A DNA stretch of 64,000 nt from Venturia oleaginea (taxonomy: Eukaryota; Ascomycota; Dothideomycetes; Venturiales; Venturiaceae), in contig JABMLP010000037.1 of the NCBI GenBank assembly GCA_013176395.1, positions 1 to 64,000 on the forward strand. The letters run 5' to 3'. Position numbers and translations under genes: made by a program. Numbering within the stretch: position 1 is the stretch's first letter; each line of letters starts with the position of its first letter. A model generated the notes under the pieces. That model saw only the letters and a list, made by a program, of their open reading frames with translations, was not told where the DNA came from and made no database searches. Positions 1-64,000 of this stretch are shown piece after piece.

Positions 1-1343
1 ATTTGCTCTGGTAAAAATTTGGACTGTTAGGAATAGAAAAATGGCCCAAGTCGGTTCGGCACCGAGAGCGTTGGCCCGACGTGGTAGGTTTGCTTGATCA
101 GTCTCGACGATTTATGAGATAGGTCAAAGGATTGCTACGGTCTAGACAGGGTGCTAACACTTGGTAGGTTGGAGAGCAGTTGAAGGGAAATAGTTGCTAA
201 GGCAATTTGACAGTTTGGCTTGGGATGTATGTAATTGGTGCTGGGAACTGGATTGGAAATGTCAAATGAACCCTTTTTGTATCGATTGAATCTTGTATAT
301 GTGCTGTCCAACTCTGACAATTTCACATATCTACTGTCTGGTATGCGACGCAAGAGACCTACATGTAACACTCCTTCGAATGGCGAGGTGCGTGTGCGAA
401 CCAGACACTCTATAGAATTAACCGGGGACTTCGGCACCAGCGACCTCAGAAGACATTAGACAAAGAACGCCAAATGAGTGTGGGAAATGATCCAGTCCCT
501 TGCAAAGACATGTCATCTCCAGCCCCCAGTCATCACAATAGTTTTTACTCCAAAACCTAGCCCAGCCTAGCCACACGCACGATAGAACCTATGAATGGCA
601 CGCCCCGTTCGTCACTGACAGAAATCCGCGAAGCGCGTAACAGCACGATGAATTCAAGGTGAAAAATGCATTGACAAATGAGACTACGAGAACAAAAGGC
701 GAATAATAAAGCAAAAGTACGAAATGCGATTCAAAAAGGTTATATTCGATACCTATACCAAAAGCGCAATATCCAAAGCACCGAATATGATCACGAATCG
801 AACCGCGTCCAAAACATCACTCAGCGCCGCCTGCTCGATCGTAGTGAAACCATGAGCCGATCGGTCACGCAGAACTAATAATGAACCCCTTGACAAATAC
901 ATAGTAGCTCAGGTCGCAATACCCTTCTAGACGCGCATAGCTTCTAATCGTGGTCCTTCTTGGTAGCTGGAGGCAAGGGCCTGCAATATACCATTAAAAA
1001 CGAGCGCGAGAACAGTGATTTATACCAGTTCCCTAGCCAAATCAGTAAAAAACGCTTTCACCTTTGAAACAAGCGCTAGAGCAGCGAATGTTATGATCAA
1101 CAGGGTGATGAAGAGATGTAGCCAATCCCCATCAATACCGAGTCCTCGTAGCCGTTGGTAGCACTACCCTGTCAATTAGTTATGATGTGTGACTTGTTCG
1201 ATACATTGATGGTGATCTTATGTACGAGGAAATGATGCAATTCGTTGTATGTGAATTTGCTCAGACGATTGGATGAAAGTTGGATATAGCGAAGAGTGCT
1301 CTGGTTACGAGATGATGAGGTCGTAACACATTTGCGAGTTCTC

Positions 1344-1375
<32 letters not shown>

Positions 1376-1585
1376 TTTCTTTCTTTCTTCTTTCTTTCTT
1401 TCTTTCTCCGCTTCTATAGAGTAGTCTTTCTTATGTACCAGCTTTCTCTAGTCGAGTCCTCCCTCTCACGCAAACGAGTTGCTGCAGACTTCATTCCATT
1501 GAAGACACCTGAGAGATGTTGATGGTAAGTATTACTTAATTAGTTAGTATAAGAGTATCAGTCATTCTACTTCTGATCAGCTTGA
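1..1585. other. Gene-free left flank
   Basis: No reading frame here has recognisable domain content. The open frames are short and overlap on both strands, and no tRNA-like or rRNA-like segment was seen. The only clear structure is a pyrimidine microsatellite near 1344-1407. The right part is probably the 3' side of the minus-strand WW-domain gene that ends at 1586. Confidence 0.6.
1344..1407. repeat. (CTTT)n microsatellite
   Basis: A tract of about 64 bp made of CTTT units, interrupted twice by a CTT unit. It lies about 180 bp beyond the stop codon of the WW-domain gene. Confidence 0.95.
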
Positions 1586-2561
1586 TTAGAAGTCTCCACC
1601 TCCATCGCCGCCAAAGTCTCCACCGCCATCGTCGCCACCATACCCTCCGTCATCTCCTCCGTATCCGCCGTCGTCCCCTCCATCATGCCCCTCTAAAGCC
1701 TCTCCTAATAGAACACCGCCAAGTAATCCTCCTCCAGCACCCAACGCCATTCCCGTCCCCATTCCCATGCCACCGCCTGGTCTACGGCCTGGCTGGGCGT
1801 ACATAGGTTGTTGTTGGTAGTAATTCGGATGTGGTTGTTGAGGTGGGTAGTATCCTCCGGACGTTGGTCGCTGCTTGCCTTTGCCTAGCAATTTACTTAG
1901 AAAACCGCCAGCACCTTTCGAAGAGGTCTGTTGCTGCTGCTGTGGTGGATATTGGTGTTGCTGAGCGTACTGATCCTGACCGTGCGATGGCTGCTGATGG
2001 TACTGCTGAGGCTGGCCATATTGCTGAGATTGTCCGTACGTCTGCTGAGGTGTGCCAAATGTGCCAATTGCTCCACCTTGCTGATAGTATGCATCGGCAG
2101 CGCCTCGATCTGTGACTGTAGATGCTCCGCCATGAGCTCTTGCATCCTCTTCTGCCTGTAATTTCCGCGCGTACGCCTCATCAGCGCTGATGTCTTGCTG
2201 ATGTGACGTGCCGCCACCAAACATGGCCTCTCCGGTACTCGAGCCCATCTTTTCAGCACTCAATGGCTGTGCATTTTTTGAATCGTAGGAGGGAGGTGCG
2301 CCGAGGGAGTCGTCCCCAGCGGTAGCGGGTGCTTCGGGGAGTTCCCATTGCGATTTCCTCGTGAAAAGGTTGACGTAGAAATATTCGCTGTACTGTTCTG
2401 ATGGATATTAGTGGCGAATTGTAGGGAATACAATGAGACAGACGATTCCAAACAGCCTTCCAACCTTCAGGAACATGAGGTGGAGGAGGGCCTGAGCGAT
2501 GTTAGCTTTGAAGGGCGGGTGCATGCCGAGAGACGCAACGGGTGGGGGGCAGGTCCGCCAT
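1586..2561 (-). CDS. WW-domain protein with Gln/Gly-rich tail
   Basis: Predicted 293-residue protein from three exons (2540-2561, 2444-2491, 1586-2397); the phases join cleanly. The start was chosen because a tiny first exon supplies an ATG followed by a proline run, and the intron after it has a GCTAACA branch point and a CAG acceptor. Residues about 9-43 form a WW domain: PEGW at the front, then YFYVN, then KSQWELP, giving the two spaced tryptophans and the aromatic block that bind proline-rich ligands. After it comes a polar linker, a Gln/Tyr/Pro-rich stretch, a GGFLSKLLGKGK amphipathic segment and a C-terminal run of Gly-Gly-Asp-Asp repeats. Proteins of this layout are common in ascomycetes and act as adaptors, but no specific partner can be read from the sequence. 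The second intron has an unusual GTCTGT donor. Confidence 0.8.
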
Positions 2562-2793
2562 GATGTCTGTGCCTGTGCAGCTTTTGATTGGGGTGTCGCT
2601 GGTATTATAACAGGATTGAATTTGTCGGTTCTGAATTTGCCGGTTCTGAATTTGTTTGGTGGGAGGAATAGTCGTCGGAAAGAATGTTTGTGTTCATAGG
2701 AATTGGTACAAGACAGCAATCAAGCAGTCGACGTCGTCGTCGTCATGGCGAGGTCAAGCTTCGTACTAGCATGGGTGGCGGGATGGGACCCAC

Positions 2794-4614
2794 TCAAACA
2801 CCAAGGAACAAACTATCACCAACAAGAAACACCACAACATCATATATACCCGGTTCCGGCAACCATAGTATAAACACGTATAATTCTCTTCCAAGCAAAA
2901 ATCTAGCTAGAATACCCCATCCTCCCGCCCAAACCAACCCACTCCACTCATCGTCACTACTACCATCCTCCCTCGCCACCCACCTCTTCCTCTCCATCAT
3001 CCTCTCATAAGCAAACCGACCATAAACATTCCTGTAAGAACGTTCGAAAGCAAGTTCCGCCGATTCCTCCTCCGTCTGTCCATCTCCCATCGAATTCTGT
3101 TCCTCATCAGCCGGTGAGAAATTTGAATCCTCGATTTCTGGAATAACATCTTCTGGATTTGAGAATTGTATGCATCCCGTCTCTTCGGCTCCTGTTTCCT
3201 CTAATTTCTCTCCACCATTGGGGAAAGCCTCGAATGCGAAATCTCTGATCGTGACGCCTTGCTGAGTAATCAATTTCATTTCTTTCGTCTTTGGATTGTA
3301 GAAACCTCCTGCAGAAGCATTAATAACGTGATTTTGCTGTTGTATAGCCAATTGCTGGAAGTATACCGATTCGCGGAAGGAGGGAAGATCGCTCGGGGTC
3401 CTAGATTCGTTCGGCGTTGGATGTAGAGGATCCATTCGCTGAGCCGAAGAGCTGTCGCCGGCAGGCATGAAATTACCCCTTCGAGAAGCAAGATTCCGAA
3501 GTGGTTGTGTGGCTTCGTTCTCTAGCGATTTCGGAGGAGCAATCGGTGTCGCATCTGGAGATGGCGTATCATCCTGGAATGTAGAGGAATTGATAATACG
3601 CTCGAGTTCTTCATTGAGGCCTAAGCTACGCGCTGTAGGCATCTGTTCCGTGAAAGGATCGCGCAGATCGTGTTCGGAATCGCCAAAAGTGCTGTGTGGG
3701 CGGGTTACGGTCATGGTAGGCGATCTAGGCTCACTGGGCCCATCACGCTGTTGTTCTTCCGTGACGATACGGTCGATCTCTTCGTTTTCACCCGAGCGAC
3801 CTCGTTTGCGCAGCTGGGCGGAGGTTCTGGATACGCCTGTAGTTGCCAAAGGCGGCGACGGATGAATGCCTCGAGGAGACGAGGAGACACTTGCCATACG
3901 AGGGCGCGAGGGTATATCGATAGGTATTGACCCGTCTGGAAACTGTCAGAACTGGAGAAAGAGTAGAAGTCCCTCACATACAGACCGATATGGATAAATT
4001 TCTGGCAATCTGACAATACCAAACTACCAGAAGGTTATCGACATCGATCGTGATTTGAAGGTGGTTAAATGGAAAGCAACTCACGGCTTGGCGGAGAGTT
4101 GTTTGGTGTTGTTAACTCCAAATCAGGTCTCCCAAATAGGCCTGCGCGGCCAGTACGTGGTGGTGTGTTTATTGGGGTCGTCGACTGCTTCGCTTCGAAT
4201 GGGGATGGGTACGGAGACGGCATGCGCAACTCAGAGAACGGTGTATTCTTGTTTATCATCTGATTGAAATTCGGGAAATGCGGACGTTCTGGAGTTGAAG
4301 GATCATCTTCCCGCAATAAGCTTGTGAAGGCAGGGTTTCTCGTCATTGGAGATCCAAGTGGATCTAAGGCATTGGTGGGCCTATCCATGCGGCCAGTTTC
4401 AGAGATTTGAGCCAATTCTTCTTGGTGTTCAAGTCTAGTTAGCATAACGAACCTTCACTATATACGCCGAGCTTCCTACCCGCGCTGTCGGCGCTTTCTG
4501 CTGACTTCATGTTGGCATCTTTGAATCGGGTCAGTACAATATATGCTTCTGAACTCTCCTAATGCATTACTAACCGGCATTTGCGGGCTCCAAGTGCTCC
4601 TCGGGGCCTGACAT
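2794..4614 (-). CDS. Conserved-looking hypothetical protein, hydrophobic C-terminus
   Basis: Four exons (4575-4614, 4480-4518, 4085-4420, 2794-3935) join in phase to give 518 residues. The start ATG at 4614 opens a short acidic first exon. The first two introns are 56 and 59 bp; the third, 149 bp, uses a GTGAGT donor. The N-terminal half is rich in Ser, Pro and Thr with many SP/TP sites and looks disordered. A KRGRS basic patch follows near the middle. A compact segment (FYNPKTKEMKLITQQG, then IRDFAFEAFP) looks folded. The last 50 residues are strongly hydrophobic and could be one or two membrane segments. I do not recognise the family and assign no function. The second intron's AAG acceptor was chosen to keep the frame, so that junction is less certain. 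Confidence 0.65.
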
Positions 4615-7600
4615 TGTGCTGGAAATAGATTATGGGTGAAGAGCAGTGCGATTGACGAAAGATGTGGAAGTTGTATAAAGGATTGAGTACGGATCGATTG
4701 CATGGTAATGGTGAAGAGTAAAGCGGTGTTGCTCAGGGTCGCAAAAGAGTATATAATGACAATCAAGAAGGGCTCGGGCTCGAAAACGACGTTGTTGAAG
4801 GAATGCCGAAGTCAGCCATAAATGTGTTGTTGGAGGTGAATGCAAATGTATGTCGTCAGGCTCCAAAAAGACCTTGTGACCGTGGGACTGTGCTTTAGGC
4901 CCAACAATTCTGAAAGGAACACAAGACTAAGGCCCAAAGGAGCGATTGTAATTCCTGCAGAAGTACTGGACACCATCCGTACTACCACCATTCGGTCCGC
5001 AGAGGTTGCAGATGAATTTGATGTAAGGTACCAGATCAGGACGACGATTTTGATCGGTACCAATGATCAGAAATGCGTTGAAGGATGTCCAAATTGGTAA
5101 TCAGATATTTCACCAGCATGAGAGAATTTTTGAACGTCCAGCTGGAGCACTTACTCGATGTGGCTATCCTCCTCGCCGATGTCCAACGTGGAGAGGGGAA
5201 AGGAACGAGGGCACGGTGTTAGAGCAATGGAAAGGCGGTCCATACAGTCAAGCTCTTATCCGACGTCGACCACACGTGGTAGCAATATTGATTGGAGCTG
5301 CAGGCTTTACGTTCCTATCCCGAGGGAATTCGCCTTTCCAAAGTAGTTGAAGTTTTACACGCCGGGAGAATCGAGGTACTGACGACTTCAACGGCTGGTC
5401 GCGAGCGGCTTGCCTCGAGCAGGTGGGCTTTGGCAACCAAATTAGGCACTCACAATGTGTTCATGCTGGAACGAGATGTCAAGTATCGAACATCCAGTGG
5501 CTGGCGGCTGGCTCCAGGCTGTCAAGGCATACACGGAAATTGACTACTCCAGTGGCTGTCCAAACGCGACCGTAGCATGTTGAGAATCTCATGGCTTGAC
5601 CTCATACGAGTCTCCATCCCGAAATCCCTTTTCTGGAAATCAAGAGATAACAATATCTGCGTTTTTTGATCGCCAAATGATGCAAGAATGGATAGGACCA
5701 ATCGAGCTGCAGTCCATGTATGGAAGCGTTGCTATTTTACGGTGGTTTTTGGCATATGGTCGACGTTCGATAGCAAGCCAGCGACTTCAGAATTGCACGC
5801 CTTCAAGGTGACGCCGGAACGCATTGCAGTGAGAGCAATGCTTTCCGTTTTCTCACTTTTCTGAACCCATGCACCAGTATCAGACCGATTCCAGCTTAAG
5901 TGTACCCTCACTGCCGTCCGGACAATGCCCAAATCTAGGCTCTTTCAAACTTGCTTGCTTCTCATCAAACGTGAAAACAACAGTTGCATCTGCCCTTTCT
6001 TTGATCATCTTTGATCCCTCCTCTTATTAAATTCCTCGTCCTGTTTTACAAGACAGTGGGGATTGTCGTGTGTTCTCAGTGCCTCAAGAATGAAGCCGTC
6101 AAGGTTGGCGTGGTGCGGTTTAAATGGCGAAATCGATCATCTTCGCGAGGATTGTCCTGATTGTTGTTGTCGGACCGCACCGGAATTCTGTCCTTGATCA
6201 AACATTTCTTTCCTCGATACAAGAGTCTTGAGATGCCACCATAGCTCGTTGTAGCATTGGCAAACTTACTCAAAGATGGATTCTTCAAGAGCTTGTCGAA
6301 AGGGGTCGATTTTCTATCGAACAGGCCAAAAACACCACAACCGCGTTATTGAAGGAACCCATTGTAGATAAGTCTTCCTGGTAGATTTATGTACTGGTGA
6401 AGAGAAGTTTGTCTCAACCTGTGATGAACTCCGTGAGGTTGTGCAAGTTGTTGTGGATCGGTGGCGAGAATAGGGGAATGTTGTCTTCATGTAACCACCT
6501 ACCACATCAAGAAATCTTGAGCGATTAATCAAATATAAATCTGGCCAGAACTTCATCTCTTGGAACGTTTTCAAATTAATGTACCCACCATCTCAAAGTG
6601 AATTTGAATCCAGAATTATATATCACGTGATACTGGTCGGAGCATCCACTGCAGCTCCGAGCCGATCCCCGAGTTTGACCGCGTTCAAACATCAACCACT
6701 TCAGCAATGCATTGACTCTCGAAGGTTACAATCTGAACATCTTAGTCCTCGCTTGCCTCTAGAGAAAGGGAAGATTGATAGGACAGATGAACCAGCAGGC
6801 ACTGGACAGCGACAGATTCAAACTCCGTTCTCTGCTACGAGCGCTCGCTGATTAGACCTCCGCCATCACACAACCACGACAGCGCTAACGTCCCGCCGAA
6901 CCCAATTCCATCGACGACTCTGTTCAAGCCATTCAAGATCCGTCAAGCGAGGTCCTTGAAGGGTCTGAATAAGGTCGTCGACGGAGTTAGATGCAGCGAA
7001 ACTCTTCAAGCGGCGATAGTCGTGCCATACATAGCCGGTTGATGGCAAATACAAGATGTCTCAAGAGTTATTGAGAGGCGAATAGTCATTCTGGGACATC
7101 TTGGACGATTGCTCTTTGAATGAAGAGACTGGCATTCGTACGCATCCTCGACGAGGAGATACTAGAGGAGATGGAGGAAGCAATAAGGGAATCCTTAAGA
7201 GCAGTCACTAGCCCTGCTTTCTCAAACTATTGCGACCATACTGACTTCTCTCATGAGCACAGTGCTGGTTCCCCTAGCCAAGGCCGTTTGACATTCCTTC
7301 ACTCACTCGCAATCATCTCCGCCTCCCTCCGTCCCGTCTCACAATTGGCAACGATGTACGTCTTTGTCAGGATCCAGAAGCCTGGCAAGCTGCTCTTCTT
7401 CGGCCTCGCTACCTCGATGTACAGAATGATAGAGCTGCCAATACATTGTTTAGAAAGAGATATCCAGCTTCATTTCCAAGGTCTGCAAGCCCCGAAAGCT
7501 TCCATCTTTTGATCGCCACGCGTACGTACCTGAAAAAGGGTGCAAACCTTCCGGACTGGCAGGCCTTGTGCTGGAACCTAGACTTCTCTTTCTGAATCGT

Positions 7601-8478
7601 CAAATGCTGGACTTTATCGAGGAGAGTATGCCTCCCAGCGCATTGGGCATTGTGAAACCAGCGGTCCGTCAACTTGATCGCTGATATTGTCTGATCATTT
7701 CCAGGGTTTTAGACACGCCGATGCCTCCGTGATTTGAGTCTTCTCGTTGCGAAGTCTCAAGGACGTATCTTGAGACTTGCCACTCTGTGAAATTCGTCGT
7801 CGCAAACGCTGGTTCCGAAGATTCTTCAACTGGGAGATCCCGTAGTTTCGAACGTATTTAAAACCAGCCATCAGTAGCGAAACATCATGTAACCTATTGT
7901 TCAACCTCAAAACTTGCAGCTGCTACCAACCGTAATTGGGCTTCAATGGGCGTCATCGTCTAAGTGACAGCTAATCGTACTCAAAACCAGCCGGATTGCT
8001 CAACGAGAATTCCATCAGCGTTAGTAGTCCCTACAGCGCATTTAACCTCGAGCTCGAGCTTAACAAACGCGAATCTCGCTTGTGGGGAGGAAACTCACAA
8101 TCCGGCAGTCGAACAATCAAGGTAGGCTCACAATCACATTGTACTTGCTGGCAGATGTCGTAAGATGGAGTATAAATATCGTCCACATCCGACTCGAACT
8201 AAGAGTACACATTAACCACTAGAACCTTGAATACAGCCATCGATCCAGCATACCAACCACGCTTTCCCACCAAAATGAATCGGCAATACGGGTTTGTGAT
8301 GATGCCACAATCAAACCATCTTCACCTCTTCCAGGGCCGCCTACTTCCCCGCCTACCACAACCGATCAATGGCCCCGAAAATCTTGGTGGGCGAAGACGG
8401 AACCACAATTATCTGCATCCCAATTGTTGCGCAGGCTGATTCCTCGTTTTTCTCAGTTCTTTTGCAATTCTCGCGGCT
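4615..8478. other. Gene-poor region
   Basis: Only short overlapping open frames on both strands, none with a recognisable motif, signal peptide or paired splice sites. A frame at 7120-7512 (+) has an acidic start and a hydrophobic end, but nothing supports it further. The region may hold decayed genes like the one just to the right. Confidence 0.5.
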
Positions 8479-9288
8479 TTGTTCAGGGGTTCGGCGCCGC
8501 AACCACCAACGCCGTTGAAGGGTCTACAATGGCGAAGTCTGCTGGATAACCATGATCTATATCATCTTCAAGCGCATGCTAGGGCGCTACGGGCTCCACT
8601 CAACAGCTTCCACATGGAATCGAACATGCCACTTTACCGTCTCTTCGTCTCCTCTGTCCAACAACATAATCAACGAATCCTCCACGGAATCGAGAATGTC
8701 ACGCTTTGTGTGGAGGATCTTGTCGAGATCTCCGCCTGGGAAATCAACAGTCAAACTCATCTAGGCAACACATTCGAGCAGAAAGTTGGAGAGTGTGAAA
8801 AAGATGTTTAGATTGTGACCTCGATGGCTAAACACGGTGTAGGTGCTTATGAGCAGATGATCGTCTTCATTAACCACGAATTAAACGACCATGTAAAGAC
8901 GGCTGAAAGCACGAGAGGCTATTTCTCTCCTCAGACAAAAGAGCAGGCACAACCCCAGCAAACGAGAATCTCAAGAAGCTGGTGTCCCTTCTTGCAATAT
9001 ACCCGGGTTCAATGGACTGCTGATCAGACACTCCTCGTGAAGACTTTGACAAGGCTCTCCCGCTTCGGCATAGCGTTGCAAGCCATGCGTCTCAAACGCG
9101 TCTAGGGATTGACGCTGGATCTGGTCTGGGAGGAAGTCAATGATCGTGCTGCGCTGTGTGAGAGTTTTGAGGTTGTACATGGGAATGGGACGGTGGGGAG
9201 TAGGTGGGTTGTTGCTTCCGAGTCGGAGGGTGGGGAGGTGTATTTGAATTGGTTTAATGGGGTGGAGGTGGGAAGGGTGGGAGGGTAG
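8479..9288 (+). pseudogene. Eroded reading frame with two internal stops
   Basis: One frame runs for 270 codons with only two in-frame stops (TAG at 8809-8811 and at 9103-9105). The stretch after the second stop still reads like protein: an amphipathic start (LTLDLVWEEVNDRAALCESF), then a glycine-rich end closing at 9286-9288. The family is not recognised. The alternative is chance openness, or introns over the stop codons, but no convincing splice sites flank them. Confidence 0.35.
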
Positions 9289-11784
9289 GTGGGGGTGTGG
9301 TCTCCTTGGAGCCCTAAGGGGTTTGAATAGTTGTTTTGCTAGAGTTTTGATTTACTTCTCCTTCTTGTTCCTATGGAATTATCTCGCTTCTGTGCTACTC
9401 TTTTAACTAGGCCCATTTTTTGCCTCGTCATACATTAGTCTGGTTGAATGATTAGGCCGGTTATGAATCTCCTTACCAGTAGTTAGATACTATCCCTTAG
9501 CCCTATCACACTTTCTTCTTCCCAAACCGGGATCCCAAACTTGCTTTTGCGTATGTCGTAATTTCCCAACTTCGAAGAAAAGTTAACCACTCCTATAACT
9601 CAATACTTTAGGTTATTAACTTATAGATTATCTTCTACAAAGTCTAATATTATATTCCAAACCGAATCCCACAACGCAATCCCAGTTGGTAAAATAAAGA
9701 GACAAAGACATCCCAAGAACAATAACAACATCAAGAGTAGCCGTACCTAAATAAACCCTACTCCCCACACCCCCATCTTTTCCAAAAATAAACTGTATAA
9801 ACGTAAGAAGGTCTTATCCCAACTGGGCGTCTCTACAAGGCTGAATTGATTACAAAACAGACTACCCGGTCTATTTCCCATACACCCCCTCCGCTCCGCT
9901 CCTCGTATGTAAGATACCATGTTTCACAATGAATCCCGTTACAAGGACCTAGTAAACCCCTCCCTTCCGCGAGGTAACACCTATTCCTATTCCTATTCTT
10001 CGACACATTGATATCCGGTCGTACGACGTGGTGCAACATGAGAGACCTGGTACGTTGTACAGAGGGCGTGGGTATCGGGTACGCTTGTTATTGCTGCTCT
10101 GGGCTGGTGGAGGAGGGGGTGGGCTACCTCCTATTCGGAGGATATAAATATGGTATAGTGAGGAGAAGTTTAAAGGATTTTTCTTTGGGCGCAGGTAGTA
10201 ACTTTTATACACGTAGTAGGAGAAAGCGAGATGGCGCGTGTGGAGAGGTGAAAGGGATGAGTTGTGATTATTCGATTGGTGATTTTTGTATTAGTGATTC
10301 GGTGGGAGGTTGAAAAGAGGTGATGGATCTTGTTACGTGTGTGTTTTCGTTCTTGTTGTTGCGTCTGCTATATAGTACTAAGTAAGGGAACAGATGATGT
10401 CATATGATTGTATTGCATATTGACCAGCGTTTATACTATTCTCTTGTGGTAGTATGGCAGGCAGATGGGAAGATAGATATATTCGGAGATGGACCCGGGG
10501 ATAATTCAACAAGGCGTTTTGATCTCGGGACAGGTCCGAGATACCGTACCTGTACCTGCATTTTACCAACTTGGTGCCCTTCACCTTGATCGGCATGTTA
10601 CAGATACTGTCCTGCAAATAGAAACACACCGGTTATTTCGTGGATTGTGTTTCAAAACATTGCGCAGTTCATACCGACTGCCGGAATTTGCCTTGCCCCG
10701 ATGTTAGACACATTTGAGGCCAGAGCTTGCGGAAGCGACGTAGATGCGGGTGATGGCGGTTGAGGCGGTTGGAAGGTGTCAGGCTAACACCGGCCCATTC
10801 CGTCTGCTTGCCGCGTTTCGTGCATTGGCGAATCGAGGCTTGTGTAGGAGGTAGTTGTACTTCAACGAGTCAGGCAAATTCGATGTGTAATGCAGGAGCG
10901 TGATTCGTACGATTGCCATCATGTACCGCTTTGCGCAAGGCCGGCGCAAGGCCGGCACAAGACCAAGGAGAGACCCGTATCTTGCTCCTCACCCAACACC
11001 TCAAACCAGGTCCACGGCTGACAGATAGCACATCTGCCAGTGGATGCGTGTGGAATGAATGGACGTCTGCATATGGAAGAAGCTCCGTTGCAATCCTTTC
11101 CGCGTATGGCCTTTCCGAATGCGAGATTCCCGCGCATGGCCTTTCCGAATGCGAGCGTCCCGCGCATGGCCTTTCCCAATGCGAGTGTCATCCTCCGCAG
11201 CAGAAGAATCCTTTGTCCGTTCGGCCAATCGGTGCAAGCGGCGTCATCTCCTCCACCCGTTGTGCCGCACCACGCCAAGCTTCAACCGACAAGGACGCAT
11301 GCGGGCGCCTTCGAACGACTCTTCCACAACTGTTCTAGAAGGATGCCTTATCGCCGCTAGCTCGAGATGCAGAGATACGGGCTTCAACGAGAATTGAGGC
11401 CGCTCTGATTCGCCATCGACAGGTGCGCCTATCTACGGCCAATGGCTGGCGCATTGAACTGCGGACGCCCCGAGAAATACGTCGGCACCATCACGTTCCG
11501 GGAATCACGCGAATGATCCAACCGTATTCGCTCTGCTTTGCTTTACCAGCATCACCTCCTGCGAATGGACTAGCTGGGGGTCCAAGCAACACCATGCGGC
11601 TAAGCATTGGTTGGTCTCACGCTAATTGGTCTTAATTCCTGGCCGATGGTTCTTATCTTCGCCCAAGCTCAAGGCCATATATCCTCGTAATTTATTTATA
11701 TTCACCCTCTCGCCGGAACTGTTCAATACGTCCTGCGCGCCTTCCTTTCGTTCTCCGACACTCCTAGCGACTTCATCCTTCACC
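9289..11784. other. Gene-poor region upstream of the permease
   Basis: No supported gene. It holds an A/C-rich stretch (about 9500-9800), a G/A-rich stretch (about 10050-10350) and a three-unit 30-bp repeat (11101-11190). The last few hundred bases, with pyrimidine-rich runs just before 11785, are probably the promoter and 5' leader of the amino-acid permease. Confidence 0.5.
11101..11190. repeat. 30-bp tandem repeat, three units
   Basis: Three consecutive 30-bp units (11101, 11131, 11161) differ at only a few bases and share the core GCATGGCCTTTCC (GTATGG in the first). The period is a multiple of three, so frames stay open through it, which explains the repetitive open frames on both strands. 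It ends about 595 bp upstream of the permease start. Confidence 0.9.
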
Positions 11785-13832
11785 ATGAGCGCCAGACGAG
11801 AGAGTCTCACTCTTGATGCCGAGAAGGCTGTGCCGGTATATGAGCCAGCTAGCTTGGGCGACCATCTGCATGGCCGTCAATTCAGTGTCACCAGTGATGA
11901 TGTTGGTCCATTCCTGAGCACGAAGAGAATCAATGCTAATGAGTGCAATAGGTGGCCATTGTCGAGGCCGATCAAGGCAAACTGCACCGAAATCTAAAGG
12001 GCAGACATATGCAGATGATTGCCATGTACGTTGTTTCCGCCGAGACCTGACAAGAAACACCAAGCCGGTCGATGAAGCTTGTTTGCAAAGTGCAATGCTA
12101 ACATCAATCATAGTGGTGGTGCCATCGGAGCTGGTCTGTTTGTCAGTTCTGGAGGAGCCTTTCAAACTGGTGGTCCTGGCGCCGTTCTTATTGGCTTCAT
12201 CATTATTGGTGTCATGATCTACCTTATGATGCAGGCTCTCGCTGAGCTTGCCGTCATGTACCCCATTAACGGAGGTCTGTAAACAGCTCTCACATCGTCT
12301 GATGGTCGTCCTAATAGTCTCCAAGCCTTCACCATGTACATTTGCCGATTCATCGATCCATCTTGGGGGTTTGCTTGCGGTTGGCAATACGGTATTGGAT
12401 GGCTCACTGTCCTGCCTTTTGAAATCTCCGCGGCTTGCAACATCATCCATTACTGGTCATCAACCCAGAACATCACCAACGTGGCATGGATCCTGCCATT
12501 GCTCTTCGCCCTCACTGTCATTCAGTTCTTTGGAGTCAAGGGATACGGAGAAGTCGAATTTGTGCTTTCCATCATCAAAATCACTGCCTGCGTTGGTTTC
12601 ATGATTCTTGGTATCATCATAGATTGCGGTGGTGTTCCAACTGATGATCGTGGATATATTGGAGCTCGCTACTGGTAACAACTCGCGATGGTAACATCAA
12701 CTTTCGCAGCTAACAGTTGCCCAGGCACGCACCATGGTCTGGCTTTCTCAACGGTTTCCACGGTTTCTGCACAGTCTTTGTCACCGCCTCCTTTGCTTTT
12801 GGTGGAACAGAATTGACTGGCCTGGCAGCTGCTGAGGCTGAGGATCCACGTAAGGAGGTGCCCAAGGCTTCCAAGCAGGTCGTTTGGCGTATTTGCTTCT
12901 TCTACATCATCAACCTCTTCCTCATTGGATTGATCGTCCCGGCTGACTCTCCCCTCTACCATGGCGAGGGATCTACCAGTCGTCATTCTCCATTCGTTAT
13001 CGCCATTCAACTCGCTGGCATTAAGGTTCTCCCATCCATCTTCAACGCTGTCATCCTGATTTCGGTCATGTCTGTCGCCAACTCTTGCACTTTCGCCTCC
13101 ACCCGAACTTTCCAGGCTCTTGCACAACACGGTATGGGTCCCAAGATCTTTGCCTACATTGACAAGAAGGGTCGCCCGCTTGTTGTCACCCTGCTCCAGC
13201 TACTCTTCGGATGCCTGGCATTCATCAATTTGGCACCTGATGGTGGAAACATTTTCAACTGGCTGTTGGCGTTGTCTGGTCTTTCCTCGTTCTTCATCTT
13301 CGGAAGTATCGCGATTGCGCATATCCGATTCCGTCTTGCATGGTATGTGTTTTCCACCCCCCTTTCTTACAACGTAAACTAACTTTTGCGCAGGAAACAC
13401 CAAGGTCACAGCGTTGATGAACTCCCGTTCAAGGCAGCGTTCGGCGTCTATGGGTCATATGTCTGCGCTGTCATGAACTTCCTCTGCCTGGCAGCTCAAT
13501 TCTACGTTGCGCTTTACCCAGTCGGACCGCCCTCTGGCTACCTCGACCCCACGACCTTCTTCCAGGCCTACCTTGCCGGCCCCTTCCTCATCGTTTTGTA
13601 CCTCGGATGGAAAGCCTACTCCTGGTTTGCCCGTCCAGAGGAACGTCCACTCTACATTCCCATCAAGAACATCGATATCTATAGCGGCATGCGTGAGGGA
13701 CAGATGAACTTGATTTCTGGCTCACATATTGATGCCGAGCAACGGCGAGCTAGTATTGCTGAGTTGCAGGGTGTCAAGCCTAAAAAGACACCGATGCAGA
13801 TTGGCAAGTCTATCGTACAGGCTATCTTTTGA
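11785..13832 (+). CDS. Amino-acid permease, YAT family
   Basis: Six exons (11785-11901, 11952-12025, 12114-12274, 12326-12674, 12725-13342, 13394-13832) join in phase to a 585-residue integral membrane protein, normal length for fungal YAT permeases. The cytoplasmic N-terminus leads into the family signature RHMQMIAIGGAIGAGLFV at the start of the first membrane helix. NGGAFT, FAFGGTELTGLAAAE and the SVANSCTFASTRT loop are further hallmarks of amino-acid/proton symporters in the plasma membrane. About twelve membrane segments are expected. All five introns are 50-88 bp with GT...AG ends. The C-terminal tail contains EERPLYIPIKNIDIYSG, typical of the family. The individual substrate cannot be read from sequence. 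Confidence 0.93.
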
Positions 13833-16800
13833 TTGAAGCGGCCTTGAGCGTGTTTGGGGCTTGGTATTCGAGCGGAGAGTAGAGGAGGGGAAGATATACC
13901 AGCAAGTTTTTATCCACGTTTTTTTGGATAGACGGCTTGTTAGCGAGATGATTTGAAGTCGAAAGACTGTTGTGTATACCACCTTGTAGGAAATCAATGT
14001 CCATGATTAATAAAGATTTCGCCTTGGTTCTTGGGAATTGACTAGACCTTGTAGTTTAGATAGATATGGTCGTAGTCATGATAAAGAAAGGAAGATGATT
14101 GGATTGGTTTCTGGGTCTACTAGGGATAGGATGGGATTATAAGACCTCTCAGAAGGGAGGACTTGAATGGATTGATTACGGTATGGTGGTGATTTTGTCT
14201 GAAGTTCTTCGTTTTGTAATGGAATTTGGTTGGCGTGTGATAAGATGATTTAGGTAGTAAGTAGGAGAGAAGGGTGAGGGGGATACTGGGATAACGACGG
14301 TATCGATGGGACGAGAGTACCTGGAAGATGGGAGTTGAGCTTCGTCTTTAACTATGGAGGTCTTTAACTATGGAGGTCTTTAACTATGGAGGTGAGAAGA
14401 AATAATCTCCTCTATCTTCTCGTTGACAGTTCGAGTATATTTTTCTGTATCGCGTTGATGAGCTGCTAAATGTCACTATGTAGAGGTGAGGGGTGAAGAC
14501 AGTATAGTCTCCATTTATAAAAGTTTGTGTGCGACTAGCCCCTGGATTTTGGCGGGGTATTCTAGAATAGATCTACTGCAGACTGTTCTTCGTTCCGACT
14601 TGTCCCTCATCTCCAATCCAAACCTACGTCCAACTCCATCGGGAACCGATAGCAGCATTTCAGTCTTTATAGCTATATATACCTTCTCCGTCCGTCTTCT
14701 ACCGCGCTATCAACCTCGCAATAATTTGTAGAGGTCTATCTTCGTCTCCATCCACGTCACCCCCGTACCTCACGCGACCTTTGGCATCTGCGAATGCGCT
14801 GCGTAAGACCTGGATAGTGAAGGTACGACAAGCGACGCCCTCGTAGGCTCTCAGTATTCATGGCCTCTGTACAAGATGGAGACCAAAGCCGCTTCGCAAA
14901 TTAGGCATTGGATAGGAAATGACTGTGACAATTACCCTGGATAATATCCTTGGAATGGGTTGGTGGAAGGGTTGATCTGGCGTCGAGAGACAGCTTGCTG
15001 TGGATTTGAATTTCACATGCAGCGACAAAGTTTACCAACTTCTGACAAGGACCCAGACGACATAACCATCCGGGAATCATCACCATCAGCGACTTCATCA
15101 AGTCAGACAAGAGCCAGACCAGCTTGAGATTTACAGGGCAAGCTACCGCTGACAAGTTCGTAGCCATACTCTCGAAATCTTGAAGATACCAGCCACCATC
15201 CACCATCCACCTTCGTCAGACACTGCTCACGCTCATCTTGATCCCACTTTCGCATTTCCGATACACGTCTCTCGCTTGTAGACTCGATTTATACCTACAT
15301 ACCCAGCGGCGCCAGAGGGGCATATCGTATCCACGTTACTCACCGGACCCACAAGCAGCGACATAGCACGATCGGACAGTTGCACCACCTTTGATTCGTG
15401 TGCAAAAGCGCCCAGAGGCGATATCAAGGCACGTTATTGCTGACACATTCCTTAGACTTTCCACGCGACCATTATGACCACTTTTCCGCGCTGTGACTTT
15501 TGAAGCGAAGACATGGCATGTCGGCTATGAACGCTCCATGCTGTCAAACACGGGCAGACTCCTCTCCACCGGCAGCGCTCGTCAGGCGGGGTGTCGGAGA
15601 AGGGTAAATTTACCATCTATGGACAAACATCACCAAAAATCCTGTGGCCAGGTATGGCTGCCCTCCATTGCAAATGCACATGCTGACTTCGCACCCAATC
15701 TCTCGCTCGCTGCGCTTCTTCGTCGCTCCTCCGTCCTACGAGGCCAATTCAAACGACCTCTACAAGCTCAGTCTTTCACAGCACCCCCAACAAATTCTTT
15801 CAACTTGGAAACAACACAATCGAGACTGGAGACAGATATGTTCGACTTCTAGCAAGTTGGTGGAAGGGCACCGGTCATCTTTCAAATTATCGTGCTCTTT
15901 GCTCACAAGACGCAGCTATGAGGACGATATCTTTAGAGAAGAGTGCATGTTTAGGTTGGGCATATTGAAGAGGTTGGCAGCATGAAGTAGGGTTCTATCT
16001 CTGGCAAGCAGAAATCTCGCTGTTCTTTCGCGCCCTGTGCATGACAGTGACAGCCAATTCCTGCTTTAGGCCTTAATCGTAATCTTAAATCTGTCCCTCA
16101 TTCACTCGTTCAGCGTGTATTCGACCAGATCTGAGGATGGGCTTGTAGCTGTTCCACTGTATGCTCGCCTCGCTCAATTCCTGCTCAATACCAAGCTGAC
16201 CGAATTTGTGCAGGAACGAAATCTTGTTACAACCTTTCAGATTCTCACGTACTTAACGACCTTGATGCCTTTTAAGAGTCCTCCTTGAACCTTACAAGAG
16301 CCTCCACTCTCATTCGTATCCTCGGCTTGCACGCGTGAGTGAATACAAGTCATATAAGCCCATCTCAACATTCTCAGAAAGGATGATATGGCCACCTTGC
16401 GCGACGATGCCATAACATGACTTCGGAATTATCGACCCGGTATATCACACACCGCCAGCGATACCGAATGGGTGGGACGTGGACATTCGACACTCGGCAT
16501 CTGAAGCTATGTCTTCCCCGCAACCCAGTCACGCTCGACGCGCATTTCTGATCCTTGCCTTGTCTTAGCCCATGGCTGTATCTTGCCGTCATGTGCGTTT
16601 GGTATGCGTTTGCTTGATCTTGTATTTATGCAGTTGTATTGTTGGCTGCTTGGAGGAAGGTCAAATTTTGGGTGATGAGAGGAAGGTACGGAGGTACGAG
16701 ACTGCAAGAGGTGGGCGTCCCATTTTTTCATCGTTCGCGATAGCGAGAGCGTTGGTTATCGAGGCGACGGAGAAGGCAAGTATACTAAGAAAAGTTCAAT

Positions 16801-17720
16801 GCTGGGTAAGCCATATCGGGCCTTCTAATTGGTCGTAGAAAACCGTCGCATTTTGGTGGTCTGCTGGATAATAAACGTCTAGCAGCTAAATCTTCGAAAG
16901 GGTGTTTCTGCTGTGAAGCATGGAACGGACAAGGGAGATCCACTGACGTTTCTTATCCACCAGACCATAGTAGACCTCCAAGCCTACTGTATACGGCTTG
17001 GCTTTTATTTGGATTATCACTGTGTAGATGAATCTAAGTCTTCAAGGCGGATGATTCAACTTCACATCATTTACTCAACGGCACGACTCGAATCTCAGGT
17101 CTTCAGAACTTCCCCACATCGCCTGGCAACTGTCCTATTTTGGATCCATTCCCGTTGCAATTTCCATTGCACGTTACAACTGCCTGCCTTCTTTGTGGGG
17201 GTTGTAACCGATCCCGCAGATCAACCATCCATTTCTAGAACATCATATCGAGTACACCTGAAGTCGTATACTCGCTATTCTTGCCCCATCCTTGCTCCCC
17301 GTCTGAGCGAGCCTCAAAATAGTAACAGCTAAACTTTCTATAGTTTAGCTATTACTGTTTCGAGCGCTGCATTGACCATCTACAAGGATAGAGCAGTATC
17401 CGATTTTGGCCGTTCTCCACTGTACCGCGATCCAGAATACGAAGAAACACTACGTTTTCCGGGCAAACTCCCTTTCCTTCAAGCATTGCAGATTTAATCG
17501 GAGAGCCTCGCTACCCTCATGAACGTGACGACTTTGGTATAACTCATTGGCATCAAATTCGGAAATGGTGGCATTCTAAATTTCGCCCGCTGATCTCCTT
17601 GGCCGACCGGTACGGCTCGTGCCCTGTCACGCCTGTGCAATGTCGGCTGATATTTATATGACTTGAAGTCCTCGATTCTAATCCGTCCGCCAGATCCAAA
17701 GTTCTTGTTCTTTCTTTGTC
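13833..17720. other. Intergenic region between permease and NLP gene
   Basis: No supported gene. Open frames are short and show no domain or matched splice sites. A 16-bp triple repeat lies at 14346-14393. A minus-strand stretch near 16730-16780 could read as a signal-peptide-like segment after a TTTCTTAG acceptor, but no start exon was found. The last 80 bases before 17721 are pyrimidine-rich and probably form the promoter of the NLP gene. Confidence 0.5.
14346..14393. repeat. 16-bp tandem repeat, three units
   Basis: Three perfect copies of CTTTAACTATGGAGGT, at 14346, 14362 and 14378. Confidence 0.95.
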
Positions 17721-18589
17721 ATGGCTATCCTCTCATACATTTTCGCCTCACTCCTAGCCACTGTTTCTGTTCAGGCTAGTGTTATTGAGAAGCGCGCAAA
17801 TATTGGAACTGATGTGATTGTTGGTCTCCCTGAAGCAGTCCCACCTGGCACGGTAGGCACCGTCTACAAGACGTATCAGCCGCACCTGAAGTAGGTGATC
17901 AATGAAGCTGGTTCGATCCATCAATAACCACCCAAACAGGATCGTCAACGGATGCGTACCATACCCAGCAGTCGACGCTTCGGGAAACACCAAGTCAGTA
18001 TTCCAGAGATTTGTTCAGAATCCTCAATGATAACCCCCTTCCAGTGCCGGATTAAATCCTACGGGCTCGGCAAGCAGTGGATGTAGCAAAAGCACCGGTC
18101 AGGTTTACGCGAGAGGCGCAGCATCTGGCAATATATACGGTCTGATGTACACAACCCGATGAAGACCCTCGATAAACCCCAAGCGCTCACACCCTCAGGT
18201 TCTCCTGGTACATGCCCAAAGACTCCCCCTCAGACAGTCTAGGCCACCGTCACGAATGGGAAGGCGTCATCATCTGGCTCTCCAGCGCAACAGCAACGAC
18301 TCCAGCCAACATCGTCGCCGTCTGCCCCTCGGCTCACGGAGGCTGGGAATGCTCCACCAAAGGCTTCACTTTGCGCGGCACCAGCCCTTTGATCGAGTAC
18401 AAAAGTCAATGGCCGCTCAATCACGCCATGTTTCTGTCGACGGCGGTGGGCGGGAAGCAGCCGCTTGTTGCGTGGGAGAGTATGTCTCCCATTGTGAGGA
18501 AGGCGCTTGAGAGTACTGATTTCGGATCGGCGACGGTGCCGTTTAAAGATAGTACGTTTTCGGCGAATTTGGCAAAGGCCAAGTTTTAG
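17721..18589 (+). CDS. NLP-family (NPP1) secreted protein
   Basis: Four exons (17721-17890, 17940-17993, 18045-18146, 18199-18589) join in phase to 238 residues, the usual size of necrosis- and ethylene-inducing-like proteins. A hydrophobic signal peptide of about 19 residues opens the protein, followed by an EKR processing-like site. The second exon carries the conserved NGCVPYPAV segment with the first conserved cysteine, and the third exon a second cysteine and a tyrosine-rich strand. The fourth exon holds the family heptapeptide at residues about 124-130, here GHRHEWE. The usual form is GHRHDWE, whose histidine and acidic residues hold the metal ion needed for membrane damage in active members. 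The Asp-to-Glu change at about residue 128 means activity cannot be assumed; many ascomycete NLPs are not toxic. No frameshift or stop was seen. Confidence 0.9.
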
Positions 18590-19854
18590 GTGCGGAGGTG
18601 GCTGGCTGGTTGATGGATTGATTGATTGATGGGGGTGGGGGAACCGGATATATTTAGCGGGTCGGCGGGGAGAACTGGGCCGATTGATCTCTTTTGCCAT
18701 GGGGCTTTGATATTGCCATGTGTTTAATCGATGCTCCGGTGGCGCGGGCCCGGGTCCTTATCGATGCTATTTCTATCCAACACAACCAGCCCACTTCTAG
18801 AAATAGCTCGGCCTTGTTTGCATGGATAAACACTTTCCGGCGAAGCTGGTATAGAACCATCTATTCCTTTTCCTTTCAAGAACTAGATGGATATTGTATT
18901 GGATCCGCCGTACTCTCTATCTAGACCATCTTTTTTCTCCTCTTACTACCACGCTTCCTATTCCTTCTTGAGCTTTAATACAAGTTCCCACCTGTCAACT
19001 CCTTCCGGGGCAAGGAGACGGTGCGCAAAAATACTCGAATCTACAGATAGATTCTCCCAGGTTTCGCCCGTTACTGACCGAGTTGCCTACGGGTATTTAT
19101 TGGACACCTCAAAGGAACTCAATATCGATCCGCGCGCAAAACCACGCTCGAATTCTAGATAGTAAGGTAGGGGAACATGTCGAAGATATAATAGAGGTAT
19201 CAGAAATATCTCCCTTCTAACCTTCGGTACGATGATTTCTTCATTTATACCTTTGGTATTGATTTCGTTCGCTTGCTACTCTGACAAGTCCCGCTGAACA
19301 GATTTGTATTTATTCTTGAGATTTTGTTCCATTGTGGCGGAATTGATCAACGACGAAGATGCATGCAACTGAGGGCCTGGGAGATAGACCAGCTTCTGCG
19401 TGGTAGTATCTGTGGTGGTAGAATCGGTAACTAGATCGCCCTCGCAAGTACCTCCCCTTGAAGGACAAAGAAAGATCTCGACTACTCCCCTTGGGTCTTA
19501 ATAACAGATAACGGCACAGTTTTCGAAGGGAATAGAAATGTTTGCCTCGCTTCCTTTTCATTATCGTGGTCCTAACTATGGACTGCTGCGGCGGTGGGGG
19601 AGATTGCGTGATGTGAATCGGTGAGCGTCTACTGTGTACAGTGGGCATCTGAATCCTCGCGGTCATTTGACGACTGGCTCGGCCGGTTTGATAGGGCAAT
19701 AGCGGCCCATCGGACATGCTGGCAACCGACTGTCTTCTCGATGGGATGGATGCCCGGGACAACAAAAGAGTCGACAACAAAGTCTTTAGATTGGGAGAAA
19801 ATTCTATTCCCACCCTCACCATCGCCTTACCCTCGCCAACATCCAACGAATCCA
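18590..19854. other. Intergenic region after the NLP gene
   Basis: No supported gene. A minus-strand open frame of 181 codons (19310-19855) is low-complexity, rich in Arg and Ser, with no motif or splice pattern; it was not accepted as a gene. Short TGAT repeats occur near 18620. Confidence 0.45.
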
Positions 19855-20270
19855 TTATCCCAACTTTTCATCAACGTCATTTAGAGGCACAGTCAATGTA
19901 CTACGAATATATATGAGTACGTTCTCCATGTTCAAAGGAGTGGAACATACGCAACAGCTGAATCCACCCGCATCAACATCTCTTTGATTACAGCTTGCCG
20001 TGCATGTCCTTATCGGCTTACCAGGGCAGTATTCCTGTGACACCTTGTCAGCCTACAAGTTCCCATACCAAAGCAGTACTATCAGTTCCTAGAAAAGAAA
20101 CGTACGACAGGTTTGTTGCCAAGTTTATAACAAGTCCCGCAGACAAGGTAGAGGTGTTGCCCTGGCTTTCCCTTCACTTTCACAGGAGATGGAACTTCTA
20201 TAGGAACAACTGCAGACACTTGCTGTATGGCGTCAAGAATAACAATGGAGTGATGAAGTGAGAGGAGCAT
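19855..20270 (-). CDS. Candidate small cysteine-rich protein
   Basis: Two exons (20106-20270 and 19855-20034) with a 71-bp intron (GTACGT donor, CAG acceptor, GCTGAC branch-like site) give 114 residues. Eight cysteines are packed into about 50 residues: a C-x2-C pair (VCGTCYK), then EYC, RTCTASC and SCCVC. Small Cys-rich proteins like this are typical secreted effectors or antimicrobial proteins of fungi. The N-terminus (LLSLHHSIVILDAIQQVSA) is only moderately hydrophobic, so secretion is uncertain. An alternative start or a further C-terminal intron after CSTPLNMEN is possible. The family is not recognised. Confidence 0.42.
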
Positions 20271-20889
20271 GTTTGGAGGTGATGTTGCTTGGAGTTGATA
20301 TCGAGTTGATAATTAGAACGGAAGGAATTAAAAAATATCAGTAAAGGCGAAGAATACTCTAGCCTCTATAAATAGCCTCGTTTCGGTATGACATCTACCG
20401 GGTCTTTTATATAGTAGTGCTGCCCACTTTCTCGGCCTGTACTATAGTATGATAGCCGGGTACTACGGGGGTGGAGGGTTTACATTTTAATTGGTATCCT
20501 TGTCGTGGCTCTTGCATCGAATTTAATCTACCTACGAACTCTCCGGTGTAGTACTAGTACTTGCAAAAGTAGATGCAGGTATCATAGGATCAAGCCCTCT
20601 TCTGGTTGTGCGGAATTATTGTGTATTAACCCGGATACCATAGCATGCAAACATCATACCGTCCAAGTCAACGAGGAAAAACTGTAAGTCGACTTGACTT
20701 GCTTCCCGAGAGGCAAAATTGATCAGCAAGATTTTTGAAAAAATCTTGCTGATCAAACACTTCGTTCAACTTCGGTTAAAGTCGTTTATAGTGACGTCGA
20801 TCTGTCAATTACGCCCTCATACACTTCCCATGCTATGATATAAAATCTCTAAATTTGATTACTATCTCATAAAAAACCGTATGGGAATC
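20271..20889. other. Intergenic region with a palindrome
   Basis: No gene seen. It contains a near-perfect 38-nt palindrome at 20719-20756. Confidence 0.6.
20719..20756. repeat. 38-nt near-perfect palindrome
   Basis: Two 19-nt arms meet with no spacer and match at 18 of 19 positions; the left arm begins TTGATCAGCAAGATTTTT. It could form a hairpin or be a foldback remnant. It is not followed by a gene close enough for a clear regulatory role. Confidence 0.9.
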
Positions 20890-21780
20890 CTGCGAGACCT
20901 CATCCACGGCTATCCTAACTCTCAGAAAACCGCTCGTTCACAGGTTGCAAATGTCCTCGAAAGCACAATGCGAAAGATCTCCTTGAAAAATTGTTTGAGA
21001 ATCCGGGAGGATACTCTTTGAAAAGCATCCACCAATTACCTGCATAGGTTTCGGGGCGTGTACGAGTAAGTAAATGGGTTTCGCAGGATTTCTTTCGGCA
21101 CGGACTTTGAGGTTGTCGATGGGCGACTCCCGGCAATCGTCGACGGATACAGTTGTCGAACACGGATTGGTTGTTGTATCTACCCTTGGGCTTTTACAGA
21201 GCGAATTTGTTTCGTTTACTGAAATGCGCCGGTACACCTTGTACTCCTGAGAAATGTTGCGAGGATTCGTGCATGAAATTAGCGCCGCAGATCGATCGTA
21301 CAGCAGTGTTTTACCCATTCGAGAGCTATATGGTCAACCAAAGACAACTGAACGAGCGCGGGGCACCGTTCGACTCGATCAAGTTCGCAAAGACCGAGGC
21401 GTCGCGCTGTGGTTGATTTTAGAATTACGAATCAAGGGATTTGCAGCTCGCGGTGTAAAGGTTTCAGCTGGCGCTGGGTGTTCGATCGGGTTGGCCGGGT
21501 GCGAAGAAGGGCTTGCCTTTAGTGGGACGGGTTTGCGAGAGGTTGTTCTGCGAGGACGTTAAAATCTTCTTTCGACGCCGAGGTTTTGACCTACCATTGG
21601 GTGCCTGAGCTTATGCATGTCTTGGTGAAACTTTGTGGCTTCGTCGGCCCATTCACGTTTGAATTCGACAATCTCTGGATGGTCGTGCGGGAAGTCCTTT
21701 GGTAAAGGCTCAAAGGCTGCCTTTCTTGCGACGTTGTTGCTTTCGAAGCAAGTCTTCAATGCGCCCTCCTACTGTTCGTG
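20890..21780 (-). pseudogene. Decayed paralogue of the Cys-Cys-His-His module gene
   Basis: Read on the minus strand, the first part (about 21759-21559) encodes PEIVEFKREWADEATKF, resembling the first exon of the gene at 22776-25141 (ADLVKFEEEWRIKRGQ). About 300 bp further on, another frame reads CGANFMHESSQHFSGVQG followed by PAHF, and then VFDNCIRRRLPGVAHRQ. These line up with CRANSRGDGVYFSGINGTL and then YIFENCVRRQLSGDQI in module A of the intact gene. Stops and frame changes lie between the pieces, and the first half of the metal-binding motif is degraded. I read it as a broken tandem copy. Confidence 0.55.
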
Positions 21781-22775
21781 AGCTAACGTTTCTTTAGTGT
21801 CCTTCATGTTGCAGGAAACGGTTGTCGTTCGGAGAATTGTCGTTGCTTGGTAGATGGTTTTCTTAGGGAGTGGACTTGCTTTTATAGGTCACTCAAAAGT
21901 GCTGGCCCATGAGTCAATCGGATGTTCCAGTGTTACAGAACTTGACTTGGTATTTTTTGAAACAACAAGGGTGAAGATGGCTGTGTAAGAGTTTGCTGAA
22001 ACAGTCGGAAGCGTGGTCCAATTGCAAACCTCGTCAGACCAAAGGATATTACTAAGAGCCAAATGGCAATAGCGCGCGGTTAGTGCGTGATGGACTTCGA
22101 GTGGCATACAGACCGATGATTGCGGCACCGAATGTCGTCCATCTCTCTCGGTATATGCAATGGAACGATGGATTTGTCAAAGTTACATGACTGACTCTTT
22201 CACTCGGCAAAGCCAGTCGGATGAGCTATCGCAACGTTTCCACCCACTTCGACCAATGTTGTCTGTCTATACTCGAGTATTGCGCTCGCGGTTGGGGACG
22301 GCGAGAAGTTACGCGAAGACTCGCATCAGAAGCAGAAATATCGGGAAGTTGTCACGTAGTCTATGAATGGAGAAGGCCAATCTATCCTAAAAACAATATG
22401 TTCCCACAAAACGAGACGCCTTATTGTCGGGCAGTTATACGACAAATCAGGAAAGAATGGGAACCACAGGCTTAAATTGAATCTGAATTCTGTCTAGACC
22501 ACTGGACCCTTTCGTCCGCTCATCTTGCGTGCAAATTTTCGTACTCGTACATTGTACATCGTTTCTCGATTTCTTATTTTGCTTCTTCAATCGGACATCG
22601 CCTGTTATCAAAGAGCCGTCGTATTGCAGAAATAGCAATAGTGGTCGTTAGGAGGTCGTGGATGCAATAGTGGGTATAAAATAGGTAAGAGCTTGTACTT
22701 TGTGCTTTCTAACCGAATTGCGCCAAGGATGAACGACCTTCGATGTTGAGAATGTCGGCCAGATGCGAACGAGAC

Positions 22776-25141
22776 TCAATGCTTATGACACAGATGAGTA
22801 GCGGCGATTTTCAATCTCGTTTCCTTCTCGTCATGACCGTATGAACATTGGACAACGACTGCAGCGAGAATCGAGCCTTGTGCTGCCCAACAGCCTTCGT
22901 TGCACGTAGGCTTGATGTCATGATCGGGGTAGCAGCCAGGGACTTGGCAATCGGGATTTTTCTGCTTATTAGTGTTTGAACAGGATTGGTAAGAAATCTT
23001 ACTAGGCAGATCCGTGGTCGATCACAGCCTCTCTCTACTTTGCATTTGTGTCCGCTCAATGTGCAAGGACATACTATCTCTAATGAGGTCAATCGAAGAT
23101 TTCTTATCCTTCGGGTGGTATCTGGCGTAGCTGCATGCAGACTCGTGCTGTGCTGAGCTAGAGTAGACAGGTCTGAAAACGGAGGGGATAGTGGTGCTAG
23201 ACGAAGAGGGCCTGAAGCTGGGACCTGCATGTTTCCAATATCTGAAGAATAGTGAAGGCCACTGGAGAGAAGAGCTTTACGCATCGGGTCTACACTACTA
23301 GATCTTGGAGCGCTCAGGCGCGGTGACTTACCGACAGCATTTCTGGACTGAGGTGCTGGGATCTGTCGCTCTCGAGGCTGATTCTGCTGACCGTGGACTG
23401 TGCGACCACGGCGTTCGAGATGGGAGAGAGGCCGAGATGAGGGTCTGGGATTCCCTGATCGGATCGCTATTTGCAGTAATTAGCAAATGTGATCTTGACG
23501 CGGTCTGCATACTTAGCGAGTATTGAATTGCATGTTGGAATTATCGTGCATTCAGTAAGCAGCCACTGCCACTTATCGACAGGGGAGGGTGATCGCAGTT
23601 CATGAATTATCCGCAGGTGCTTCTCGAAACCTAATATGCCTTTGAAGAACAAGAAATCACCTCTGTCGTTCTTCCTCGAGGTTACACAATTCGCTCCACA
23701 AGCCGTGACCGGATATCTGAGTTCCACCCATTGTCCATCTCCACGAACTACGACAGTAGGGAAGTCGGCATGTAAATAGGAAAATTTGCCTGAAGAGTCC
23801 TTGATACTCAACTGCACCACGATCTTGGAAATTCCCTTATTTCCTTGAAAACCAACGGCATCTAGGCAGCGGGCTTCTCCCACGCCCAGTACACGCTTGA
23901 CATACGGATTCGAATCTGAGAGAAGTCTTCAGGTTTGGCAGAGTGTTGTCCATGAGAGTGATTCAAGTGAACAAGCATACCGCATACTCCGGAGAATGGT
24001 CTGCGAGTCTGCGAGCCGTAGTTTGCGAAGCAAATTGGGCAATGAAGCTCAATCCAGCCTAGATATGAGGATGGCTTGACAATCACTGCACAGCCCGTGA
24101 CTAGATCATCTTCGTATTTAAAAGCTGTGTTTGAAGTTTGTTCGGTCTGTTCATCCTGGTCTTGTGTGATAGGATCACATCGTTTTCGCTCTGAATTTCG
24201 AGGAATAGACGAGTCACTGTCGACGGGAGTCGATAGACGGACGGGTGGCTGGCCAGCGGTAGTAGATGCGGTGTCTGGTGTCACTCTTTGATTTAGGTGC
24301 TGGGTGGGCTGACCCGAGAAATGAGATTCCTACCTTTGCCAACGTCGGCCCTGTACTCAGCGATCTGGTCCCCAGAGAGCTGACGCCTTACACAATTCTC
24401 GAAAATGTATTTGCGGCTGAAGCCTTCATTGGGTATTTCAGAAGGATGGGTATGAAAGAAAGATAAGTGGTTGAGTGTTCCGTTTATGCCGCTGAAGTAG
24501 ACACCATCACCTCTAGAGTTGGCGCGACACAGTGAGCAACGCAATTCGACCCAGCCTAAGTGGGAGTAGGGAGAACCAGACTTGACGAGTATTGAGCATC
24601 CTATGACACGATCATCCTCGCCTATGAAGGCATTTGATGAGATTTGGTGTGTTGTTACTGGCGTGGGCAAAGAGGGCCTTGATAAAGTCTCATCGATATG
24701 TTTTGGAGGAGCAAGACGCCTGCGCTTTACGAGTGGTTGATCGTCGTCCAAACCGAGCGCCACCTCCGCAGCTTCTTGCCGAGTGTTTCGCTGCGAAGAC
24801 TTCGTATTGTCTTGCATATCGATGTGAGGTGACTGAAGCTGAACTGCTTTGGTATTGGTAGACCCCTGTGAAATTTGAATTGAAGTGTCAGTACTTTTCG
24901 CGAGTGGGATGATATAGTCCTCGAGACTGGTAGCAGGCGTGGAGATGCGACTACTAGGTCGATCGAGTCTGAGGAGAGCGGTCTGGGTTATATTAATATC
25001 AAAATCTTTAAAGAGGTTGTTACTTACCTTCATCTGCTGGGTTCGGCGTGATTTCTCAGAAGCTTGTCCGCGCTTAATTCTCCACTCTTCTTCAAATTTG
25101 ACCAAGTCTGCGTGTCCAGGAGGTAGGCTACTCAATAGCAT
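22776..25141 (-). CDS. Protein with three Cys-Cys-His-His modules and Cys-rich tail
   Basis: Seven proposed exons (25028-25141, 24334-24982, 23906-24283, 23513-23861, 23332-23466, 23003-23297, 22776-22961) join in phase to about 701 residues. Three related modules appear. A, about residues 162-240, has GWVELRCSLCRAN, then FSGINGTLNHLSFFH. B, about 313-366, has GWIELHCPICFAN, then FSGVCGMLVHLNHSH. C, about 405-470, has QWVELRYPVTACGAN, then FKGILGFEKHLRIIH. The shared pattern is W-[VI]-E-L, a Cys pair, an Asn, F-x-G-[VI]-x-G and a final H-L-x3-H, which fits zinc binding. A KRRR patch near 125-128 could be a nuclear signal. The last 110 residues carry about a dozen cysteines. Intron 5 would be only 34-37 bp, so that junction is doubtful. 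Fungal proteins with such modules are usually of unknown function; a nuclear nucleic-acid role is a guess. Confidence 0.6.
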
Positions 25142-26270
25142 TGCGTACGCCTCCACCGCACAGAGCTGTCATTTTTCAATATCCCCCTCCCTACTAGAGC
25201 TCCGCAACGAACCTATCCCACGTCAGACTCTGTTACGACACTTGCCTCAATAGGCGCCTCAATAGATTAAATACTATAACAATTTTCAAAGTATTTGCCC
25301 TGCTCGGCGCATAAGCAGCTCTTAAATTCTTGATACCACGATGGAACGGGTTTGAAATTCAATGTTGGCTATTTTTGATCATCGCTCGTTGCGTGCGTGT
25401 AAGAGTTCAACCCTCAAAGGTGTTTCGCAAGTGAGGGAAGACAGCTTTTATTTCAAGTATCTAAGTACAGAGAAGAAAGTGTAAGTACAGGAAGGATAGC
25501 TAGTATATATAATCCTCCTCTTACAATAGATCCTTCTAGAAAGTATCTTTAAATGGAAACGTGACAGCTTGCAAAATAGAACATGGCAGCTTGCGAAATA
25601 GAACATGACAGCTTGCAAAATAGAACATGACAGCTTGCAAAATAGAACATGACAGCTTGCAGAATAACAAGAGAACAATTGGAAATCCAGTCATGGATAA
25701 GCTAGAGAGAAGGATTCCATCCCTTAACAGTGCGATAGCACCCCACTTTGGCTGCGCTGGATTTTGCATTTAAAACATCAGTAGAGAAATACAACATCAA
25801 GTGCTGGAATTTCGAAGCGCACTCTTACATGGTCCCAATTCCCGTAAGTCTTAGCATTCCAATCGTGGAATGTTTATAAGCTTGATTCGAGAAGCAAGGA
25901 GTCTCACTAGGGGAAAGATTCTAATATGAGAATCGTATTGTGATATGTAGACAATAGATACGAGTAGGTTATTTGTTCAAGCTACATATCCGCCACAAGC
26001 CCAAATTCAGAATCAAAACAGCACCAACTATAGCTTTGGCTCAGAAAAGTGGGTACCAGCAACGCGACGTCGCCAGCAAGATCTAATCCAAAAAGAGCGT
26101 AATCTCTGCACAAAAATAATAACCAAGCCAATCGGCACTCCCAATCCCGCCTAACTTTCCACACCCCGGAATTTCCCAAACTGATCAATACTCTCCACGA
26201 CTGTCTCCGTCGTCCTCGTAACAACCGCAATCCGTACCATCCCCATCCCAACCTCGATATTCCCAGTGTT
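25142..26270. other. Intergenic region with a minisatellite
   Basis: No supported gene. The main structure is the 22-bp repeat at 25562-25668. Open frames reading through the repeat are artefacts of it. Confidence 0.6.
25562..25668. repeat. 22-bp tandem repeat, five units
   Basis: Five adjacent units built on GACAGCTTGCAAAATAGAAC; the second unit has two changes and the last is partly degraded. Confidence 0.93.
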
Positions 26271-26667
26271 TCAAAACGGCTGCCTCATACCCCGTATAAC
26301 ACGTCCCCCTCGCATTTCCATCGACTCAGCTTCCAACCGCCTAATATTTTCTTTATACCTCCGCGCTCTAAGTTCATCTCTAGTACCCACCACAATTAAC
26401 GCTACAAAAAGTATCGCAATGACGAAAGTAAGAGCGAGGAGAAACCCAACTATCGTTACTGTCTACTAACTTCTCAATTTGGATGGCGATGAGGGAATAT
26501 GTAGTCGTGGATGCGCTTATAGATTGAGGCGTGTGGTAGCCGATGAAATCGAGGAAGGGCTGTATTACGGTCCAGAAGGTGAGGTGTTCGGTTTCGGTGA
26601 GAAGGTGGTAAATTCATGATGCAGCATTGCCGATTTTGCTTGGAGAGACGAGTTTTTCGGAAGACAT
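26271..26667 (-). pseudogene. Broken gene for a small membrane protein
   Basis: From an ATG at 26667 the minus strand reads SSEKLVSPSKIGNAAS, meets a TGA at 26614-26616, and continues in the same frame with protein-like sequence (IYHLLTETEHLTFWTVIQPF, then SLIAIQIEKL). Near 26455-26470 the coding frame shifts. The new frame starts with a clean membrane helix (VGFLLALTFVIAILFVALIVV), followed by a basic/acidic helix (RDELRARRYKENIRRLEAE) and a stop at 26271-26273. No splice sites were found that would remove the stop, so one nonsense change plus one frameshift is the simplest reading. Family not recognised. Confidence 0.55.
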
Positions 26668-26802
26668 TTTGATGGTAGTATCTATATAGGGATGGCTTTA
26701 TCTCTTGGATGGTGAAGTTTTGTAGATAGATCGGATGATAAGTAGATAGACGGAGGATGTGAAGTGCCGAGTGTAGAGAGAATCCTGTCAATTATTGTAT
26801 AA

Positions 26803-26921
26803 GTTGAACAGATACAAGTGTTGAACAGATACAAGTGTTGAACAGATACAAGTGTTGAACAGATACAAGTGTTGAACAGATACAAGTGTTGAACAGATAC
26901 AAGTGTTGAACAGATACAAGT
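26803..26921. repeat. 17-bp tandem repeat, seven units
   Basis: Seven perfect or near-perfect copies of GTTGAACAGATACAAGT, ending 1.07 kb before the CACTA element's left terminus. Confidence 0.95.
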
Positions 26922-27189
26922 GTTGGATATTTACCAGGCGATGCACTAAAACATCTTTACCTTCCAACAGAGTCGTGTATGAATAAGTGAACAGTGTATC
27001 AGCTCAAAGACTTCCATGGATTATTACCTAGAGATGTTAGGCCTTCTATTATAACATCCGGGCATTCGATGTTGCCATTGGATGTCCAACCGTCATCGTG
27101 AAATTGGCCCATCAGACACCGGACTGATAGACTTCGACCCGTGCCCCTACGTGAGTAGTTTCATCGATGTATGAACCGGATTGAATCCC

Positions 27190-27988
27190 CGCTAGAACCT
27201 ACTCTGGAGAATACCAATGTATATCCTCGGCTGTAAGCCCCTTATCGCCGAGCGCTCTCATTTCGTCTGCGCTCGAACGGAGGAAGCGTTCGATAAGATT
27301 ATGACTCCAGCTCTGGCTGAAAACATCGGAGATTAGCTGGATACCGAAGAGCCCGAGTATGCTGAAAGTTTGTCGATCAGATGATTAATCGGGATGTGTG
27401 AGTTCCTGGCACAGTTGCTCTAAGGTAGCTGCAAATATGGGATTTTCCCTGGCCTTCACAACGTGCCGAAGTCGTGCCTGGCTATATCAGCAAACAGGCA
27501 ACGCAAACTACAAGGTGACAATTATACTTTGATAAAGCGGCCCTAATCAGTCTCCTAATCGAAAAAATCGTCTATTCCAATGCCTCATCGGATAGTACGT
27601 TAATACAGTTTGTGAGCATCTTTTTGTAGAAACGATCAAAGGGGATACAATTGATCTGAAGATCGTACAAACCCAAACGGTCGGCAGATAGAACCAAAGC
27701 CATGGTTGCGAATATGGAGAGCAATCTATATAGGAGATGGCTGTGTTGGAGGAGGAGGGTACAGATGCTGTGTAGTCTTAGGGCGGATAAATAGGCAGTC
27801 GAGATGCGTGAATGAGGTCGCTTGATGTGATACTGAAAGATAGGAGAGCTAAGAGCACGGAGAGCTTGAAGGGATCGAGAGCACAATGCCATATGAACAC
27901 TTACCCTTGTATTGTGTAACATTGCTAGCGCCGTAAAGCCGCATCGCGACGGTCGGGGCAGTAGATATTGAACACCGTCATATCGCTT
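27190..27988 (-). pseudogene. Decayed host gene abutting the CACTA element
   Basis: Minus-strand fragments read like old protein. One (about 27920-27988) contains LLPRPSRCGFTALAMLHNT, loosely resembling an ankyrin-type helix, and runs right up to the element's terminus. Another (27480-27400) reads RHVVKARENPIFAATLEQLC. A third (27365-27200) reads SQSWSHNLIERFLRSSADEM, then DKGLTAEDIHWYSPE. Stops and frame changes separate them. The CACTA insertion at 27989 may have broken this gene, but no clear continuation was recognised beyond 33255. Confidence 0.3.
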
Positions 27989-28001
27989 CACTACGGTCAC
28001 A
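27989..28001 (+). repeat. Left terminal inverted repeat of CACTA copy 1
   Basis: CACTACGGTCACA, exact complement of the right end. The leading CACTA gives the superfamily its name. Confidence 0.92.
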
Positions 28002-28167
28002 CATCGCGATTTCTTACAGCCATTTACAGTGCGATTTCTTGTAAAAAACAGGATCTGACATTTGCAGGGTTTTACAGTGTAATTCAAATAGCCCGATTAC
28101 AGGGCTGTACAGTGCGATTTTTGGAATTATAATTACAGCAATTTCAGTGCAATTGAGTCCTATCAAA

Positions 28168-31100
28168 TCAAGACCTCGCAATCCTTCGTACCTTAACCTC
28201 GTCTAGGGCCCCTACAATCATCTTCTGAACCTTGCCGTAACTGTCTACTTCCTCTTTGAGCACGCCAATAAGGCCTAGTATATAAGTCGGCTCAATAATT
28301 TCCCATCTGCCACCCTCAGAAGCGTAAGTTATCTGATGTATCCGCTCATTTGTACGTACATTTTTCCGCTTTTGAATGACTGCAAAGAAGACGCCGTTTA
28401 CCTCAACATATAAATGTACTGAACCAAAGTAAACCCCCCCTCGGATCCCGCCCTCATCGGCCTTGACGATGTATACAACGTTATAGTCATTGCGGTTGTT
28501 GTTAGACCTAATCTAAAAGGTTTTTGAGCCAAATGTTAGCTTCTTAGACACCTTACAACGCTTGAAATACCTTATATTCCTCCAAATACACGTCTTTAAG
28601 GCCAGATACCGAGATACTTGGCCAGTTTGACACGGTGATCATTCGTTAGTTGTACATTCTCGTAAGGATAACGGATTCAGCCATTAAGTTCGGGGTAGAC
28701 TGTTGAATCTTTGGCGTCAGGGTGAAGCCGATTTAGATCGATTCCGAGAAGCCAAAGATAACTGATTTGTTCATCTCGTAATAAGCCATTCGCAATTGAC
28801 TTGCCGATCTCGGATTTAGATCTCGCATAGACCTTAACCTCGTGGCAAAAACGTTCCAAAGGATAGGACCACCAGTATCTCGCAGGGCCGTTGATTTTGA
28901 GTCCATCTGCGAGGTGTAATAGCCAATGATGGTTGACTGTACAAGCCTGAATCCGATTTTTGAGGCCCTGGTAGTAGATCTACTGATAAGTGGTCAAAAA
29001 CTGTCGACATTTTAGTCGTACCAGCTCAATATCCTTAGTGGTAATCGATTCTTTGGTGGAAGTAACCCAGATCTCGTTTAAAATGTAGAGATTTGAGTGA
29101 AATTCTGGTGGGAGGTAGCCGTGCATAAGGGAGACGCCATATGTCTCTAAAAAGTCTTGCCATTCAGCCGATTTGAACGAACGGAAGTGTGCATACTTGG
29201 TTTGACAGGGAGCTAGCCTTTGAGGCATGCTTTTGCGGGGAATTGAAGCTGTTTGTCGAGTTTCTTTTGCGCCTTCGTGGTAATTAAATAAGGCCCTGGA
29301 TCGCCGGGTTTGTTAGATATATCGGCGTTCAATTTGGTACCATCCCAGGTTTTAAATAGCCCTTTCATGATGTTCAGTAGTCCGCAATGCATCATATCAA
29401 TTGGGAAGCTGTCAGGGAAGTGTAGCGAACGTAGGCGTAATAGAATGGTGGATCTCTTAATACCTAACGTTTAAAAAGTTAGATTCTGAGAGGGGTAGTT
29501 AGAAGTCTCTCCTAGGGTAGTACAAAGTAGCGATGTATGATGTCAAAAGTGTGTGAATACGAGTGGAAATGAATGAATGCATAATGTCTAGAATACAGAG
29601 ACTGAAGCTGCTTATATGGGCCTTAATGAGGCTGTTTGCAGCGATACAAAGGGAGAGAGAGACATCAAACCACAATCCATAATCCAGGTTCCAGGTAGAC
29701 CATCAATCACTCTCTCTAATTGGTTCAAACAGCCATATTACACTTGGAACAACGTTATTCCGCGTTATAATCGATTGATTGATGGTCTACCGTAGGAGAG
29801 AATTCCTTTAAAGCCTAAGTTAACTTACCACGTTTGTCCATCTCATCCTTACCGATTATACAGCATAATCGGATCTCTCTGCGGAGGTATGTCCGCATTG
29901 GGAGAATACCACCAAGATGCTGTGCCGTATGAGGGATATAATAGTGGTTACCAACTCCTTTTTGGGCCTTGATCCGACAAAAACGGCAGGGAACCTTCGC
30001 ATTGCCTGGCTTTTTCATACCAATAAGGTCTGCAATTGCAGGGCCATCGTCTATAATATGTTTTATTAGCATGATATATAGAAAGGGCAAAAAAAAGAGG
30101 TTGTATAGGTCGAATTCAAGGTAGTCGTTTCCCTTATGTATTCACGGTCGCAGAAGTTCACGTCGACGTGGCGTTGTATAATAATTAATGCCGTGATGAG
30201 GGTAGAGACTGATGTAGATTGAGGTAACCAAATGACCGTATATTGAAAAAGTGACTTACCTCGACTGCTACAATCCACGCTTTGAGCGTGAATGGTGCTT
30301 CTTCTCTGCATTATAGGCCTTGATACCGGTATCTAGCTCCTGAATTTCAGTGACCAGTGGATGGAGGAAAGAATTGAGATCTTTAGGCTCATTGGAGCCC
30401 GGAATGATGTGTGATAAAAGGATATTATCGCGGCGATACCGAATAAAAGATGGGAGGTTGTAGTTGACGAGGATAACTGGTGCAGTAGAATGAGAGCCCT
30501 GCCTCACTGCTTGAACTCCGTCATAGTGTAATGCCAGGGCGATATTAGTAGGCTCTCAAAAGAAGCCCTGGTGGCGAAGATCTCGGTATCTTTGAGCAGC
30601 CCACCAGTCATCGATATCTGTATGAGGGTTTCGGAGGCGCCAATAGCGATAATGGTGAAATCTGAGAGTGAGCGCACGTCTAGCAGACCGATGCTGGTAC
30701 TGTAAGCGAGGGCCAAGTGGAATATACATATATGTACGGAATGGAATGCGTAACTTAGGTTCATCGCCGTTAGAATCACTTGAATCGCTCGAATCTGACG
30801 ACGAGGATAAGTCCGATTCAGATGAATCTGCATGGTTCTCAACCGGGGGACGCCTAGAATGCCAACGTTTGTGACCCCAATATGTACATTCTATTGCCTT
30901 CGAATGCTTGCCCGTATAAGCCATACAACTATTGATACAGCAGTCGATAAGCCGGTCCTTGATACCAGTCAGTCTCGTTAATTGGGGACTTCTTCGGCGA
31001 AGTTCTGGCAGTTAGATCTCGTAGTTCTTCTTGATAATACGGCGTAAATCGTCGTATTGAGTGCGACTAATTGACTGATCAATCCACTCTGCAAGTTCAA

Positions 31101-31642
31101 TGAATTTGAGCTGTTGCTTGGCGGCTTCTCCAACTAAAAAGATATTAGTCGGATTATATTGACGTGGGAGGTAAGTCTTTTTCTGTAGATAGACGCTGAC
31201 AGGGGTCATTTTGGTGTGAAATCGGGGGGTAGGCTGTCTACCGGAGGAGCCATAGTTGCCCGCATCGTCACCAATATCCACTGAATATGGTCCATCGAGT
31301 GGAAAGGTAGGAGATGGTAATAAAGACACCTAGCTCAAAATCGACCTCATTTTCGATAAACTCCTCCAAATCGGGCTCAAGGTCATCAAGGCCATCCAGA
31401 ATATCGATATCGCTCTCAATTTGAGCACTCGCAACGCTCCTAGCCTCATCAGAAAGAGACTCGTGGTCCTGTATAGCGTGGCGATGAGTGATTGGTGTGG
31501 AACTGGTATTTTTGTTTCGAAGGTTACTGCGTAGAATCCAATCCCTGAAATGAGCCGCCCGGGTATCGTATGAGACATAATGCGCACGGCCAGTAAGGTC
31601 TATACAGAAGCTGCATTGCGTTGAACGTGTTTTATTTGGCAT
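28168..31642 (-). CDS. Tnp2-family transposase of CACTA copy 1
   Basis: A series of minus-strand coding blocks in order matches the Tnp2 family of En/Spm transposases. The N-terminus carries a Cys/His pair (CSFCIDLTGRAHYVSYDT) and an acidic linker. The middle has DDWWAAQRYRDLRHQGFF, then VILVNYNLPSFIRYRRDN, then the IPGSNEPKDLNSFL block that is the family hallmark. Next come DDGPAIADLIGMKKPGNAKV with the C-x2-C CRFC, PIDMMHCGLLNIMKGLF and YPLERFCHEVKVYARSK. The C-terminal block ends at 28168-28170 (KMIVGALDEVKVRRIARS). The blocks are separated by probable introns, which I could not all resolve, and some breaks may be mutations. It cuts and re-inserts the element by recognising the terminal and subterminal repeats. 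Confidence 0.75.
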
Positions 31643-31857
31643 CGCTGAAAGATCTTGAGAGTAATAGGCTTAAAATCGCCAAAGTCTCTTGAGAGAAAGG
31701 GGAGATCTAGCCTCAAAATTCTATGGAGATGAGCGATTCATCTATTAAGTGGAGTAGCTGCAGAGTTTTTCAGTATATTGCCGGATCCGAGGTTATTGTG
31801 TGCACACTTACCTCAAAAATCGATATAACGCTATCATCTTTCAAGCCATAACTCAAT

Positions 31858-33008
31858 ATGCCTGAGCCTCAGGGCGAACTTGCGTTGCCACCACATTTTT
31901 CTATTACCAAACTCGCCAATATTAGCGATGCCTTCATGAAAGGAGTCATCCAAGGTAAGGCTTTATATGAGTGGATTGAGAGGAACAAGTAGGCTCTCTC
32001 TACTACACGATAGCTAAGAATGTACTAATAATTGGTAGTCAGCAACGAAAGATTCCAGTGACTTTGAAACTCCAACCCCGTCGCAATAAGAACGCGATTA
32101 TCGACACGGTCTACGAGACCTTCCCTGCCTTTGAATGCTGCGAAGATGACTGGCCAGTAGTCAACGCCGTACGAATCAAGATTGACGATATGCGAGGCTA
32201 TGGCGGCCGAAATCGAGATCGTGACACCTCGGCGGCAAGGTCTTCCCCTATACCAGCAACACCTCGACAAACATTAAGGGCAGGCTTCATAGCATCCTCT
32301 ACAACGTCCAGTTTCCCTATGCCTGGTGGTGGCAACCAGGACGTACCTCGTATACCCGAAGCCCTAATAGTACCTAGCCAGTCCATTCGTGCTGTAGAGA
32401 GGGAATCTTCAGCCCAATCTCACCACGAAGAAGTCGTTATCCCGACAACTGAACCTACTGAAGCCGAAAATGAGGTTACCGAGACCCCTCACAAAGGCTA
32501 CGGCAATAGCTATGGCAATGGTAGCAACCATAGTGATGATGAGGCCGCCGAATTACCACGAAAAAGAGGCCGCCCTCCGAAGGCTCGTATGACTGCAACC
32601 ACTCGCCGCCATACACAATCTGGGTACGTCTCTGGCAGCGATATTGAGTGGACATTGGATAACACAGTTAGTGATGATGACTACGAGAATGCCAACCTTA
32701 TCACGCCTTACAATCCTCGCTCTTCAAGTCGCCATAGAACGCCATCAGTCAGGGTCAAAGATAACGAGAAAACAGAGAAGATTCTGGCTAAGATGAAGCC
32801 GGAATCTACGAAAGAGAGAGTGGCCAAGAGGGCTAAGATCGATGACACTGTGAGCGCTGCAATGGCGGCATTAAGAGAGATAGGTCCGGAAATTAATATT
32901 GAGTTGCCACAACTGGCGGATGACGAGGAATGGTCAATTGACCCTAGGGGCTTTGCTACACATTATGGAGAGACATATTACTTATACAAGAAGAAGATTG
33001 AGCTGTAG
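31858..33008 (+). CDS. CACTA accessory protein with AT-hook-like motif
   Basis: Two exons (31858-31988 and 32039-33008) joined by a 50-bp intron with a TACTAAT branch point give about 366 residues. The gene is divergent from the transposase, with about 215 bp between their starts. The first 90 residues look folded (ITKLANISDAFMKGVIQGKA, then FPAFECCEDDWPVVNAVRIK). The centre is polar and disordered, with an AT-hook-like core KRGRPPKAR. A basic stretch (ESTKERVAKRAKI) and the tail GFATHYGETYYLYKKKIEL follow. The position recalls the second gene of plant En/Spm elements, which encodes a DNA-binding helper for the terminal repeats; that role is inferred. CACTA copy 2 has a gene in the equivalent place. 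Confidence 0.6.
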
Positions 33009-33242
33009 ATAACGCATTGTAGTGGTGGAGTTCGAAAGTTGTAGTTTTGAGTTCGAAATATTGACACAAAATGTTCGGATGGCAACGCCTTAACGTGACT
33101 TTTGGAACTGAAATCGCACTGAAATCGCTGTAAAATTTAGCCCAGGATGGATCGCACTGTTTGATTTATTTGAAGAATAAATCAAAATAAAATGGCTGTA
33201 AAATCCCACGATTTACACCCAAAAGGGTTGTAAATCACAGGT

Positions 33243-33255
33243 TGTGACCGTAGTG
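33243..33255 (-). repeat. Right terminal inverted repeat of CACTA copy 1
   Basis: TGTGACCGTAGTG, exact complement of the left end at 27989-28001. Confidence 0.92.
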
Positions 33256-34810
33256 GAAAGACGACGGAGGATACTGGCCCGGCCTACCGTGGGAGACAGT
33301 TTGGCGGCTCTGGCGCTCAGAAAATCATTGAATGTGCTACGGCCGTTGGAAGGACGTATAGTTTGGAGTTGGTAGCAGGAAACTTTGGTTGGAAGATGGG
33401 TTTCGGATAATATCTTGGCTCAGGCATGGTGGAAGAATCGGCGAACGCGAAACATTTGTAGCTCTTCTTCAATTGCTCAGACGAAAAAAGGCACGAAGTC
33501 GATGCGCACCATATCAGAAGCAGCAGGAGAGTAGAATTCGATCAGAGGAGTAATCGAGTTGAAGTTTCTCAAGTAGAGGATTGGAGTTGACCGAAGTTTG
33601 AGTGATGATGCCTCGAGGATATAGAAGAAAGAAAGTGGTAGAGGAGCCTCAGTTAGGGCGCACCCGACTCATGCTTAAAGCTACCCCTACTAAACACCAT
33701 CTTCGAAACATTTTCACGCCCTTCCATTTTTACTACCTCGACCGTCTTTCCCCGTCCCTCTCTTCTCCTCAGCAGTCGATGACCCTATAGCTCTCAACTA
33801 TCGCGGCTCTGTATTTCGCGCCAGGATTGTAGTCTCTTAATGCTCCTCCTCCCTCCCAGATACGAATAGTTCCGTCTGTACCGCGTCGCATGTACACCCA
33901 ATTCGAGAACAAGAGGCTGTGGATTGAGCCAAGGGAGAAAGAGACTGGATTTGGATGGGAAATATGGAAGAGGACGATCACACTCAGAAGGTCGTGGACT
34001 GTACAAGACGTCGAGTCTCCAGGAGTTTCAAACAAGCCATCTGCTTGTGACAATGGCATTCGCTTATGTGAAGAAATTTGCGACAAGATAAAGCTTTTAG
34101 AGGCCCTGTTCTAATGCCGTGTCACTCAGAGAATCTCGTCAGAAGCAATCACCCAAGGGATAGTCATACCAGATTGCACTGCCATCTCGTTCACCCTCAT
34201 CTATCACCACGATGTAGGCGCCCAGTATAATGACACGTGCAGGTGAGAACGCTGCCGAGGAAAGACTGGCATAGCTCATGTTCTTGCTCATCTAATGGGA
34301 ATACTCTTCGTACTGCTAGTAGCCCTCTCATTCGTAATCTGGAAACAAAAACGCCATCGACATCAAGCCAGCTCAATCTAACGAGTAAACCATCCATTAT
34401 AGTGAGCAAGATGCCGATGAGAGCTTTGCCTCATGGGCTTCAACGCGGTTTCTTGTTTTCAGGAAGCTTGGCGCTTGAAGATCTATCTCGCCGTGGGGAT
34501 CTTCTGGCAAAGACTGCCAGCACGTGATCTCATTGTTAGCCTGGCAATTGATTTCCTTATTTACTTTTTTTGCTCATCTGTAGTTTCTTCTGATAATTTT
34601 CTCATTAAGACTGAATCAAATCGTATGATGGTGAGTGGCAGCTCTCTTCCTATAGGAGTCCGATCGCATTCGAAAACCCCGGCAAAATCTATGACGATAC
34701 CGGAGCGAAACGGTGAAAGCCGCATGCGAGCATTGGCAACTAGTATCTTACTAATGCTCTGCTCATTACTTACCAAATACCAGGAATTCATCTGGTCGTC
34801 TTCGAAAATC
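33256..34810. other. Region between CACTA copy 1 and the NRPS-like gene
   Basis: No supported gene. A 27-codon frame at 34295 (+) reads as a membrane helix with a basic tail (GILFVLLVALSFVIWKQKR) and could be an exon fragment. The last few hundred bases are presumably the promoter and leader of the NRPS-like gene. Confidence 0.45.
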
Positions 34811-37800
34811 ATGGCCGAGTTGACCACCAACTACTTTGTCTGCACACTGGGAGAAGCCGCAGGGCTTCAAGTCCAGATCAACAAGTCATACACGACTGTC
34901 AACCATCTCATTGAGCAACAAGCGCATTTCAATCCTGACCTACCTGCATTCGCCTTTCCCGTCCCGGGTCCCGGCACACGATGGGATTCTCAAATATACA
35001 GTACGTCCACGTGATTCGTTCGATTCCAGATATAAACTGACAATGCAAAGCCTTCAAGGATGTGTACAATATATCCATCTCTTTTGCGAACAGATTCCAC
35101 GAACAGCTGCTTCACTACACGTCGCCCACTGTCGCGCTTCTGTGCCCGAGTTCCAGTGACTTCGTGTTCGCTTGGTTGGGATTAATGCGAGCTGGGTTTT
35201 CCGTCTTGATCATCGCGTGAGTTCGGTGGTCCGAAAACATAATTACCAATTCTAAACTGGTCAAATTTAGTCCGCAATGTCAACCAGCAGCCGTCGCTCA
35301 TCTTTGCAGTACCTGCAGTGTTGGTTTTCTATTTTACGACGAAGCATACTCGGAGCTGGCCCAGTCCGCTTCGTCAATCGCCGGCTTCGACCTGAAGTTT
35401 CAAGCTCTCACGAAGAAAACCCAGCACTTTGATATTCGCGATCCATCGAGACGTTTCAGACCCCATTATTCCGACGACATCGCCTTCCTCTTCCACACAT
35501 CTGGAACATCAACAGGACTACCAAAACCGATACCTCAGAGTCATCACGCGGCTGTAGGAGTACTACCTACTTTGGACGGAGTAAAATCAGCGACATTCAC
35601 AACCACGCCTCTTTACCACGGGGGAATTGCGGATTGTTTACGAGCATGGACGAGTTCAGCGCTGATCTGGCTTTTCCCTGGGGCTGATGTGCCTATCACT
35701 TCGAGAAACATATTGCTTTCTATTGCCTGTGCCAAGAAATCCGAAAGAGGACAAACTACGCCGTCGGTATCGTATTTCGCCAGTGTTCCATACATCCTTC
35801 AAATGCTTGCCGACGAAGAAGACGGCTTCAACATGCTCAAGTGTATGCAAATAGTTTCAGTTGGCGGCGCCGCGCTGCCACAGAATGTCGGCGATAGGCT
35901 CGTCGATAATGGAGTCAATCTGGTCTCACGATTTGGAAGCGCCGAGTGCGGCTTCCTGCTTTCGTCCAATCGGTTCTATGAGAAGGACAAAGAATGGCAG
36001 TATCTTCGGCTCCCTGCGAACAACAAACATCTTAGTTTCGAACCAGAAGATGATGACAGCAAATTGTCTCAACTGATTGTTCTTCCAACCTGGCCACACA
36101 TCGCGAAAACTAATCGTCTGGATGGTAGTTTTGCGACCAGTGATCTTTTTGAGCCACATCTTGGTATTCCCAACGCATGGAAGTATCATAGTCGCAATGA
36201 CAGCCAAATCACCCTCAGCACTGGCAAGAAGTTCGACCCAGCTCCTGTTGAGAACTCAATATCCTCCGCATCGCCGTTAATCAGGGATGTCTTAATCTTT
36301 GGGAACGGCCAACAAGTGCCTGGTCTTCTGGTCTTCCCCTCCAATACGTCGGCACAAAAGAAAAATGAGGACATGGAAAATACAATATGGAAAATTGTTC
36401 AAGACGTGAACTCTCAAGGTCAAGACCACACCCGCATCTCGCGGAACATGATGATCATATTGACCCAAGATGAAGATCCGCTCCCCAAAAGCAGTAAAGG
36501 GACGATCTTACGGAATATCGCCAATGAAAAGTACGCAAGGCAGATTGGAGCTGCTTACAATGGTGGATCGCAAGACAGTCTCCAAGATGTTAAATTGCTC
36601 TCCGAGACATCCACAGGGCAGCATGTGCTTGAGGTAGTTCGTCAAATCGTCCATGCTGTGACGAGTAGTAAGGGTGCTTTAGAGGACGACGCCGATTTCT
36701 ATCAATACGGCGTGGATTCAGGCACATGTTCGCAAATCCGTGGGAGATTGACGAAAATAACTACACCGCGCGTGAAGCTACCTTGGAGTATTGTTTATGA
36801 TTGTGGAAATATTGCTATGTAAGTCTGATGCTGTTGCAAAAATGCCCGTAGACTCATTGTTGCAGGCTATCTAAGCACCTCTTTGATACTCTCCAAGGAA
36901 AATCTCCATCTGAAAACAAAGACGCTTCCCAAGGAATGCTTAGCCTTGCTGCCAAATACTCAAACCTCTCATCTCATACCCTTTTACGCCCAGGGCACCA
37001 AGAGCGACTAACAATAGTTGTGAGTGGCATCCATCTCTTCTGCATACTCTTATCTGACAAACCTAGCTTCTGACTGGTGCTACTGGCTCGCTCGGTGCAC
37101 ACATTCTACACTTTCTCCTCCAAGATCCCTCCATCGTGAAAATTACGTGTTTGGTTCGTGCACAAACCGACGAAGAGGCAAGAGATAGAGTCAAGGCTTC
37201 ACTTGCGCGACGAAGAAAAGACGTATCAGATATTACAGAAGATCTAGCTGGCCGATTGACTTGCCACGCGTCAACTCTCGGCTCATCTGATCTCGGCCTT
37301 TCAAAAACGAATTACGAAGCATTGGTTGGAGAAGTGACGCATGTGATTCACTCAGCATGGGCGGTGAATTTCTCCCTCCCTCTCCACTCATTCTCGGATA
37401 ACATAGCCGGCCTTCACAATCTCCTCACTCTCACGATTTTGTCGGAGCAAAATGCCAGTATGGTGTTCTGCTCTTCCACAGCCTCTGTTCTCTCCTCGCT
37501 CGACCATCCCATTCATGAATCTCTTTCTGATGATCCAAAGGAGGCGGATTTACTTGGTTACTCACAGTCAAAATGGGTCGCTGAAAGAATCTGCGCCTCA
37601 GCTTCACGACTTCCTTCTATGGCTGGTCGTATCTCCATTCTACGAATCGGACAACTCACCGGCGATACCAAGAACGGGATCTGGAATATATCCGAAGCAT
37701 GGCCGTTAATGCTCAGTACCGTTACTAAACTCAATTGTCTCCCAAAACTAGAGGGGGAAAGACTGGCTTGGTTACCCGTCGATATGGCCGCCAAAGCCGT

Positions 37801-38287
37801 TTGCGATATTGCCATGACGTCAGAGAACATCCAAATCTCTACTCGCAGCGAAGAGAATGGAGAAGAAGGGGAAACGTGTCTGGTTTATCATCTCGTTGCG
37901 AACATCACCCCCGATACACCCACGTGGTCTGATCTCCTCACTTGGATCCAAAGTGCCCGCAAAGAGCCTTTCGATATCGTGTCTCCACGGATTTGGCTTC
38001 AAAGACTTCGTCGCCTTGATGAGCACCCTGCTCAGGCTTTAGTTGGGCTTTGGGAGCGTGCGTATGGTGGTGAAGACGGTGATGGAGCACGGGATGGAGG
38101 GGAAATACAGGTGAGACCGATTAGATTGTTCGAGACTGCGAGAGCGGAAAGAGCGAGTGCGTGTATGAGGAACTTGAAACCGGTTGATGAGGTTTTTGCT
38201 AGGAGGATGTGGGCATGGTTGGATGGGGAGATGGGTGGGGAGAAGTACGTGGTTGGATTTGGTCTGAAGCAGATTTGGGATTCGTAA
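34811..38287 (+). CDS. NRPS-like enzyme: adenylation, carrier and reductase domains
   Basis: Five exons (34811-35000, 35051-35216, 35271-36818, 36866-37019, 37067-38287) join in phase to 1092 residues. The adenylation domain (about 20-540) carries FHTSGTSTGLPKP (nucleotide loop), SRFGSAECGF, TSDLF, RNDSQITLSTGKKFDP and the lysine motif LPKSSKGTILRN, in the form seen in fungal carboxylate-reducing NRPS-like proteins. The carrier domain holds its attachment serine near residue 602 in QYGVDSGTCSQIRGRL. The C-terminal short-chain reductase (from about 687) has the NAD(P)H loop LLTGATGSLGAHIL, a serine-rich CSSTASV and the catalytic YSQSK. There is no condensation domain. Such enzymes activate a carboxylic acid with ATP, load it as a thioester and release it as aldehyde or alcohol. 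Its neighbours suggest the substrate is an amino acid or amino-acid adduct in mycosporine synthesis. An unrelated aryl-acid reductase role is the main alternative. Confidence 0.85.
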
Positions 38288-39015
38288 TGGTACGGGTGCT
38301 ATGTATGTTTAATGTACATTCATTCTCCTGCGCCTGAACGTGCTTTAAAACGGCCGGCTTTAGTAAGGAGAGATATGTATACTCATCTTAGAGTGAACAA
38401 AGGGTCCTCCAAACACCACGGCGCTGCCAGTCTTTCCTCTAGCAATCTTTCATTCTGTCTCACGAAGGGCTAATCTATAGACTAGTCAACCTTAGTCCCT
38501 ACTATATCTTTAAAAAAAAATGTATAAATCTCCAGGAAGTGGATTACCAAGAGTTAGTGTACTAGTTTAGACGATACCTTGCTCGGAAAGCTGTCTTCCT
38601 TTTATTGGGTGATAACATTTAGAGCTAATTTCTTTCTTTTTGAGTGTGGTTCTTCTTAGTTATTTGAAGATATGCACTTGGAATTGGAATTGGGTAGGTC
38701 TTCTTTATGTTATGATTTTGAAGGAGATGGATTGTGAGGGGAAGATTTGTGTTGCTTTTGGGTATCGAGATGAGTTTTTCATAAGCTTTTCGAAAAAAAA
38801 AAAAAAAAAAAAAGGTCTTTTCGGGATATTGTGTTGTTTTGCAAAAATCTCTGATATTTTCGTCGACAGATGGTTCCAGACAAAAACCATCGTAAAGGCG
38901 TGCTTCGGTCATCGTCTCTAGAAGCTAAACAACGCCTAGCCCGCACAACAGCGCAACAACAAACAACTAGGGGAGAATCCCTTTTACGAGAGCGAAAGTA
39001 CCCACTCATCGAGCC
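38288..39015. other. Convergent intergenic region
   Basis: The NRPS-like gene and the ATP-grasp gene end toward each other here. The region holds A-rich tracts, including a 21-base poly(A) run near 38793-38813, and probably both 3' ends. No gene seen. Confidence 0.6.
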
Positions 39016-40518
39016 TCAACATAGAAACATCTTCCCGGTACTGACATTACACCTGCTCCACCACTTTCCCCTCACAATCGCGACCGCAAATTTCCCGGGC
39101 CAGTACACACAATATAGCCACCAAAATGGCCACGGATCCCAGAGTTCGAAGGTGCCGTCTTTCCAGGTGGTGTTGTGGGTGAGGAAGTCGTGGAGATTGT
39201 TGTAGGTAGTACTGGGGCTGGAGTTGAAAGTGAGGAGGGAGAGAAGGGGAAGGATGAGACGGGTCAGGATGTCGTGGCCGAGCCAGTAGTAGCGGTTTTG
39301 GGAGGAGGGGAAGACTGTCTTCACCTCGTTCTTTTCCTCGTCGTTAGAGGTAGGATCGGAATCGAGTAAATGCAAATACGCATTTACCATCCTCCCTGTG
39401 TCACTTCCAAAAAGCACAACAGCAGTATGTGCCCTCGGGTTACATTCGATAGGGTAGATCCTCTCTTCCAACTTCTTTTCCTGCTTTCCATTTCCATCTG
39501 CCGTCTCATCGACGAGAAAATCCATGGAAAAATGCCCCGTCATTTCCTTGCCCATTTTCTCGGCATACGTCTTCGTGTACTCGAACATGACACGGAATAA
39601 TGGCGAATCGGTGGGCAGAGATTGATAATGCATGAGCATATCAGCAGAGAGGCAAGCAGTGAACAGCATTACCTTGCCTCTTATTACGATGGAGTGCGTG
39701 CAATACTCTGGCCCCTGGATGTACTGCTGCAGAACAAAGGGGCGGGTTGGGCTTGGATTGAGACGCGTGACGTGGGAGCGAGTTTTGGAAGCGGAAGGGC
39801 GGGGGAGTAATGTCATGTCTGCGCGGGTTATGTCGTCGACGCCAACGGGTTTCATTATGTATTTCGTGTGGTCGGTATTTTTGTCCGGATCGAGGGTTCC
39901 GAGAGCATCGTCGATGGATGTGATCAGATGGGTTTTCGGCGTATTGAGTCCTAGCTTTCGAGTGTTTTCACTGAAGGAGAACTTCTCATGTAACGTCGCT
40001 GTCATGTCAACGCCGAATTGGAGGGCTTTACATTTTGTTTCCTTCTCGACGGCTTCGGCTGATCTGGCATCTTCGAGTGCTGAAGCGACGCCAGAGCAGC
40101 TGACCCAGAGATCAATCTTCTCCTTTCTGACGATAGACAAGATGGCCGTGACATAACTCGATTCGCCTAAATCATTTTGTGATTCTTGCGGCAGCCGATA
40201 GAACTTTCTTGCGGCATTTGAGAAGCGTCCACAGACAGGAATTCCGTCTGGCTCAAAATCAGCAGTGACCACATGGTGCCCTTGTTGGTAGAATGCGCGA
40301 GCAATGGCCAAGCCTTTGCTCATTCCCACCCCTGTCACCAAGATCCTTCGTGGTTGAGTAGCACATTCCCTCCGACTGCGGCCATCTCGGTGACGTGACG
40401 AGAGAGAGGCGAGGATTGTCGCAATGGTGCAATAAGGCGTAGAGACAATGGCGAGGACGAGTAATGATAGATTCTGCAGCAGGTGCTGCCATGAAGGCGA
40501 GGCAGACGAAAGAGGCAT
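39016..40518 (-). CDS. ATP-grasp ligase, mycosporine-type (MysC-like role)
   Basis: Single-exon gene of 500 residues. A hydrophobic segment at residues about 12-40 (LLQNLSLLVLAIVSTPYCTI) suggests membrane anchoring, unusual for a soluble ligase. A Rossmann-like pre-ATP-grasp domain follows (RRILVTGVGMSKGLAIARAF), then the ATP-binding part (KYIMKPVGVDDITRADM, LQQYIQGPEYCTHSIVIRGK) and the metal-binding end (GHFSMDFLVDE and IYPIECNPRAHTAVVLFGSD). The C-terminal 100 residues are aromatic and hydrophobic. ATP-grasp enzymes couple a carboxylate and an amine by way of an acyl phosphate; in mycosporine pathways the homologue attaches glycine or another amino acid to 4-deoxygadusol. The assignment rests on the fold motifs plus its place between a reductase and an O-methyltransferase/cyclase pair. 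Confidence 0.8.
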   Translation of the reverse strand: MPLSSASPSWQHLLQNLSLLVLAIVSTPYCTIATILASLSSRHRDGRSRRECATQPRRILVTGVGMSKGLAIARAFYQQGHHVVTADFEPDGIPVCGRFSNAARKFYRLPQESQNDLGESSYVTAILSIVRKEKIDLWVSCSGVASALEDARSAEAVEKETKCKALQFGVDMTATLHEKFSFSENTRKLGLNTPKTHLITSIDDALGTLDPDKNTDHTKYIMKPVGVDDITRADMTLLPRPSASKTRSHVTRLNPSPTRPFVLQQYIQGPEYCTHSIVIRGKVMLFTACLSADMLMHYQSLPTDSPLFRVMFEYTKTYAEKMGKEMTGHFSMDFLVDETADGNGKQEKKLEERIYPIECNPRAHTAVVLFGSDTGRMVNAYLHLLDSDPTSNDEEKNEVKTVFPSSQNRYYWLGHDILTRLILPLLSLLTFNSSPSTTYNNLHDFLTHNTTWKDGTFELWDPWPFWWLYCVYWPGKFAVAIVRGKWWSRCNVSTGKMFLC

Positions 40519-40535
40519 TTTGGAATGACTTTGGA

Positions 40536-40634
40536 CCTCGCTTCGTTGGCTCTGGAGTCGTCTTCGAGCCTCGCTTCGTTGGCTCTGGTGTCGTCTTTGG
40601 GCCTCGCTTCGTTGGCTCTGGTGTCGTCTTCTCG
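40536..40634. repeat. 33-bp tandem repeat in the ATP-grasp promoter
   Basis: Three 33-bp units start at 40536, 40569 and 40602; each begins CCTCGCTTCGTTGGCTCTGG and they differ at a few positions. The array starts 17 bp upstream of the ATP-grasp ATG (minus strand), so it lies in the leader or core promoter. Confidence 0.92.
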
Positions 40635-41034
40635 AACAATCACAAGCCAGTCCTTTGGCGGTACAAAAGATATTGCGATGCTGCCATGCAATTTGTCGAA
40701 GAACGTCATGAGTCTGTAACCCGTTTGAGCTAGACTGTATCGGGAAAAGGGCATGCGCACCCGCTAAAGACGGGCTGGATCGTTGTGGAGACTGCCCCGA
40801 GCCAATAATAGCGCTGGATTAGGAATTACTTAAGGAGAGACCTACGAAGGCGGGATATGGAATCTAACCATAGTTAATTGGGGGTCATTTGCGATACCAC
40901 TTCCGTGCGTAGTACTCGTATTGAAACGGGACAATTGGAAGGCTAAACGTCAGATTACTTTAGGCTATTGTCGTAGAGAGGGGGAGACTTTTGTGCGTGG
41001 AAAAGCTGAGAACTCGACATGCGGTTGGATGGTA

Positions 41035-41097
41035 CCCGTCGCTTATTGAGCGACCCCCGTACTCATTGAGCGACCCTCGTACTCATTAAGCGACGGG
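41035..41097. mobile_element. 63-bp foldback element flanked by TA
   Basis: Arms CCCGTCGCTTATTGAG (left) and CTCATTAAGCGACGGG (right) match as inverted repeats with one difference. A 20-bp direct repeat (ATTGAGCGACC core) lies between them, and TA flanks both ends (41033-41034, 41098-41099). A TA target duplication is typical of Tc1/mariner and pogo/Fot1 insertions. It has no coding capacity, so it is best read as a minimal non-autonomous relic. Confidence 0.6.
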
Positions 41098-41550
41098 TAA
41101 GATTTTGAAGTGGGTGAGCCGTGGAAGAGCATGGCGTGACTTCCCATGTGGCAAGGGCGGCTACTCAGAAATGTGCTGATGACCCAAGACACTGCAGGGC
41201 TGAGAGCTTCCTGGCCACCATCAAGAGGGCAACCTGGTCTCAGATCATGGATCATGGCATGGTGAGAGTCGCCTCCGAATTCGGTCTCTGTCTCTGCCCG
41301 TATTCCAAATGCGTTCTTCAATGCCGTCATGGTTGCTAGAGCGGAAAGACAAGCTAGGCGACCGTAAAGTCGTTGCCTCTTGAGATATCTATTGTCGTTC
41401 CTTGAGACATCTAATCTGACATGTATACATTAATGACTAAGTTGCTATCATGCTCTGATCGAAGGCACAACCTTTGAGAACCGTATGTCATCGCCCTTCT
41501 CAGCTCGCAAGAAGATGTTTTTCCACACCACCTATCTTCGTTGCTTGCAG

Positions 41551-42516
41551 TCACTTGCCCGACGTCTCTTCGCCCATGCAATACGTGATTTCCACGCCAT
41601 CCTGAAAACGTCAGTGGCAGGACTTCGAGTGGAGATAGAGGGAGATACTCACTGGGACTCCTGTTGGCTCAAAGCTGTGCACAATATCGCTCTTATAGAT
41701 GATATCTGGATTGCCTGGCGTCTCGTTCTTTGGAATCTCCTCGCTGCCATAAAGAGCAGCATGCGTGATGGAGAATTTCTTGAACTCCTCGCGCGTATTC
41801 ACTTCAGGATCTCCTGCTTTCAAGGCCATTCGTTTTTCTTGCGGTGTGCTGCGAACGTATTTGAGGTAGCGTGGATTTCCGGGCTTGATGACATTGTCGG
41901 CGGCAAGTACAGTCCCCTTCTTGATCAGGCCAAGTGACTCGCACAGCTTGAGATCCGTGGTGTATAAAGGCTTGACGTGGTCCAAGAACATCATATCGAC
42001 CTGATTTAGCTTTCCATCGTCATGCAGCTTCTGGAGGCTCTCGGTGCTTCCTCCGACGACCACTTCAACAATGTCATCCAAACCAGCAAGTTTGACCAAA
42101 TTCTTGATAATTTTTCCAAACTTTGGGCTCTTCTCCAAGCAATAAAACTTTTGGCCTCCCCTCTCTTTCAGTGCATTGGAAAACAGAATGGTCGAGTAGC
42201 CGCAGTACCCTCCAAGTTCCACCATGACCTTGGGTTTCACGTCGTGAATGAGATTGGTCACAATTCTGCCTTTGTCTTCACCCACGTTCATGAGGTACTT
42301 CTGTTTCCGACCATATTCGTCGATTGCGTCCAAAATCTTCGAGGGCTGGTTTTGTATGCCGGTTTTGGCCTGCACAAAGGCAACCAAAGCTTCCTCTCGG
42401 CCATCATCGAACTGAGTGATTCCTGTCAGCGGAGGTCTCAGGTTGCCGGACGGTACGTTACTCACATATGTCTCTTCCTGCTCGGCGTACGCCTTTGTCT
42501 CGTCAAAGGAAGGCAT
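41551..42516 (-). CDS. Class I SAM-dependent O-methyltransferase (MysB-like role)
   Basis: Three exons (42466-42516, 41653-42411, 41551-41601) give 286 residues. Introns of 54 and 51 bp have GTGAGT donors and CAG acceptors. The fold is the catechol-O-methyltransferase type: a SAM-binding loop MVELGGYCGYSTILF at about 80-94, metal-binding aspartate in MMFLDHVKP (about 162) and the DN pair at about 190-191 (GTVLAADNVIKPG). The small last exon adds DGVEITYCMGEETSGK, which closes the family core. In mycosporine pathways this enzyme methylates desmethyl-4-deoxygadusol to 4-deoxygadusol. The start is divergent from the cyclase gene, 833 bp away, so the pair may share one control region. The first intron has a length divisible by three and no stop, so unspliced message would still be open across it. 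Confidence 0.85.
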
Positions 42517-43349
42517 TTTGATGTGTGTGTACGCTGGACGCGTCTGTCAACACATGCCAAGTGGGAGAGGAAGCAGGCCGCGGGCAGGATCCGAGTGACG
42601 TCCCCGCACTTTGGTCGCCAGGAGCAGATTCCCAGTATCGCATGCTTGCTGTTGATTGGATTTGGATGAGGAGTCGACGTGTAATGGACGTTTCGATAGA
42701 CACGTTGAGCCCGTCACGTTACCTCGCGATCCCAGTCGGAGCGTTGCCCTCGAGTCATTGGTATAGCATCACTATCCCACCTGTCACCCACCATCTCCAC
42801 ACCTGCACCACCTCCGCTCCCCAGGTCAACACCATCGAATCATCATCACCACTCCCTTCCAGCGCTACTACCGATGGTCCAGATCAACTCTTGCGCCATC
42901 CTGCCGCGGTTCAGGAGCAGGTACGTACAGCATTACGTACAGATGTCAAAGTGAGGCACAGGAGTCTTGATCGCTCCCCAACGTCGTCCCCCACCATGGT
43001 GTTTCAACCCGCATCTCTCCGCCATGTATGGATTCCATCCTTGTTGCTATGCAGTTCGGTTCCGTGCTGGCTAGATGCTGCATACATCTGGACACCAGAA
43101 CCCTCATGATCTCACTTGTACCTTGTATATGCCCATCAATAGCTCATGCTGTGTAACTATGTCAACGTATCAACACTTGTCTCAATCGAGGTAGCTGGAG
43201 AAGGGCCGGAAGTATGGTCATTGTAACGGCTTTCATATACCGTCTGTTGCCTGCCTTCTCTTCTCTCACAATTCTCCCTCACTGATCACTCTTCACTCCA
43301 TCTTTCTTCAACTCGCGCGTAATTCCATTTTCAACAGGAATTTTTCGCC
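42517..43349. promoter_or_regulatory. Divergent promoter region of methyltransferase and cyclase
   Basis: Two cluster genes are transcribed away from this 833-bp spacer, which therefore holds both promoters. The cyclase side is pyrimidine-rich with long CT runs (about 43240-43330), typical of fungal core promoters. An open frame of 194 codons crosses it (+) but has no domain and is not accepted as a gene. No specific operator was identified. Confidence 0.6.
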
Positions 43350-44849
43350 ATGTCAGACCTCAAAGCTACCGTCAAGGAGACGAAGACCCCCTCTGGTCAC
43401 GCTGGATTCCACGTCGAAGGCTACGAGAAGATTGAATATGATTTCACCTTCATCGATGGCGTTTTCAACATCGAGAATGCCAATTTGGCCGACCTCTACA
43501 AGAAGTGGGAAAGGTGCCTTGCAGTGACAGATATCAACATCTACAATGTCTACGGCGAGCAGATGGAGAAATACTTCAAACACCACGGCATCAAGTTGGT
43601 CATCCACAAGACCAAGATTGGCGAGAAGGCAAAGACCATTCCAACTTTGCTTTCCATCGTCGAGGCCATGGTGAGTCTTAACGTGCTTCTTTCCGCCTAT
43701 CATCCTAACATCCGACAGACCGAATTCGGCATTATTCGTAAGGAACCAGTCTTGGTCATTGGAGGTGGTCTCGTCACCGATGTCGCTGGCTTTGCTTGTG
43801 CCGCCTACCGCAGGAACACAAACTTCATTCGGATCCCAACCACCGTCATTGGTCTCATCGATGCGTCAGTGTCAATCAAGGTCGCCGTCAACTATGGCAA
43901 CTACAAGAATCGTCTAGGTGCTTGTAGGTACTCTGGCATATATCCTTCCCTTCTATGACCACTCTAACATGGCTCAGACCACGCTCCCATCCATACCCTT
44001 CTCGACTTTACCTTCCTGCGTACATTGCCCATCTCCCAAGTACGAAATGGCTTTGCTGAGCTGATGAAAATCTCCATCTGCTCACACCTATCCACATTCG
44101 AACTGCTCGACAAGTATTGCGAGCAGCTTATTGAGATGAAATTTGGTCGTGCAGATGGCTCGTCCAAGGAATTGATCCAGGCCGCCGACAAGATCAACGT
44201 TGAGGGCATCCACGAGATGTTGAGGCTGGAAACGCCCAACCTTCACGAGATTGGCCTTGACCGTGTCATTGCCTACGGTCACACTTGGTCACCCTTGCAC
44301 GAGCTAGTCCCAGAGACGCCTTTCCGTCATGGACACGCCATTTCCATCGACATGGCTTACTCTGCGACGCTAGCCAACAGCCGCAAACTCATCACTGACG
44401 AGGAGCACCACCGTATCCTGAAGCTCTTCTCTCGTGCTGGTCTGACCATGGATCACGAGTCCTTCACTGGAGAAATTCTGGAGAAAGCAACTGCTGCCAT
44501 TCTGAAGACCCGTGATGGTATTCTCCGCGCCGCCGTGCCATCACCAATTGGCTCATGTGTGTTCCTCAATGACGTCTCCAAGCAAGAGATGGACGCTGCT
44601 TTGCACAGACACAAGCAGATCATGAAGGAATATCCTCGCCAAGGCGCCGGCCTCGACGCGTTTGTCGACGCCAGCGATACTGGCGAGGACGAGCACGATC
44701 ACGTTATCGCCAAGAACCCGTTGAACGGCAAAGGCGCCAAGGAAACCAATGGCAGCAATGGTGTCAATGGTATCAAGAAGGATTCCATCACCGAGATAGA
44801 GTGCGCCTCTAAGCTGGCCCAGCCACCAACCACAAAGGTGATGGCATAG
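43350..44849 (+). CDS. Sugar-phosphate cyclase, DDGS type (MysA-like role)
   Basis: Three exons (43350-43670, 43719-43923, 43978-44849) join in phase to 465 residues of the dehydroquinate-synthase superfamily. Visible motifs are the NAD-binding VLVIGGGLVTDVAGFAC (about 117-135), YRRNTNFIRIPTTVIGLIDA, KVAVNYGNYKNRLGAYHAP, RNGFAELMKISICSH, and GHTWSPLHEL with the metal-binding RHGHAISIDMA (about 276-305). The GHTWSP and RHGHAISIDMA blocks mark the branch of DDGS and 2-epi-5-epi-valiolone synthases, not shikimate-pathway dehydroquinate synthase. DDGS converts sedoheptulose 7-phosphate to desmethyl-4-deoxygadusol. The DDGS choice over EEVS comes from the adjacent methyltransferase and ATP-grasp genes. 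The first intron (48 bp) is divisible by three and stop-free. The last 50 residues are an Asn/Gly-rich tail. Confidence 0.88.
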
Positions 44850-45512
44850 TATTCAGATATACTCGTCAAACACGCAAGCATGTATTTTGTAGACATAGAC
44901 GCAAATAAAAGTTATAGATTTATATTCTCTCGTGGTTACCAAGTCATTGAAGCATAAGCATATCGACATAAGAACAGCAGTTTCATATTTGCCATTTCCT
45001 TTTTGAATTTATTTTCCTTCTTTCTGTCGTTTTGAATCGCGTCTCATTGATCAACAGACTGAATGCGTTTCACATAGCGAATTTTTTGCTCATTGTTTTG
45101 TTTTTCCCCTGTCCTCGGTACTCTCGGCCCTGTTTTACGTTTCCGGCTTGATGAAATATGGGAATCCGGTAGAGTATCTAAGTGAACTGAATGGGGGAGT
45201 TTGGGAAATAATATAAGTGAATGCTTTGGAGGATAGAAGACGGCCATACCCCGATCGTATCCTATATTTCGAGTCGTGAATATAGAACTCTATTCGATCT
45301 AAATGGTATCACGAATTTCCGAACCACGAGATTGAGAAATGGACCGCTATAAGGAAGGCTCTAAAACTCCCACACCTAGGATAGCCAAACAGTCCGCGGC
45401 GAGGACGAGTATAGCTAAAGCGACTTAACTCGGCGGAAAACGAATCAGTCGCTGGTAGATAGGAGTGGGTAGATATCTTCTTCTATCTACCTTACCTTAT
45501 AGCCCGTTGTTC
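44850..45512. other. Intergenic region right of the cluster
   Basis: AT-rich 3' flank of the cyclase gene followed by nondescript sequence up to the Fot1/pogo element. No gene seen. Confidence 0.6.
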
Positions 45513-46726
45513 CGATCACCCAACCCGTCAGATCACCCAACCGGTCCAAATTTCTTGGCACGACCATCTAATATTACGACTCTTTAATTTCATCGCTATT
45601 AACAATAGATTCTAAGTCCGTCGTGCTGCCATCTGATTCAGAAGATATCTCGATATCTCTTTTACAAGTTCGCGCATTATGCCCAGTTGCGCCGCAGTTC
45701 CCACAGCGCCATTAAGTTGGTCGGGCTGTTTTCGATCCCTGAGGCGCTACAGACGCCTCTGCAGCTACCTGCGCTGCTGCAGTCCCATACTCTATAGTAC
45801 CACCTTGCTGGATCCACTTCCTTTTGCGCCATTTTCGCTTCGTCGCCTTTGTATGCGCGTCAAAGTGCTTCAACCACTCAAGACCCAGCGCGTTGTTTGT
45901 CCAGCCGTTCTCAGAGACTGAAAGCTTCCAATTGCGCGGTATATCTGCCTCCTCATACCACGTAGAGATGTGAACTCGTCCTTTGTAGATAATGAATGGC
46001 GGGGTCGCATACCCAGCTGCGCAAATGCTCTGAATAACCGTAACCCATTCGCGATCGCCCGGCTGAATGAGTTCAGGCCTTGTACGTCTCTCAGAGGCTG
46101 TAACGACCTTCATTGACCCAATAATACCCATCTGGAAGCCAATCTCGTCAAAGTTGTGCGTATCCTCGTCGTGGATGCCGTACTTTGCCTTGGTGTCTGC
46201 AACGAGCTTGAACCACGTGCCAATAATCTCTGGATCTTCCTGTAGTATCCTCTGCCTATCCTCGGCTCGATTGAAGGCTGTTTTGAGCTCACCTGAGCGC
46301 TTTACGAACCTCTCAGCCCACTTTTTGCCTACTGGCTCTCCACCGCGTATACCCAACAATTTATCCGCCATATCTGCCACCTCACACAGCCGGGGCGCAA
46401 ATCTTCGCGAATCGAGGTCGAGGGTATATCGGACAAGCGTTTGCTCTTCGTTAAGGGTAAGTTTCCGACCGTTTGGTGGTCTTTCGAGGATAAATGGGAC
46501 TCCTCTGACGCGATCGGAGAGGGTTTGTTGTTTAACGTTGAAGGCGCTCGCAGCAGCCCGTTGGCTTCGGAGTTGGCCGGTATTCAAAGCTTGGATTGCA
46601 AGCTGAATTCTCCCTTCTTGTTGGAGTAGTAACTCATTACGTTGTTGAGACATAGTAGAATAAGAAGAGTAGTCGGGGTCTTGGCAAATTTTGACCGGTT
46701 GGGTGATCTGACGGGTTGGGTGATCG
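45513..46726. mobile_element. Internally deleted Fot1/pogo element
   Basis: A 1214-bp element bounded by inverted repeats of at least 34 bp (45513-45546 and 46693-46726). Each repeat contains two 17-bp copies of a GATCACCCAACC-type unit. It encodes one broken minus-strand transposase. A full-length Fot1-like element is near 2 kb, so about 0.7-0.8 kb is missing. Confidence 0.85.
45574..46653 (-). pseudogene. Fot1/pogo transposase, catalytic core deleted
   Basis: The frame opens at 46653 with a Psq-type helix-turn-helix (QRAAASAFNVKQQTLSDRV) and a CENP-B-type second DNA-binding domain (GEPVGKKWAERFVKR). The DDE domain starts normally: the first catalytic Asp lies in HNFDEIGFQMG, followed by ELIQPGDREWVTVIQSI and GLEWLKHFDAHTKAT. 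It then jumps directly to a basic tail (RKWRKRKWIQQGGTIEYGT). The usual LDGHxSH block with the second Asp and the third acidic residue are absent. A TAA near 45712 precedes a still readable CCHC knuckle (CGNCGATGHNARTC) that ends at 45574. It cannot be an active transposase, but the DNA-binding half is intact. Confidence 0.85.
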
Positions 46727-48244
46727 AATACGTTATCTATATAATTTTCCTCATCAGAAAGGACATGTTATTACGAGCCCCTCTTAAAACCTCAGTATTA
46801 ACTCTGTAATCCGATATAACCTTTACTAGGAGAAAAGCGCCAAGACCCTTTAGTATCCATTCCGAAGCCTAAATAACGCCTTTCCGCCTAACGGGAAGGC
46901 GAATATCTTAATGCGGGAAGTCTCGCGGCGGGAATAACGAAAGTCTGTAGATTGCTTTACCTCTAATCGCCCTAGCCGGGCAATGTTATGTGGGCAGTTG
47001 AGTTGGCCTATCTATACCTCGACTTGTTTAAAATGGTAACACACAAATGATGATAAATTCAATGAGTGACTGCATGGCCCTCAAACTGAGTGGAAATGAG
47101 GGCTCTATATATACAAGAGAATGTACTAAAGTAAGGATAGAGGACTTGAAGATCCTATAAAGAATCTGCCCAAAATACGAGGCTAAACGGGGGCTTAAGG
47201 CCTCCAGCGATATAGCCCTATTGCGTGATTGCAACACGACTCCTCCTTTTCCTGCTGCTACCCCTCCTGGTGTTACGGGGAACTCGTTCCTCAACACAGT
47301 TGATTATGTCAAGACCTTCTTGACACCTGTGTTCTCTTGTTCTGGTCCGCGGGTTTGGGGTAAGGGCAATATCAGTCTGGAAGTACTTACCTCAAGTACC
47401 TTCCCTTGCTCAGGTTCTTTGGAGGCTCACTAGATCCTAGCCGTCCGATGTATCTCCCAATTCAATTGTCGTCTAACCGATTTGATCCTCAGATCAATCC
47501 TGAACGCTTGTCGGTTAGTATGAAGGTTGGGGGTGGGCTTGCTTCGTGTGCATATGACTTGTGCTTGATTGTATCTAAGTAAAAGGTCGTTACTGTAGTA
47601 GGTTGAAGAAGCTCCTATGTGAGAAACATAACATGAGATAACCACGAAGAGAGAAAGGAAAGTCCGTCCAACGTCCTCCCTATATACCCTTCTGGTTCTG
47701 GGTGCCAAGGTGTATTCCCACACTTCCCACACATTGATTGATTGATTGATTTTATCCTACTCGGTTGCAGCCGCTTAATCAGGCAGCTATGTCCGGTTAG
47801 GAGGACTTCATCAGACAGCCGACACGTGATAGATTATATAATCCACCGCGCCCCACTTCGCCCCGTTCACTGAAACAAGACCAGCTGTCCCCTCCGTCCT
47901 CCCTCTTTTCCCTTAACCAGTATCTCCAAATGCCCGCTGGCTCTTGTAGATACTGGTTATTCTGCTAGTATATCTGTGCTATGTAGACTCAAGAGGCAAT
48001 GCCTCGTGTTTCGCTATCCTTCTACCTACAGTCTCCCTCTAATGCTCAGCTTTGTCTATCTGTTTCGCCTTATCCCTCAAGGCCAATGGGTTCCCTAAGT
48101 ATGTTTCTGCTTGTGAAAGTTGCCTTGCACCAGATTCCTATGCGGCGGTGTATTTGGTTGTGTGATGCTGGAGACAATAGTAACCATCGTAGTCGTGATT
48201 TCGCTGCTTGGGTGTGATACTCCGGGTATGCCCGTGGACGAGGC
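46727..48244. other. Transposon-island spacer with LTR-like sequence
   Basis: No host gene seen. The minus-strand stretch 47430-47735 begins with GTGGGAAGTGTGGGAAT, contains a TATATAGG box and looks like part of a retrotransposon LTR. A TGAT microsatellite lies at about 47731-47750. A related GTGGGAACTGTGGGAAT start occurs on the plus strand at 49362. Confidence 0.4.
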
Positions 48245-48954
48245 TGTCTGGTAGCTGCCGTATTGTATGGCGCCGATCGTGCTATAGACCTGCCGTCTTA
48301 TAGTCGGAGCCTATCTGCTGCTAGTCGCTCTCCCTACTTGCTATATCGCGCTCCTACTCTTGCCAATGCCATAACTGGGACGCAACAGTCTGGGGAGAGG
48401 CTCAAGGCTACGTCTGCTGGCTTGTAGGGAGGGGATTTGCCGCCAATAAGCTCCTTCTATACGTCCTTACTGCTTACTGTGTTGCGCACCTACTCTTGCC
48501 AATGCCATAACTGGGACGCAACAGTTTGGGGAGAGGCTCAAGGCTCTGGACAACAGCTTGCAGCAGGACGGTTTGCGGAGACGATAGTAGATGAGGTTCT
48601 CTAGCAGCTGCCGTATCGTGTCGCACCGATTGTGTTGTAGACCTGTCGTCTTATAGTCGGAGCCTATCTGCTGCCAGTCGCTCTCCCTGCTTGCTATATC
48701 GCGCACCTACTCTTGCCACTGCCATAACTGGGACGCAACAGTCTGGGGAGAGGCTCAAGGCTACGTCTGCTAGCTTACAGGGAGGGGATTTGCCGCCAAT
48801 AGGCTCCTTCTATGCGTCCTTACTACTTACTGTGTCGCGCACCTACTCTTGCCAATGCCATAACTGGGACGCAACAGTTTGGGGAGAGGCTCAAGGCTCT
48901 GGGCAACAGCTTGTAGCAGGACGGTTTGCCAAGACGTTGGGAGAGATTGTCTAG
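48245..48954. repeat. Tandem duplication of about 355 bp
   Basis: Two near-identical copies (about 48245-48595 and 48596-48954) share long runs such as TATAGTCGGAGCCTATCTGC. A degraded third start lies near 48945-49010. Inside each copy a segment of about 60 bp (CCATAACTGGGACGCAACAG) recurs about 136 bp apart, so the structure is a repeat within a repeat. Translations are full of stops in most frames; no family was recognised. Confidence 0.85.
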
Positions 48955-49909
48955 TCGTTGCAGTGGTGTGTGGTGCCGATTGTTGCACACCGGGCGTCTG
49001 GTGTTTGAGTTGTGTTGAAGGTATTGCCGTTCTAGCAGTGACTCGTCGACTCGGAGCGTTGCAGTGTCATCTGGGGTGATGGACTAGCCGGGAGATAGTG
49101 ACTAGATGGTTGCTGTTGTCTTTGGTGGACGCATCGTTCGTGTAGCTTGCTCATGTATTCGTCTGCTTGCTCTGCGGTGGCCGCGACGGCGACTCTAGAG
49201 ATATCTCATCGACGCTGAGGGACGCGCGATGGCCTCTAGAGGCCGGAGCGGCCACTGGCAGAGGTGTTTTGATGATCCTTAGATGATACTTCTGTAAATT
49301 CCAAAAATTGAGTTCTCGCTGTGTGTGCTGTTTTTCACACTTCCCACACAGTGGGCAATGCCAAGTGCTGTGGGAACTGTGGGAATATCACGTGACTCCT
49401 GCATGTACTATTCTCTCTTAGGACTGACCTGGTTGCACCAGTCCCCTCTTGTGCGCCCAACGGATTCCACTCCACATCAGTCCTAACAACAACTTCTTGT
49501 TATCCAACCATCCTCTGCAGGTCCCGTTGTCCCTGCTCTTCGGTCTTGAGGTGATCTGTAACAAGCTACTTGTTGTAGTAGAATTCTACTTAAAATAAAG
49601 AAGAAGATGAAGAAGAAGTCTAAGTTCTCCTTTCTTCTTGTTCTATTGTTTTTTGTATCTATGATACATAAGGTCAAGAGGCGCGCATGTATTTATGTTC
49701 ATTAGAATTCCATTCTCTAGAAGATTCCGTAAGCCACCTCGACATTTCTTAGTAATCAACCAAAGGGCAAAAACATTCCAGACTCTTCTACGAGGGTCTT
49801 CTGGCTACAATGTTCGTTCGTGCGCAAAAAAGCGGAAGCTAGAGGTGGACGCTACTGTAACAGCCACAAGTTTAGTAAGATGTTTTGTGACTAAGTTAAC
49901 GTATTTCAC
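48955..49909. other. Spacer with a second LTR-like sequence
   Basis: A plus-strand stretch from about 49362 begins TGTGGGAACTGTGGGAAT and continues with a pyrimidine-rich body and an AAATAAAG signal. This would suit a copia-type LTR, in the orientation opposite to the 47430-47735 stretch. No gene seen. Confidence 0.35.
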
Positions 49910-51455
49910 CACTCACTTGGCCACCCCACTCACTTGGCCACCCCAACCACTAAATCTCAAGTCATCGTGCGATAAACCTCCCACCAATACAGCTTTTGTT
50001 AAATAATTCTAACAATACATTCTTTACGTATTTGGGCATCGATTAATCTTATGACCTTGAATACCGCAGCCACTACATGTTGGTAATGTTCGCTGTCGTA
50101 CGACGACTTCCTGATCTTGAACACTATCTCTAGAGCTATTTTCGCATCCCTCGATCAAGAACTGACCCTGTTGAGCTTGTAAAACGCCTCCATATTCAAC
50201 ATATCGTCTGCGATACTGTTGCTTCTGTTTTCGTCGTTGGTTCTCTGTACGAAGCTTCCTATTCTCTTCTGCAAGTATTACTGCTGAATTCATTGCGACT
50301 TGATATCCTTTGATGAGTTGACCAATTGCTTGACTACTTGGGCTCTGAGATTGGCGATGAAGAAGATTTCGGACGAGCTGAGCCTGCTGCTCAAGCTGAG
50401 CTATCTTACGAGGAGTTTCTGACGTCCACTGTGGCGCTACTCCATGGGGTGTACCTGGTGGTGAGGGCGTTTTGGTAACTGTAAGCGACGAAAGAACGCG
50501 CTGCGGGTCGTACGGAATAATTCTTGTCGCTTGAAAACCGCTCTTAATATTCTGCTCAGAGAAGATAGTAGGTCGGATGCTTGCATAGATTGATAGAAAG
50601 TCCTCTTTATCAATATGGTGGGTTCCCTGACGAACAAGCTCTTGAACTGCTTGACCGTAGGAGCGTTTCAAAGGCGAAAAACAGCTTACATCAAGCGGCT
50701 GAAGAAGATGAGATGTGTGTGGCGGCATACAGAGTGTGATAATGTTATTCGTACGTCAATATTCGTCAAAGTCTGGTGTTGCGTGACTGCTGTGGCCATC
50801 GAGGATAAGGAGGAGGTGGGTACCCTTCGTACGAGCTTCGGTATGAGTATTGAAGTGCTTGATCCACTCAAATCCAAGCTCATCAGTTGTCCAGCCATTA
50901 TTGCTGATAGCAATAACCCAATCGGCCGGTAACTGACGGTACCAGTTTGATTGATGTACTTTTCCAGGAAGGATAATAAACGGCGGAATTGCCCAGCCTG
51001 ACGCGTTGATTTCCTCAATCGCTGTTATCCATTCACGATTCCCTGGCTGTACAACAGTTGCTCGTCCGACTGTATCTGCGCTTGTAACCACCTTTGGGGT
51101 CGCGATAACCCCCATCATAAAGCCAATCGTCAAAATTATATATATCCTCCGTAAGGATGCCGTACGACAGACGCGTCTCTTCAACACGCTGAAACCACGC
51201 GTTGATTGTCGCTGGATCTTCGCATTTTGCACGCTGTGAATGGAATTTACGATTTCACTTCGTACAAAGCTCCGGCTGAGCGTTGATGAAGCGGGATACC
51301 CAGTTCTTCCCGACTAATGACGGTGCAGCAAAGATTGAGGGCTGAATACGTACAGATTGATTCGCTCCTTTTTCTCGGCTTGAGTTGTAGTTGTAGTTGC
51401 GCAAGCGATGCGACTTTGAGAGTCTGTATAAGCGGTACGACTTTGAGGATTGCAC
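49910..51455 (-). pseudogene. Second Fot1/pogo-type transposase, broken
   Basis: Minus-strand blocks in three frames follow the pogo order. They are VGKNWVSRFINAQPELCTK (51340-51255), GNREWITAIEEINASGWAIP, DELGFEWIKHFNTHTEAR, LLLILDGHSSHATPDFDEY (second Asp, intact) and PPHTSHLLQPLDVSCFSPL. A long coiled tail ends in a CCHC knuckle (CSGCGIQGHKINRC). The N-terminal part is frame-shifted and the start is missing. At the left end, 49910-49943 holds two 17-bp copies of CACTCACTTGGCCACCC, which probably formed the terminal repeat. No matching right end was found before the satellite array at 51555. Confidence 0.8.
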
Positions 51456-51554
51456 AAGCGATGCGACTTTGAGAGGTCTCGATAGAGAGAGAATATGTAT
51501 TCTTCTTCCGCCCTAGATTCGAGCGAGGAGAGGTTGTTTTATGCTTGCAAGGCA

Positions 51555-51945
51555 GAGGAATTAAAACCCGTAGAAGAATGGTCGTTTTGTACGCAATGTA
51601 AGGGACTTGAAACCCGAAGAAGAATGGTCGTTTTGTACGCAATGTAAGGGACTTGAAACCCGAAGAAGAATGGTCGTTTTGTACGCAAGGTAAGGGACTT
51701 GAAACCCGTAGATTTGTTTGTAGGTATTGAAACCCGTAGAGGAACGGTCGTTTAGTACGCAATGTAAGGGACTTGAAACCCGTAGATTTGTATGTAGGAA
51801 TTGAAACCCGTGGGTATTGAAACCCGTAGAGGAATGGTCGTTTAGTACGTAATGTAAGGTACTTGAAACCCGCAGATTTGTATGTAGGAATTGAAACCCG
51901 TAGATTCGTATGTGGGAATTGAAACCCGTAGAAGAATGGTCTTGA
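51555..51945. repeat. Satellite-like array with TTGAAACCCG core
   Basis: About ten irregular units of 24-46 bp share TTGAAACCCG followed by a TAGAAGAATGGTCGTTT block or by a shorter TAGATTTGTATGTAG block. The array lies exactly between the broken pogo transposase and the truncated copia element, where the copia reverse transcriptase would be expected. Confidence 0.88.
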
Positions 51946-52098
51946 TAAGGCGTAGGCTTCTGAACTTTACATCAAACCAGATAGGTCAAAGAAGTGGTCT
52001 CGAAGCGGCAAACGTGAGCTGGATCAAAGCTAGGCTTGGTACATAGAGAGCGCGTCTTAGACCGTAGGTAATGAGAGAGAAAGCTGGGCCTGGATTGA

Positions 52099-54366
52099 TT
52101 AATAGATGTGGTTGAGATGGGGACTTGATGATGATGAGTGATAGGTTGGCGGCGCTTGATGGATTCGTCGGCGTGAAAGGTTGAGGTACGAATGATGCGA
52201 CCGTTTTTCAAGCAAGACTTTGTAGATGCTGTGGCCATCGAAGCCAACGATTTTGCCTGCTAGCGAGCGATCTTTGAAGCCTTTGGTCTTCTTTGTGATG
52301 GCCCAGCCGTTGCTACCAAAGATGAGCATGTTGGAGACTGAGGGAGCAATAGAGGTCCAAGCCTCAAAGATAGTCATTGCAAGGCTGGAATGAGGTCCCA
52401 AGACGCGTACAAAGTTGGCGAAGGCATATGCGAGAGGCCAATACTTGGTAGGAAGTTGTGAGGCAATCATCATGGGGTTTTCCATTGACAAGATGACGCC
52501 GTTGAAGCGCTCGGATCGAGGGTTCTGCTCAGGATTGTATGGAGTCGTGCAGTGGTGAGTAATGCCTTGAGAAAGGAGGACAGCTTCATCTGCTGCTTTG
52601 ACGTATTCTCCTCCATTGTCAGTCTGGTAGAAATGAATTTGCATCGTGGGTGAGCTTGAATTGCTGGAAGAGAGCAAACACCTCATCTTTATGCTTCATG
52701 AAATGGACCTCAGAATAGCCAGTATAGTCATCAATGAAGCTGACAACCCATAGTTCTCCGCGAAAACCACGCGTTGGGTAGGGCCCAGTGACGTCTGAAT
52801 GAATTAGATCGAGTTTGAAGCGCCCTCTCATGATGTGACCAGTGTGAGGTGTCCTCTTCATCTTCCCAAGCATGCAGGCTTCGCATGGAGGTTGGCGATC
52901 GATAGGTCTTGAGAGATCCATTCCTGTCACCATCTTTTCGAGAGCGCGAATGCGTGGAGGACTGATGTGTGCAAGCCTTTCATGCCAGAGTTGTAATGTA
53001 TCTGAATTGATGGCTGCAAAAAATACGGGTTGACGGCGAAGATGGAGAGGGAAGACGCCATTGACGCGACCGGTGGTGAATGTGAACTTGTCTGGGATAC
53101 AGATTTTGAGGCCTGATGTGTCAACTGAGAAGTTGACGCCTTTGGAGAAGAGTTGGTCAAAGGATAGCAGATTAACACCTGCCTCAGGGCAATGTTCGAC
53201 TCCATGAAAGTCACAGGGTGAAATGAGCCTTTGGTGGTGGTAGCCCAGAGTTTGACTATGCCTGTACGGATGACTTTTGCTGTAGAGCCAGAGAGACCGC
53301 TGAATGGACGCTGTTGAGATGGAAGAAGGGCGCGATATTCGACAAATGCAGAGCGATCCCAGGTAAGGTGACGGCCGCATGCGCTGTCAAGTAGCCATTG
53401 GTGAAGAAGGTCAGTCCAAGGGAAGTCCTCTCGAGCCATCAAGGCGGTAACTTTCTTGGCATCTGGCTTCTTGGTGTCTTCGGTATCAGCGAGAGGTCTA
53501 TTCTGTTGATTCTGGTTGCCTTTCTGATTGCGAAAGCATTCGTGCTTGGTGTGGAATGCGCAGTTGCATTTGGTGCAGTAAGATGCGTGGATTTTGACTG
53601 CATCGCCGATGACTTCTTCGCTGTACACGCCTTTTCGCACAAAGGTAGTTTGAATGGAACGAATAGAGGGTTGAATGACCATTGCAGCGACTGTAGAGTG
53701 GGTATTAAGATGACTACGCTCCTCGTTCCTGACGCGATGAATGGTTTCTTCAGAGGAGATTGGGTCATTCTTTTCAGTCTTGAGGATGTTGGCGATCTGA
53801 TTGAAGGTACTGATAAAGGTATCGAAGGCAGGGCCAAGGTTACCTACGTCATGTTGGACGATAAAGGGTACTGGAAGCACGACGTCTGAGTTGAGTTCGT
53901 CGAAGGCGCGGATAATACGTCTGAAGTCTTCGGTGTAGGAAAGAAGGTCTGGAGAGTTCGAATATGAGAGGTTGTTCTATTCCCTGCATAGTTCTGCGAA
54001 TGTGCCGGCGCCCTGAGGTCTGAATCTCTTGAGCAGCTCATCGCAGAGCTTCTTGACAGTGTCAAACTTAGGATCCTTCACCCGGGACTTAGCTTCTGTT
54101 CCGAGACGCGTGCGAAGGGCGGAGAGAGCAAGTCTTTGTGATTTCTTCCATACGACCGATAAGTCTAGGGTTGTAGAGTTTCGAGTAGTGACGCCTTCGA
54201 CGGTAAGAGGTAGGATGGGATTGTCAAGGATAAGTTCGAAATCCTGGTGGAGAAGGTAGGTGTCCGCCAGTTCAATCCATGTAGTGACCGAGTAACCATC
54301 CTGAAGTATTGGTATGTCTTTGAATTTGAAGGATCCAGAGCCGGATCCGGCTTGAGTTTCAGCCAT
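52099..54366 (-). pseudogene. Ty1/copia Gag-Pol, truncated after integrase
   Basis: Reading right to left: a Gag start at 54366 (WIELADTYLLHQDF, then KKLCDELLKRFRPQGAGTF), a CCHC zinc knuckle CTKCNCAFHTKHEC, and a protease-like block WLLDSACGRHLTWDRSAF. The integrase follows, with its HHCC finger (HERLAHI...CEACMLGKM), core aspartates in LDLIHSDVTGP and QTDNGGEY, and the glutamate in NPRSERFNG. Several frame changes separate the blocks. The sequence stops after the integrase; reverse transcriptase and RNase H are absent and the satellite array takes their place. Confidence 0.85.
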
Positions 54367-54419
54367 GAGTGTAGATTGAGAATATGAAGACTTAGTGATT
54401 GTATCGCATCGTCGCATTC

Positions 54420-54566
54420 GAGGAGATTTGGCTTAAGTTTCAGCCATGAGTGCATGTCTGCTCACCGTCCTAGCGGGTCACGGAGACATGATGGAGAGAT
54501 CTGGCTTAAATTTCAGCATTGATTGCATGCCTGCTCACCGTCCTAGCGGGTCACGGAGACATGATC
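54420..54566. repeat. Duplicated segment of about 72 bp upstream of Gag
   Basis: Two adjacent copies end in the identical run CACCGTCCTAGCGGGTCACGG. They lie just before the Gag start in the copia leader. A third partial match (TTTCAGCCATGAGTG) lies inside Gag's first codons, suggesting slippage-type duplication. Confidence 0.88.
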
Positions 54567-55143
54567 GAAGACCACTTAGCTAATGCAAGGATTTGTATGA
54601 GCGATAGGAACTGTACGGGTGATGTTTCTGACGTGTAGGGGAGCGAGAGACCTGAGAAGCGGCGTGAACAGGGCTTGTAGTAACTAGAAGCGCAATTGAC
54701 GAGGTTCTGAGATTTGTCGTGTGCCTTGACGCGAGAGAGATCAGCGGGAGGGTTCGAATGGGTCATAGAAAGCCGTTGGCCGCGTGGTGATTCAACACCA
54801 AGGAATCTGCTTTGCGTGGTAGGGTAAACTATATATAGGCACAGCGGTAGTGCAAGCCCGGGCTCATAACCTGTCAAAAGGTAGATGAAGCAGACTGATT
54901 TTTGAATTGAGAGGCTGAGGGCCTCGTATATATATACACAATGTGTCTCGTGCACAGACCAATTCATTTGACACTCGCCTTCACCTTCGCCAAGTGGCAG
55001 CGATCGTAATAGGAGCTCTAGGTCAAAGTCAGTGAAGCCTTCGAAGTTATTACTGCAAAAGATAGCCCTCCAAAACGCTGCCAACGCGAAGGATACGGGG
55101 TTCCGTCAACTCGCCGCTGCCCTCGTTCAACCAAGTGTACGTG
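54567..55143 (-). mobile_element. Probable copia leader and LTR remnant
   Basis: On the minus strand this stretch ends in TTTTGACAGGTTATGAGCCC (about 54885-54860), which resembles the LTR end plus primer-binding site of copia elements. It is followed by the leader and the Gag start. A TATATATA box lies at about 54930-54940. CACTA copy 2 begins directly at its outer end, so nested insertion is likely. A long open frame across it is not accepted as a gene. Confidence 0.4.
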
Positions 55144-55404
55144 CACTACGGTCATAGAATTTTGTAGATTACAACGATTTTAGGTGTATTTTACATCTAG
55201 ATTCCCGTGGCCGATTTCACCCTTTTTTGGTGTAATTTACAATGGAATCTCCGTTTTTTGGTGCACGTTTCTTGTTACAATGCACAAGAAAATCCCGTAG
55301 ATTACAATCCGTTCAAAAAGCAATATATTCTCGTTATCTCGGCGAGATTGCCGTGTCACTCATCACCACTAAATATAGTGTAATATAGCTAATAAACAGT
55401 GATT

Positions 55405-57189
55405 TTAAGGCTCCAAACCATGCATTCTAACATAGTTCAAAGCCCCTACAATAAGCCGTGACTTGCGCGTGCGATGGCCCTCATCTTTTTCCTCTAGAAC
55501 CCCAATTAGGCAGTAGATACCTTCCACCTCAATGATCTCCTTTCTACCATTCTCGTGAGCCACAGTAATCTGGTGTACGTAGTCATTCAATTGAGGGTTC
55601 TTCCACCGTGTAATGAGCGCAAATTGACGAGATCTGACCATGAAAAATGTTGATATTGAGCCGAAATTGCAGCGTGGATTGGCTGCAGTGCGGTAGCAGA
55701 CATAGTGGTCCCTGCGATTGAGGTCAGTGACGTATTGTGACGAGATTGAGCCAATTGAGACGTCTTTTGAGAGTTTGCATTACCGGGGTGCTTCATTCCG
55801 CAGAGCTCAGATACTGCAGGGCCATCACCTATATGGTAGGTTAGTTAGCTAAAAAAAGTATCTAGACTATTGAATGAAGTTGAAATAAATATTATTATAG
55901 ATGTCTCCGGTAACCGAATGACCATATATTGAAATAGAGAGGGACTTACCACAAACCAACACCACATTCGCTCGCATCGTGAACTCTCTACCACGGTATT
56001 TATTGTGTGCCTTGACCCCAGTTTTGAGAAGTTTGAGCTCGTCAACGAGAGGCCTTAGATAGCTGTCAATATCCTCATGTTTGTTGGGCCCTGGAATGAC
56101 GAGAGAGAGTAATATATTACCCTTCTTATAGCGAATCGATGGTGGTAGATTATAGTTGACGAGGATGACTGGGCTGACCGAGTGATTGCCCGATTTGATA
56201 GCTTGAACGCCATCATAATGTAGTGCAAAAGCGATGTCAGTTGGTCGCTTGAAATAGCCTTCTTTTCTGAGATCTCGGTACCTTTCGCCGGACCACCAGT
56301 CATCATAGACTAATGGTAACTGGTCAATAGGGTTGATCCAGTACTTTTGGTGGTGTTTTTGGAGGGTCTCTGCTCGTATAGCCGATTGGAATTGATACCT
56401 GAGGCGAGGTATAAGAGGGATATATAGGAAGGTTTTTCGTGCACGGCGAGTGCTATAGTAATAACGAGGTTCGTTACAACTACTGCAACCCTCTAGATTA
56501 GCGTAATCGCCAGTGTATGCAATACAACTCTTGATACAGCAGTTAAAGGTTCTACCCTCGAGCCTCGTCAGTGCCGTAAGAACATCGCCGCGGCGGCGTA
56601 GATCTGGCAACTGTGTAGACCACCCATCCTCGACGATATAGCGTAGCATATTGTATTGTTCTCGGCTGACATGGTAATCAACCCATTCAGAGAGTTGTAG
56701 ATACCGTAATTGGGCGTCGGAGAGTTGACGTACTTAAAGAAAGTTAGCTTTATGTTAACTTGGGGACCTCCAGCGTAAATGAAAGGCCAATTCTGCTAAG
56801 AGGACGTTACAGGGATTAAAATTAGTGTAGAATGAGGTTATATCGTCCTCGAAAAGAATTGAAGTTGCTCAATCGCTGAAGGTTCCTATTTATCTCAAAG
56901 TTAACTTTAACTTACTTCGCTCAAAGTCCATTCCATCACCAATATCGATATCAGAATCGTAATCTAGTGGCTCATTCTGCTCATTCTGAGGGCTTGGCGG
57001 GGTGTGAGACTCATCATCGACTATCTCGTCATCGGTCTCGATGCCGGCGGGCTCATCTGCAGCGTTATAGGTAGGAAGATTGAGGTTTTGACGTCGTATC
57101 CAAGCCTCACGATGTCTTGTACGAGTCCGGATAGAACATCGATGTATAGATTCGCCGAGATCTCGTTCAAAAAAGCAGAATACAGCCAT
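55405..57189 (-). pseudogene. Tnp2-family transposase of CACTA copy 2, core missing
   Basis: The N-terminal and central blocks match copy 1: RHREAWIRRQNLNLPTYN, DDWWSGERYRDLRKEGYF, VILVNYNLPPSIRYKKGN and IPGPNKHEDIDSYLRPLVDE. After a DGPAVSELCGMKHPGN-like block the sequence passes almost directly to the C-terminal block (KNPQLNDYVHQITVAHENG, then SRLIVGALNYVRMHGLEP, stop 55405). In copy 1 these blocks are separated by about 1.5 kb, including the PIDMMHCG and YPLERF regions. The missing core makes it non-functional; the element would depend on a transposase from elsewhere. Confidence 0.78.
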
Positions 57190-57438
57190 TTTTGGTATGC
57201 CAGCGAGAGTGATGTGTTCGAGTCACAATAGAGGTGTCAGATTCTGAGGCTACCGGCCGCAGAATCCACCTCCGGATTGACTCGAGACGTTTGAAACGGC
57301 TACTGATTCGGACATATCGTTATTGTTGGTGTATGAAACGGTCTAGGTGTCATGCTAAGGTGGGGTTGAGGTGTATAATAGGAGAATCTAGCTGTAGATA
57401 ATTCTACCTTCACGATTACAACCTTTCAAAGACTTATA

Positions 57439-58695
57439 ATGGCGCCAAAAACAGCTTTGAGTGAACGCCCGATTGAGCAACCTCTTGATACCGAGATCAC
57501 CACCTTGGCAGACATCCTCGTCACCATTAATCTGGCCGTGCGGAACTACCCGGAGAATATTCGCAAGGAGCTGATTGCAGACCATAAATCTGCGGTAGCG
57601 AAGTCACTCAATATCGCGAGATCTTATAGTCAAAAGGAGTCGGTTCCGATTCGCAATGGTGATGGGACTGAATCTTGAAGCGTTAGTAACTACTCAATAT
57701 CTCATCAAAGAAAGCTACTTATCTCTCTCTTTTAGTACACGTTTTAATCCGTTAAGCAAACCAAGCCTTTTAAATCTCAGAGTCATACAGATCGTCAGAA
57801 TCTGTTCACCGCCCTCTATACCGAAAGTCCTACTCTATCCAGATACGTAGGCTATTGGCCCTCCGCAGCGTTACTAAAGATCAAGTTGGACTATATTCGT
57901 ACCGAAGAGTACCGACGAAGAAAGGTTATAATGACACCAAAGGTTCCTCGAAAAAATGGCAGGGCAAAGTTGAAATCTACACCGATATCTACACCAACTT
58001 CATTAGCAAGTCAAGACACCGAGGGTGCCAGAATGATCGATTTTACACCTTCAAAGCCATCAAAACAGTCCTCTCATGTCGCCGAGGTGCTTGCTACACC
58101 TGGTATCTATTCGAGGTCGGTTTCTGCCGAGCCATCTTTGCCATATACATACGACGATGAGGCCGCCGATTTCGAGGATTCTCAGGATCAGATCAATATC
58201 GATGATGATATTAGCGTCTATAGCGATGACCAACGCGATGACTACGGCGCTCGAATTGACGAGATTGATGGCGACCTTGAAGCGCTAGATTCTACTCTAC
58301 AATCTACTCAGATAGCCTCGAAAAAGCGCAAGGAACGAGACCCTCAAGACCCTACTCTTATATTGGCCCCGAGTGCTAAAAGAAGCTTTCAAAAAACGTC
58401 AATTGTGGTGGATGTTAACGATAATAACGAGAGAAAGAGAGCTGAAAAGAAAGATTCTTTGGCCAAACAAGCTCTTGCATTGAAAAAGGAGACACAGCAA
58501 GATGCAGCCCTGGTACGTCAGAAAGGAAGCAGTTGGTTCAAGTCACTGAGTGGCCAATTACCCGAAATCGACGAAGAATCAGAGTCATGGTATATCATCG
58601 CTTCCACGGTATCTAACAAGAAGATGGCATTTGGAAGAGTCTGCACGTACGAGTGCTTCATTGGGGCAAAGACCCTGGACGCGGAGGATGCATAG
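57439..58695 (+). CDS. Accessory protein of CACTA copy 2
   Basis: Divergent from the transposase, as in copy 1. The first exon (from 57439) has TEITTLADILVTINLAVRNY and ends near 57657. After a probable intron the frame resumes near 57758 (KQTKPFKSQSHTDRQNLF) and runs to 58695. The body is polar and acidic with basic patches (RRRKVIMTPKVPRKNGRAK and SKKRKERDP), a coiled-coil-like stretch (NERKRAEKKDSLAKQALALK) and a compact C-terminus (SWFKSLSGQLPEIDEESESW). No similarity to the copy 1 accessory protein was obvious beyond position and composition. A DNA-binding helper role is inferred from analogy with En/Spm. The intron ends are not firmly set. Confidence 0.5.
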
Positions 58696-59009
58696 CCCCC
58701 AGTTTAGGGCCTGGATTGGAGGCTATCTGCCTATGTCGCTGTAATTATATAGTTAATCTGGTGATAGAGCTAGATTTGTTGTTTTTGCGGCGATGCGGCG
58801 ATGCAGTGCACGTGACTTTGGGGGGGGGGGGGGACTCCCCGCCAAAAACCAAAAAAAAACGCTGAAATTTACAATAGACTGAATGCTAGATTGTTTATGA
58901 ACTTTTTTTTGAGTACAATGAGAATTCCTGAGAGAAATCCCGTAAAAAACGGTGATTTGGTTGTATTTTCCGTGATTTTGGCGTTTACAATGTGTTTGTG
59001 ACCGTAGTG

Positions 59010-59472
59010 TAAGAGGGTATATCCGTATATGATTTCAAACGTAGGTAGGATATTGAAATAGAGAAAAGATAGTTCTATAGATAGTTAGATCCATCCTACC
59101 TATATCCAACAAGATTATCCTAAACTTATCGTCCAACAAGATCTATACGCGAAACGGTCGTAATCTCTGGCTGCGAGAGTTCTACTTGGGACCGCTGAAG
59201 ATCGTGGCGTCCATCTCGCGTCGTTTCTTGATGCACAACGAATGAGCTTAGATGACGACGGGAGAGAAAATAATGGAGATTTGAGAGATCTAGAAGACGA
59301 GATGTTTATTGGTCTGAATATAAAGAACAACTAGAGCCGAGCTTCTAAAAATTGAGTTTTGGGAATCACCAGGAAGACATCGAAGTCGAATCCAAATTGG
59401 AAACCCGATCGAGATCAAAACTTGATCATAAGATGAAAGAAGGTATGATGTCAGTCGATCACGCCCAACAAA
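59010..59472. other. Spacer between CACTA copy 2 and the MFS gene
   Basis: No gene seen; presumably includes the 3' end of the MFS transporter transcript. Confidence 0.6.
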
Positions 59473-60944
59473 TCACCTCCCTCGTCCAGGCCAAAACCAA
59501 CCGGCCCCACAAAGGGAACTAAGAAGCATACACACCCCACAGAACCCAAGCAAGCGCCCATATCTGCCAAACCCCTCGTCTTCACGACCAACCATGTTCA
59601 CACCAATCCATCCCTGAGCGAGCACACCCATTCCACGCTCAAGAGAGAGGTATCCATAAAGCACCAATGCCTCATCCGCGTCTGTCGTGAGGACAGCGCA
59701 CATCCGCGCAAAGAGAACACCATAGGGGGCAGCGAAAATGCCCCAAACCACTGCGAATATGGCGAGGCCCACGAATCCGGTTGCGTCACGGGCGGCGAAA
59801 GCTGCGACGCTGCAGATGAATGTTGTGGATAAGGAGAGAATGTATGGATGTAAGATGTCGCTGAATCTGCCGAAAACCATTTGTCCTCCTATTGTCGCGA
59901 TTGACGTGAGAGCGAGGAGCTGTGATCCGGCGGCGGCTGGGAGGGACATTGAAGTTGCAAAGGAGGGGAGGAAGAGGAGTGGGACCAGCAGAGCGAGAGA
60001 TTGTAGTATACTCGCTGCGCTCAACGCAGCGAAGTGTAGGTTTGTGAGGATATGTCTGGCGGGTATGATCATTGAGCTGGGAGAGGAGCGGGTGGACGGC
60101 ATAGAAGTGGTGTGAGTTCTTCGAGGGTATATCATAGCGACTGCGGGTCCTGCAATGAGAGTAGATGCCAGCGCAAGCACACGAAGTGTGACACGGAAAC
60201 CGTATCTGTCCAAAAGCTTCTGCACGATGAAAGGCATGACCAAACCACTTGCATTGCTTGCTGTGAACCACACTCCGTATGCTAGACCTCGATTCTTCAC
60301 CCACCATTCATTCACCATAACCAGTAACGGGCTCCAATATATCACCCACGCGGCGCCGTAGACTATGCCCTGAAACAGTTGCAAATGCCAGACCTGTGTC
60401 GCAAAGGATGCTGCGACAAGCCCCAAAGGACACATCAGCCATCCAATCCATAGCATCTGCTTCCGTTGAGCGATATAGCGCAGGACGAGGGCGTTTGTAA
60501 GAGGTGAAGCAAGCCATGAGATGCCGCTTAGTAAGGTGCCGATGGTAGGAATGCTCTTGGGGGCGTCTCTGAAGAGTGGATGCGTAAGATAGTGTGTCTG
60601 GAAGAGGCCAAAGGTAACCCAGACTCCTACATACAGTTAGTAATGGGCAATTGCGGCTTACGAAAGCGCTCACCAGAAGTCATGAAATCAATAAGCCAAG
60701 CGGCAAAGACTATCATCCACGCTTCTCTTCCTCCATCGACCATGACATCGGACTGTCCTGATGCATGCAAGACAGAGGCATCAGAAAGGTCGTCTCCATC
60801 GTCTCCATCGTCTCCATCGTCTCCATCGTCTCCATCGTCTCCTAGATGGCTAAAGGAGTCGGCCGATTGTCGTCGAAGCGCGGTTGATTCCTCCGGGTCC
60901 TTGGTAGACTCTCGAAACGTGGAGAACTTCATGGAGTCGCGCAT
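59473..60944 (-). CDS. MFS transporter, monocarboxylate-transporter-like
   Basis: Two exons (60674-60944 and 59473-60626) with a 47-bp intron give 474 residues. The N-terminal 60 residues are cytoplasmic and acidic with a Gly-Asp-Asp repeat. About twelve membrane helices follow. WMIVFAAWLIDFMTSG and GVWVTFGLFQTHYL form the first helices, and GTLLSGISWLASPLTNALV, NEWWVKNRGLAYGVWFTASN and GQMVFGRFSDILHPY are typical of the fungal monocarboxylate-porter branch. The substrate is unknown. It lies 14 kb from the mycosporine-type cluster, beyond a transposon island, so membership of that cluster is not supported. Confidence 0.88.
60791..60843. repeat. 9-bp coding repeat (Gly-Asp-Asp)
   Basis: Five perfect CGTCTCCAT units plus a partial one, coding on the minus strand for consecutive Gly-Asp-Asp triplets in the MFS N-terminus. 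Length changes here would stay in frame. Confidence 0.95.
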
Positions 60945-61663
60945 GCTGATGTCTCCGGCCCAGCACAAGTCTGCGTGGGCGGTGGAGTTGTCGCAACGTG
61001 ATATGGCATCTCACGTCTTTAGGATTGAGCTCGAATGGTGCCAATAGCGATTGAAGGTGGTATGGGTCACTACGGGTGCAGAGATCTGTTTTGTTGAGTT
61101 TTAGCGCTGCATAACCGTCGGGCCGCTGTCAACCTTATCTTCAAGGTGCCTTGACTCCCCTGAGTATTGTAGATCGCCTAGCGCGCCCTGGGCTGGTTTC
61201 AACAACGAATGAAAACAGCCCGATAGTAGGGTTGATTCGCCAATCAGTAGCTTCAGATCTTATCCATCAGCTTACCAGCCAATCGATACCAATCAGAAAC
61301 TTGGAACTAACTTATCGATCTAAATTATACAAGGGCCCTACCCTGCTTGTCCACCCTAAAGAAGTATCGAGGCCGAGAACCAGATAGGGTAAGGGACGCG
61401 ATGCTTACTTCGCGAATCACGACTCGGAGATCAAATAGCTGTACACGTGACTTTCGAAGACGTCGATGGAAAGTGCGTGGTCAAGGCAGGGTTGTATCAT
61501 GAACCGTTACTGGATGTACAGAAAATTCTTTTTATTGAAGATTTGTGTGAATGTCTTCGTTGCCTCTGAGAGATGGGTAGTCGTGGTTGCGTGAACTGGA
61601 GAAAGATCGACTTCTACTCGAACGGCATCGACAGGCATAATTCGGTGGAGCACCATCTCCATC
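60945..61663. other. Promoter side of the MFS gene and spacer
   Basis: No gene seen. The left part is upstream of the MFS start; the right part is the 3' side of the small minus-strand gene at 61664. Confidence 0.55.
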
Positions 61664-62029
61664 TCAAAGCAACTCCTCCCAAATCCCCTCAATCCATCTC
61701 CTCGTCCTTCCAACAAGTAAAGCCATATCCTTCATTCCTCTCAACTCATCTTCTACTGTCTCGATCTCCCTCAAAACACATTGAAATCGTATGATCTCAT
61801 CGTCAACCCACTGTTCGTACTCATCTCCATCTGATTCCTCTCCCGTCATAACAATACCTGTAGGAGGCATTTGAATTTGTACGGCAAGCTGGAGCTGTTG
61901 CCATTTTCGAGTTGTAGCCTTTGTTGCGTCTTCGTGGTAGGTTGCTAGAGACGTCCAGAATTGGGAGGACAAAAGGAGGGCGAGGAAGGCGAGGTGCTGA
62001 ATGAGGAGGTGGAAGAGTAGTGTGAGCAT
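61664..62029 (-). CDS. Small protein with N-terminal membrane anchor
   Basis: A 121-residue frame with start at 62029. Residues 1-25 form one hydrophobic helix (LTLLFHLLIQHLAFLALLLS), a signal anchor or signal peptide. The rest is polar: an acidic centre (GEESDGDEYEQWVDDEI) and an amphipathic helix (LREIETVEDELRGMKDM), ending WIEGIWEELL. An upstream in-frame start near 62167 would add 46 less protein-like residues. The family is not recognised. Confidence 0.45.
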   Translation of the reverse strand: MLTLLFHLLIQHLAFLALLLSSQFWTSLATYHEDATKATTRKWQQLQLAVQIQMPPTGIVMTGEESDGDEYEQWVDDEIIRFQCVLREIETVEDELRGMKDMALLVGRTRRWIEGIWEELL

Positions 62030-63863
62030 TTTTGAATTTTTTCTTGAGAGTATGGCGAGGAAGTCGGGGAAGAGATGGCTCGGAGTGCGACTGGCGAAAT
62101 GGCTGAGGATTCGAATCATTCGATGTCTTGGATGTGAACAGGGTACTGTGAGACATTGTTTGGTCAAGAATCACGGAAGTATGGAAGAAGCAGGAATGAG
62201 AATGAGGCTCGATTTTTGGCTGAAGTTACATCTCGCCCTGAATGAAATACCTATACCGACTGGATATTCCTTATGCGGTCGCAGCTTTTCAAGCGGCTGG
62301 TTAGAGATCAAACAAGGACTGGTCATAGTGACCGGAGCCTTCACTCTGACGTTGGACGAAAAATACTAGCCGATCGTCGGATCGGACTTCGGAGTTGGCG
62401 AGATCCGAGAGAGCGCCGAGCACAAACAAACAACCTCTCCATCACTGCATCTCAACAAGAATCGGCAGATTATCTCTGCTCACAATTACGTATGTTGATT
62501 ACCCATTTCTGTCCCGTTCTAGTCAACGTCACATTACAGTTTCATGGAACTCGCAGCAATGAGCTTCGCATGTAGAGAACTGCGAAATCGTAAATGTCAG
62601 AAGATTGGTGATATTAACAACTCCATGAAAGAATTCCAACGACAAGCTGCAAGCCCTGACCGAAGCTGTCGCTCGTCTTGAACAACGCGCTGGTACTGCC
62701 GTTCTATCATTGAATGCGCCTTCTGTCTTCTCGCCCTCCGTTCCAAGGGCTGCTGCACCAGAAATGGCGCAAGTATGAGTAGTAGCCCCGAAATACTGTT
62801 GAGGCAAGCGGGCTAGGGCAACAACGTATTTGCTTTCCTTGAAGTCGGAGGTAAATTCGACAATAATCTAAAGTGTAATAAGCCAAAGACAAGATTCACC
62901 CATGGATGGATGTGTACCATAGTGTTCGTTCCCGTATAAACTGATATTGATTGTTGGATACAAGACAATGGTGGTGACACAAAATCATCAGGAGCTGACT
63001 CGCGTAAATCATCGGGAGCTGACTCGGCATATGAGACCCTGCTGACCGACCGCCGAACTCCTGTAGGGCGCATCTACAACAACTTCAACTATCATCCTCA
63101 ACCCCAACCTCGACCTCGACTTCATTTGATGTCCAGCAATTCGCATCCATATTACTACATTGTTAATGCCGACGCGTCTTCTCGCACTATTGAAGTCAAT
63201 CTCGCCGCGAAAGCCACTGTAATCTGTCTTCTCTGAAGTCGACAAATACTAAGTTTCGACTTGACTGCTACCTTTTCGTGCCATCGAATCCACGACCCGT
63301 CTCTACAGAACCTGCGACACCATATTAAACTTGAGTCTTGGTCTAGATACCGCTCATCAATTAAGGTGAACGGTGGAAGAGCGAAAAGATAACAGCGCAA
63401 ACAATAATGACGCGAACCATCTGGCAAGCGCCTCTCCTGATCCGTGGAATATATGCTTTCTAGACATTCTAGCTCTCTTGCTTTGTTTTTATGCAGTCAT
63501 TTGCCCTCGATTGTGCTCTTCATACAATTGCTAGGGTGCGCTAAGGAGAATCCTTTCGCTCTTTATAGCCGTAATGGTCGGATCTAACTTATACTGATCA
63601 AGCTAGCACTCCAAATGTCATGTTCGTTTTTAGGGCTCTTGCATCCATTCACTTTCTTCTGGTGGTTGCTCCGCGCTTCAGTAGGCTGACTCGTATAGAG
63701 CTAGTTTTTCTATACCATCTTCTTGAAACGACTCAGGAGCTCAGCTCCGCGAAGCTTCAATCGCCACAAGGGCCTGATTTTCGATATGTGAATCATATTT
63801 GAATGAGATGTTCGCTCTCCATCTTGAATTGCAAGTTCGTGTATCGTCAGATATCTCACCAAT
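62030..63863. other. Gene-poor region with one coding-like fragment
   Basis: A plus-strand frame near 62640-62778 reads LQALTEAVARLEQRAGTAVL and ends AAAPEMAQV, then TGA. It looks like the C-terminal exon of a coiled-coil protein, but a TGA lies just upstream and no earlier exon was found. Otherwise only short unsupported frames. Confidence 0.4.
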
Positions 63864-64000
63864 ATGTTGTGCCTTAAGGTACTCTTCCTCTCAGCACTTG
63901 TCTCGGCAGCTCCTTTGGGTAGGTGTCGTAATGTTAACTCAAAATAACAAAGCTAAGAATCGAACAGAGACGAGGCAGCTTGGTGACCTGGTGACATCGA
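63864..64000 (+). CDS. Secreted protein, 5' part only (cut by window end)
   Basis: The first exon (63864-63918) encodes a clean signal peptide, LCLKVLFLSALVSAAPL after the Met. A GTAGGT donor, a GCTAAG branch-like site and a CAG acceptor (ending 63967) define a 49-bp intron. The second exon continues in phase as ETRQLGDLVTS to the edge of the window. The mature part is too short to name a family. Confidence 0.55.

Follow-up and report, generated by a model that had tools for sequence, protein, structure and literature searches.

A mycosporine-type gene cluster in Venturia oleaginea

The window analyzed here is a 64 kb stretch of DNA that forms the beginning of its contig in the 46.1 Mb genome of Venturia oleaginea. 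The region 34811-44849 contains four intact genes, encoding an NRPS-like protein (plus strand), an ATP-grasp ligase (ATPG, minus strand), an O-methyltransferase (OMT, minus strand), and a desmethyl-4-deoxygadusol synthase (DDGS, plus strand). In splice models with GT-AG introns, these genes yield uninterrupted proteins of 1092, 500, 304, and 465 aa, respectively, which confirms the preliminary description of this DNA, where a DDGS, an OMT, and an ATP-grasp ligase had been placed within 10 kb of an NRPS-like gene. The NRPS-like gene, encoding an A-T-R adenylate-forming reductase by Pfam (34811-38287), has five exons (34811-35000, 35051-35216, 35271-36818, 36866-37019, and 37067-38287). The ATPG gene (39016-40518) is a single exon, and its product has a predicted N-terminal helix at residues 9-44. 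The OMT gene (41551-42516) has two exons (42516-41653 and 41601-41551), and the DDGS gene (43350-44849) has three (43350-43670, 43719-43923, and 43978-44849).

The best named homologues of three of the proteins are from Venturia, with identities of 73 (a Venturia inaequalis protein), 70, and 64% for the NRPS-like protein (best 120 of 1069 matches), 79, 78, and 71% for ATPG (best 120 of 1334), and 93% for DDGS (best 120 of 3352). OMT shares 54% identity with the OMT portion of the OMT-ATPG protein P0240 and matches PF01596 with 60.2 bits (cut-off 22), as befits the methyltransferase of a mycosporine core, and ATPG likewise qualifies as the ATP-grasp ligase of the fungal core. DDGS is a DDGS-type sugar phosphate cyclase by its match to 5tpr (E 4.7e-145 across 402 residues), which we take to be the Anabaena DDGS, and some of its relatives among the matches listed are named demethyl-4-deoxygadusol synthase. 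The PDB name of 5tpr reads 3-dehydroquinate synthase.

Another contig, C26, repeats 30 kb of the locus at 99.3-99.9% identity but without window positions 47737-49335. Because of this identity along 30 kb, we rejected a second, paralogous cluster and regard C26 as an allelic contig or haplotype. Beyond C26, querying the genome with the ATPG protein returned one distant ATP-grasp relative (26% identity), and the last DDGS exon gave one weak DDGS-like match (23% identity). A separate A-T-R-SDR gene, encoding 1299 aa, is located on contig C8.

The same core of cyclase, methyltransferase, and ATP-grasp ligase occurs with an NRPS-like partner in the cyanobacterial mysA-mysB-mysC clusters for shinorine, a likeness by description in which the sequence comparison is that of DDGS with 5tpr. 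The cyanobacterial partner adds serine and is not known to have a reductase, whereas the Venturia protein ends in one (NAD_binding_4, 134 bits) and thus is not a reductase-free module of this kind. By description, the three core enzyme types also form one small cluster in Phaffia rhodozyma, for which the available text of PMC10057719 describes no NRPS-like reductase and leaves the source of glutaminol unexplained; the Venturia locus, in contrast, has a reductase. An NRPS-like gene accompanied by homologues of ascomycete mycosporine clusters has been described for the "mycosporine-like" clusters of Hypoxylaceae, to which the part of PMC8403587 at hand assigns neither a reductase function nor a product.

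The NRPS-like enzyme resembles carboxylic acid reductases and probably forms a distinct subfamily

As the preliminary description had stated, the NRPS-like protein comprises adenylation (A), carrier (T), and reductase (R) domains in the order A-T-R without a condensation domain, which is the organization of fungal carboxylic acid reductases. The PP-binding match is slightly below the cut-off, yet the GVDS motif is present, and the carrier serine (Ser602) is found in 120 of 121 sequences (the window protein plus 120 relatives, the set used for all residue counts here). The A4 region reads PLYHGG..D..R.W, and P232, H235, D240, R243, W245, and R339 are invariant. P232 and H235 form the PxxH motif of carboxylic acid reductases in 121/121 sequences, with H235 equivalent to His237 of NcCAR, replacement of which abolishes activity (PMC5826065, as far as available). 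In the R domain, TGxxGxxG, Tyr851, and Lys855 (Y844 and K848 in NcCAR) are retained.

NcCAR, AtCAR, and StbB thus share with the Venturia protein the A-T-R order, PxxH, the carrier serine, TGxxGxxG, and the catalytic Tyr and Lys. Nevertheless, the R domain of the V. inaequalis homologue is only 25% identical to that of NcCAR, and the GEK hinge of NcCAR is replaced by an invariant GKK, with Lys438 at the position of Glu433 in 121/121 sequences, as mapped from equal distances to a conserved Asp (17 residues) and a conserved Arg (11 residues) rather than by alignment with NcCAR. Glu433 is essential in NcCAR according to the available part of PMC5826065. Seven clades of fungal carboxylic acid reductases have been delineated, two of which, IV and VII, are given no known member in the accessible text of PMC9605436.

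Some relatives among the matches listed bear the name Nps10, and the A-T-R order is common to Cochliobolus NPS10 (ATRR-type). In C. miyabeanus, however, NPS10 is a 1282-aa protein in which a further domain follows N (A-T-N-D), compared with 1092 aa and A-T-R in Venturia, and we therefore rejected this identity. Judged by length and layout, the C. miyabeanus relative (protein P0104, 1063 aa) probably corresponds instead to "NPS-like ATN" in PMC4890743, which also has 1063 aa. The NPS10 of PMC3554632, PMC5118889, and PMC3516569 is, in the portions available, that other enzyme, and because NPS10 is a different enzyme, the zero that PMC2823734 lists for Botrytis under NPS10 is uninformative for the NRPS-like family.

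With respect to the substrate, the position after the PxxH histidine, where amino-acid A domains have the Asp that contacts the alpha-amine (which we take to be Asp235 of GrsA), is Gly in 120 and Ala in one of the 121 sequences, as assigned from the A4 motif rather than by superposition. The V. inaequalis homologue scores 67 bits with TIGR01733, the amino-acid adenylation model, versus 286 for the A-T-R-SDR gene of the genome, both below the cut-off of 317. Acyl- and aryl-acid ligases lead the fold matches of the A domain, with amino-acid A domains within 2-3 Z units; about 11 of the 45 A-domain fold rows are amino-acid A domains by title. If reduction preceded ligation, the NRPS-like enzyme would release an amino alcohol from a free amino acid, and the ATP-grasp ligase would join it to 4-deoxygadusol. 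Other fungal A-T-R enzymes do reduce free amino acids (clade I, in the available text of PMC9605436), and the authors of the Phaffia study state that ATPG incorporates glutaminol (PMC10057719, in part), but the missing Asp and the low TIGR01733 score argue against this order, which we consider unlikely. The activation of a free amino acid, as envisaged in the preliminary description together with a comparison of the pocket, thus appears less probable than the reduction of a mycosporine-amino acid formed by prior ligation, because PxxH is present and Gly or Ala replaces the Asp in all 121 sequences.

Linkage of the NRPS-like gene with the mycosporine core

Linkage was defined as the presence of two genes on the same contig, recognized by its length, in the homologue lists (best 120 of 1069 NRPS-like, 1334 ATPG, and 3352 DDGS matches), and the species names agree in every matching pair. 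Among the matches listed, the NRPS-like gene shares a contig with DDGS in 16 pairs and with ATPG in 8 pairs, altogether in 23 named species, with V. effusa present in both sets. Because of this recurrence, the NRPS-like gene beside the core is no chance neighbor, and in this respect the preliminary description is supported.

For quantification, species were counted if both families were among the matches listed and the assembly was comparable. Linkage was found in 14 of the 16 counted species of Venturiales and Leotiomycetes, the exceptions, Lachnellula suecica and Diplocarpon rosae, being short-contig assemblies, and in 9 of 17 from other ascomycete classes, where Xylographa soralifera, Lambiella, Pseudocyphellaria, Lophiostoma, Aplosporella, Circinaria, Sclerophora, and Bipolaris oryzae are not linked. 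Each listed protein represents a 90%-identity cluster by its longest contig only, so that some species scored as not linked may be misjudged. Random placement in genomes of 30-50 Mb would give 0.40-0.66 linked species in the first group and 0.25-0.42 in the second, and neither count was reached in any of 200,000 simulations. Drepanopeziza brunnea, Diplocarpon mali/coronariae, Fulvia fulva, Bipolaris sorokiniana, and Hortaea werneckii, with differing or multiple assemblies or species names, were left out.

Locus tags are close in Claussenomyces (2762/2763, neighbors), Cadophora gregata (10804/10807), and Oculimacula (6783/6786), and 23-112 tags apart in Xylographa bjoerkii, Lecanora helva, Meristemomyces, and Neophaeotheca. 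In the powdery mildew Podosphaera aphanis, the NRPS-like gene and DDGS are located on one 35.8-kb contig. The counts and tag distances indicate that in Venturiales and many Leotiomycetes the gene is part of the cluster or close to it, and that linkage elsewhere is often only loose. The invariant residues are identical in linked and unlinked homologues, suggesting one substrate type for the whole family, the listed relatives of which (best 120 of 1069) include Ascochyta, Cladosporium, and Parastagonospora proteins with 43-44% identity.

The core also occurs without the reductase gene. DDGS and ATPG share a contig on which no NRPS-like protein is found among the matches listed in Phlyctema vagabunda, Hymenoscyphus albidus, and Chaenotheca gracillima, and they likewise share one in Circinaria and Sclerophora, where the NRPS-like protein is located elsewhere. 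The listed ATPG matches (best 120 of 1334) include six proteins that we assign to Sclerotiniaceae. In contrast, no NRPS-like match among the best 120 of 1069 carries a Sclerotiniaceae name, although unnamed matches could hide one, and absence from these best matches, for this family as for Phlyctema and the others, is not equivalent to absence from the genome. In the ATPG tree, none of the 12 entries of the lineage with Sclerotiniaceae (branch support 94/96) is on a listed NRPS-like contig. The linked entries require six changes in this tree, and as few were obtained in 28 of 500 shuffles, a hint that linkage may follow the ATPG lineage.

It might be argued that the NRPS-like enzyme reduces an unrelated aryl, keto, or fatty acid for another product and lies next to the core by coincidence. 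The acyl- and aryl-acid ligases among the fold matches, its location on another contig in 8/17 and 2/16 counted species, and the three species with core contigs lacking a listed NRPS-like gene would fit this explanation. We nevertheless regard it as improbable in view of the linkage in 23 species and the grouping of the NRPS-like and DDGS proteins with the same class (see below); furthermore, no PKS or other backbone enzyme was matched in 10 flanking frames, which were scanned out of the 43 window frames with 150 aa or more.

Phylogenies point to joint inheritance

In the tree of the NRPS-like proteins (55 of 121 sequences), the Venturiales copies are placed inside Leotiomycetes (SH-aLRT 95), and the AU test rejects a tree that joins them with other Dothideomycetes (p 9e-8). 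For DDGS, the tree of 67 of 121 sequences likewise has Venturiales inside Leotiomycetes (support 98), but here the AU test did not reject the alternative (p 0.0755). Both trees are quick searches with a long Venturiales branch, and the class labels are our assumption apart from four species that were looked up. The ATPG matches listed (best 120 of 1334) name no other Dothideomycetes, and the nearest entries beyond Venturia are Leotiomycetes. Since the NRPS-like and cyclase trees both place the Venturiales copies inside Leotiomycetes, the genes probably moved together, and we read the trees as a putative transfer in which Venturiales received the cluster from Leotiomycetes.

A possible route to mycosporine amino alcohols

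Fungal mycosporines carry amino alcohols such as serinol, glutaminol, and glutamicol. We tentatively propose that the four genes make a mycosporine ending in an amino alcohol, with the NRPS-like enzyme reducing the finished mycosporine-amino acid, a reading to which we give somewhat less than even weight. DDGS and OMT would produce 4-deoxygadusol, to which the ATP-grasp ligase would join an amino acid, steps that represent the known chemistry of these families. The A domain of the NRPS-like enzyme would then activate the remaining carboxyl group of the mycosporine-amino acid with ATP, the activated compound would be loaded onto the carrier domain, and the R domain would use NADPH to form first the aldehyde and then the alcohol. 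The pathway is supported by the intact genes, domains, and catalytic residues, by the linkage, and by the trees that point to joint inheritance; from these we infer the reduction reaction, the ligation-first order, the second reduction, and the amino acid used. Reduction after ligation is preferred because the A pocket lacks the anchor for the alpha-amine and because the acid and the alcohol of the same amino acid have been reported from one fungus, Pyronema omphalodes, namely mycosporine-glutamine and a glucoside of mycosporine-glutaminol (PMC4665425, as far as available).

Within the same pathway, the enzyme could stop at the aldehyde, which would close on the ring nitrogen or the side-chain amide or be finished by a separate dehydrogenase. 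Mycosporine-glutamicol and its glucoside have been reported largely in closed-ring forms, and fungal A-T-R enzymes are described as aldehyde-forming in the available text of PMC9605436. Yet NcCAR itself over-reduces some aldehydes and no dehydrogenase was matched in the window frames scanned, so that we consider this variant very unlikely.

Several observations speak against reduction of the finished mycosporine-amino acid. DDGS, OMT, and ATPG of Phaffia expressed in Saccharomyces cerevisiae gave a peak assigned as mycosporine-glutaminol with no reductase gene (PMC10057719, in part), and at face value a dedicated reductase is not needed. The assignment was made by HPLC co-migration, with neither mass spectrometry nor NMR of the product mentioned in the main text, and may therefore not distinguish the product from mycosporine-glutamine. 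Mycosporine-glutaminol has also been reported from terrestrial cyanobacteria (PMC3083659, available part). Botrytis cinerea is reported to contain mycosporine-glutamicol, although its family is not named among the best 120 of 1069 NRPS-like matches. The location on another contig in 8 of the 17 counted species outside Venturiales and Leotiomycetes and the replacement of the essential NcCAR Glu433 by Lys in all sequences are further arguments against it.

Because the gene is linked to mycosporine genes in many other fungi, the NRPS-like enzyme is nonetheless a good candidate for the alcohol-forming step of fungal mycosporines. No enzyme was found to be assigned to mycosporine carboxyl reduction in the open-licence PMC literature, in agreement with the preliminary description, which knew of no established assignment. 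We rate the locus as a known cluster core combined with a distinct A-T-R subfamily. A more far-reaching and rather doubtful proposal is that the missing ascomycete step is performed by a dedicated, hitherto unassigned reductase subfamily that acts on the amino-acid-ligated UV chromophore rather than on a free acid, is marked by the invariant GKK-for-GEK charge reversal in the adenylation hinge, had an ancestral linkage to the core in Leotiomycetes, Lecanoromycetes, and Dothideomycetes, and reached the scab fungi from Leotiomycetes together with the core.

Since the reductase is conserved, linked, and intact, yeast carrying the four genes would allow the question to be tested. If the proposed function is correct, it would add post-ligation carboxyl reduction to natural sunscreen chemistry, provide a biocatalyst for amino-alcohol sunscreens, and help to explain why some fungi contain the acid and others the alcohol.

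The ATP-grasp ligase and its relatives

A long N-terminal helix (residues 9-44) is predicted for the cluster's ATP-grasp ligase (ATPG; 39016-40518, minus strand), and a WDPWPFWWLYCVYWPG stretch is present at the C-terminal end. These two features suggest that ATPG may be attached to a membrane. A distant ATP-grasp relative with 26% identity to ATPG was found on another contig of the same genome, C56 (G000:C56:674277-675029; L016, L022). It sits within a 591-aa frame that has both an N-terminal hydrophobic stretch and a C-terminal DPWPxWW motif in common with ATPG.

In Hyphodiscus hymeniophilus, the O-methyltransferase and ATPG are joined in a single protein of 724 aa (P0240), the O-methyltransferase part of which is 54% identical to that of the window. 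This joining represents either a real fusion or a merger of gene models. P0240 and an NRPS-like homologue are encoded on one 960-kb contig.

Judging from the sequences, the ATPGs of Leotiomycetes may comprise two lineages (branch 94/96; the homologues P0190, P0201, P0207, and P0168 are concerned), and Cadophora sp. DSE1049 has one ATPG from each of these possible lineages. Among the matches listed (the best 120 of 1,069 for the NRPS-like protein and the best 120 of 1,334 for ATPG), all ATPGs on contigs with an NRPS-like homologue fall outside the lineage that holds Sclerotiniaceae, and none within it.

The surroundings of the cluster

A second copy of the region lies on contig C26 (222001-251999; 99.3-99.9% identity). 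A 1.6-kb stretch of the window (47737-49335), with direct repeats at 48234-48999, is missing from this copy and is an insertion polymorphism located 3' of the cluster. Transposon remains adjoin the cluster (45712-56733). One of them is a DDE_1-type frame (45712-46767); another, at 52927-53976, is copia-like and matches Pol_BBD weakly. The region is flanked by frames for an amino acid permease (12714-13382, plus strand) and an MFS transporter (59473-60636, minus strand).
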